Source: Cyanobacteria bacterium SIG32 (GTDB lineage: Bacteria > Cyanobacteriota > Vampirovibrionia > Gastranaerophilales > Gastranaerophilaceae). From it: a stretch of DNA of 35,611 bases. Both the position numbers and the translations under genes were made by a program. Below the pieces are notes generated by a model. It was not told where the DNA came from, ran no database searches, and saw only the letters and a list, made by a program, of their open reading frames with translations. The DNA is taken from the NCBI GenBank assembly GCA_015152455.1, contig SUTY01000007.1, forward strand, positions 1 to 35,611, written 5' to 3'. Every line of letters begins with the position of its first letter. The first letter of the stretch is position 1. Of the stretch, positions 1 to 35,611 are shown one piece after another.

Positions 1-93
1 TAGCCAATAAGAAAGAATATTATCGTCAGCAAATTCAACACGTGCCTTTGCTGTTAAAGGATTAATAGCAGTTACAATTCCGAATTTTAGCAC
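1..93 (-). CDS. Baseplate assembly protein V, N-terminal fragment
   Basis: Only the first 31 codons are present; the gene runs off the left edge. The GTG start (91-93) is preceded by GGAGG seven bases upstream and overlaps the end of the D-like gene by seven bases. The visible protein begins MLKFGIVTAIN and continues with KARVEF and SYWL, the usual opening of gpV/gp45-type baseplate spike proteins, which form the hub-spike base in P2- and Mu-like tails. Position directly after D agrees. The identification rests on a short N-terminus plus synteny, so it is probable rather than certain. Confidence 0.72.
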   Translation of the reverse strand, partial: MLKFGIVTAINPLTAKARVEFADDNILSYWL

Positions 94-1055
94 GATTTAA
101 CCTCCAAACTTGTTCCATAACCTGAAGTCCTATCGATAAAATGTCGTGTTTGAGTGATGTGATATTTTCCTGAAAAATAACCCAAGTCTTTAAGTTCAAT
201 ATTTAACCCTGCAATTAAATTTGGAGTTCCAACTAAATCGATTGAACCCTCAATAGTGTTGTTACCCTTTGCAAGAGCTGCTTTTGCTTTTAATAATGCT
301 TGTTGTTTATTTTCACATCTTTCAGTAATTTTAAGAGTATCGCCTTTGACACATTTTTCATTTTTAGCAGTAGCTGTAATCTTTTTTCCTGTCTTTGGGT
401 TGTGATAACTTACAGTTACAGCCTTGTAATTTTTACTAGTTTTTTCTGTGAGACTGATTCTTGATAAATCAGTTCTATATAAAATCTTCGCAGCATCAGC
501 ACCTGTGAGTTTTTCTGTTTTATAAAAAACAAGATTCCCTTCTGCGATTTTGAAAATATAACCATACTGTTCAGCAAGTTTTTTCAAGAAAGTCAAATCA
601 CGTTCTTGATTTTGAGTTATTCTTTCAACTCTTACATCTTCAATTTCGCCCACTAAAGTAAGACTGTGTTTTTGTGCGATTTCTGATGCAATTTGTTTTA
701 AGGTTTTATTTTCATAAGCAACAGAATTGTTTTGACGAAGTGCTTTTGTAATTCCTGTTGCAAGTGCTTTTACTGTAAGAATATCAGGTGGGGTTGCGAA
801 TTCTATTTCATCGATTTCAAAGACTCCGCAGTTTAATAATTTTTCTCCCTCATAACCAATAAACACACGAAGTGAATCGCCCTTTGATGGAATCCAAGAA
901 CTCTGCCATAACTTTTGAGTATCATCAAATGTTATGGTTATTTCATCACTTTGCCCATGTTCATAATCAGTATATTCAATATTTAGAACCTGATTAGAAA
1001 CATCTTTAGTGATGTCCTTTTGATTATATTCAATTTTGAATATTGGTTTATACAT
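87..1055 (-). CDS. Phage late control D-like baseplate hub protein
   Basis: A 322-residue protein of the phage late-control gene D family (the T4 gp27-like baseplate hub). The typical beta-rich N-terminus (KPIFKIEYNQKDIT) and the central LKQIASEIAQKH segment, where the family has a LysM-like region, are visible. The ATG at 1053-1055 is preferred over the longer TTG at 1067 because the TTG lies inside the preceding gene and an AGGAG-like site precedes the ATG; stop and start of the two genes overlap as TAATG. It follows X and precedes V, the P2-type order. The protein should sit at the tail tip and bind the spike. Length is normal for the family. Confidence 0.88.
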   Translation of the reverse strand: MYKPIFKIEYNQKDITKDVSNQVLNIEYTDYEHGQSDEITITFDDTQKLWQSSWIPSKGDSLRVFIGYEGEKLLNCGVFEIDEIEFATPPDILTVKALATGITKALRQNNSVAYENKTLKQIASEIAQKHSLTLVGEIEDVRVERITQNQERDLTFLKKLAEQYGYIFKIAEGNLVFYKTEKLTGADAAKILYRTDLSRISLTEKTSKNYKAVTVSYHNPKTGKKITATAKNEKCVKGDTLKITERCENKQQALLKAKAALAKGNNTIEGSIDLVGTPNLIAGLNIELKDLGYFSGKYHITQTRHFIDRTSGYGTSLEVKSC

Positions 1056-1270
1056 TATTTTCTCCAAGGGGGTAGTTCAAATTTAATAGTTTCAGAAGAT
1101 TCAAGAACAGGAATTTTAAGTTTTATCCCTGCAACAAGCGTGGGGTTTATTTCTATATTGGGATTGGCTTTTATAATCTCTTCATACTTATTTGCATCTT
1201 TGTAAAACTTATATGCGATTAAATCCCACCGGTCATTGTCTTGAGTAATGTAAGAATAGAATTCCGTCAT
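1055..1270 (-). CDS. Tail protein X-like LysM protein
   Basis: A 71-residue protein of the P2 gpX type: a single LysM-like fold with the signature DNDRWDLIAYKFY followed by IIKANPNI. Such proteins are small baseplate or tail-tip components needed for tail assembly. The ATG overlaps the TGA of the upstream U-like gene (ATGA), and its own stop overlaps the ATG of the D-like gene, so the three are translationally coupled. Length and position are typical for the family. Confidence 0.87.
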   Translation of the reverse strand: MTEFYSYITQDNDRWDLIAYKFYKDANKYEEIIKANPNIEINPTLVAGIKLKIPVLESSETIKFELPPWRK

Positions 1271-1686
1271 TTCTTTTTAAGACCTCCCTGCTGTTCGTTT
1301 TCTTCGGGAATTGGGCCTGTGTATTCAATAAGTTTTAAATCTACTTGAATAGAGATAAAATCGCCTTCATTAGAGGCTTGTTCTGTAACTGATGAAATTT
1401 CAGTTATGACAAAGATTCCGACATATTCCCCATTCCCTTTGATAAATTTTAGTGGTGTGCCTTTATTCGCAACCTCTTTTAATTTATTGATTTCATCTTC
1501 AGGGGTACAAAAAGAAGAATGAAAGTTTAATTTAATGTCCTGCTCTTGCAAATTCAAACCTAGAAATTGAAGCACAGGTTTTTGATTTATGCGTTCGTGT
1601 TGCGCATAATTATAACTTTGAGATTCATTCATCCCATTGAAATATGTTATTAAATCAAATTCTATGTCTCCAAGTTGTGCAAACAT
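1267..1686 (-). CDS. Phage tail protein U-like (tail terminator)
   Basis: A 139-residue protein starting MFAQLGDIEFDL, characteristic of the phage P2 GpU family, which caps the tail tube and helps fix tail length. The motif QKPVLQFLGLNLQEQ, a beta-hairpin region, is typical. The C-terminus is charged and Lys-rich (GGLKKK). The start codon touches the stop of the tape measure gene and the end overlaps the X-like gene by four bases. The P2-type order tape measure-U-X-D supports the call. Confidence 0.86.
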   Translation of the reverse strand: MFAQLGDIEFDLITYFNGMNESQSYNYAQHERINQKPVLQFLGLNLQEQDIKLNFHSSFCTPEDEINKLKEVANKGTPLKFIKGNGEYVGIFVITEISSVTEQASNEGDFISIQVDLKLIEYTGPIPEENEQQGGLKKK

Positions 1687-4133
1687 TAGTAAGCTAACCT
1701 CAGCATTCTTTCATTTTCTTTTCTAACTAGGTTTAAGATTTCATCTTTGTGTTTTTTCAATAATTGAGCAAAGTCCTCTTTAGCAGATGGGGTTGAACCT
1801 GATAAATTTATTGTTGGATTGTAATTAATAACAACAGAACCTGAATTTACACCTCTCACGTTGGCTTTTGTGCCGTTTGTTTTAAGGTTCAAGGCATTGT
1901 TCATCGCCTTAATTATTGGCATTGGTTTTATTGCATCAGCAATAGTTTCTGATATTTTGATTTTGTGTAAATCTTTGAGTGGACCAGTTTTCGCAGGAGA
2001 GTGTGGCAAGTGGTCTCTAATAATTTGTGCGTGTTTACCAATAGCATCTTTTGTTTTGCCGATTTTAGATAAAATGCCACCTGCAAGCATATCGCCTATT
2101 TTTTTACCAAACTCAAACACTTTAGTTATGAGTTCAACAATTTTCACGATAATATTAGCGATTGCTTTACCAAAACGGACACCCATTTTTTCAGCAGCTC
2201 CACCAGTATCTTCAACCGGTTTTACTAATTTCTTAAACCAACCAATAACTGCCTGAATTGGTTTTATTATTGGAGCAAAGACAACGGCAAGCCTTTGGAA
2301 TAATGGCATTAGTGGTGCAAATCCCTCTTTTAAACCTTGCCACATTCCTCTGAAAAATCCTGAAATTGGCTTCCAATATTTATAAATAACAAAGGCTAAC
2401 CCTGCAACTGCCAACGCAATCCAACCAAGGGGATTTGTGAGGAGGGTAATAGAAAACGCTCTAAAAGCAACGATAGCAGATTTGATTATGCTAGGAATTG
2501 CAAGGAAGCCTTTTTTAAGTGCTGTTAATCCACTAATAATTGAAGATGGAATACCTTTTATTGAAGCAATACTCCAATTCTTTAATGCGATTGTGGATCT
2601 TGATATATTTGCAGGGAGTTCGGTAAAACTTCTCATTAAACCGACTTTTAAATCGTTGTTAATACGTCTTAAATCAGCACTAAAACCTAAAAATGCGTAT
2701 CGTGGTAAATTTAGGTTTAATTTATTCCCTGCTTTAAAAATATTAAAGGCGGTTTCAAGACTATGAGCAGATGAACCAAGTCCAAGGAATCTTAAAAGTT
2801 GGACAGAGTTGTTCATAAGAACAGGAGTTAATAAACGTGCTTGATTTAGGAATGTACCATAAAAGCCGATTAGCTTTCCTGTCATCATTGTAAATGTTCC
2901 AACTAAAGTCAAAACTACACCTGCACCGATAACTCCAACAATTGCAGAGAATAAACCTTTTTGTAGAATTGGGTGTTTGTTTATGGTTGTAAGTAATTTA
3001 TTTAAAGCCTCTAATGGTGCGTGAAGATGAGGGAATACAAGCTCCTTCATATTTATTCGGAGCTGTTTCCATTGTTCATTGGTAGTTGTCATCATATTAT
3101 TGAAGTCACTATCAATAATGCCATCTGCACTTAAAGCAGAGTTTTTAATTCTGACATATTCGTTTAAGTTTTGGAGCATTGGTTTAATGAATGCCAAAAC
3201 CTGTTTGTCTTGGAATACTTCAGACACTTTGAAAATATCCCCACCACTAGCAACTCTCATAGTATCAATTACTTCAAGAATTGGGTCTTTTCCTTGTTCT
3301 GCTGCTTCAAGCAAAACTCTTTTTAAATCGATACCAAATGTTTCTTCAAAGTTTTTAATTGCTAATGGCGAAGTTACTTTTTGAATAAAGTTTTCTAAAT
3401 TGTTTGCTGCTTCGGAGGCACTTCCTGCACCTTTCATTGCAACCTGCAACGCAGCACCTAATGAGGCAACGGCAGGAGTACCTTTCATTCCTAACATTGA
3501 TGCACCGGCAGTTAATGATGGGAATGCTTGAGCCATATCCTTTAATTCAAATCGTCCTTCTTTACCTGACATAGCCAAGATATTCATCGCAGTTGATAAA
3601 TCATCAATCGGCACTTTTAAGTTATCAGCAACAGAAAAAGCAGTTCTTGAAATATCAACAATTGCTGCTTGTTCTGCTGTTGCAGTTCTTCCGATTACAG
3701 TCATATAATCAAGTGCTTTTGATGGATCTATCCCTGAAGCAACAAGAACATTTAAACCTTCTGCAATTTCAGGACGATATTGGTTTGTAGTTCTTGAGAT
3801 TTGGGCAAGTCTTTTATCCATTTCAGCAATTTGGTCTGTTGTTAAATCGCCAATGTTTGCAAGTTCACGAAGTCTATGTTCAAGTTGAAAAGCCTCTTTA
3901 ACAGCTTCTGTCATTCCAAATTGATGAGCCATACCGACACCTGCTGCCGTCATAACTCCACCAACTTTTGCAATGTTTTGCCCAAGTTCATCTAGCTGTT
4001 GAGAGGTTTTTCTAATCTCATCTTGCATCTTTTGAAACTCTTGATTAGATTTTTGAACAGCATCTTTAATTACCCTCGACATTTTGTCGATGGCAACTAA
4101 AGTTAATGATATTTTCATCATTGAATCAATCAT
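1686..4133 (-). CDS. Tail tape measure protein
   Basis: An 815-residue protein. The N-terminus is a coiled coil (about residues 20-60), followed by a TP901-1-type tape measure core (about 70-330: HRLRELANIGDLTTDQIAEM, DISRTAFSVADNL, FPSLTAGA). There are hydrophobic segments near residues 390-415 and 570-590, and a C-terminal HSPAKTGPLKDL motif seen in many Mu/P2-type tape measure proteins. The protein sets tail length and is ejected during infection. Its ATG overlaps the stop of the E' frame (ATGA), which supports E' being translated. Protein length would predict a tail of medium length. Confidence 0.93.
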   Translation of the reverse strand: MIDSMMKISLTLVAIDKMSRVIKDAVQKSNQEFQKMQDEIRKTSQQLDELGQNIAKVGGVMTAAGVGMAHQFGMTEAVKEAFQLEHRLRELANIGDLTTDQIAEMDKRLAQISRTTNQYRPEIAEGLNVLVASGIDPSKALDYMTVIGRTATAEQAAIVDISRTAFSVADNLKVPIDDLSTAMNILAMSGKEGRFELKDMAQAFPSLTAGASMLGMKGTPAVASLGAALQVAMKGAGSASEAANNLENFIQKVTSPLAIKNFEETFGIDLKRVLLEAAEQGKDPILEVIDTMRVASGGDIFKVSEVFQDKQVLAFIKPMLQNLNEYVRIKNSALSADGIIDSDFNNMMTTTNEQWKQLRINMKELVFPHLHAPLEALNKLLTTINKHPILQKGLFSAIVGVIGAGVVLTLVGTFTMMTGKLIGFYGTFLNQARLLTPVLMNNSVQLLRFLGLGSSAHSLETAFNIFKAGNKLNLNLPRYAFLGFSADLRRINNDLKVGLMRSFTELPANISRSTIALKNWSIASIKGIPSSIISGLTALKKGFLAIPSIIKSAIVAFRAFSITLLTNPLGWIALAVAGLAFVIYKYWKPISGFFRGMWQGLKEGFAPLMPLFQRLAVVFAPIIKPIQAVIGWFKKLVKPVEDTGGAAEKMGVRFGKAIANIIVKIVELITKVFEFGKKIGDMLAGGILSKIGKTKDAIGKHAQIIRDHLPHSPAKTGPLKDLHKIKISETIADAIKPMPIIKAMNNALNLKTNGTKANVRGVNSGSVVINYNPTINLSGSTPSAKEDFAQLLKKHKDEILNLVRKENERMLRLAY

Positions 4134-4524
4134 TCTGCCTGTAATCCTTCTTCAATAGTTTCCTTCTTTTTAAGCGAATATTTCATCGCTTCTGACACCC
4201 AAAATCCCAAGTCCTGCAAGGGCATCTCTTTAATATCTGAATAGCTCCACCCTGTGGTTTTACACAGATGGATTATGCACTCGGCTGTGCAAGTTGAAAC
4301 TTTCCCGAAATTGCTGCCTGAAGAGTAATAACATCTTCAATCGGAAGTTCTAAAATATCCTCATATACAAGGAAGTTGCCATCAATTTCGCAAAGCTCTG
4401 CAATTAAAGCATAAGGAATCTCTTCACTAGTTTTTGCTTTCATTTGTGCGTGAAGTAAATCAATGCCTTTGCCTTGTTTGATTTTTACTTTTTTGCCGTC
4501 AGTTAAAACTAATTCTTTAGCCAT
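4130..4524 (-). other. Predicted E+E' frameshift fusion (about 131 aa)
   Basis: Between E and the tape measure gene there is no independent gene, but the -1 frame stays open from the E gene to a TGA that overlaps the tape measure ATG. In the E gene the minus-strand heptamer G GGA AAG (4306-4300) lies exactly in X XXY YYZ phase. A -1 slip there would join 75 E residues to 56 E' residues. The E' part reads TGWSYSDIKEMPLQDLGFW, with the aromatic-plus-MPL-plus-FW pattern of GpE-type tail chaperones. The extension is read by hand translation; the frameshift itself is inferred. Confidence 0.8.
4273..4524 (-). CDS. Tail assembly chaperone E-like (zero-frame product)
   Basis: An 83-residue protein of the phage tail assembly chaperone E / Mu gp41 type, with an acidic helical core (EEIPYALIAELCEIDG, YEDILELPIEDVITLQ). 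It follows the tube gene and has TAGGAG upstream of the ATG. Such proteins bind the tape measure during tail assembly and are normally made in two forms by a -1 frameshift. A suitable slippery heptamer lies near its end at 4300-4306, in the correct phase. Confidence 0.85.
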   Translation of the reverse strand: MAKELVLTDGKKVKIKQGKGIDLLHAQMKAKTSEEIPYALIAELCEIDGNFLVYEDILELPIEDVITLQAAISGKFQLAQPSA

Positions 4525-4525
4525 T

Positions 4526-5047
4526 TTATGCTCCTATATTCTTCTTAAATGTTTTCAACATATCGACTACACTTACTTTGTAGATGTTTTCAAGAACATC
4601 AATTTCAAAGATTTCAGCACCATTCACGACTAGTTTTGCATATGTAACAGCCATAGTTGTTTCATATTCAGCATTATCGTGAGGTTTAATTGTACCTAGT
4701 GGGAATTCTTTAAATGTTCCGATAATAAAAGCAGTTGCCGGAACTTCTTCCACTCTGCCTGTCCCGTTGTAGGTTTCAAGCGATGCTCTCACTTGAATCA
4801 TCGCAGCAGTAAATGGGGATGCAGCCGCTAATAAAACTTCAGGATAGAGTGCGTTCCATTTTATTTTGCATTCTAACTTGTCTATCCCTGCAAAAAATTC
4901 AGCCGAGCCAACCATACCAAGTGCTTTATGCTCCGCCATTTTGTGTTTGATTTGAGGAAGTTGAACTTCTTCAGCACGTCCTAAAAGGTTCACACCATTT
5001 AGATAAACGTTTGCATTGGTTAATTTGTTGATTTTGATTTTAGACAT
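4526..5047 (-). CDS. Major tail tube protein (FII-like)
   Basis: A 173-residue protein of the P2 FII / Mu gpM-like tail tube family. It begins MSKIKINKLTNANVYLNG and contains AEEVQLPQIKHKMAEHKALGMVGSAEF, cited here only as the landmark around residues 24-50. It forms the rigid inner tube surrounded by the sheath. An AAGGAAATAAAA ribosome site precedes the ATG. Location two genes after the sheath and directly before E matches P2-type tail operons. Confidence 0.9.
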   Translation of the reverse strand: MSKIKINKLTNANVYLNGVNLLGRAEEVQLPQIKHKMAEHKALGMVGSAEFFAGIDKLECKIKWNALYPEVLLAAASPFTAAMIQVRASLETYNGTGRVEEVPATAFIIGTFKEFPLGTIKPHDNAEYETTMAVTYAKLVVNGAEIFEIDVLENIYKVSVVDMLKTFKKNIGA

Positions 5048-5049
5048 TT

Positions 5050-5232
5050 TTATTTCCTTTTCGAATAAAGTCCACAGTCCCCAACTGCAACATCAGAGTA
5101 GTGGAGTATAACAATTTCTTGACGGATGGCTTGGATTAAAGGGCATTTTCTAGAATGCTTACAAGTTGTGCATAGGTCGTAACATTCGGTATAAATAATC
5201 AAATCGCCCTTTTTATCTATTTCTGCTCGCAT
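5050..5232 (-). CDS. Small Cys-rich protein between sheath and tube
   Basis: A 60-residue protein with Cys residues arranged CYDLCTTCKHSRKCP plus a later CG, suggestive of a small metal-binding knuckle. Its ATG overlaps the sheath stop (TAATG), and it ends two bases before the tube gene start, so it is firmly inside the tail operon. I do not recognise the family. Its position suggests a minor structural or assembly role, but a regulatory zinc-ribbon function is equally possible. Confidence 0.7.
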   Translation of the reverse strand: MRAEIDKKGDLIIYTECYDLCTTCKHSRKCPLIQAIRQEIVILHYSDVAVGDCGLYSKRK

Positions 5233-6461
5233 TATTGACCTAATGATTTTAGTAACTCGATATCAATAAAGCTTTCGAATGTTATGCGTTCAGCCGGAGT
5301 TGGTGGCATAAATTCGACATCAAATACCAAGTGACCATTTGCGATTTCCGTTACAGGGTTTTTATCAGGGTTGTAGTAGCATTTGCCATCAATCAATGCA
5401 CCACGTCCGATTAATGTTCTGATAAAGGCATTAACCGATTCTGTTATTGAATCAATCAAGCCATTATCAATAGGGAAATCGATAAACTGTAACATTGAAT
5501 ATTCAACACTTTCGTGAAGAATATCAGCTGTTCTTCTTATATTGATAAAATTAGTAACGTGAGTTGAGCTTGGATAAGCAGCTGACCTGTTGCCCCAAGT
5601 CCTGAATCCTGAACCATAAGAATTAAAGACAGTTACAATTCCTGCTTCGTTTAAAGCATTAACTTCACTAGAAGGGTCATTAATCATAGATGTAAGTTGT
5701 CTTTCAACTCCAATAATCCCATTAATCTCTGTATTTGATGGAGACCAATGATAACCTTTATCAATATCTTTAGCGGCAATTACTCCTGCAAGTCTTTGTG
5801 AATAAGGTTCAAGAATATTTGTATCAGTTGTTGCATCATATACTTTTAAATGTGGATAACATAGAACAATTCTGTCTGATGAAGTATTAAAGTTGATTGT
5901 TCCTTCAGGCCCACGTCCAGTTATAGCATCTTGAACAGTTGCTCCAACAGGGGCATCAACAATACCAATTGCTCTGATTTTATCGCACAAAGTTTTGATT
6001 TCAGTAACAACTGCTGTATCTTCACAATAAACAGGAGCAATAATTGTTTTTGGGAAATATCCAAATAAAGAATAACTATCTTCAAAGGCTTTCATACCCA
6101 ATCGTTTGCCCGTATCAGCATCAATTGAACCAATAATATCTCCTTTAGTTACATCAGTAACTTCTTTATGTTTTTCAGGATCAAAAACATTTACAACAAT
6201 AACAATCCCTGCACCTTGGTCGAATATAGCTTTAAGAGCCGATGGAATTGTAAAACCATCAGTTGCAGAACCAAAATATTTCGCAGCATCAATTTCATTC
6301 AAAATCAATGTTGGTTCATTAATTGTTCTATATTCTTCATCAACATTATGAATCGGAGCAGTACCAACTAAACCAATAACGGCAGTTTTTACTGTCTTAA
6401 TTGTTCTTGCACCTTTTTCAATCTCAATTGTTTCAACGCCATGCAAAAAACTTGCTGCCAT
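5232..6461 (-). CDS. Contractile tail sheath protein
   Basis: A 409-residue protein of the phage tail sheath family (P2 FI / Mu gpL-like). Seen are the N-terminal FLHGVETIEIEKGARTIKTV, the internal GVIAAKDIDKGYHWSPSNTEI and the C-terminal NGHLVFDVEFMPPTPAERI, all characteristic of sheath domains. The sheath contracts to drive the tube through the host envelope. It starts directly after the gp37-like gene. Length is usual for a myophage sheath of this type. Confidence 0.95.
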   Translation of the reverse strand: MAASFLHGVETIEIEKGARTIKTVKTAVIGLVGTAPIHNVDEEYRTINEPTLILNEIDAAKYFGSATDGFTIPSALKAIFDQGAGIVIVVNVFDPEKHKEVTDVTKGDIIGSIDADTGKRLGMKAFEDSYSLFGYFPKTIIAPVYCEDTAVVTEIKTLCDKIRAIGIVDAPVGATVQDAITGRGPEGTINFNTSSDRIVLCYPHLKVYDATTDTNILEPYSQRLAGVIAAKDIDKGYHWSPSNTEINGIIGVERQLTSMINDPSSEVNALNEAGIVTVFNSYGSGFRTWGNRSAAYPSSTHVTNFINIRRTADILHESVEYSMLQFIDFPIDNGLIDSITESVNAFIRTLIGRGALIDGKCYYNPDKNPVTEIANGHLVFDVEFMPPTPAERITFESFIDIELLKSLGQ

Positions 6462-6881
6462 TTAAATTTCCTCCATATCTTCTACACTAGGTGTAGACAA
6501 TGTAAATCGTATTTCGTATTGCCATATCCCGTTTGTTTCGGATAAAAAACCTTCTTTAGTCGGGGTTAATTTAGTACAACCAAGAATTCGATAACCACAT
6601 AAAATTCGTTTAACTTTATCAAGAGTTTCATATGCTCCGTTATTATTGCGAAGATTTCTTGTGACTATTGTTATGGCAAATTCTAATCTTCTTTCTTGAG
6701 TGATAAAACTTAAAGCATCTGTACTTGTATAATTTCCACCCATATAATGCACAAGAATTGCTCCAATAGGGTGGAGTAAAATAAATTCCTGTGGTTTTTC
6801 AGGGAATCCTTGTGTTAAAAATTCGGGGAAATTTTCTTTTAATCTTTCGATTATAGAATTTTCAATATCTCTAATACTCAA
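6462..6881 (-). CDS. Mu gp37-like protein (DUF1834)
   Basis: A 139-residue protein beginning MSIRDIENSIIERLKENF, with FAITIVTRNLRNNNGAYETLDKV (about residues 68-90), resembling the DUF1834/Mu gp37 family found between the gp36-like gene and the sheath. In Mu-type phages this is a neck or tail-completion component. It overlaps the upstream gp36-like gene by 11 bases and ends one base before the sheath gene. The function is known by synteny rather than biochemistry. Confidence 0.83.
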   Translation of the reverse strand: MSIRDIENSIIERLKENFPEFLTQGFPEKPQEFILLHPIGAILVHYMGGNYTSTDALSFITQERRLEFAITIVTRNLRNNNGAYETLDKVKRILCGYRILGCTKLTPTKEGFLSETNGIWQYEIRFTLSTPSVEDMEEI

Positions 6882-7314
6882 TGTTTATCACTCTTTTATT
6901 AAATAATCTATCTAGAACAGTTTTGTTGCTTCTGTACTCTCCGGTAGTTTTGACTTCTTCCTTATCTTCGGTTTGAAGTGTAATAACTCCTTTTTTCAAC
7001 TGTTCCAATGTTTTGATTGCATTTTTATAGTTCTCAACAATCGTTGCAGGGATTTCAACATATATTCGTCTTGAGTAGAGTCTATAAATGCTTAAATCTA
7101 TTGCGATTGTTCGTAACAAAGGAAAGTGGGTATCTAAAGGTAGTGAATATTTTCCCCTTAAATACCCATCAATAAGTGTTGAGGAGTAGATGAGAGCTTC
7201 TTCACAGACAACCTCGTCAACAGTATCTTGTTCGGGGTTGTCGTTCGTAAGCTGGATAAGGGAAGCCTTGCTTATTTGGAGTTCTATATCTTCAGAAGTG
7301 CAATAAATAGACAT
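6871..7314 (-). CDS. Mu gp36-like head completion protein (DUF1320)
   Basis: A 147-residue protein of the DUF1320 family: MSIYCTSEDIELQIS, LIDGYLRGKYSLPL and AIDLSIYRLYSRR are the standard motifs. Members are head-tail connector or completion proteins. The ATG overlaps the DUF2190 gene stop (TAATG). It sits in the canonical Mu order: capsid, small proteins, gp36, gp37, sheath. Confidence 0.9.
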   Translation of the reverse strand: MSIYCTSEDIELQISKASLIQLTNDNPEQDTVDEVVCEEALIYSSTLIDGYLRGKYSLPLDTHFPLLRTIAIDLSIYRLYSRRIYVEIPATIVENYKNAIKTLEQLKKGVITLQTEDKEEVKTTGEYRSNKTVLDRLFNKRVINIEY

Positions 7315-7652
7315 TAGATTCCTCTAATAATTCTAAATATTTCGCCTTCTGTTGCATCATCTAAAGCATATCCATTGATACTTTGAGATGTAGCTGATGT
7401 AATAGCTTTGCCATTAGCATCAGAAGTTACAGTTGAACCGGCAGTAATTGTACCACCTGCTTCAACAAGAAGAACTCCAAGTACACCTACAGGAGCAAGT
7501 TGTTCTGCATCTGTGTTAACATCACATACTCCGTAGGCTTTTGCACCTTCAGCACAGATATTACCTGTGAAATCTACAAAACGATTACAAGGTAAATCAA
7601 CTGTTGCTTTGATAGAATCAATTAATAGGGGTTTGTATAGTTTTTGAGCCAT
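7314..7652 (-). CDS. DUF2190 capsid-associated (cement-like) protein
   Basis: A 112-residue, beta-rich, Gly/Ala/Thr-rich protein (FVDFTGNICAEGAKAYGV, GTITAGSTVTSDANGKAI). This is the DUF2190-type small head protein usually encoded beside the major capsid gene and thought to decorate or cement the capsid. Start and stop both overlap neighbouring genes by a few bases, so expression is coupled to the head and tail operon. Confidence 0.8.
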   Translation of the reverse strand: MAQKLYKPLLIDSIKATVDLPCNRFVDFTGNICAEGAKAYGVCDVNTDAEQLAPVGVLGVLLVEAGGTITAGSTVTSDANGKAITSATSQSINGYALDDATEGEIFRIIRGI

Positions 7653-7891
7653 TATTCATTACCTCCATTTTCTGATTCTTCTTTTTTTGTTTCATCTTCT
7701 TTTGTTTTTGTTTTGGTTTTAGTTTCTGTTTTTGTTGCAGGGGTTTTGTCTTTATTGGTAGATTCTTTAATTGGGATAAGTATATCTGCTAGTTTTTTAG
7801 CTTCCTTATCTGTCAATTCAATAACGCTACCAATTTTTACAAGGTCTCCATTATGGAGAATATTTGTATTTTTTAATTTATATTTAGCCAT
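7652..7891 (-). CDS. Small head-region protein with low-complexity tail
   Basis: A 79-residue protein. The N-terminal half (NILHNGDLVKIGSVIELTDKEAKKLADILI) resembles short Mu gp35-like or DUF7210-like head proteins with an SH3-like strand pattern. The C-terminal half is a Lys/Thr/Glu low-complexity tail (residues 45-79). It lies between major capsid and DUF2190, the place where Mu-like phages encode such a protein. Function unknown; the family assignment is tentative. Confidence 0.65.
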   Translation of the reverse strand: MAKYKLKNTNILHNGDLVKIGSVIELTDKEAKKLADILIPIKESTNKDKTPATKTETKTKTKTKEDETKKEESENGGNE

Positions 7892-7902
7892 TTAACACCT
7901 CA

Positions 7903-8817
7903 TTAAACTGCGTTTGAAATTAGATAACCTGCTTCAGCACCTACTAAAAATGGAGTGTAGATATCTGTTGCACGAATGTATTTAACTTTGTTTCCTTCTT
8001 TTTGATATTCATCAATTTGAAGAGCATCTTTCTTACGAACTGTGTAACCAAAAGACGGATCATATTCAGTTCTTGAAGTTAGCTTTGGAACATATGCAAG
8101 AATAATGTTGTTTCCCCAAACTCTTGCAAAGTTGTTGTTTGCATCGGCATAGATTGAACGACCTACAACAATATTTTCAATTTCGAAAAATTCTTTTAAC
8201 AAATCCAAAGTGATAATTTTATTACTTGAACTAGCAATTAATTTTTTCAAATTTGAGTTTTGTTTTAAAGCCTGCCAAACTTCTTGCCCCATAACAAGTG
8301 TGTTAGGGTCTTTGCCGATTTTTCCACAAACAGCATCTTTTCCTGCGTTAACTACTTTTAATGGGTCAGAAGCATCATTTGTAAATTGGCTTGTACCTGA
8401 CAACGCAATCTTGTTTTCAGTTGCATAGTTTTTAGGATCTTGAGCTAAATCTGCACATTGTTTTTCAAGTTTTAATTTCAAACCTTCTGTTACAACATTT
8501 GTTGCGTGAAGTTGAAGTTTAACTTTTTCAGCCTCATCTTCTTCCCTGTAATCGATAGGGTAAGCCAAGTCGTGTTCTGCTAATGTTGCAGTATGTTTTG
8601 AGAAGCCTTTAGGACTAATTACATTTGAATTAGCTCTAATTGCACGTTCTGTGTCATACAATTGAAATGCTTCTTTGTTAAATTGAAAAATATCAATTTT
8701 CTCTTTTTCAGAATCGATAATCGGGAATAGATTTTCAGCAATAAAACTATTATTGCCATAGCCACGAGCAACTTCTGAAAGATATGCGTTTATTCTTAAA
8801 TCTTCTAAACGTCCCAA
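7903..8817 (-). CDS. Major capsid protein
   Basis: A 304-residue major capsid protein, close in length to Mu gpT. Visible family-type segments are NTLVMGQEVWQALKQNSNLK, LLKEFFEIENIVVGRSIYAD and WGNNIILAYVP, typical of an HK97-fold capsid group found in Mu-like prophages. The start is TTG (8815-8817), supported by AAGGAGG six bases upstream; no nearby ATG fits better. The I-like protease/scaffold gene ends just upstream, as in Mu. Confidence 0.9.
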   Translation of the reverse strand: MGRLEDLRINAYLSEVARGYGNNSFIAENLFPIIDSEKEKIDIFQFNKEAFQLYDTERAIRANSNVISPKGFSKHTATLAEHDLAYPIDYREEDEAEKVKLQLHATNVVTEGLKLKLEKQCADLAQDPKNYATENKIALSGTSQFTNDASDPLKVVNAGKDAVCGKIGKDPNTLVMGQEVWQALKQNSNLKKLIASSSNKIITLDLLKEFFEIENIVVGRSIYADANNNFARVWGNNIILAYVPKLTSRTEYDPSFGYTVRKKDALQIDEYQKEGNKVKYIRATDIYTPFLVGAEAGYLISNAV

Positions 8818-8818
8818 T

Positions 8819-9790
8819 TTATACCTCCTTAATTTTTAATAGTGCATCTTTGAAAGAGATTTTTTCTTTTTCAGCAATTGCTGTTGCTTGTTTATAAATC
8901 TCTAAACTTTCCTCATCTGCATCAGCATATTTAACTTCAGCATCAGTTTTTTTAGTTTGCTTTTTTGCAACTTCATCAAACTCAACTTGCTTTGGTAATG
9001 CAGAAATAAAGGATTTAAACTGTTCGATGCTGTTGGAGGACTCGTCAAACTTTTTAACGTTATCCAAGTCCTGTAAAATAGAGAAAACAGCATCTTTATT
9101 TGCAGGGGTAAGAATTCCGGCATCAATTTGTTTATCAATAAACTCGTTGAAGTCCTTGTCACGAAGACTGTCCTTCATTTCCTTAAGTTCTCTTGCCAAT
9201 TCATCTTTGCCTGCTGCTTCATCCTTAAACTTTGCAAGTTGAACTGTTAAATCAGCAACTTGAGATTTCAAGGATTTAATTGTTTCATTCTTTTTAGATT
9301 GCTCTTTGTATTCAGCAACTTGTTTTTCTAAATCTGCAACTTGAGTCTTTAATGTTTCAATATCCTCATCTGATGCAGTATCTTCTACTTGTGCTTCAAA
9401 AATATATGTTTCTGATTCACCTTCTTTAAACTCAACAGCTTTCATTCCTTTAACTTGAGGAATACTTGCACCCAAGAAAGAAACAGCCTTTAAATATGGC
9501 TTTTTACCTTCTAGTTCTCTGTAGATTTCAACCGAGATTTTTTTGTATTTCCCCTTTGAAACAAACTCTTTTAAGTCGTCTGATAAATTTTTAAACGATG
9601 CTTTTAATACACCATTTTCTTCTTTTAATCTATCAACCCAACCATAAGCGGGACCTTTTTGTTCATGGTCTAAAGTAATCGGAGCTTCGCAAAAACTTGG
9701 ATCATAATTGTTTGCAAGTTCTTGAACCTCTTCTTTACTAAATGCTCCTTGCGGATAATTTCCGGCTTTAAAAACCTCAAAATACTTCAT
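8819..9790 (-). CDS. Mu I-like capsid protease and scaffold
   Basis: A 323-residue protein matching Mu-like I proteins. Residues 1-120 form the protease-like domain (FKAGNYPQGAFSKEEVQELA, ITLDHEQKGPAYGWVDRL, KKISVEIYRELEGKKPYLKA). Residues about 140-215 are a long coiled coil (IETLKTQVADLEKQVAEYK) followed by a charged tail, as expected for a scaffold processed during capsid maturation. In Mu the scaffold is also made separately from an internal start; I did not find a clear internal ribosome site here. First gene of the minus-strand operon, with GGAGAAAACTGA before the ATG. Confidence 0.88.
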   Translation of the reverse strand: MKYFEVFKAGNYPQGAFSKEEVQELANNYDPSFCEAPITLDHEQKGPAYGWVDRLKEENGVLKASFKNLSDDLKEFVSKGKYKKISVEIYRELEGKKPYLKAVSFLGASIPQVKGMKAVEFKEGESETYIFEAQVEDTASDEDIETLKTQVADLEKQVAEYKEQSKKNETIKSLKSQVADLTVQLAKFKDEAAGKDELARELKEMKDSLRDKDFNEFIDKQIDAGILTPANKDAVFSILQDLDNVKKFDESSNSIEQFKSFISALPKQVEFDEVAKKQTKKTDAEVKYADADEESLEIYKQATAIAEKEKISFKDALLKIKEV

Positions 9791-9839
9791 TCAGTTTTCT
9801 CCATAATTTTTAGTACGATATAAACTTTTTTCTGTTTGA

Positions 9840-9869
9840 AGTATAAAATCTCTCGTTTTTAACATTCAA
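9840..9869 (-). promoter_or_regulatory. Promoter of the capsid/tail operon
   Basis: On the minus strand TTGAAT (9869-9864) is followed 18 bases later by TATACT (9845-9840), a good sigma70-type promoter about 50 bases before the I-like gene. The -35 box lies in the outer arm of the large dyad at 9865-9926. Predicted by eye. Confidence 0.6.
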
Positions 9870-9926
9870 ATGCCGTTGGAAACTTCTTTTTACACTCTCC
9901 ACAAGGAGTTTCCCTGTACATTTGAA
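9865..9926. promoter_or_regulatory. 62-bp nested dyad between divergent phage operons
   Basis: The outer arms TTCAAATG (9865-9872) and CATTTGAA (9919-9926) are perfect complements. After five unpaired bases on each side come inner arms GGAAACTTCTT (9878-9888) and AAGGAGTTTCC (9903-9913), complementary except for one G-T type pair. The outer arms contain the -35 boxes of the two divergent promoters. No T-run follows on either strand, so it does not look like a terminator. Likely an activator or repressor site coordinating both operons. Confidence 0.65.
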
Positions 9927-9951
9927 AATTAAAATTGTGATGAGGTATCTT
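9922..9951 (+). promoter_or_regulatory. Promoter of the terminase/portal operon
   Basis: TTGAAA (9922-9927) and TATCTT (9946-9951) are separated by 18 bases, mirroring exactly the spacing of the minus-strand promoter on the other side of the dyad. The predicted transcript starts near 9958. Predicted by eye. Confidence 0.5.
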
Positions 9952-9965
9952 GAAAACACAAGACA

Positions 9966-9991
9966 GGCAAAAAGCCTCTTTTCTTTTTGCC
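9966..9991 (+). other. Perfect 9-bp hairpin in the head-operon leader
   Basis: GGCAAAAAG (9966-9974) pairs perfectly with CTTTTTGCC (9983-9991) around an eight-base loop. It would form in the 5' leader of the plus-strand operon, 24 bases before the first ATG. No T-run follows on either strand, so its role (mRNA stability or control) is unknown. Confidence 0.5.
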
Positions 9992-10014
9992 CTAAATTAA
10001 GAAAGGTATATTTA

Positions 10015-10260
10015 ATGGAAACTTCATTATTATTAAAGTTATTTGAAAGTATCGGCTTCCCTGCTGTAATTTTTGTTATTTGGTATGTGTATCACAATGC
10101 ACAAGTGAAAACTTTTGAAAAAATTATTGCCAATAATTTTGAAATCTTAAAAGAGATGCTAGAAACCAATCATTATAGTGCAACTGTTCTTTCAAGAATT
10201 GAAAGTAAAATTGACGGCAATCTTTGGTGTCCAATCTTGAAGAAGGAGATAGCACAATAA
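10015..10260 (+). CDS. Small single-pass membrane protein, possible holin
   Basis: An 81-residue protein with one hydrophobic segment near the N-terminus (about residues 13-27, GFPAVIFVIWYVY) and a soluble helical C-terminus ending SRIESKIDGN. The ATG at 10015 has AGAAAGG upstream and is preferred to the TTG at 9922, which lies in the promoter dyad. Size, topology and the SRIESKIDGN tail resemble BhlA/UviB-like holin proteins, but no endolysin gene is next to it. It could also be a small membrane anchor. First gene of the head operon. Confidence 0.65.
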   Translation: METSLLLKLFESIGFPAVIFVIWYVYHNAQVKTFEKIIANNFEILKEMLETNHYSATVLSRIESKIDGNLWCPILKKEIAQ

Positions 10261-10505
10261 TGAATATTGAACGTATCCAATTAAAAGGTCAGCTTGCTGA
10301 AGCTAAAGCTGAATATAGAAATCTAGATGTTGAAGCATCGGGGTTGGTTATTCTTGTACGTTCTTTATTAAATCCTTTTGAAGATGACAATACAAAACAA
10401 GAAACAGAAAAAGCTCTTGTTTCATTAACACGCCTGAACGAAATTGTGACTGAGTTGCGCAGATTAAAAAAGAAAATTCAGGACTTGGAGGCTTACTTTG
10501 ACTAA
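10260..10505 (+). CDS. Small coiled-coil protein of the head operon
   Basis: An 81-residue, mostly helical protein (LKGQLAEAKAEYRNLDVEA, LRRLKKKIQDLEAYF) with coiled-coil character at both ends. The ATG overlaps the previous stop, with AGAAGGAG upstream. Mu-like phages carry comparable small genes of unknown role before the terminase (Mu gp26 region). I cannot assign a function; a terminase accessory role is an inference from position. Confidence 0.7.
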   Translation: MNIERIQLKGQLAEAKAEYRNLDVEASGLVILVRSLLNPFEDDNTKQETEKALVSLTRLNEIVTELRRLKKKIQDLEAYFD

Positions 10506-10923
10506 ACAAAATGTGTTAATGGAAAATGCCGAAAGATTATATGTTCTAGAACAGATGTCAATTAATACTGTTGCAGAAAAAGTTGGAGTTAATGAAAGAA
10601 CGATCCGACGTTGGAAAACTGATAACAAGTGGGACTTCAAAAGAAAACAATATATAAAAACAAAATCTATGTGTCACGAAGAACTGTATAATCTGGCACG
10701 AAAACTAATGGCTTCCATTGAGTTTGATTTAGATAATGGCGAAAAAATAGACCAAAGCCGTTTATATGCTTTTACAAAAATGCTTCCACTAATTACAAAA
10801 ATCAAAAATTATGAAGATACGGTTTCTCAAAAAGAAAAAGAATCTGAATCAAAGGGTATTACTCCTGATTTTGTCCAATTGATAGAAGAAGAAATTTTAG
10901 GAATAAGACATCGTGAAGAATAA
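10498..10923 (+). CDS. Terminase small subunit (DUF1804-like)
   Basis: A 141-residue protein. The N-terminal helix-turn-helix (INTVAEKVGVNERTIRRWKTDNKW, residues about 22-45) is the DNA-binding domain of Mu gp27-like small terminase subunits; the rest is helical. It would recognise phage DNA and feed the large subunit, encoded next. The TTG start at 10498 is supported by GGAGG seven bases upstream; an ATG at 10519 is the alternative. It overlaps both neighbours. Confidence 0.82.
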   Translation: MTKQNVLMENAERLYVLEQMSINTVAEKVGVNERTIRRWKTDNKWDFKRKQYIKTKSMCHEELYNLARKLMASIEFDLDNGEKIDQSRLYAFTKMLPLITKIKNYEDTVSQKEKESESKGITPDFVQLIEEEILGIRHREE

Positions 10924-12250
10924 TTATTTTTTGCCATATCAACAACGATGGCTTGATGATAAAGCTAAAATAAAAATATGGGAAAAGTCCAGACGTATTG
11001 GTGCAACTTATGTCCAAAGCTATGAAGATGTAAGGGATTGCATCAATAGGTCTGTTCCTGCGGTGTGGTTTTCTTCTGCTGATGAATCTGCTGCTAAAGA
11101 ATATATTGATTATTGCGAAAAATGGGTAAAACTATTTCACGCAACAGCAAAAAGATTGGGCGAAGTCATTATTGATAATGAAAAAGATATTAAAGCTCTA
11201 GTAATAGAGTTTTCAAATGGTACTAAAATACACGCTCTCTCTTCCAACCCCAAGTCATTCCGTTCTAAAGGCGGAAAGGTTGTGCTTGATGAGTTCGCAT
11301 TTCATAATAACCCCGATGAACTTTGGAAAGCGGCACGACCTTGTATTACTTGGGGCTTTCCTTTAAGAATCCTTTCTACTCATAATGGTCAAAACTGTTT
11401 GTACTACAAATTTATTGACCAAGTATTAAAAGGCAAGCTAAATTGGAGTCACCATAAAACTCCGATTCAGCTTGCTGTGTCAGAAGGTCTAGTTGATAAA
11501 ATTTATCAGAGAAAAACAACCCTGCAAGAACAAGAAGATTGGATGGCAAATGAAAAAGATAACTGCTTCGACGAATATACTTGGTTGCAAGAATATTGTT
11601 GTATAGCAGTTGATGAGGCTTCTGCATTTTTACCTTATGACTTAATTGCTACTTGTGAACTTAATGATATTCTTCGTCCCCTTGAAGATATTAAGCACGA
11701 CTTTTATGTCGGAGTTGATATTGGAAGACGAAAAGACCTAACTGTTATTTGGGTTTTAGAAAAAATAGAGAACATAAAATATACAAGGCTTGTTGTTGAA
11801 TTAGCCAAAATGCCATTTCACAAACAAGAGGAAATCTTGCACGAGATTTTATCCCATAAATTATTTCGTCGTGACTGCCAAGATGATACAGGAATCGGAA
11901 TGCAAATGGCAGAAAATGCACAAGTTAAATTTGGTAAATTTAGAGTCGAAGGAGTCACTTTTACCAATAAAGTAAAAGAGGATTTGGCTTATAGATTAAG
12001 AACGGAATTTGAAAATAAGACTGTATTCATTCCTAACCGACATGAGATTAGAGAAGACTTACACTCTGTTCGTAAAGTAACAACTGCAAGCAATAATATC
12101 AGGTTTGATGCCGACCGCTCCGATAATGGACACGCAGATAGATTTTGGGCATTAGCATTGGCTTTACACGCAGCTGACAATGGTTCAGGCGATATTCATA
12201 TATCAACTCGAAAAAGAAGGGAGTCATTTGATATGGTCTCAAACTTCTAA
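10913..12250 (+). CDS. Terminase large subunit
   Basis: A 445-residue packaging ATPase and nuclease of the Mu gp28 type. The Walker A-like motif is degenerate (EKSRRIGATY, about residues 24-33), as usual in this group. Walker B is KVVLDEFAF (about 123-131), and the C-terminal RNase H-like nuclease has acidic residues in YVGVDIGRRKDLTV and NGHADRFW. It cuts and threads DNA into the prohead through the portal. The GTG start at 10913 overlaps the small terminase gene by 11 bases. Full length for the family. Confidence 0.93.
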   Translation: MKNNYFLPYQQRWLDDKAKIKIWEKSRRIGATYVQSYEDVRDCINRSVPAVWFSSADESAAKEYIDYCEKWVKLFHATAKRLGEVIIDNEKDIKALVIEFSNGTKIHALSSNPKSFRSKGGKVVLDEFAFHNNPDELWKAARPCITWGFPLRILSTHNGQNCLYYKFIDQVLKGKLNWSHHKTPIQLAVSEGLVDKIYQRKTTLQEQEDWMANEKDNCFDEYTWLQEYCCIAVDEASAFLPYDLIATCELNDILRPLEDIKHDFYVGVDIGRRKDLTVIWVLEKIENIKYTRLVVELAKMPFHKQEEILHEILSHKLFRRDCQDDTGIGMQMAENAQVKFGKFRVEGVTFTNKVKEDLAYRLRTEFENKTVFIPNRHEIREDLHSVRKVTTASNNIRFDADRSDNGHADRFWALALALHAADNGSGDIHISTRKRRESFDMVSNF

Positions 12251-12318
12251 AATCGATTTTAAGCCACTCCAAAATAAAAAAATGAAGTTAGATACTTAGG
12301 TGGCATTTTAAATAAAAA

Positions 12319-12346
12319 TTAAACGCTGTTAAACGATTTTTAAACG
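12319..12346. repeat. Three helically phased TTAAACG repeats
   Basis: The 126-base gap between terminase and portal contains TTAAACG at 12319, 12329 and 12340, that is 10 and 11 bases apart, one helical turn each. A fourth copy lies at 14566, upstream of the methylase gene. Phased direct repeats of this kind can be binding sites for a regulator. No promoter is obvious, so function is unknown. Confidence 0.5.
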
Positions 12347-12376
12347 CTATTTATTTTAAGTCTGAATGAGGTTTTT

Positions 12377-13813
12377 ATGAAAAAAGAAATTTCACAAGAA
12401 ATTGCTACTAGAAAACGAAGTATAAATTATTACTCATTAGGTACATCATATTTGCCTGATCCTGATATTGTATTGCGAAAACAAGGCAAGGATATGAAGG
12501 TTTACAAGGAATTACTCTGTGATTCTCACGTTTTTGCCTGTATTCAATCAAGAAAAGCAGGGGTTTTATCTCTTGAATGGGACATAAATAGAGGTCTTGA
12601 TAAAGATGAAACTGCTGAAAAAATAGTTCAATTATTAAAGAAATTGGATATTGATAAGGTTATAAGCGATATCTTAGATGCCTCATTCTTTGGTTTTCAG
12701 CCGATTGAAATTGTATGGGGCAAGGTTGATAACCTTGTTTTGCCAATAGAATTAAAATCAAAACCTCCAGAATGGTTTTGTTTTGACGATGAAAACAAGT
12801 TAAAATTCAGAAGTAAGGAACATTATTTCGGAGAAGAATTACCATCTAAAAAATTCTTATGCCCTCAAGCAAATCCAAGCTATGAGAACCCTTATGGTGA
12901 AAGAACTCTTTCTCGTGTTTTTTGGCCAGTAACTTTTAAAAAGGGTGGATTAAAATTTTGGGTTGTATTTACTGAAAAATATGGAATACCACACCTTATT
13001 GGGAAACATCCAAGGGGAGCATCTAAAGAGGAAACTGATACATTAGCAGATTTGCTTGAGAATATGGTTCAAGATGCAATTGCAGTTATTCCTGATGATT
13101 CATCTGTTGAAATTCAAGAAGCTAATAAATCTTCATCTGCTGAAATCTTTGAAAAGCTAATCGATAAAATGAATGGAGAGATTTCAAAGGCTATATTAGG
13201 TCAAACCCTAACTACAGAAATTGGCTCAAGTGGTAGTTATGCTGCTTCTAATACTCATATGCAAGTAAGACAAGATATTATTGATGCAGATAAAAAACTT
13301 GTTGAAAGAACTATAAATCAACTCTTACAATGGATTTATCAAATAAACTTCTCAAGTGCCGAAGTTCCTGTTTTTGAATTATATGCTCCTGAAGATGTAG
13401 ATTTAACTTTAGCTCAAAGAGATAAAATACTCTCTGAAACAGGAGTGAAGTTCACTAAAGAGTATTTTATAAAAGCATATGGATTTGATGAAGAGGATTT
13501 TGATATTAGAGAAGATATTATCCCTGCAACACCTGCATTCTCGGAATTCAAAGAATCAGAACCAACTATTCCCGGTCAAGAAGAAGTTGATAAACTGTTT
13601 CAATTCCTATCTGATACAGAATTATCTAAACAAGCCCAACAAATGTTATCCCCACTTATAGCATTATTTGAGAACTGCGAAGATTTTGACGAAGCCTATG
13701 AGTTATTAACAGATAAGAACCTGCACAGTAAAAAACTAGAGCAATCACTTCAGAAAGCAATGTTCCTTTGTGAACTACAAGGTAGAAAGGATGGTTTAGA
13801 TGATTCAACTTAA
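12377..13813 (+). CDS. Portal protein (DUF935, Mu gp29-like)
   Basis: A 478-residue DUF935 portal protein. Recognisable parts are YKELLCDSHVFACIQSRKAG, the segment DASFFGFQPIEIVWG, and GEISKAILGQTLTTEIGSSG with the SYAASNTHMQVRQDI helix. It forms the dodecameric ring through which DNA enters and leaves the capsid. ATG at 12377 with GAGG upstream. It overlaps the F-like gene by 14 bases. Length is typical. Confidence 0.94.
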   Translation: MKKEISQEIATRKRSINYYSLGTSYLPDPDIVLRKQGKDMKVYKELLCDSHVFACIQSRKAGVLSLEWDINRGLDKDETAEKIVQLLKKLDIDKVISDILDASFFGFQPIEIVWGKVDNLVLPIELKSKPPEWFCFDDENKLKFRSKEHYFGEELPSKKFLCPQANPSYENPYGERTLSRVFWPVTFKKGGLKFWVVFTEKYGIPHLIGKHPRGASKEETDTLADLLENMVQDAIAVIPDDSSVEIQEANKSSSAEIFEKLIDKMNGEISKAILGQTLTTEIGSSGSYAASNTHMQVRQDIIDADKKLVERTINQLLQWIYQINFSSAEVPVFELYAPEDVDLTLAQRDKILSETGVKFTKEYFIKAYGFDEEDFDIREDIIPATPAFSEFKESEPTIPGQEEVDKLFQFLSDTELSKQAQQMLSPLIALFENCEDFDEAYELLTDKNLHSKKLEQSLQKAMFLCELQGRKDGLDDST

Positions 13814-14558
13814 AGCCTTATTTAAACTAGCTCCTGCCCTTGCTATCAAATATTTTAAAAAGAAAAACAACAAGCTCTCTTGGGATTGGTACGAATTATG
13901 GCAAGATGCTCATCAAAAGTCATTCACAGTTGCTAAAGCTATGCGTGAAGATATTCTAAAAGACATTCGTTCTTCTTTAGATAAGGCATTGTCGGAAGGA
14001 AAAACTTTTAGAGATTTTCAAAAAGAGCTTAAACCAACCCTGCAAAAGAAAGGTTGGTGGGGCGAAGTTGTCATCGTTGATTCGCAAGGTGTTGCTGAAA
14101 AAGTTCAACTTGGTTCTATGTATCGTTTAAAAACTATTTATTCAGTTAATATGCAAGTTGCTTATCAAACAGGGAGATATAAGACTCAAGTTGATAATGT
14201 AGACAATCGTCCATATTGGCAATATGTCGCAGTTTTAGATTCAAAAACAAGACCTGAGCACGCACAACTGCATGGTTTAATTTTCCGGCATGATGATCCA
14301 TTTTGGAGTTCTTTTTACCCACCAAATGGTTGGAGGTGTAGATGTCGTGTTAATGCATTATCTGAAAGAAATATACAGAAAAAGAACGCTATTATTGATA
14401 ATTCTAATGGTAGATTATCCCAAGAAGAAAAACTTGTTTCAAAAAAATCGGGCGAATATAGACCAGTTACAGTTTATACAGACCCATTAACTAATAAAAA
14501 AATAGCTCCAGATGTTGGGTGGTCGCATAACCCTGCAAGTGGATTGGTAGATATTTAA
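13800..14558 (+). CDS. Mu F-like head morphogenesis protein
   Basis: A 252-residue protein of the phage Mu gpF-like (SPP1 gp7-like minor head protein) family. The C-terminal part carries YWQYVAVLDSKTRPEHAQLHG, then FWSSFYPPNGWRCRCRVNAL with the conserved Cys/His cluster, the standard signature. Mu gpF is about 430 residues; shorter versions like this one are common. Needed for capsid assembly or DNA ejection. Translationally coupled to the portal gene. Confidence 0.92.
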   Translation: MIQLKALFKLAPALAIKYFKKKNNKLSWDWYELWQDAHQKSFTVAKAMREDILKDIRSSLDKALSEGKTFRDFQKELKPTLQKKGWWGEVVIVDSQGVAEKVQLGSMYRLKTIYSVNMQVAYQTGRYKTQVDNVDNRPYWQYVAVLDSKTRPEHAQLHGLIFRHDDPFWSSFYPPNGWRCRCRVNALSERNIQKKNAIIDNSNGRLSQEEKLVSKKSGEYRPVTVYTDPLTNKKIAPDVGWSHNPASGLVDI

Positions 14559-14570
14559 AAGGCTTTTAAA
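14554..14570. other. 17-bp perfect palindrome before the methylase gene
   Basis: TTTAAAAG (14554-14561) and CTTTTAAA (14563-14570) flank a single central G. The palindrome spans the stop of the F-like gene and lies 24 bases before the methylase ATG, with a TTAAACG copy overlapping its end. It may be an operator or a weak RNA hairpin. Confidence 0.4.
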
Positions 14571-14593
14571 CGGAATTTAAAGGAGATTTACTT

Positions 14594-15409
14594 ATGACAA
14601 TAGATAAAAAATCATTGATTAATTGGGTTGGTGGCAAAAGATTATTGAGAAAAGTTATTGAACCACTAGTCCCTAAAGATATAAAATCATATATTGAGCC
14701 ATTTGGTGGTGGTGCTTGGGTTCTATTTTACAAAGAAAAATGGGCAGACCTTGAGATTTACAACGATTTAGATGGTAGGCTTGTAAACCTTTTTAGAGTT
14801 GTAAAATATCACCCCAATGCTTTTAAAGAAGAAATTAAATATCTTCTTGGTTCACGTGAGATGTTCTTACAATTCTTGAATGGCACATTTATTACAGATA
14901 TTCAAAGAGCTGTGCAATTCTATTTTCTAATCACACGTTCTTTTGGCGGTCGTGGCGAAACCTTTGGAACTGTTAAAAAATCTAGTGGTGGAGCAAGTAA
15001 ATCGCAAAAGAATGTATTAGAAAAAATTGATGCAATTCACAACAGACTTGATAAAGTAATGGTTGAAAATCGTGACTTTGAAAAGGTAATAACTCAATAT
15101 GACTTTGAAGATGCGTTTTTCTACTGTGATCCACCATACTCAAAAGGTTGTGGTTATGAAGTGACATCAACTGCAAACTTTGACCATGAAAGATTAAGAG
15201 AACTTCTTGGAAATATAAAAGGCAGATTTTTATTATCTTATGACGATTGCCCTAAAATCAGAGAACTTTACAAGGGGTTTGAAATGGTTGAAGTAGAACG
15301 CTTAAATGGAATCAATAATCGTCAGGGAACTAATCGAGAAAATAAGATGTTCAAAGAATTATTGATTGCAAATTATCCTATTAAAGAATTGTTTAATAAT
15401 GGCAAATAA
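14594..15409 (+). CDS. Dam-like adenine-N6 DNA methyltransferase (D12 class)
   Basis: A 271-residue alpha-group (D12/Dam type) adenine-N6 methylase. SAM-binding motif I is represented by INWVGGKRLLRKVI and YIEPFGGGAWVLF (residues about 9-50). The catalytic motif DPPY lies at about residue 180 (FFYCDPPYSK). No partner endonuclease is adjacent. The ATG has AGGAG upstream. Embedded between F- and G-like head genes, it probably modifies phage DNA late in infection to evade host restriction. Target sequence cannot be read from the protein, though GATC is common for the class. Confidence 0.9.
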   Translation: MTIDKKSLINWVGGKRLLRKVIEPLVPKDIKSYIEPFGGGAWVLFYKEKWADLEIYNDLDGRLVNLFRVVKYHPNAFKEEIKYLLGSREMFLQFLNGTFITDIQRAVQFYFLITRSFGGRGETFGTVKKSSGGASKSQKNVLEKIDAIHNRLDKVMVENRDFEKVITQYDFEDAFFYCDPPYSKGCGYEVTSTANFDHERLRELLGNIKGRFLLSYDDCPKIRELYKGFEMVEVERLNGINNRQGTNRENKMFKELLIANYPIKELFNNGK

Positions 15410-15848
15410 TCCAATAGAAATAAAAATCGATAATAAAGAAGTTACTCAAAAACTTCTTGAACTTGCTAGACGAGGCGAAAACCTGCGACCATTGATGAAA
15501 AATATCGCAGGAATTTTTGCATATTCAACTGAAGAAAACTTTGCAAATGAGGGCAGACCTGATAAGTGGCTTGATTTATCAGAAAAAACTAAAAAACAAC
15601 GCAAAAAGAGCGGTCATTGGCCGGGGCAAATTCTTCAAGTTGAAGGTCGACTTGCGGCATCAATAACAACTGCATACGACAATGAATCAGCTGTTATTGG
15701 TTCAAATCTTGATTATGCTGCTATCCATCAGCTTGGAGGTCAAGCCGGTAAAAACAAGAGTGTTTCAATCCCTGCAAGACCATATTTAAAACTAACAACC
15801 GATGATATGGAAGACATCATCGGTTGTATTGATAAATATTTGTTTTAG
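15399..15848 (+). CDS. Phage virion morphogenesis protein (Mu gpG-like)
   Basis: A 149-residue protein of the virion morphogenesis family (P2 gpS / Mu gpG). It has MKNIAGIFAYSTEENFANEG, WLDLSEKTKKQR and YAAIHQLGGQAG followed by IPARPYL, the strongest family signature. It acts in tail completion or head-tail joining. The ATG at 15399 (MANNPIEI) is preferred to an upstream in-frame start that lies inside the methylase gene. Last gene of the plus-strand head operon; it ends four bases from the convergent defence operon. Confidence 0.92.
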   Translation: MANNPIEIKIDNKEVTQKLLELARRGENLRPLMKNIAGIFAYSTEENFANEGRPDKWLDLSEKTKKQRKKSGHWPGQILQVEGRLAASITTAYDNESAVIGSNLDYAAIHQLGGQAGKNKSVSIPARPYLKLTTDDMEDIIGCIDKYLF

Positions 15849-15852
15849 AATT

Positions 15853-16332
15853 TTATATCTCAATACCCATTTCATCTGTTAAAGAATTATCAGGTATATT
15901 TATCTCTTCAAGAAAAGCACTTAAATTCTTGAAAGTATCTGAACTTTTATCTAATAATTTTTCGTGTAATACTTCGACACCGCCTAATAAATAACTATAA
16001 AATAATTGCTCATCAGGTTTAGCTTCCTCTGTATCAATTGTCATAAAAGCCTTTTTTATTCTATCTTGCGAAGATTCGCAATGAGATTTATCGGCAAGCA
16101 ATAAAAGCTTATATATAAAATAAATGTCTTGCTGTCTTGGTGACAATTGACTTAAAAATATTGTTTTATTTTCTCCTGGATCATTGTCAGCTTTTCTTTT
16201 ATATATAAAACCTATCAATGGTGCAGTAACAAAAATTTGCCAAAGATATTCAAATAAACCACTTTGTTTAAGTTCTTCAGCCATAACTGCATGTTTACCT
16301 GTAAAATTAAAGTCTTTAGATACTAGTGGCAT
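15853..16332 (-). CDS. 159-aa protein of the defence operon, unknown
   Basis: A 159-residue acidic helical protein ending EMGIEI. It contains FEYLWQIFVTAPLIGFIYKRK, ending near residue 47, and a segment SPRQQDIYFIYKLLLLADKS. I recognise no catalytic motif. Its ATG, with GGAGATATCA before it, overlaps the 3' end of the SMC gene by 17 bases, so it is co-translated with that ATPase and is probably its partner, perhaps in the way DndE-like or SspFGH-type small subunits accompany larger ones. It is the last gene of the operon. Not DndE by sequence. Confidence 0.75.
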   Translation of the reverse strand: MPLVSKDFNFTGKHAVMAEELKQSGLFEYLWQIFVTAPLIGFIYKRKADNDPGENKTIFLSQLSPRQQDIYFIYKLLLLADKSHCESSQDRIKKAFMTIDTEEAKPDEQLFYSYLLGGVEVLHEKLLDKSSDTFKNLSAFLEEINIPDNSLTDEMGIEI

Positions 16333-18376
16333 TGATATCTCCTTCCTCTACTTTAGTTTCAAGAACATCTCTTTCGTTACCATCTAAAGTAGCAGCTTTC
16401 ATAGTGTAATATTTACCAATTTGATCTTTCATATGCTGCTTAATAAGATTACCTTCTAAATCTTTAGAGAAAATAATAATCTGCTCTGTTAGACCAGGTA
16501 ATTTTAAACAAGCTGCAGTAGTAGAAGCTTGGTCAAAAGCAGAAAATGGAGCATCTAAAACTAGTGGATAAGGCTCTGCAACAAGGAAGCCAGCTTCTGT
16601 TTTATCTTTTAATCTATTATAGTGTATTTGTTGTGCCAAATATAATACTGATGTAATAAACGCAAGAACGACAAAAACACTTTGAGCTCCTGAAGTATCA
16701 ATATCTTGCAAAGAGCCTGAGTTATCCGTTATTGATAAACGATATCTTTCATCTAAATGAATTCTATAACTGCTAGTAAATACTGATGAGAAAATTTCAT
16801 TCATTTTTTCTATCATCATATCTCTTAGTTCAGTTTCTTTTTCTGTAAGATGTGTTCTTAAAACTTTTGCAATATATTTTACGTGATTAATACAATCGTT
16901 TACATGTTTATTTGCTGAATCTTCTTGTGAAACTTTATCTAATTCTTTTTCTTTAGACTTAAATTCACTTTCATATTGAACATTTGCTGATTTTTTTGCA
17001 ATCATATTTCTATTTAGCATTTTAATTGTTTCTTCATTTTCAGCACGTTCAGTTTCAAATTTAGCAGTATCTTTTTGATCTTTTAATTCTTTCTTTAATG
17101 TATTAATCTTTTCATATGCTTCATCTATTTGCGTTTGCAATTGTAACTGCATTGTTTGGTACTGTTCAAAATGCAAAGGTAAGTCAGGAACAATACTTTT
17201 ATTGATTTTTTCCCTTGCTGTTGCTGCATATTCAGAAATTGTTGCACCTATATATTTTGGTGGAACATAATCCAACAGTTTTACCAAAGTGGAATGTTCT
17301 TCGCTTCCAATTTCTAATTTATGGCCACAAATGCACTCGCCTCTTTTTAATAGAAACTCAATAGTTTTGTTATTGACATTAGGAATATTTTTATCTTCAA
17401 TTTTTGTTTCTTTTAGCATTGATAGGACATCTGGAACAACATGTTGCAAGCAATATATAGGCAATTCTTTTGCAAAAGAAGCCAAATATTGGTTTTTATA
17501 ATTTTTTAATAGTGCTTCTTGAGAGTCAATTTTATTTTGTAATAAATCTAACTCTCTTTGTTTTTTTGCACCATCTTCCCATTTTTTTATTTCAGATGTT
17601 AGAAAAACATTTCTACTATTTAATTTTTGAATATCGAGTTCCGCTTTTTCAATATATTCATTATTCTTATCTATTGTTTTTCTTATTTCATCAAGTTTTT
17701 GTTGCAAACGTTCAATTTGGGCATTTGAATTGCCATTGTATTTTTTTTGGAATAAAGATTGTGTTGAATTTTGCTGTTCAACTAAATGCTTAATTGCATT
17801 TTCAATAGCTTGCATACCTAATATTTTTTTTACAGCTGACGAAAAATCTGTACTAGCAATTTTTTCTTGAACATTTTTGCCCATTGTATTAATTTGCTCT
17901 GCTTTCATGAAGAAATAGTCAGCAAGATCTTGAGGAATAATTAAATTTAATAAATCTTGAACTTTTGATTCATCAACACCTTTAGTTAAACCCGTTTCTG
18001 GATCTTTATAAGTAATATATAGGTTTGTTGAACCAACATCTAATTTAGGTTTACCATATAAAGTTTCATTGTTTATATAAGTCAACACTCTTTTTACACA
18101 ATAATCTTGTTTACCATATTGCAATTCAACTTCAACTTCAACATTAACTGATTCTCGAGGTTTTAAATTATATTGCACTTTTCTGTTTAAAAGAACCCCA
18201 TTAGTCAAACCGGCATTACCGAATAAACACCAAGTAAAAGCACTTGCCAATGTTGTTTTACCGGTATAATTGTTTGCTAAAACAAATGTAACTTTCTTTT
18301 CTTTGTCAGTAGAAAAAATAATTTCTGTATCAATAAACTGTCTAAAGTTTTTTAATTTAATAGATTTTAATAACAT
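16316..18376 (-). CDS. DndD-like SMC/Rad50-type ATPase
   Basis: A 686-residue ABC-type ATPase with Rad50/SMC layout. The N-terminal AAA_23-like half has KNFRQFIDTEIIF and a Walker A variant ANNYTGKTT (residues 34-42, first Gly replaced by Ala). Long coiled coils (about 205-300 and 390-480) flank a hook GECICGHKL (346-354). The C-terminal half has ABC signature TSGAQSVFVVLAF and Walker B PLVLDAPFSAFD. It resembles DndD of phosphorothioation systems and related restriction ATPases. In this operon it is probably part of the restriction (SspFGH-like) module or a DNA-gating ATPase; which letter it corresponds to I cannot say. Confidence 0.85.
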   Translation of the reverse strand: MLLKSIKLKNFRQFIDTEIIFSTDKEKKVTFVLANNYTGKTTLASAFTWCLFGNAGLTNGVLLNRKVQYNLKPRESVNVEVEVELQYGKQDYCVKRVLTYINNETLYGKPKLDVGSTNLYITYKDPETGLTKGVDESKVQDLLNLIIPQDLADYFFMKAEQINTMGKNVQEKIASTDFSSAVKKILGMQAIENAIKHLVEQQNSTQSLFQKKYNGNSNAQIERLQQKLDEIRKTIDKNNEYIEKAELDIQKLNSRNVFLTSEIKKWEDGAKKQRELDLLQNKIDSQEALLKNYKNQYLASFAKELPIYCLQHVVPDVLSMLKETKIEDKNIPNVNNKTIEFLLKRGECICGHKLEIGSEEHSTLVKLLDYVPPKYIGATISEYAATAREKINKSIVPDLPLHFEQYQTMQLQLQTQIDEAYEKINTLKKELKDQKDTAKFETERAENEETIKMLNRNMIAKKSANVQYESEFKSKEKELDKVSQEDSANKHVNDCINHVKYIAKVLRTHLTEKETELRDMMIEKMNEIFSSVFTSSYRIHLDERYRLSITDNSGSLQDIDTSGAQSVFVVLAFITSVLYLAQQIHYNRLKDKTEAGFLVAEPYPLVLDAPFSAFDQASTTAACLKLPGLTEQIIIFSKDLEGNLIKQHMKDQIGKYYTMKAATLDGNERDVLETKVEEGDINATSI

Positions 18377-18570
18377 TATGACAACCTCTCGATTATTCCA
18401 TAAATTTTCCTAGCCATTTCAGCATCAGAATCTTTATTTGTTCTATTAATATTATCTTTTTCAATTTTTAAAATTTGATCGCACATTTGTTTGCGTTTAT
18501 CACGAATGCGTGTAGCTTCGTCTTCTTCGACAGGAATATCGATTTTTTCGCAGTTTTCATTTACTTCCAT
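18376..18570 (-). CDS. 64-aa charged protein of the defence operon
   Basis: A 64-residue, highly charged helical protein (IPVEEDEATRIRDKRKQM, DAEMARKIYGIIERL). The ATG at 18568-18570 has AAGGAG eight bases upstream and is preferred to a TTG nine bases earlier. Its stop overlaps the SMC gene start (TAATG). No family recognised. Small adaptor subunits between a helicase and an SMC-type ATPase are known in multi-gene restriction systems; that role is inference. Confidence 0.7.
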   Translation of the reverse strand: MEVNENCEKIDIPVEEDEATRIRDKRKQMCDQILKIEKDNINRTNKDSDAEMARKIYGIIERLS

Positions 18571-18588
18571 TGGCAACACTCCTTATTT

Positions 18589-20790
18589 TTATAAAATATC
18601 ACAAAAATTTTGTTCATCATACAAATGATATGAATTTATTAATTCCCAGATTAAATTTTCATTATTATCTGTGCTATTGATTGCTAATTTATTAAATTCT
18701 TTCATTCTGTCAAATTCACGCCTTACAAGACCTTGCTCATACTGTTGCTCATACTCTGTTAAGCTATATGTAGCATCTACAGGACGAGGCAATGTAATAA
18801 AATCATATATTTCTGCATATTCTTTGCCTTCTGAAAGTCTTAAAACTCGTCCTCTGCGTTGAATATATTCTTTAGGATTCGTTGTGCTAGCTAGAATAAA
18901 TGCTGTTTTAATTTCTGGAATATTAAAACCTTCATCTAAACACTTAATAGCAACTAGAGCCTGCAACATATCACCTCTTGCAAATAACTTTTTAATTGAA
19001 GTTCGTTCTTTCATATCTTCTTGAGATGTAAATTGTGCGACCTTCATGTTTAGTTCGTTTCCTAACATTTTGCAGACTGCGTTAATTTGTCTTATAGATT
19101 CTTTTTCATCTGAATTAGAATTATCATTATCAGGAGCGTCAATTGTTGTTGCTCCACAATATACTAACAAATGGTTCTTGTTTTTATAATTTGTAATTTG
19201 CTCTCTTAATGCTTCTAATTTATTTTCTGCCCCTGCAATTAAGCGAGCTCTTTTTAATAAATATGGTTTAGCTGCTTCAGGAATTTCATTACGATCATTC
19301 CCGACAAGAAATTTTGCTATTGTTTTTGACAATAATTTATATTTTTCTAATTCATCAGGAGTTAAATACACCAAAACGGGATAGTAATAGTATTGAGTTA
19401 GCATCCCTGCCTCAATAGCCATTTCTAAAGTATATTCAATACATTTATCACCAAAATATTCAAAGAGAAATTCTGTTCCTTCTTTGTCTCCATGTCGATT
19501 TATTGTTGCTGATAAAGCAAGTCTATAATCAAAATGTTCTGGCAATATCTTTCTTATGTTGTTAGAACCAAAATAATGGGCCTCATCAACAAGTAATAAG
19601 GATTTGTTGTCTAATTTTTTAATCTGTTCTTTTACAAAATCGGATGAAAAAGTTGCATTTGTAGTTATAAAACAAAAAAATTTCTTACCTTCAATTTTTT
19701 TATTATGACATTCAACCGCTCTTTCTAATCTGGTCTTCCAATTCTTTTGTGCAGAGCTGCCATAACCAATAATGGGTTCAATATTGTATTTAATTAAATC
19801 TTCAACCCATTGCTCTACAAGATGAATAAAAGGGCAACAAATAATCACAGCTAAATCAGAATTGCAATAATTATATAAATCAACTACAGCTCCAAGTCCG
19901 GTGTATGTTTTACCAGTACCTGTAGCCATATCAAAAATACCTTTATAATTTTGTTTTCCCCATTCACTAATTGCTTGTTCTTGGTAATCTCTCAATTTAT
20001 CAAATGGGAGCTTTGGTACGTTATTGTTTGAAATAAAACATTCTAAATTATCAATATTAACAAATTCATTATTGGCATTAATTGAACTTTCAATAACTTT
20101 TTTTTCTTCTTCGTCAATATTTTTGTTGTAACTTTCTTTTTTATAAGTTTGTAATTTTTCAATTGCAACAGCAGAAAAATCTATAACATCTAAACTTTCA
20201 GTTAGATTTGCCCAAGTTTCGTCAAAGTAATGCCTTTTATCTGAAATTCTATCTGGTTCATTCCAAGAGGTATAAGCATCGATAGATTCAAAATTTAAAT
20301 TTATAGCCTGTTCACTTTCGTTGAGAGACCCTGTAAAAGCAACACTATTCCCTTCTTCATCTGTTAAAATACCAATTTTTTCGTGGTATAAGCCATAAGG
20401 CTTTTTAAATGCTATTTTTATATCTAAGTGACCAGATTCGATTAAATGAGAAAGAAAATTTAGGCGTTCTTCTTCAATATGATTTTTAGGTTCTTTCCAC
20501 TCACGCATAATTGCTTCATCGATAATTTTTCTTCTATCGTAGCCATCTTTAATAGCTTGTATATCTTGTTCTTGTAATCGAGGTGAAGTAATCAAACGCA
20601 TCTTACCACCATTATTTACTAGATTAATTAAACCTCTTGAAAGTTCAATTAAAACAGAAGAAGAGAAAAAACCAACAGCTCGATCATAGCTTTTTGCTCT
20701 ACTTAATAATGGAATATAGAACTCTTGAACTATTTTATCTGGAGTTCTATAAGATTTTTTTATTTGATTTTTTATTTCAAGAAATGTCAT
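18589..20790 (-). CDS. PLD-nuclease/SF2 helicase fusion
   Basis: A 733-residue protein from the ATG at 20790. Residues about 20-200 form a phospholipase D-like domain with HEKIGILTD (136-144) and FTGSLNESE (152-160), one HKD-type half-site. Residues 260-733 form a superfamily 2 helicase: Walker A MATGTGKT (288-295), DEAH (402-405), SAT motif ALSATINRH, and motifs V/VI in DEGFNIPEIKTAFILAS and QRRGRVLR. Such fusions are restriction effectors that translocate on and cut DNA. Start choice: AGGTGG, overlapping the sspA stop, precedes this ATG; a GTG at 20811 lies inside sspA. Likely a subunit of an SspFGH-like restriction module. Confidence 0.88.
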   Translation of the reverse strand: MTFLEIKNQIKKSYRTPDKIVQEFYIPLLSRAKSYDRAVGFFSSSVLIELSRGLINLVNNGGKMRLITSPRLQEQDIQAIKDGYDRRKIIDEAIMREWKEPKNHIEEERLNFLSHLIESGHLDIKIAFKKPYGLYHEKIGILTDEEGNSVAFTGSLNESEQAINLNFESIDAYTSWNEPDRISDKRHYFDETWANLTESLDVIDFSAVAIEKLQTYKKESYNKNIDEEEKKVIESSINANNEFVNIDNLECFISNNNVPKLPFDKLRDYQEQAISEWGKQNYKGIFDMATGTGKTYTGLGAVVDLYNYCNSDLAVIICCPFIHLVEQWVEDLIKYNIEPIIGYGSSAQKNWKTRLERAVECHNKKIEGKKFFCFITTNATFSSDFVKEQIKKLDNKSLLLVDEAHYFGSNNIRKILPEHFDYRLALSATINRHGDKEGTEFLFEYFGDKCIEYTLEMAIEAGMLTQYYYYPVLVYLTPDELEKYKLLSKTIAKFLVGNDRNEIPEAAKPYLLKRARLIAGAENKLEALREQITNYKNKNHLLVYCGATTIDAPDNDNSNSDEKESIRQINAVCKMLGNELNMKVAQFTSQEDMKERTSIKKLFARGDMLQALVAIKCLDEGFNIPEIKTAFILASTTNPKEYIQRRGRVLRLSEGKEYAEIYDFITLPRPVDATYSLTEYEQQYEQGLVRREFDRMKEFNKLAINSTDNNENLIWELINSYHLYDEQNFCDIL

Positions 20791-20797
20791 TTTCCAC

Positions 20798-21943
20798 CTA
20801 TGAATTATCACTTATGTATTCAAGCACATTATCTAAGTGTTCCAAATCATTACTATTAGTAAAATAACTTATACTAAACCTTACAGTACCTGTTGGAAAA
20901 GTATTCATAAACCTATGCGAATCAGGTGCACAATGCAAGCCTGTTCTAACTGCAATGTCTTGTTCACTTAGAATGATACCTATATTCTCGCATGGATATC
21001 CGTCAAATACGGACGATATAATTCCAACCTGTTCTAAATTCGGATGTATAAATGTTTTTATATTTAAATACTTGTTTAATATATCGAACAATTTATTAAA
21101 ATTTTCTTTTTCTTTTTTGTATATGTTCTCAATGCCAATTTTATTAATCCACTTCATTGAAGCATTAAGACCGGCAATAGCCATAATATTTGGACTACCT
21201 GCTTCTAACCTTTCAGGTATCGGTTTTGGCATACTTAAATTAGATGAATCAATACCAGTTCCTCCATATATAAAAGGTTTTAAATTGTCATTTTTGTTTA
21301 TTAAAAAGCCAGCTATACCAAGTGGTGCATATAATGTTTTATGCCCTGCAAAAATTAAATAATCTATATTAGAATCAATATTAACTTGAATTAGACCGGC
21401 TGTTTGCGACATATCTACAACAGTTTTAGCTCCATATTGATGTGCAATCTCGCTAACTTCTTTTATTGGAAAAATAAAACCAAATGAATTGCTTGCGTGA
21501 TTTAAAATAACCATCTTTGGTTTATCTTGTGAAATCTGAGTTTTAATTGTTTTTAAATCATATTTTAATGTGTTTTTATCAGGCTCTAAATATTTAATAA
21601 TTATTTTGTAATCTTCAGCAATCTTATTTAAGGTGCGAAGAACTGCATTATGCTCAAACTTCGTAATATAAACAATTTCGCCAGCTTTCCAGGTTTGACC
21701 GAATAAAATGGTATTCATTGATATTGTTGCAGATGGAGTAAAAACAACCTCATAATTAGCATTCGCATTAAAGAGATTTAACATCAAATCTCTTGTTTCT
21801 CTTACTAAATTGGCAGACATAGAAGCTTCTTTATATTGCCCCCTGGAAACATTTACTCCAAAATCACGATAAAACGTGTTCATAAAATTATGAACTTCTT
21901 CTGGTTTTGGAAATGTTGTAGCAGCATTATCAAAATAAAACAT
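20798..21943 (-). CDS. sspA: Cysteine desulfurase of the phosphorothioation system
   Basis: A 381-residue class V PLP-dependent aminotransferase-fold enzyme. Key residues are His98 (KFEHNA), Asp177 (VVDMSQTAG), the PLP lysine Lys202 (FAGHKTLYAP) and the sulfur-carrying Cys338 (RTGLHCAPDSHR). It takes sulfur from L-cysteine as an enzyme persulfide. In dnd and ssp clusters this enzyme (DndA/SspA) supplies sulfur for DNA backbone modification. The gene abuts the end of sspC with no gap and is followed seven bases later by the helicase gene, so its role here is well supported by context. By sequence alone it could also serve Fe-S cluster assembly. Confidence 0.88.
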   Translation of the reverse strand: MFYFDNAATTFPKPEEVHNFMNTFYRDFGVNVSRGQYKEASMSANLVRETRDLMLNLFNANANYEVVFTPSATISMNTILFGQTWKAGEIVYITKFEHNAVLRTLNKIAEDYKIIIKYLEPDKNTLKYDLKTIKTQISQDKPKMVILNHASNSFGFIFPIKEVSEIAHQYGAKTVVDMSQTAGLIQVNIDSNIDYLIFAGHKTLYAPLGIAGFLINKNDNLKPFIYGGTGIDSSNLSMPKPIPERLEAGSPNIMAIAGLNASMKWINKIGIENIYKKEKENFNKLFDILNKYLNIKTFIHPNLEQVGIISSVFDGYPCENIGIILSEQDIAVRTGLHCAPDSHRFMNTFPTGTVRFSISYFTNSNDLEHLDNVLEYISDNS

Positions 21944-24900
21944 CTATATTAATACCTTCTGAATTATATCTACTAAAACTTGTCTTTTTTCTTCTGAAGT
22001 TAATGATTCTCCATATTCTTGCATCATTGCTTCTGCATCATTATAAAGCAATTTAGCTTGTGAAGAATATTCCATTTTTTTGAAAGTTTTGAAACTTTCA
22101 ATACCAGATGCATCGGTATAACTGATTTTATAGAATTCCTTTGTTACATTATCAGAAGACAAGCTGTCATTATAAAATTCTATGTTTTCTTTGAATTTTT
22201 TAATAGTGATATTATATGAATCGATTGTGATATTATCCCAATCGTCTATTCTTAAACCAGTATTAGTTCTAGCAAATGTTTCAACAAATTGAGAAGTATC
22301 TGCTGTTGGATTTGAACACAATTTTAGCATTTGCTCTTCGCTACTGCTAAATGCGTGGTTCAATACACTCTTATTTAATTGCTCAACCCAATCTCTCATT
22401 ACTGATGATAAAGATGCTTTGCTATTAAGATTATCAGTTGCAAACATAATTTTCATTTCAACAGCTAGTGTTTTAATTAGATTATCCTTAACATTATCTA
22501 AGTAATTCTTTGCAGATATAATATCTTTTTCGAGATATGTAGAAAACCCATTATAACCGAATATCTCAGGCAATTTATTAAATAAAAATTCTCTAGCATT
22601 AATTTCGGGAGTTTTTAATGCATTCTTAAATTTTAGAATTTTCTTATCTAGCGGTTTATAGTTTTCTTTGCTTGCATATTCAGAATTCATTTCTTTTGTG
22701 TATTTAGGTAATTGAAAGAACCATCTTTGCATTGCTCTTACAACAAATTCAAAATTGTTGTATTCAGTTTCATCTTCATGAACATACTCTGCAAATGTAT
22801 TTTTTAAATTAACAATATAATTTTCTTTTTGCCCATCCCATTCTTCTAATGCTATGTAGAAATTTTCTGGTTCTTCATTTATGCTATCTAAAAGTTTAGC
22901 ATTTATTTCTACTTCTTTATTATTTTTAAGAATAACAGCATATTTTTTATAATGGTGTAAAACGCAAGCCATATAAATCGGTATTAACCCAGATTTCATA
23001 CCGATGTGATGTTGTGGCTCTGTTAATTGAGCATAAAGCTCATCAAAACATAACTGTTTTTCAGAAGATTTTAAAATAAAATCTTTAATTATATTAATAA
23101 CATTTTGCAATTTTTTATTTTGCAAATTTTCAATGTTAATGTAATAATTACTGCCATTTTCAACTAATATGCCTTCATTTTTTATTGTACTTCTCATAAA
23201 GCTAACATCTTGCCCTGAAGCAATTAGACCCAAGTTCTCTTTTATATGGCTTTCTAATAACCCTGCAACAACTTTACCTCTGCTATTTATAGCTTGACTC
23301 GATAAAGTATTTTTATTCAAGACCTCATTGTTAATTATAGGATAGTCGCAATAAGTTTTTTCGCATATTTCTGAAAGCTTTTTAGATAAAGCTGAACGTC
23401 TAGTAATATGTTCTTCTTTACCATTGCAATAATATTTTGATTGATTTAGCTCCGGTTTAAGATAAATATCAACAAAATCTGATATAACATCAGAAAGTGC
23501 ATTTAAAGAATATGATAATTCTTCTGATAAAATTTCATCATCTGTATTATCAATCAAGTATTTTATTGCATCGTATTTTATTATCTGCTCATTTATATTG
23601 AAACGTTTCTTTGGCACTACAAATAATATACGTTCGTTGTCATTGCTTTTATAAGATTCTTTAAATAAAATCTTTTTATCTGAACTTGTTTTAGGTATAA
23701 CTGCATATACTATACCATCTGCACCATCAGATTTTATTATTTGTTCCCAATCTTCAATTCCATTTAGTTCTTCTTGGTTCACAAATTTAAAACTAAAGTA
23801 TCTTATTACTTCATTGCTGTCATTATAAGCATTTGGATATAAAACTTTGTTACCTACGAAGTTATTAAGAATATCTTTTATTTCAACGGTATTTTTGCGT
23901 TTTTCAATTGCATCATTAATTTTAGCCTCAACATTAACATCAGTATGTTCGGTAATTCTTAATTGATTTCTATTTTCCAATTGTCTTAAAATGCCTTTAT
24001 CGATTAGATTTGTTAATGCCTGAGACAATATTTTAGTATCTTTAACAATGTTTTCATAAATTGCAAAAATCATATCTACAGTCGGCGATAATAATTCAAA
24101 GTGATCATAGATATAAATCAATGCAATTGTTTTAATTATTTTCTTCTCTAAAACTTCCTCTTTTGAAAGTTTATTTATAGCAACATAAGCGTTTTTCCAA
24201 TATTTGTGTGTCGCTTTTGTGTAATTTTCAGTTTTAAATAGTGGTTCAAAATAATCAAAAATATAATCAGGTGTTAATAAAGGAAATTCCAAATCATTGT
24301 CTTTTAAGAATGCATATAAAGTATTCTTTTGATTTCTCGAAGATAAAAATGTAAATATTGTTCTTTCGTTTTGAGCAATTTTTTCAGAAATATTTGGAAG
24401 TAAAAATGTTGTAATTGATTGTAATGGATAACATCCAAATACAATGTTTTTAATATCTCTGTCTTCAAGGCTAGAAAATACTTTTGACCCTTGCCATTTT
24501 TCTAATATGCTATTAAATAATTTATCATTGTCTTTCTGATAATTTTTAAACCATTTTTCATCTTGGCAAATAATTTTTGACATCAAATCAAATTGCTGTG
24601 GCAAAGATGTATTAAATTCAAGAGTTTTAAATCTATTTGAAACAGCTTTCCAGGCATCAATTTTATTTTTTGGTAGTTTATCTACATAATTTAAAATACT
24701 TTGATGTGATATTAATAAAATGTGTATTTGCTGTTCTTTTGTTCTGCAACAATTTTCTGCAAAATCTTGCAAAGTTTTAATTTCAGCCGCAGATGTTTTA
24801 TCTAAATTTCCTTCTAAAAATTTACTGAATTCATCATAAATAACAAAAATACCGGTGTAACCCTCTTTTTTGATTGATTTATTAACAGAATTGTATAATT

Positions 24901-25585
24901 CTATTACATCAATATTTGAAATAGGATTAAATTCACTACCTGCTGTTAGATTAGGATAAATTTCTTTGAAGTTTTCATAATAATCGATATTAAAATTTTC
25001 CAATTCTGAAATGTAATTTTTAACATTGCAATCAATTAATTTTTGGAATTGCTTATATGTTTCAGCATAATTTTTTTGCCAATTTAAAATTGTAGTAATA
25101 GCTGATTTAAAATAAGTATCAGGCATAACGTGATCCAAATTAGCATTTTTAAGTGCTATATTTAAGCCAGACATTAATGCTTGTCTTATGCCGACGCTAC
25201 TGCCCTGAATAATAACAGGCAACATTTTTTTAGGACTTTCAAGATAATTCTTTGTATATGTGCAAAGTGCAGACTCCCCTTTTGAATTTTGTGTACTTTG
25301 ACATATCATAGACAATAAATTTGAAAATAATCCAGGTTCTTTTCTAAATAACAAAGATGCTATAATTAAAGCAAGATGTGATTTCCCTTTACCATATGCC
25401 CCAACAAAAATTTTAGCTCTGTCGTTTGTTGTGTTTGAAGTGCTTAACATTATATCTTCAATAATTTCGATAGCACTTGGTGTAGGTATATAATTTTTAA
25501 TTTTGTCATCACTATACAAATCATATCCAATGTTTATTGCATATTGAAAATCTTGCATTATGTCTATGTTTTTAGTTAAATCCAT
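21944..25585 (-). CDS. sspC: SspC-like P-loop ATPase of the phosphorothioation system
   Basis: A 1213-residue P-loop ATPase. Walker A is GAYGKGKS (62-69) in IFVGAYGKGKSHLAL; Walker B is FVIYDEFSKF (about 247-256). The rest is mostly helical without other motifs I can name, with a C-terminal region about 900-1213. Large ATPases of this type follow DUF4007 genes in ssp clusters (SspC) and also occur in BREX-like systems (BrxC/PglY); the neighbours favour SspC. It probably couples ATP hydrolysis to the nicking and sulfur insertion steps. Strongly AT-rich coding, with AAAGGAC before the ATG, 12 bases after sspB. Confidence 0.82.
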   Translation of the reverse strand: MDLTKNIDIMQDFQYAINIGYDLYSDDKIKNYIPTPSAIEIIEDIMLSTSNTTNDRAKIFVGAYGKGKSHLALIIASLLFRKEPGLFSNLLSMICQSTQNSKGESALCTYTKNYLESPKKMLPVIIQGSSVGIRQALMSGLNIALKNANLDHVMPDTYFKSAITTILNWQKNYAETYKQFQKLIDCNVKNYISELENFNIDYYENFKEIYPNLTAGSEFNPISNIDVIELYNSVNKSIKKEGYTGIFVIYDEFSKFLEGNLDKTSAAEIKTLQDFAENCCRTKEQQIHILLISHQSILNYVDKLPKNKIDAWKAVSNRFKTLEFNTSLPQQFDLMSKIICQDEKWFKNYQKDNDKLFNSILEKWQGSKVFSSLEDRDIKNIVFGCYPLQSITTFLLPNISEKIAQNERTIFTFLSSRNQKNTLYAFLKDNDLEFPLLTPDYIFDYFEPLFKTENYTKATHKYWKNAYVAINKLSKEEVLEKKIIKTIALIYIYDHFELLSPTVDMIFAIYENIVKDTKILSQALTNLIDKGILRQLENRNQLRITEHTDVNVEAKINDAIEKRKNTVEIKDILNNFVGNKVLYPNAYNDSNEVIRYFSFKFVNQEELNGIEDWEQIIKSDGADGIVYAVIPKTSSDKKILFKESYKSNDNERILFVVPKKRFNINEQIIKYDAIKYLIDNTDDEILSEELSYSLNALSDVISDFVDIYLKPELNQSKYYCNGKEEHITRRSALSKKLSEICEKTYCDYPIINNEVLNKNTLSSQAINSRGKVVAGLLESHIKENLGLIASGQDVSFMRSTIKNEGILVENGSNYYINIENLQNKKLQNVINIIKDFILKSSEKQLCFDELYAQLTEPQHHIGMKSGLIPIYMACVLHHYKKYAVILKNNKEVEINAKLLDSINEEPENFYIALEEWDGQKENYIVNLKNTFAEYVHEDETEYNNFEFVVRAMQRWFFQLPKYTKEMNSEYASKENYKPLDKKILKFKNALKTPEINAREFLFNKLPEIFGYNGFSTYLEKDIISAKNYLDNVKDNLIKTLAVEMKIMFATDNLNSKASLSSVMRDWVEQLNKSVLNHAFSSSEEQMLKLCSNPTADTSQFVETFARTNTGLRIDDWDNITIDSYNITIKKFKENIEFYNDSLSSDNVTKEFYKISYTDASGIESFKTFKKMEYSSQAKLLYNDAEAMMQEYGESLTSEEKRQVLVDIIQKVLI

Positions 25586-25597
25586 CTTCTTTGTCCT

Positions 25598-26479
25598 TTA
25601 GTTATTCAAATTTTCATAATATTTTTTTACACAATCAATAAATGTCATTTCTGTTTGCAACTTGATAATATCAAGGCCAGCTGCTCTTACGACCTTTATA
25701 TAACCAAGTTTTTGTAAATTATCTAAATGTTCAGCGATCTGAATATTGTTTAAGTTAAAGATTCGACCTAAATTACAAGGATCTTTTTCGATTTTAGATA
25801 TTTTTATATCTGTAGCTTTTTCTTTTTCATTCTCTTTGATAATTATAGCCAGTGCAATCAAAGGATTAATTGTCGCAAAACTAGGTGCTACCTTGGCATA
25901 TATCTTATTTTTTTTGTCGATCAATTTTATTAATCCTAATTCAGTAAGTGGCGATTCAATATTACTTTCGGGGTTAGAATTGCCATCGGATGCTCTATAA
26001 TATGTTTTGATAATACAATCAAAATCATCTTCTAATAGCCTTTCAGAAACTTGATATTCAGAATCTTGGATGCTGATATAAGATTTAATATCATTTATGA
26101 ATGATTCTTTTGTTATTTCATTCATATTGTAAGTATTGAAAAAATAATGCCAAGCTGTAGCTTGTTCAAAGTTAGAGGCTAACAAATAATGAAGAATGCA
26201 ATAAGTGCCATCTTCTTCCATGAATAAATCATTATTCCATATTAACTTTCCTAATTCAGTAAATTCTTGTTTTTTTGTTGTCGCACCAGTCTCAATCGTC
26301 AATCCAAAAGCCTGCAACCAATAACGAAGAGCCTTGACCATGTTTGAACCGATTCCAAGTTCATCCATTGGATTAATATTTTTATCAACAAACAAACGTG
26401 GATTTTTTAGAATGTGTTTCATCCCTTTATGTAACCAACCTTTTCTTATTGCAAAGGTATCATGTGCTCTAAATTTCAT
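25598..26479 (-). CDS. sspB: SspB-like DUF4007 protein
   Basis: A 293-residue DUF4007 protein. The N-terminus HDTFAIRKGWLHKGMKHI and the segment DELGIGSNMVKALRYWLQAFG are the family signature, and helix-rich winged-helix-like regions follow. In single-strand phosphorothioation systems SspB is the DUF4007 member and nicks DNA at the site to be modified; that function is taken from the family. The ATG overlaps the sspD stop (ATGA), so the two are translationally coupled. Confidence 0.85.
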   Translation of the reverse strand: MKFRAHDTFAIRKGWLHKGMKHILKNPRLFVDKNINPMDELGIGSNMVKALRYWLQAFGLTIETGATTKKQEFTELGKLIWNNDLFMEEDGTYCILHYLLASNFEQATAWHYFFNTYNMNEITKESFINDIKSYISIQDSEYQVSERLLEDDFDCIIKTYYRASDGNSNPESNIESPLTELGLIKLIDKKNKIYAKVAPSFATINPLIALAIIIKENEKEKATDIKISKIEKDPCNLGRIFNLNNIQIAEHLDNLQKLGYIKVVRAAGLDIIKLQTEMTFIDCVKKYYENLNN

Positions 26480-28263
26480 TGTTGTTCTCCCGTATTACTC
26501 GCTTTTGTTACTAAATATCCTGCCATTAAACAACCACCTTCAAGATATTTTGCAGTAACACACATTTTGCATCGTTTGCATTTATCTGAATTAATTTTAT
26601 AAGTATTTTGATTTACTGTAATTGCACCAAATTTACATACAGATTCACATTTTAAACATTTCCTACAACTATTGTATTTTCGTACTTGATACCCGATCAT
26701 TCGTTGCAAATCATCATGTTTCTCAATATTCATTGTTTTGATTTTAATAGCATACTCATAATTTTGTTGTTGAAAAGGTTGCAGAGAAATAATTGGTACA
26801 TTTGTTGCCAAATCCAAAACAATAACTTCTTTTAATAATTTTCTACCTAGTTCTTTAGAAACTTTTCCAAATGGTGTAAATAGAGTGTAAAAATCATCTT
26901 CTAAAGGTTTATTTAATTGATAAATTTTCGCATTTTCTTCTGCAGTACAATTACTGTATTTGATTTTTACATCTTCAGCTGCTTTTAAACCATTTCCACC
27001 TTGTCTAGCTTTCCATTTTCCTGTATCCACATAAACTTCTGCATCAGGCTTCCCAATTTTTTCTGCAAAGTGTACTAAAAAATCTCTCCATTTTTTAGCC
27101 TCATCAGGCATATATATTTTTGACAAAAAGGCTGCTCTATCATTATTATTTGGGCAACACCAACAGCCAACCCTATCATACCCAAGTTTATATGCATCAT
27201 TAAAATCGACATTTTCTCCTAACATATAAAGCCAAATATCAATATCTTTCCAATAAAATATAGGCGATGCTACTACTTGCTTTTTAATCTTAATAGCCTC
27301 CGCATTGTCTTCAATACGATTGTATTTGCTTCTACTAACAGATTCACATTTTCTGATTCCATAAAAGGTTAATAATTTTTTATCCCTATAAAGATTGGTT
27401 AAAATTCTTGTGATAGGGCCTGTTTTAAACATCGTGCAGCACCACCGCATAACTCTAGAAGGTGGCCCAATATCCTCGCAAACATTATAAAATTCTTGAT
27501 CTCTATTTTTTGAAGTTTTTAATATAATTTTAGGGTTATTTTTTCTGAAACGTTCAATATACTGATATGTTAAAGGAAATTCTAAAGTTGTATCGCCAAA
27601 GATATGAACTAATCCAGGATTACTTAATGCTCTTACTACTAAATCCGCTACAACTGTTGAATCCTTTCCGCCTGAAAATGATATGACGATATTTTCTGGA
27701 GGATAATTTTTGACAGAATCTTGTACAAATTGAAAAGCTTCGTCTTTTAAGTAAGCGAGTCTCTCCTTATTCGCAAGTATAAATTTATCTGCATACTTAC
27801 TAAAGCTGTTATCTTTATTCGCTTCTTTATATTTATCAAGCTCTTCTCGTATAGTTTCTATGTCTAATTCTAAACATTTTGAAAATGAAACAGTAATGGT
27901 TTCTCCGTTTACATAATAACGATTATTAACACACCATACTGAATCGTTTTTGTATTTAAGTGGTGTCTTTTTTATAATTTCTAATAATAATCTTTCTTCA
28001 GGGAAAACAGGTCTTAAATCTGTGCTTAAATATTTTGTTTTATTTTTACAATGAGGGCATGTATTTGAAGTGTTATTAGATAGTTGAATAATTGGTACAT
28101 TGCAAGATTTACACCAGTATATTTCTACCGGAATGTCTTCAACTGTAACCTCTCCACATACTTCACATATTTTATTATCTGTCTTTCTATTACAAGATTT
28201 GCACCACAAAATACATACCTCTTTGGCGGAGAAATTTTTTTTAATTGTTCTCCAATATGACAT
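26476..28263 (-). CDS. sspD: SspD-like PAPS-reductase-fold sulfurtransferase
   Basis: A 595-residue protein from the ATG at 28263; a TTG 18 bases earlier is the alternative, and neither has a clear ribosome site. The N-terminus holds two zinc-ribbon-like Cys pairs sets (Cys21/24/33/36 and 51/54/69/72). The centre is a PAPS-reductase/ATP-pyrophosphatase domain with PP-loop SFSGGKDST (about 195-203), MRWCCTMFKTGP and GCWCCPNNND, whose Cys residues likely hold an Fe-S cluster as in DndC. The C-terminus is ferredoxin-like (CRKCLKCESVC and CKRCKMC). It activates the DNA backbone and inserts sulfur. Archaeal-type architecture, longer than DndC. First gene of the operon. Confidence 0.86.
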   Translation of the reverse strand: MSYWRTIKKNFSAKEVCILWCKSCNRKTDNKICEVCGEVTVEDIPVEIYWCKSCNVPIIQLSNNTSNTCPHCKNKTKYLSTDLRPVFPEERLLLEIIKKTPLKYKNDSVWCVNNRYYVNGETITVSFSKCLELDIETIREELDKYKEANKDNSFSKYADKFILANKERLAYLKDEAFQFVQDSVKNYPPENIVISFSGGKDSTVVADLVVRALSNPGLVHIFGDTTLEFPLTYQYIERFRKNNPKIILKTSKNRDQEFYNVCEDIGPPSRVMRWCCTMFKTGPITRILTNLYRDKKLLTFYGIRKCESVSRSKYNRIEDNAEAIKIKKQVVASPIFYWKDIDIWLYMLGENVDFNDAYKLGYDRVGCWCCPNNNDRAAFLSKIYMPDEAKKWRDFLVHFAEKIGKPDAEVYVDTGKWKARQGGNGLKAAEDVKIKYSNCTAEENAKIYQLNKPLEDDFYTLFTPFGKVSKELGRKLLKEVIVLDLATNVPIISLQPFQQQNYEYAIKIKTMNIEKHDDLQRMIGYQVRKYNSCRKCLKCESVCKFGAITVNQNTYKINSDKCKRCKMCVTAKYLEGGCLMAGYLVTKASNTGEQQ

Positions 28264-28292
28264 CAAGTTTAGCACAAACAATTCAAAAAATC

Positions 28293-28323
28293 TTATTATA
28301 ATATATTCTTAACAACTTATAAA
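28293..28323 (-). promoter_or_regulatory. Possible start region of the ssp operon
   Basis: Upstream of sspD the minus strand reads AGAATATATTATAATAAG, with a TATAAT box but no convincing -35 at 17 bases. An imperfectly spaced dyad CTTAT/ATAAG (28308-28323) lies just upstream. The 60-base gap to the next gene is very AT-rich. An activator-dependent promoter or readthrough from the 131-aa gene are both possible. Confidence 0.35.
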
Positions 28324-28719
28324 TTAATAAGAATACAAGTTTAAAAAATCTTTCCTGAATCGTCCTACATAACGATTTAAATAGCCGATTAGCCTTTTAT
28401 AATTTTCAGGAAACTTTGAATGACCTTCATAACGAACGTATTTCCCATTCGAAAGTCTTATTCTTAAATACCACAGAGTTCCATCACAAATTGTGTAATC
28501 CCAATAATATTTGTGTTTCCAATCTTTAATTATTTCAAAAATTTGTCTTGAAAACTTTTCATTATCTTTCACCTTTATGAATGGAGAAATCCCCCCTGCA
28601 TAGAAACTATAATGGATTTGCCCTTTGTTATTTTTAAATTTATATTCATAAACCTCTTCGGGCCACCCGTAGCCATATTCACTAAATAATAAACTTGTAA
28701 TATAAACACTTTCATTCAT
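28324..28719 (-). CDS. 131-aa protein of unknown function
   Basis: A 131-residue protein rich in aromatic residues (SEYGYGWPEEVYEYKF, WKHKYYWDYTICDGTLWYL). Beta-strand-rich in the first 110 residues with a basic helical C-terminus (RRKDFLNLYSY-like, from GRFRKDF). No family recognised. The ATG at 28717-28719 with AGAGGTG upstream is preferred to a GTG nine bases earlier. Its promoter carries copy A of the shared 21-bp dyad, with a TATATT box 8 bases beyond it. It reads toward the ssp operon 60 bases downstream and may be co-transcribed with it. Confidence 0.7.
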   Translation of the reverse strand: MNESVYITSLLFSEYGYGWPEEVYEYKFKNNKGQIHYSFYAGGISPFIKVKDNEKFSRQIFEIIKDWKHKYYWDYTICDGTLWYLRIRLSNGKYVRYEGHSKFPENYKRLIGYLNRYVGRFRKDFLNLYSY

Positions 28720-28739
28720 GTTTTGCACCTCTTGAATTT

Positions 28740-28774
28740 AATATAATTGTTTGATGTGTCAAAAATGGTCGTAA
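28740..28774 (-). promoter_or_regulatory. Shared dyad promoter, copy A
   Basis: Dyad ATGTGTC (28754-28760), 7-base spacer AAAAATG, GTCGTAA (28768-28774). On the minus strand a TATATT box (28745-28740) lies 8 bases beyond the dyad, and the 131-aa gene starts about 20 bases later. The same dyad and spacing recur at copies B, C and D. It also sits 40 bases upstream of the divergent WYL gene. Confidence 0.6.
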
Positions 28775-28813
28775 TGTAAAATTTAAATATGGAATTGAGT
28801 ATGGGAGAGTATT

Positions 28814-29779
28814 ATGGCAGAAGATAAACCAAGATATTCGAGAGTTTCAGACATTTTAGATTTAGCTGTTTTTATGTCATCAAGGATTCAAGGAATAACA
28901 ATTACAGATATAATTGAACGCTATAATGTTTCTAGAAGAACAGCAGAAAGAATGCGAGACAGTTTGACCTGCATATTTCCATCAATAGACGAAATAGAGA
29001 CTGATGATAATCAAAAGCATTGGGGGTTTACGAATTATTCAATTTCAAATCTAATTACATTCTCTCCAAAGGAGCTTGCAAATATAGAACAACTGCAAAG
29101 AAGAACAACAAATAAAGAGATGAAGGAAGAACTTGGGAAGACAGTTGAAAAGATAAAAGTTCTTGCACGTAATAACTTGAATTCAGTTGAAAATAATATT
29201 GAACTTTTTATGCAAACAGAAGGTTATGCTGTTCGACAAATGCCTCAATATAAGATTAGTTTAACTGTTGTTGAACTTATAAGAGAAGCCCTGCAACACT
29301 CTAAAATGGTCTCCGGGATCTATCACGATAAAGAAAGATTAATTGAACCATTAGGTTTGATTTATGGAGAAAAGATTTATTTGGTAGCAAGGGAAAAAGC
29401 TAAAGGAAATGATATTTATACATTCTTATTGCATAAATTTAATGATTTAAAATTAACAGATGAACATTTTGATAAAGGAGATTTTAACCTGCAAGATTAC
29501 ACTAATTTATCTTTTGGTGTTTATCATGGAGAGGTTTTAAATGTTGAATTACTTTTTGATAAAACACTTTCGCAGGAAGCAAGCCAATACAATTTCCATC
29601 CAACACAAACAGGAAAATTTAATAACGATGGCTCTTATACTTTAAAATTCAAGGCAAGTGGTAGCAAAGAAATAATGTGGCACGTTTTTAAATGGGGAGC
29701 CGGCTGTAAAATTATAAAGCCTGCAAGTTTAAATAAGCAATATAAAGAATACCTTTCAAAAGTTTTAAATAATCAATAA
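28814..29779 (+). CDS. WYL-domain transcriptional regulator
   Basis: A 321-residue regulator. The N-terminal helix-turn-helix (ITITDIIERYNVSRRTAERM, about 24-45) is followed by a linker and a WYL domain (about 150-215, with SGIYHDKERLIEPLGLIYG and KIYLVAREK), then a C-terminal WCX-like extension. WYL proteins often control defence islands (BrxR/CapW-like) by sensing nucleic acids or nucleotides. The ATG is preceded by GGGAGAG. It lies divergent from the 131-aa gene, with dyad copy A between, and dyad copy D directly follows it. It is a candidate regulator of the ssp operon and of the dyad regulon. Confidence 0.88.
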   Translation: MAEDKPRYSRVSDILDLAVFMSSRIQGITITDIIERYNVSRRTAERMRDSLTCIFPSIDEIETDDNQKHWGFTNYSISNLITFSPKELANIEQLQRRTTNKEMKEELGKTVEKIKVLARNNLNSVENNIELFMQTEGYAVRQMPQYKISLTVVELIREALQHSKMVSGIYHDKERLIEPLGLIYGEKIYLVAREKAKGNDIYTFLLHKFNDLKLTDEHFDKGDFNLQDYTNLSFGVYHGEVLNVELLFDKTLSQEASQYNFHPTQTGKFNNDGSYTLKFKASGSKEIMWHVFKWGAGCKIIKPASLNKQYKEYLSKVLNNQ

Positions 29780-29809
29780 GTCCGTTTTTGTCGTATGTTT
29801 GCATATAAT
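29776..29809 (+). promoter_or_regulatory. Shared dyad promoter, copy D
   Basis: Dyad ATAAGTC (29776-29782), spacer CGTTTTT, GTCGTAT (29790-29796), followed after 7 bases by TATAAT (29804-29809). It reads on the plus strand into the 80-aa gene. It starts at the stop codon of the WYL gene. Confidence 0.6.
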
Positions 29810-29844
29810 GATAAATATAAAATTATTCAAGAAAGGATTTAATT

Positions 29845-30087
29845 ATGAGTTTAGATGAATTACGTCAACAAGAAGACCAGAAAATCGCAGATCACCTGAA
29901 AGGAATAGCAAGTGTTGTTTTAGAAAAATGTAACCGTTGTCAAAATATATATGGTTGCATGGGGTGTGTTTTTAGTCCCGGAGACGGAATCAAAGGCTAT
30001 ACAAGAGAATCAATGAAGATGATGATAACTCAAAGGCCTGCTTTGGGAGATGAACTAGATGAGTTTATTAACAAACTAGAACATTAA
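29845..30087 (+). CDS. 80-aa protein with Cys cluster
   Basis: An 80-residue protein with a helical, acidic N-terminus (LDELRQQEDQKIADHL), a Cys cluster KCNRCQNIYGCMGC (about 28-41) that could bind zinc or an Fe-S cluster, and a helical end. AGAAAGG precedes the ATG. No family recognised. It is driven by dyad promoter copy D and is followed 63 bases later by a secreted repeat protein; a CCCTGCAA octamer sits just after its stop. Confidence 0.7.
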   Translation: MSLDELRQQEDQKIADHLKGIASVVLEKCNRCQNIYGCMGCVFSPGDGIKGYTRESMKMMITQRPALGDELDEFINKLEH

Positions 30088-30150
30088 CCCTGCAAATATT
30101 GTTTTGAACTTTTCTTTATAAATGTCGTTATAAATACATAGGAGGTTATG

Positions 30151-30576
30151 ATGAAAAAGCTGTTCTCAATATTGCTATTATTTTGTTTTATGTTTTTAAC
30201 TGCAAATATTTCAGATGCAGCAGTTAACTCCTACAATCGATACGGAAGTAAAACTGGTTCATATCGAGAAACTTCTTCAGGTTTTAATAGTTATGACAAA
30301 TATGGATCTAAAACAGGCTCTTACAGAAAAACTTCAAGTGGTTATAACTCTTATGATAAATATGGTTCAAAAACAGGCAGTTATCGTGAAACTTCAAGTG
30401 GATACAATGCTTACGATAAATACGGACGAAAAACAGGAAGTTATAAAACAGGTTCAAATGGTGTAACAACAAAGTACGACCAGTACGGAAGAAAAACTGG
30501 TTCTTTTAAAAAGGATTCTTCAGGTAAAGTTACCGAATACGATAAATATGGAAGAAAAGTTGGTAGTTATAAATAA
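30151..30576 (+). CDS. Secreted YDKYG-repeat protein
   Basis: A 141-residue protein with a Sec signal peptide (MKKLFSILLLFCFMFLTANI, likely cut after DAA) followed by six tandem units of about 20 residues. Each unit starts YDKYG, continues KTGSY, and ends in a Ser/Gly/Asn-rich stretch such as TSSGYN. The second of two adjacent ATGs (30151) is better spaced from AGGAGG than the first. Periodic Tyr/Gly/Lys suggests an extended or solenoid surface protein. Not recognised in any named family; a lysogenic-conversion or surface-exclusion role is speculation. Confidence 0.78.
   Translation: MKKLFSILLLFCFMFLTANISDAAVNSYNRYGSKTGSYRETSSGFNSYDKYGSKTGSYRKTSSGYNSYDKYGSKTGSYRETSSGYNAYDKYGRKTGSYKTGSNGVTTKYDQYGRKTGSFKKDSSGKVTEYDKYGRKVGSYK
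30238..30570 (+). repeat. Six in-frame units of about 60 bp in the secreted protein gene
   Basis: Each unit encodes the YDKYG...KTGSY module. The second to fourth units are most alike; the last two carry one extra codon. Synonymous differences between copies indicate they are not newly duplicated. Confidence 0.75.
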
Positions 30577-30586
30577 AAAAGTATGA

Positions 30587-30592
30587 TATAAT
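30587..30592 (+). promoter_or_regulatory. -10 box upstream of the riboswitch
   Basis: TATAAT at 30587-30592 would place the transcript start near 30599-30600, just before helix P1 of the riboswitch. No good -35 is seen at 17 bases. Confidence 0.45.
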
Positions 30593-30605
30593 AAATTTGT
30601 TAAAT

Positions 30606-30732
30606 AACCTATAAAGAGTGTACGAGGGACAAGCCCGTTGACTACACAGCAACCTTTTAAGTTAGGTGCTAAAGCTTGAATGATAGGTATAGACTTTAAG
30701 TTTGGAAACCTATCGCTATGGGTTTCTTTTTT
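30606..30732 (+). promoter_or_regulatory. SAM-I-type riboswitch with terminator/antiterminator
   Basis: Conserved S-box elements are present: GAGGGAC (30624-30630), GCCC (30633-30636), AGCAACC (30648-30654) and GGTGCTAA (30665-30672). Helix P1 pairs ACCTAT (30607-30612) with ATAGGT (30683-30688); P2 pairs GTGTA (30618-30622) with TACAC (30643-30647); P3 pairs ACCT (30652-30655) with AGGT (30664-30667). A terminator stem (30705-30713 with 30718-30726) is followed by six T. The antiterminator pairs GATAGGT (30682-30688) with ACCTATC (30708-30714), sharing the P1 strand. P4 is very short. Expected to switch the downstream gene off when SAM is plentiful. Confidence 0.9.
30705..30732 (+). terminator. 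Riboswitch-controlled intrinsic terminator
   Basis: GAAACCTAT and ATGGGTTTC form a nine-pair stem (one G-T pair) with loop CGCT, followed by TTTTTT (30727-30732). It competes with the antiterminator that uses the 3' strand of riboswitch P1. Confidence 0.85.
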
Positions 30733-30779
30733 GTTGCTCTTATAGGTTAGAGGTACTAATAAAAAAAGGAGAAAAACTT

Positions 30780-31097
30780 ATGGAACAACAAAAAAAGTAT
30801 CAAGTAGATTTGTACATTGGATTATTAGATCCTGACGACTTTTTGCAACATTTTACAATTAAAGAGGCTGTTGATAAAATAACCAATCTTATTGGCGATT
30901 GCACTATAATACCTTGTATAGGTTCTTGTACTCATATTTCAGGGGTTAGAATTAATTTAAACACATTAAAAGTTGTGAAATTTATAGACTACAATCCTGA
31001 ACAATTTATAGATAAAGTTAAAATTTTAAAAGAAATTTTTAATCAATATGATATTTTGATGAATGTTATAGAGTGTGAATACTTTAAAATTATTTAA
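30780..31097 (+). CDS. 105-aa protein under SAM-I riboswitch control
   Basis: A 105-residue protein (starts MEQQKKYQVDLYIGLLDPDD) with an alternating beta-alpha pattern: VDLYIGLLD, IKEAVDKITNLIGDCTIIPC, THISGVRINL and a final VIECEYFKII strand. Three to four Cys and a compact size suggest a small alpha/beta fold, perhaps ferredoxin-like. The ATG at 30780 has AAAGGAG eight bases upstream; an in-frame start at 30702 lies inside the terminator and is not used. I do not recognise the family. Riboswitch control implies a link to methionine, SAM or sulfur metabolism, but the sequence does not show the reaction. Confidence 0.8.
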   Translation: MEQQKKYQVDLYIGLLDPDDFLQHFTIKEAVDKITNLIGDCTIIPCIGSCTHISGVRINLNTLKVVKFIDYNPEQFIDKVKILKEIFNQYDILMNVIECEYFKII

Positions 31098-31110
31098 ACT
31101 ATTATTAAAA

Positions 31111-31143
31111 CAGTAGGTTTAGAAATTTAATCTAGGCCTACTG
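31111..31143 (-). terminator. 13-bp hairpin between convergent genes
   Basis: CAGTAGG (31111-31117) pairs with CCTACTG (31137-31143), and the stem extends inward through two G-T pairs to TAGA/TCTA with loop AATTTAA. On the minus strand it is followed by TTTTAATAAT, a weak U-tract, so it may end the minus-strand operon of 32617-31283. It may also end the riboswitch gene's transcript. Confidence 0.55.
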
Positions 31144-31282
31144 CTTTAAGTTGATAGAACTTATGCAATTCTTAAGTTTCTGCTTTTAATAAACTTTATA
31201 GTTTTATCGTGCCAAATAATAAACCATTCATCGATATTTTATAGTAATGGATTATCATTTGTGACTGCATAAAAACCCTGTT
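31144..31282. other. Non-coding stretch, nothing clear
   Basis: AT-rich spacer after the hairpin. A frame on the minus strand encodes about 24 plausible residues (DEWFIIWHDKTIKFI and on) but has no start or ribosome site, so it may be a gene remnant at most. Confidence 0.3.
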
Positions 31283-31453
31283 TTATAATTTAAAAATATC
31301 CCAAAAACTTTTTATTTCTTTTTGCTGCTTTTCTTTATACTTCTTAGAGTAACTATTTGCACGTTTGTTGTCTTCTTCAAACAATCCGTATTGGATATCA
31401 GCTTCAACTAAATCCATCAAATCAAAATCACCATCGTGGTCAAAATCAAACAT
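31283..31453 (-). CDS. 56-aa protein with EF-hand-like loop
   Basis: A 56-residue protein starting MFDFDHDGDFDLMDLVEAD. Residues 3-14 fit a calcium-binding EF-hand or dockerin-type loop: Asp at loop positions 1, 3 and 5, Gly at 6, a hydrophobic at 8, Asp at 9 and 12. A Lys-rich helical tail follows, ending SFWDIFKL. GGAGGAATAATA precedes the ATG, an excellent ribosome site, and the ATG lies two bases after the stop of the 59-aa gene. Function unknown; calcium binding is inferred from the loop alone. Confidence 0.68.
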   Translation of the reverse strand: MFDFDHDGDFDLMDLVEADIQYGLFEEDNKRANSYSKKYKEKQQKEIKSFWDIFKL

Positions 31454-31455
31454 TA

Positions 31456-31635
31456 TTATTCCTCCTCGTCAGAGTATTCGTAATTTACCCATTTCTCACG
31501 TTGTAATGCTTTTTTATCGCACTTTGTTTCTTCAGGTTCATCCCAACCATACTCGTACATATTAGCCATTTCTTGTTCTCTTGCTTTTCGATTTCTATCA
31601 TCATTATTTCCAAATAGTAAATCAAATAGTCCCAT
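31456..31635 (-). CDS. 59-aa acidic micro-protein
   Basis: A 59-residue protein: a short amphipathic N-terminus MGLFDLLFG that could associate with membranes, a charged helix (DDRNRKAREQEMANMYEYG), then WDEPEE and an acidic end YEYSDEEE. AAAGGAG precedes the ATG with good spacing. A TATAAT box at 31667-31662 on the minus strand might give it its own promoter, without a clear -35. Pairs with the 56-aa gene as a two-gene unit downstream of the secreted repeat gene. No family recognised. Confidence 0.65.
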   Translation of the reverse strand: MGLFDLLFGNNDDRNRKAREQEMANMYEYGWDEPEETKCDKKALQREKWVNYEYSDEEE

Positions 31636-31673
31636 ATAATGCTCCTTTCGGTTGTAATTTTATTATAATATAT

Positions 31674-32060
31674 TTAAAAACCGTTTGTATAACCATTTAA
31701 ATTCGTATAAGTATTTACAGTTCTATTTCCAACAGAACCACTTGTATAACCATTATCATTTGTATATAAATTTACGCTATCATCCCCAATGTGTCCACTA
31801 GTATAGCCATTATTGTTTGAATAAACACTAATATTTCTATCACCAATTGAACCACTAATATAACCATTTGAGTTTTTATAATAATTCACACTTTCATCAC
31901 CTATTGTACCAGTGGTGTATCCGTTTGAATTTGTATAGGTATTTACAGATTTACCGTCAATTGTTCCAGAACAATAACCATTATCGTTACAATAAACATC
32001 AGCTAAACCAATATTTGTTGTAAGTAATGAAAAAATAATAAGCGATAAAAATTTTTTCAT
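31674..32060 (-). CDS. Secreted NGYTSG-repeat protein
   Basis: A 128-residue protein with a Sec signal peptide (MKKFLSLIIFSLLTTNIGLA, likely cut there) and six tandem 19-residue units built on NGYTSGxIGDxSVNxYTN. Regular Gly, Asn and Asp turns with alternating small and hydrophobic residues suggest a beta-solenoid or beta-roll. The first unit carries two Cys (YCNDNGYC). The ATG overlaps the stop of the 185-aa gene by one base. It parallels, without obvious homology, the other secreted repeat protein at 30151. Function unknown; surface or periplasmic location is inferred. Confidence 0.78.
   Translation of the reverse strand: MKKFLSLIIFSLLTTNIGLADVYCNDNGYCSGTIDGKSVNTYTNSNGYTTGTIGDESVNYYKNSNGYISGSIGDRNISVYSNNNGYTSGHIGDDSVNLYTNDNGYTSGSVGNRTVNTYTNLNGYTNGF
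31680..32000 (-). repeat. Six in-frame 57-bp units in the secreted protein gene
   Basis: Each 57-base unit encodes the NGYTSG/IGD/SVN module; copies differ at many synonymous sites, so they are old or under purifying selection at the protein level. Confidence 0.7.
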
Positions 32061-32617
32061 TAAATCTTCCTTTCTGTGACGAGAGTGTAATCCATTATTG
32101 TTGAAAACACTATTTCATACCCATTTTGGAATTTTATACAGAATTCACAAAACATATCATCACCATCGTTTCCACTACAATTGCATTCATCAAAATCAGA
32201 CACTTTAGTTGTTCTTTTTATATAAATATCTTGAACAATTTGATTTATACAATTTTTTAAATATTCTCCACTGATATCTTGCCAAATATGTGGTGGAGCC
32301 TTGTAATCAATGCAATCCTTATTTTGATAGCTGTTTTCAGTAAGAGTTAATTGATTAATACTGATAAAAATATGACTACCCATGTCATTTTGGTCAATTT
32401 CTAAATGATTATCACCAATAAAAAAGACTAATGGCTCATCAACCCACAAATCAGTTAGTGTATTGTCTAAATTATCGTTAAATTTTACACCCATCATCAT
32501 TATTTTTGATAATGATTTTCCAATAAATAATGGCTTTATTTCATCAAGATAATTTTGCAGTTCTCCTGCTCTTGTAAATTCTTTTTTATTCCATTTTTCG
32601 TAGAAAGATTTACTCAT
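32060..32617 (-). CDS. 185-aa protein of unknown function
   Basis: A 185-residue acidic soluble protein: helical N-terminus (SFYEKWNKKEFTRAGELQNYL), a middle with beta strands (LVFFIGDNHLEID, HIFISINQLTL) and a Cys pattern ECNCSGNDGDDMFCEFC (about 147-163) that could bind metal. AGGTG precedes the ATG. It is transcribed from dyad promoter copy B and leads a minus-strand unit with the secreted repeat protein and perhaps the two micro-genes. The strand pattern resembles small immunity-type proteins, but I cannot assign it. Confidence 0.72.
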   Translation of the reverse strand: MSKSFYEKWNKKEFTRAGELQNYLDEIKPLFIGKSLSKIMMMGVKFNDNLDNTLTDLWVDEPLVFFIGDNHLEIDQNDMGSHIFISINQLTLTENSYQNKDCIDYKAPPHIWQDISGEYLKNCINQIVQDIYIKRTTKVSDFDECNCSGNDGDDMFCEFCIKFQNGYEIVFSTIMDYTLVTERKI

Positions 32618-32634
32618 AATTCACCTATGGAATT

Positions 32635-32669
32635 ATTATAAATCAAAGGTATGTCAAAATTGGACATAC
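32635..32669 (-). promoter_or_regulatory. Shared dyad promoter, copy B (perfect palindrome)
   Basis: GTATGTC (32649-32655), spacer AAAATTG, GACATAC (32663-32669): a perfect 7-7-7 dyad. On the minus strand TATAAT (32640-32635) lies 8 bases beyond it and the 185-aa gene starts 17 bases after that. The clearest of the four copies. Confidence 0.7.
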
Positions 32670-32688
32670 TGTAATATTGTAAAGAAAT

Positions 32689-32716
32689 TTGCTTGGAATA
32701 AAAAAATTCTTATAAT
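32689..32716 (+). promoter_or_regulatory. Promoter of the TPR gene
   Basis: TTGCTT (32689-32694) and TATAAT (32711-32716) are 16 bases apart, 27 bases before the likely ATG. Dyad copy B lies 20 bases upstream of the -35, so a regulator bound there could act on both divergent promoters. Confidence 0.55.
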
Positions 32717-32743
32717 TAAAACAAGTGTTCTCAGGTGTTAGGT

Positions 32744-33769
32744 ATGGATATGACAAGACAAAATGATGTAATAAAGCTGTTTAATGCTGAATTTGATGAG
32801 AGTATAAAAGAAACGGATTGTATGATGATTAATATTGATTATAATCCTGAGATTCCATCATTAAATACTGCAAAAGAATATTTTGAACTTTATTATCTAT
32901 ATCAAAGAGCGAATTTTAAAGATAAAGCAAATAAAGCTCTTGCGATGGCAGTTAAATTAGAACCAAGAAATATAGACTATTTAAGAGAATATGCTGCAAC
33001 GGGATACAAAAATAAAGCATATCATCATTGGAACGAACGTGAAATCTATGATCCAATAAAAGCTGCGAACTTATTAATAGAACTTGAAGGAAATAATCCT
33101 CATAACTATCTTATCAGAGCTCATTTGTATCAACATTGGTCAAAACGTGAACAAGCAATTGATGATATTATAACTGCAATAAAATTAGGTTTAAATGATT
33201 CTAAAATATATGAAATGCTTGGAGATATTTATGCAGAAGATTTGCAATATGAAATGGCTGTTAAATCTTACACTCACGCTATTAACCTCTCTGTTTGCAA
33301 TTCTAATTTGTATTTAAAACGTGGCAATGTGTTTTTCGATATGGAAAATGATAAAGAAGCTTTTTATAACGCAAATCAAAGTCTTTATTATAATCCTGAA
33401 AACACAGAGGCTCATTATTTAAAGTATCAAATTTACTCAAAGTATAATTATTCATCTTTTGCAATAATATCTTTGGAAAAATCTCTAAAAAAGAACATTT
33501 TTAAATCAGAAGATGAACATAGACTTTCTTTATTAGCAGATTCATATCATAAAGGGAAAATATATAAAAATGAAATTAAATATTTAAATATATTGCTTGC
33601 ATTTGAAGATGAGTATAAATCCCTACAGGTGTCATCTTTAAAAAGAAAACTTAAAGCACTTTTTTTGTCTTTTAGACTATTTGAGGTTCTTCCGGTATTT
33701 CTTTTATTGTTAAAAGCTCAATGGAAAAAACTTAGAGAATATAAACTATATGATGAGTTTATAGATTAA
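32744..33769 (+). CDS. TPR-repeat protein
   Basis: A 341-residue helical-repeat protein. Several tetratricopeptide units are visible: residues about 50-80 (YYLYQRANFKDKANKALAMA), NYLIRAHLYQHWSKREQAI, IYEMLGDIYAEDLQYEMAVK, and LYLKRGNVFFDMENDKEAF with the N-P-E pattern (YYNPENTEAHY). The C-terminus is basic and hydrophobic (FEVLPVFLLLLKAQWKKL). No catalytic domain; it should act by protein-protein contacts. ATG 32744 has AGGTG six bases upstream; a GTG nine bases earlier is the alternative. Its end overlaps the convergent gene by four bases. Confidence 0.85.
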   Translation: MDMTRQNDVIKLFNAEFDESIKETDCMMINIDYNPEIPSLNTAKEYFELYYLYQRANFKDKANKALAMAVKLEPRNIDYLREYAATGYKNKAYHHWNEREIYDPIKAANLLIELEGNNPHNYLIRAHLYQHWSKREQAIDDIITAIKLGLNDSKIYEMLGDIYAEDLQYEMAVKSYTHAINLSVCNSNLYLKRGNVFFDMENDKEAFYNANQSLYYNPENTEAHYLKYQIYSKYNYSSFAIISLEKSLKKNIFKSEDEHRLSLLADSYHKGKIYKNEIKYLNILLAFEDEYKSLQVSSLKRKLKALFLSFRLFEVLPVFLLLLKAQWKKLREYKLYDEFID

Positions 33770-34254
33770 TATTTTTTCTTATTTTTATACACTTTATTAC
33801 ATCTACAATCTGAGTATGGACATTTACCATTTTGCAAATTTAAAATTGCAGGTGTGACAAACTCCACATCAAAATTATGGATTTTGCCTAATTCTTGAAC
33901 TCTTGTAAAATAAACCATTTGTTTTTTTGGTTTTTCAAGAATCAAAACAACTTTTGCACGTTTGCCTGTCATTCGTTGATAATGCAAAGCCTGTCCAATG
34001 CTTTCTGCCCACTTATTTGCAAAATCAAACTCTACTGCGTGTGTTGAAGTTAGACAATCAACACGTGTTTTATCTTTATTTTCAAATTCTTCTATACCTT
34101 GATGCATAGAACACCAAGTACGTTGATAAGAAGCTTCACTATGTTTATGTTTAACATATTTAAACCCTGTACTTGTGTATCCATAATCAAATGTCCCTGC
34201 AAATGCAGGTGTAACTAAAAATGTCATTAAAATTAAAGAAAGAACTTGTTTCAT
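33766..34254 (-). CDS. Secreted protein, possible PD-(D/E)XK nuclease fold
   Basis: A 162-residue protein with a Sec signal peptide (MKQVLSLILMTFLVTPAFAG). The core TRVDCLTSTHAVEFDFANKW followed by AESIGQALHYQRMTGKRAKV and VVLILE resembles a widespread group of small restriction-endonuclease-like proteins: an Asp, then Glu-x-Asp and Lys, then a helix with Gln. Cys residues near the end (KCPYSDCRC) may form disulfides. No ribosome site is seen; the ATG is only seven bases after the TAAAAT box, so the mRNA may be leaderless. Export plus a nuclease-like core suggests action on DNA outside the cytoplasm, but this is inference. Confidence 0.68.
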   Translation of the reverse strand: MKQVLSLILMTFLVTPAFAGTFDYGYTSTGFKYVKHKHSEASYQRTWCSMHQGIEEFENKDKTRVDCLTSTHAVEFDFANKWAESIGQALHYQRMTGKRAKVVLILEKPKKQMVYFTRVQELGKIHNFDVEFVTPAILNLQNGKCPYSDCRCNKVYKNKKKY

Positions 34255-34261
34255 ATAATTT

Positions 34262-34296
34262 ATTTTATTTTAATCTTATGTCAAACTCGGACGCAT
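34262..34296 (-). promoter_or_regulatory. Shared dyad promoter, copy C
   Basis: TTATGTC (34276-34282), spacer AAACTCG, GACGCAT (34290-34296). On the minus strand TAAAAT (34267-34262) lies 8 bases beyond the dyad and the ATG of the secreted protein follows after seven bases. Confidence 0.6.
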
Positions 34297-34314
34297 AAAA
34301 GAATAGCATCTTTA

Positions 34315-34334
34315 TAGGTTGCCCGAGCAATCTA
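34315..34334. promoter_or_regulatory. Dyad upstream of the XRE-type regulator
   Basis: TAGGTTGC (34315-34322) and GCAATCTA (34327-34334) are complementary apart from one pair, around CCGA. It lies about 30 bases before the regulator ATG and just upstream of a TAAAAT box (34353-34358). A possible autoregulatory operator. Confidence 0.45.
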
Positions 34335-34365
34335 TTGATTTGAATTTAGCACTAAAATTGAGGGT

Positions 34366-34647
34366 ATGCAAGATGGTGTTGAAAACAACAGTATAAAACT
34401 AATCAAGACTCTCGGTTCTATAATAGAAAAGCATAGAAAAGAACAAGGGAAAACAATTTATAAAATCTCAGCAGAAAGTTCTATGTCTAAATCAACTTGG
34501 AGAGAGGCAGAATTGGGTGTTTGCAAAAATATGACTATCACAACTTTATGGAAAATAGCAGAAGGTTTAGAAATCACTCCTGCTATGTTAATGGAAGAGT
34601 TAAGTAACAAATTGGGTAAAGATTTTACTTTGTCGGATTTTGATTAA
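34366..34647 (+). CDS. XRE/Cro-type helix-turn-helix regulator
   Basis: A 93-residue single-domain Cro/C1-type DNA-binding protein. The HTH spans about residues 28-75 (GKTIYKISAESSMSKSTWREAE and TITTLWKIAEGLEITPAMLM). It is too short for a Mu-type repressor with a C-terminal control domain, and more like a small Cro or accessory regulator. It lies divergent from the secreted nuclease-like gene, with dyad copy C and its own dyad between. Its 3' end overlaps the convergent Mor-like gene by 23 bases, which may allow antisense interference. Confidence 0.85.
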   Translation: MQDGVENNSIKLIKTLGSIIEKHRKEQGKTIYKISAESSMSKSTWREAELGVCKNMTITTLWKIAEGLEITPAMLMEELSNKLGKDFTLSDFD

Positions 34648-34924
34648 GACTTCTTTTTCTCGCAATTCTATAAATATAACCTTCAGACAAATCACACTCT
34701 TTGGACAGTTTTAAACGAGATTTTTTTGTCCCATCATATTTTTCCATAATATATAGAATTTTAGCAGGTAATGTTGCATTTTTTGGAATAGAAAGATTTA
34801 CTCCGGGCAGTTCACACATAAGTTTAACTGCTGCGTCCAAACCTAAAAGGAACGCAATCGTTTTTAAATCTTCATTTGGTAAATTTTCGGATGTAATTTT
34901 ATCTATCCAAGGTTTATTTTGCAA
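34625..34924 (-). CDS. Mor-like middle/late transcription activator
   Basis: A 99-residue protein of the Mor/C activator family of Mu-like phages. The dimerisation part reads LKTIAFLLGLDAAVKLMCEL followed by GVNLSIPKN; the C-terminal helix-turn-helix is SRLKLSKECDLSEGYIYRIA. The TTG start at 34922-34924 has GGAG six bases upstream; a TTG at 34939 lacks a site. Mor-type proteins activate the next phase of transcription from dyad sites near the -35 box. Shorter than Mu Mor (129 aa). Natural candidate activator for the divergent head and tail promoters. Confidence 0.85.
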   Translation of the reverse strand: MQNKPWIDKITSENLPNEDLKTIAFLLGLDAAVKLMCELPGVNLSIPKNATLPAKILYIMEKYDGTKKSRLKLSKECDLSEGYIYRIARKRSLNQNPTK

Positions 34925-34959
34925 TTTAATCTCCTGCAAGTTTTATTGGTCATCATCAG

Positions 34960-35006
34960 TTAACGCATCACGTTAAGACAGCCAGCTTGCATCGGTAGCC
35001 GGCTGT
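34960..35006 (-). other. Two tandem hairpins in the Mor-like gene leader
   Basis: TTAACG/CGTTAA (34960-34965 with 34971-34976) and ACAGCCAGCT/AGCCGGCTGT (34978-34987 with 34997-35006, one mismatch). Both lie between the 78-aa gene and the activator and would form in the transcript upstream of its TTG start. No T-run follows, so attenuation is uncertain; they could also be protein-binding dyads. Confidence 0.5.
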
Positions 35007-35015
35007 TTCGACCTG

Positions 35016-35252
35016 TTATGCTCTAGTCATCATTGGCATACTAATTTCAATGTTAGAGATTTCTCTCATTAATTTCTTTAATAAATCAATTTGAACTTTT
35101 ACAAGTCTGCATTTATCACGCTTTTCATACTTTTCAGTATAGTTGTCTTCAATCATAGAAGCTTCTGCAAAATCAAGCATTACTTCATTGTAATCTGCCA
35201 TCAAAGATTCCATTTCTGCGTTGATAATTGACATTGCTGTGTTGTTTTCCAT
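35016..35252 (-). CDS. 78-aa helical protein of the phage middle region
   Basis: A 78-residue, all-helical acidic protein (MSIINAEMESLMADYNEVML, then CRLVKVQIDLLKKLMREI). AAGAAGGAG precedes the ATG. It lies between the GemA-like and Mor-like genes, in the place where Mu-type phages have small semi-essential genes. No family recognised and no function assigned. Confidence 0.72.
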   Translation of the reverse strand: MENNTAMSIINAEMESLMADYNEVMLDFAEASMIEDNYTEKYEKRDKCRLVKVQIDLLKKLMREISNIEISMPMMTRA

Positions 35253-35294
35253 AAGTTTTCTCCTTCTTTTTTTATCTACAACCTTAAAAGCTAT

Positions 35295-35582
35295 TTAAAG
35301 AGCTTTTAAATACTTTTTAATTCTTATTTGTTCCAAAATAGCGATGATTCTAGAGGCTTTGGCTTTAGTCATAAACCTAATGTCATCGATGCGGAATTGC
35401 TTTCTGATATAGGCTCTTAAACTGCGCTTTTGTTCTTTTACATCATCAGAATTGCAGATGTCTTGCCAAGTAGCTTCGAGTTTCCTTAACTGCAAAGGTG
35501 TTGCCATTATTGGGTTTCTGCCATTTAACTCGTCATATTTTTTAAAGCCTGAATTTTTTAAAACTTTAACTTTGTCATTCAA
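35295..35582 (-). CDS. gemA: GemA/Mu gp16-like protein (DUF1018)
   Basis: A 95-residue protein matching the DUF1018 (GemA, Mu gp16) family: MATPLQLRKLEATWQDIC, then SLRAYIRKQFRIDDIRFMTK and KASRIIAILEQI. GemA modulates expression of host genes and DNA topology functions in Mu. The listed start is a TTG at 35582 without a clear ribosome site, and the frame stays open to the window edge, so the true start may lie outside or further in, at the MATPLQ methionine. Presence just upstream of a Mor-like gene is standard for Mu-like phages. Confidence 0.85.
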   Translation of the reverse strand: MNDKVKVLKNSGFKKYDELNGRNPIMATPLQLRKLEATWQDICNSDDVKEQKRSLRAYIRKQFRIDDIRFMTKAKASRIIAILEQIRIKKYLKAL

Positions 35583-35611
35583 AATGCTTATAAAAATATT
35601 CGCTTCTGTTT

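Follow-up and report, generated by a model that had tools for sequence, protein, structure and literature searches.

Which effector accompanies a set of SspABCD-type phosphorothioation genes in a Gastranaerophilales draft genome, and why does this set stand among the genes of a Mu-like phage? The DNA analyzed, hereafter the window, comprises 35,611 nucleotides and is one entire contig of a 1.7 Mb draft genome. Our answer, to which we assign a probability of about 80%, is that the window carries a complete phosphorothioate-based defence operon, SspDBCA-PbeABCD, as the exchangeable cargo of a Mu-like Gastranaerophilales phage.

Layout of the operon

Eight open reading frames (ORFs) on the minus strand occupy positions 15853-28281, and their order along transcription is SspD, SspB, SspC, SspA, PbeA, PbeB, PbeC, PbeD. 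An initial annotation had described eight minus-strand genes with tight junctions, and the ORF coordinates bear this out, with a range from a 17-base overlap to an 18-base gap. That is, PbeD and PbeC overlap by 17 bases and PbeC and PbeB by 1; PbeB is 9 or 18 bases from PbeA, depending on the start codon; PbeA and SspA overlap by 14 bases, or lie 7 apart with another start; SspA adjoins SspC with a gap of 0, SspC is 12 bases from SspB, and SspB and SspD overlap by 4. The operon end at 28263 and the 64-residue small protein in that annotation correspond to the inner ATG starts of SspD and PbeB. A ninth ORF of the same strand, encoding 134 aa (28324-28728), lies directly upstream and is likely to be the first gene of the transcript; it had no relative among the phage and cassette loci compared. 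The operon is thus confirmed, and none of its genes appears damaged.

The modification half

In order to judge which residues are conserved, we collected 51 loci possessing SspA to SspD together with PbeA, PbeC, and PbeD. The set consists of 47 of the 80 best PbeA loci described below, one further genome locus (G054), the window, and two unverified fecal scaffolds (MT835493 and MT835506).

SspD (26476-28281, minus strand; 601 aa from TTG, first inner ATG at 28263) is an SspD/BrxP-like sulfurtransferase of the PAPS-reductase fold. It has zinc-ribbon cysteines, an SGGKDS PP-loop, and C-terminal 4Fe-4S cysteines, and it matches Pfam PAPS_reduct (3.5e-32) and Fer4. The PP-loop core and the Fe-S cysteines are kept in all 51 loci and the zinc-ribbon cysteines in 45-49 of them. 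SspB (25598-26479, minus strand) is a DUF4007 DNA-binding protein (Pfam DUF4007 2e-81; PADLOC SspB 1.6e-56). SspC (21944-25585, minus strand) is a BrxC-like P-loop ATPase of 1213 aa with Walker A/B core residues present in 51 of the 51 loci. SspA (20798-21943, minus strand) is a cysteine desulfurase (Pfam Aminotran_5 3.4e-77; TIGR01977 1.8e-121), of which the PLP lysine K202 and the catalytic C338 are likewise kept throughout the set. Thus the four features of an SspABCD set, namely the SspA desulfurase, the SspB DUF4007 domain, the SspC Walker A/B motifs, and the SspD PP-loop, are all present. The same reading had been made from the sequence at the outset. Profiles support it for all four proteins, and conserved catalytic residues support it for SspA, SspC, and SspD. 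The 1213-aa ATPase matches the PADLOC SspC model at 3.3e-123.

These genes might also be viewed as a derivative of type 4 BREX that kept BrxP, the DUF4007 protein, BrxC, and the desulfurase, and in which Pbe genes took the place of PglZ and BrxL. Type 4 BREX has the same sulfur set, with the desulfurase in 56% of taxa, and some SspD proteins share its Fe-S arrangement (PMC12839542). The operon resembles it in the BrxP-like reductase with an Fe-S region, the BrxC-like ATPase, DUF4007, and the cysteine desulfurase, and the PADLOC score of SspD is far higher with BrxP (7.3e-83) than with SspD (2.9e-15). By profile score, this protein is closest to BrxP of type 4 BREX, nearer than to the SspD model that it also matched, which counts against our preferred reading. 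In contrast, SspC matches the SspC model at 3.3e-123 and BrxC at only 4.3e-37, DUF4007 is a separate gene unfused to the reductase, and neither PglZ nor BrxL was found among the operon and flanking proteins that were profile-searched, a search that covered the small ORFs of the window in part. We consider the BREX derivation possible but doubtful. The choice between it and the SspDBCA-PbeABCD reading is mostly a matter of descent and name.

The effector half

PbeA (18589-20811, minus strand) combines an HKD (PLD-like) nuclease with an SF2 helicase (PADLOC PbeA 1.7e-238; Pfam PLDc_2, ResIII, and Helicase_C). H143, K145, D409, E410, and H412 are kept in 51 of the 51 loci, and the GSxN and DExH motifs are invariant too. 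PbeC (16316-18376, minus strand) is an ABC ATPase with a CxC hook (PADLOC PbeC 4e-91), and both cysteines of the hook, C348-I-C350, are found in every locus of the set. For SspB, SspC, PbeA, and PbeC, chance is no explanation of family matches of this size.

The two small proteins were assigned by other means. PbeB (18376-18579, minus strand; 64 aa from ATG or 67 aa from GTG) gave no family match above the cut-off with Pfam, PADLOC, or TIGR profiles, and its name comes from its size and its position between PbeA and PbeC. An ORF 70% identical to it lies at the same place in one other locus (L027), and the PbeA-PbeC gap holds a small ORF in 43 of the 51 loci, at least one of which (in L095) looks like a wrong frame. 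PbeD (15853-16332, minus strand; 159 aa) has the DndE fold according to a fold comparison: the Foldseek E-values of 0.44 and 0.6 are not significant by themselves, and it is the VIA Z value, together with DndE alone standing above all other matches, that points to this fold. Taken together, the last four genes are PbeABCD. Since the window has every catalytic residue that is invariant in the set, nothing in its sequence marks the operon as dead.

The same residues bear on the manner in which PbeA may act. Instead of cleavage of invading DNA, one could suppose a suicide response or a replication block that spares DNA, in which PbeA damages self DNA once an invader removes or alters PbeB. Such a course is one of the options proposed for CxC systems (PMC10853773), and in an archaeon the related system blocked replication without degrading viral DNA (PMC6459918). 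Against it stand the HKD and helicase residues, invariant in the 51 loci, although these are compatible with cleavage of either DNA. We regard this mode of action as unlikely.

The phage and its cargo slot

The operon is surrounded by phage genes. On its left, on the plus strand (10498-15848), are terminase, Mu portal, MuF, a D12 adenine methyltransferase, and a neck protein (phrog_26), the gene of which ends 4 bases before PbeD. Farther left (87-9790, minus strand) are genes for the phage protease, major head, adaptor, sheath, tape measure, and tail proteins. On the right (33766-35609) follow ORF162, HTH93, a Mor-like ORF104, ORF78, and GemA, which are common to related Mu-like phages. In the profile search, Portal_Mu was matched at 2.1e-104 and GemA at 7e-12; the Mor-like match (3.6e-4) is under the Pfam cut-off. 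Thus the Mu-type portal, MuF, and GemA are all present in the window. MuA and MuB were not seen in the window, whose contig ends inside GemA. In one related genome (G197), GemA is followed by MuA (DDE_2) and an AAA gene of MuB size by Pfam, and in another (G196) by ORFs of like size and start. No host flank was recognized in the window, which is the whole contig, so integration into a chromosome is not visible there.

A search with the portal found 35 IMG/VR contigs and 22 of 118 genomes, our own included. One of the IMG/VR contigs is identical to the window over 13,472 bases (2377-15848). Its end coincides exactly with the neck-gene stop codon, that is, with the cargo edge. This end may reflect an assembler stopping at a variable junction, although chance is possible. 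In G196 and G197 other cargo occupies the same place and is followed by ORF142, ORF162, ORF104, ORF78, GemA, and the genes of MuB and MuA size. Phage genes thus stand on both sides of the cargo, which indicates a slot inside the phage. The location in a Mu-like phage, as proposed in the initial annotation, is supported by the portal, GemA, MuF, the head and tail genes, and the related phages.

We then surveyed the slot in 24 loci whose sequence runs on for about 2.6 kb or more past the neck gene, namely the window, 11 IMG/VR contigs, and 12 portal places in related genomes; the survey set aside loci with earlier contig ends and two distant phages (L147 and L150). Restriction-type systems occupy 10 of the 24 slots. 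Ssp-Pbe is that of the window, G125 carries DndBCD with Pbe, and G124 has PbeC and PbeD with the end of PbeA at the contig edge. Type III restriction-modification was found in G196 and G202, a IIG enzyme in G197, and type I in L144. By BLAST to these last four, G127 and G057 have type III and G128 type I. The ten do not represent ten independent events. G127 and G057 agree in all their ORF lengths, and the type I enzyme of L144 is 93% identical to that of G128. These results indicate that slot content is exchanged among related Mu-like phages, with type I, IIG, III, or Dnd-Pbe elsewhere.

No restriction system was recognized in the other 14 of the 24 slots surveyed, a point against our preferred reading. 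In eight of the 24, a 180-aa ORF directly follows the neck gene; it is a recombinase of the phage-integrase family according to Pfam (L117) or BLAST (G067, G012, and G033), and the other four were assigned by eye. Some of these slots continue with genes that, judged by eye, resemble surface-sugar genes. The remaining six fall in neither group, and one of them has a polysaccharide export protein.

Alternatively, the operon could be no more than a passenger, placed beside phage genes by misassembly of a chromosomal defence island. The GC content of the operon (0.25-0.31) is below that of the head genes (0.32-0.38), though the right phage flank is equally low (0.27-0.32); three relatives of the cassette lie outside this phage, two of them adjoining Tn7-like genes; and the promoter element described below, which also occurs in the host, makes no tie between operon and phage. 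Nevertheless, related phages carry cargo at this place too, and in G196 and G197 it is flanked by phage genes to the left and to the right. We consider misassembly very improbable.

Pairing of the two halves in other genomes

In order to see how often Ssp and Pbe stand together, we scanned GTDB genomes with a PbeA alignment and took the best 80 of 527 relatives, a sample biased toward loci nearest to the window and its kin. Among these 80, SspB or SspC adjoins PbeA in 68, of which six additionally have a weak DndB-like match; Dnd only is found at one, and neither Ssp nor Dnd at 11. Nine of these 11, all but L084 and L096, are on contigs with less than 2.7 kb of upstream sequence. Carriers of Ssp-adjoining PbeABCD in the best 80 of 527 are many Bacillota and other gut taxa, and include Faecalibacterium prausnitzii, Mitsuokella multacida, and Ruminococcus albus. 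Because named species carry both halves, the pairing is testable in cultured strains.

An even draw of 398 genomes from the phylum of F. prausnitzii, at least five of which are also in the best-80 set, gave 22 near-full PbeA genes: 11 with SspB and SspC nearby, two with Dnd, and nine with neither. That nine of the 22 lack both neighbors tells against our preferred reading, and it suggests that Pbe works with other partners too, as published. SspC was present in 28 of the 398 genomes, in 12 of them with PbeA within 10 kb. The two genes co-occur in 14 of the 398 (Fisher p 1e-12, with a PbeA count of 23, that is, the 22 and a broken one), and in two of these 14 they are far apart (33 and about 150 kb). 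The Ssp-Pbe pairing thus recurs widely.

Across the 51 full loci, the seven genes SspA to SspD, PbeA, PbeC, and PbeD always share one strand, and SspA is at most 100 nt from PbeA in 42. Correlations of sequence distance over these loci were 0.91-0.97 within Ssp and 0.90-0.94 within Pbe, but 0.28-0.43 between the two. Judged by these distances, the halves are separately evolving blocks that have been re-paired, and since they are not strictly co-evolving, this also weighs against our preferred reading. The re-pairing is directly visible within the host family: three relatives have SspC pieces with 71-84% identity, and the identity of PbeC is 65% in one relative but close to 35% in two. In a PbeA tree of 102 rows, built by a quick method and with long branches so that details of branching are unsure, a branch with support 99 holds 90 rows, namely 78 with Ssp, 11 with none, and one with Dnd.

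Viruses seem to carry the pair rarely. Scanning IMG/VR with a single SspC protein gave no relative, and the PbeA alignment gave four, one of which spans most of the protein at 29% identity; such a small number counts against our preferred reading. MT835493 and MT835506 are phage records that contain Ssp-Pbe. We did not accept them as phages, because they are unverified fecal scaffolds without annotation and because MT835506 has an ABC transporter gene and a PbeA almost identical to that of a Clostridia metagenome-assembled genome (L100).

The promoter element and the WYL regulator

An HTH-WYL-WCX regulator (28814-29779, plus strand; Pfam WCX/WYL) is divergent from the operon, and relatives with 37-42% identity take the same divergent place next to the cargo in G125, G202, and G128. 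Between the operon and this gene, at 28757-28771 on the minus strand, lies a dyad of the type TGTC-N7-GACA, here CGACCATTTTTGACA, which faces the operon and has TATATT 11 nt downstream. A second copy (32652-32666, minus strand) precedes the ORFs 32060-32617 and 31674-32060. A weaker copy was seen at 34279.

The consensus in related phages is TGTCC-N-W-TTTTGACAT. In 722 kb of phage loci, some of them overlapping, 11 sites were found at up to 1 mismatch, whereas five first-order Markov simulations gave an expectation of 1.8; at up to 2 mismatches there were 60 against 42, a small excess. Four sites had first been spotted by eye, and seven of the 11 best are outside that set. Ten of these 11 are intergenic. 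A TATAAT-like box follows at a fixed 11 nt in nine, and the other two face WYL genes; in G125, G202, and G128, the element faces the WYL gene, not the cargo.

The 15-base core had its sole exact match in the window, and at up to 1 mismatch it gave 10 matches against 7 for the reversed control. With the -10-like box and up to 3 mismatches, nine copies were found in the own genome against five for the reversed control. Three of the nine are in the window and six elsewhere, with two on contig C50 and three on contig C67 beside apparently chromosomal genes, so that the element is not phage-specific. A shorter 13-base pattern also matched non-phage loci, in some cases inside SspA genes. One of the C67 copies lies ahead of a gene for a UvrD-like helicase, an identity read by eye from the N-terminal part. 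It is unlikely that the TTGACA within the element is an ordinary -35 box, because the -10-like box is only 11 nt downstream. Since the element sits at the -35 place, it is a candidate site for a regulator, perhaps a host factor. A host factor, perhaps one of the SOS or stress type, may use it.

Proposed working of the operon

From these gene identities we infer the chemistry, the defence role, and the order of events as follows. SspA would take sulfur from cysteine and SspD would pass it onto the DNA backbone, at sites located by SspB and SspC. As for an SspABCD set in general, the marks would be single-stranded phosphorothioate, at CCA or another motif. Host DNA and the DNA of the resident phage would end up sulfur-marked. 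PbeC and PbeD, the ABC ATPase and its DndE-fold partner, would survey DNA, and PbeA, through its helicase and HKD nuclease, would block or cut DNA free of marks, perhaps restrained by PbeB.

By analogy with the archaeal DndCDEA-PbeABCD system (PMC6459918), PbeABCD is probably active only in mark-bearing cells. An effector that stays quiet until marks exist would suit a phage entering naive cells. The lysogen would then resist other phages, and virions grown in it would leave pre-marked. A phage that arms its host and carries the marks on its own DNA is plausible.

More broadly, we think it reasonably probable that SspABCD-PbeABCD forms a third type of Ssp-based immunity, widespread and with a Pbe lineage specialized on Ssp-type marks, and that Mu-like Gastranaerophilales phages run it from one exchangeable slot, the lysogen defending its host while the phage ships its own DNA pre-marked. 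A question that follows is whether sulfur marks of the double-stranded (Dnd) and of the single-stranded (Ssp) kind can be read by a single effector family. The slot, for its part, means that whole self/non-self systems are swapped within one phage family.

Comparison with known systems

SspABCD-SspE was reportedly described in Nat. Microbiol. in 2020. The operon shares the modification genes SspA to SspD with SspABCD-SspE and SspABCD-SspFGH, but its effector is PbeABCD, and no SspE or SspFGH was seen. SspE and SspFGH are the partners of SspABCD in print; SspFGH is a three-gene module, the SspH of which resembles FtsK-type translocases (mBio 2021, PMC8092258). In that paper, 2,211 of 2,678 sspBCD loci have neither sspFGH nor sspE. 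The initial annotation, which was right about the modification half and wrong about the effector, had proposed SspFGH with extra small subunits in a Mu-like prophage, a reading favored by the Ssp-type modification genes and by SspFGH being an established partner (PMC8092258) but hardly tenable, since the Pbe profile matches of PbeA and PbeC, the CxC hook, and the DndE fold of the 159-aa protein reject it, profile searches and fold comparison saw no FtsK-like translocase of the SspH type among the effector genes, and the supposed extra subunits are normal PbeABCD parts (66 and 152 aa in PMC6459918).

In published work, PbeABCD is linked to Dnd or to methylation, and Pbe standing alone or beside methylases has also been described (PMC6459918). 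Haloterrigena jeotgali A29 has DndCDEA-PbeABCD with marks at GATC (Xiong 2019, PMC6459918). In archaea, PbeABCD was harmless without marks, a marked virus escaped, and viral replication was blocked without degradation of the viral DNA (PMC6459918). The order PbeA-B-C-D, the domain types, and the sizes are alike, the small proteins being 64 and 159 aa here. In contrast, the marks of H. jeotgali come from DndCDEA, whereas the operon has an Ssp-type set in which profile searches found no DndC- or DndD-type gene. Pairing with DndCDEA is a common trait of PbeABCD, not a defining one, and it is not seen in this operon. The dependence of PbeABCD on phosphorothioate is established for Dnd-type marks in archaea (PMC6459918), which tells against our preferred reading. 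The CxC ABC ATPase-DndE systems (PMC10853773) have a like CxC-hook ATPase, DndE cognate, HKD-SF2 helicase, and small disordered protein; they occur with Dnd, with methylases, or alone, and the parts of that paper used here do not mention pairing with Ssp. Type 4 BREX, as stated above, is alike in the sulfur set and differs in PglZ and BrxL, which were not seen here among the proteins searched.

Our search of open-access journal papers, including the parts used of PMC6459918, PMC8092258, PMC12839542, PMC11931770, and PMC8713573, found no report of Ssp paired with Pbe. Nothing in the literature searched matched Mu-like defence hotspots or Mu phages of Gastranaerophilales. The operon is thus a hybrid of two known half-systems, and their pairing is undescribed in the literature searched.

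Hotspots with exchangeable defence cargo are known from P2/P4-like and other phages. The slot described here is likewise a phage-borne, exchangeable defence locus. It differs in that it belongs to a family of Mu-like Gastranaerophilales phages and in that its recognized defence cargos are complete modification-restriction systems.

Contents of the cargo slot and its edge

In a relative of the Mu-like phage of the window, the exchangeable slot behind the neck gene is filled by another cargo, namely DndB, DndC and DndD together with the effector genes PbeA, PbeC and PbeD (loci L033 and L151, contig G125:C168), and a divergent gene for a WYL regulator accompanies this Dnd-Pbe cargo. The phage contig IMGVR_UViG_3300031555_010650 (L116) was identical to the window over positions 2377-15848, with 0 mismatches, and it ends at the final base of the neck gene. 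In L133, a partial SspC-like gene and an SspD-like gene of the PAPS-reductase type lie downstream of the neck gene (5330-7669); these are perhaps the leftover of a different sulfur system.

A second variable place of the related phages is the interval between the portal and MuF genes, where DNA-modification genes were found in nine loci (L122, L131, L134, L141, L166, L202, L206, L208 and L209). This cargo consists of PAPS-reductase-like proteins, a C5 cytosine methylase and methylases of the N4/N6 type, and the Pfam family tests covered three of the nine loci (L131, L166 and L202). In the window the portal and MuF genes overlap, that is, this place is empty.

Other Pbe loci and other features

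In three other Pbe loci (L034, 5100-8708; L035, 3882-7283; L033, 17752-19791), the gene directly upstream of PbeA encodes a large protein that contains Sigma70 region 4; two of the three proteins have an RNA polymerase alpha CTD as well. The Ssp-Pbe cassette also has copies outside the window's phage, in L028 and L031/L032 (genomes G089 and G116), which are adjoined by Mu-transposase-C/TnsB-like genes and, in L028, also by a TnsC-like gene and the Gabija gene gajA.

Copies of the operon's promoter element are clustered in the host genome at G000:C50:24131-26138 and G000:C67:14061-19629 (L229, L230). One copy precedes a UvrD-like helicase gene, whose adjoining genes resemble cas9 and cas1 by eye. 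It is possible that the clustered copies represent a host stress or SOS regulon.

The window also encodes two tandem-repeat proteins that look secreted by eye (30148-30576 and 31674-32060), and relatives of the former lie close to defence cargo in L030, L031, L160 and L161.

Finally, the head operon of the window is split at 9790-10498: the minus strand carries the part that runs from the protease gene to the tail genes, and the plus strand the part that runs from the terminase gene to the neck gene. The head operon of classical Mu is arranged unlike this split one.
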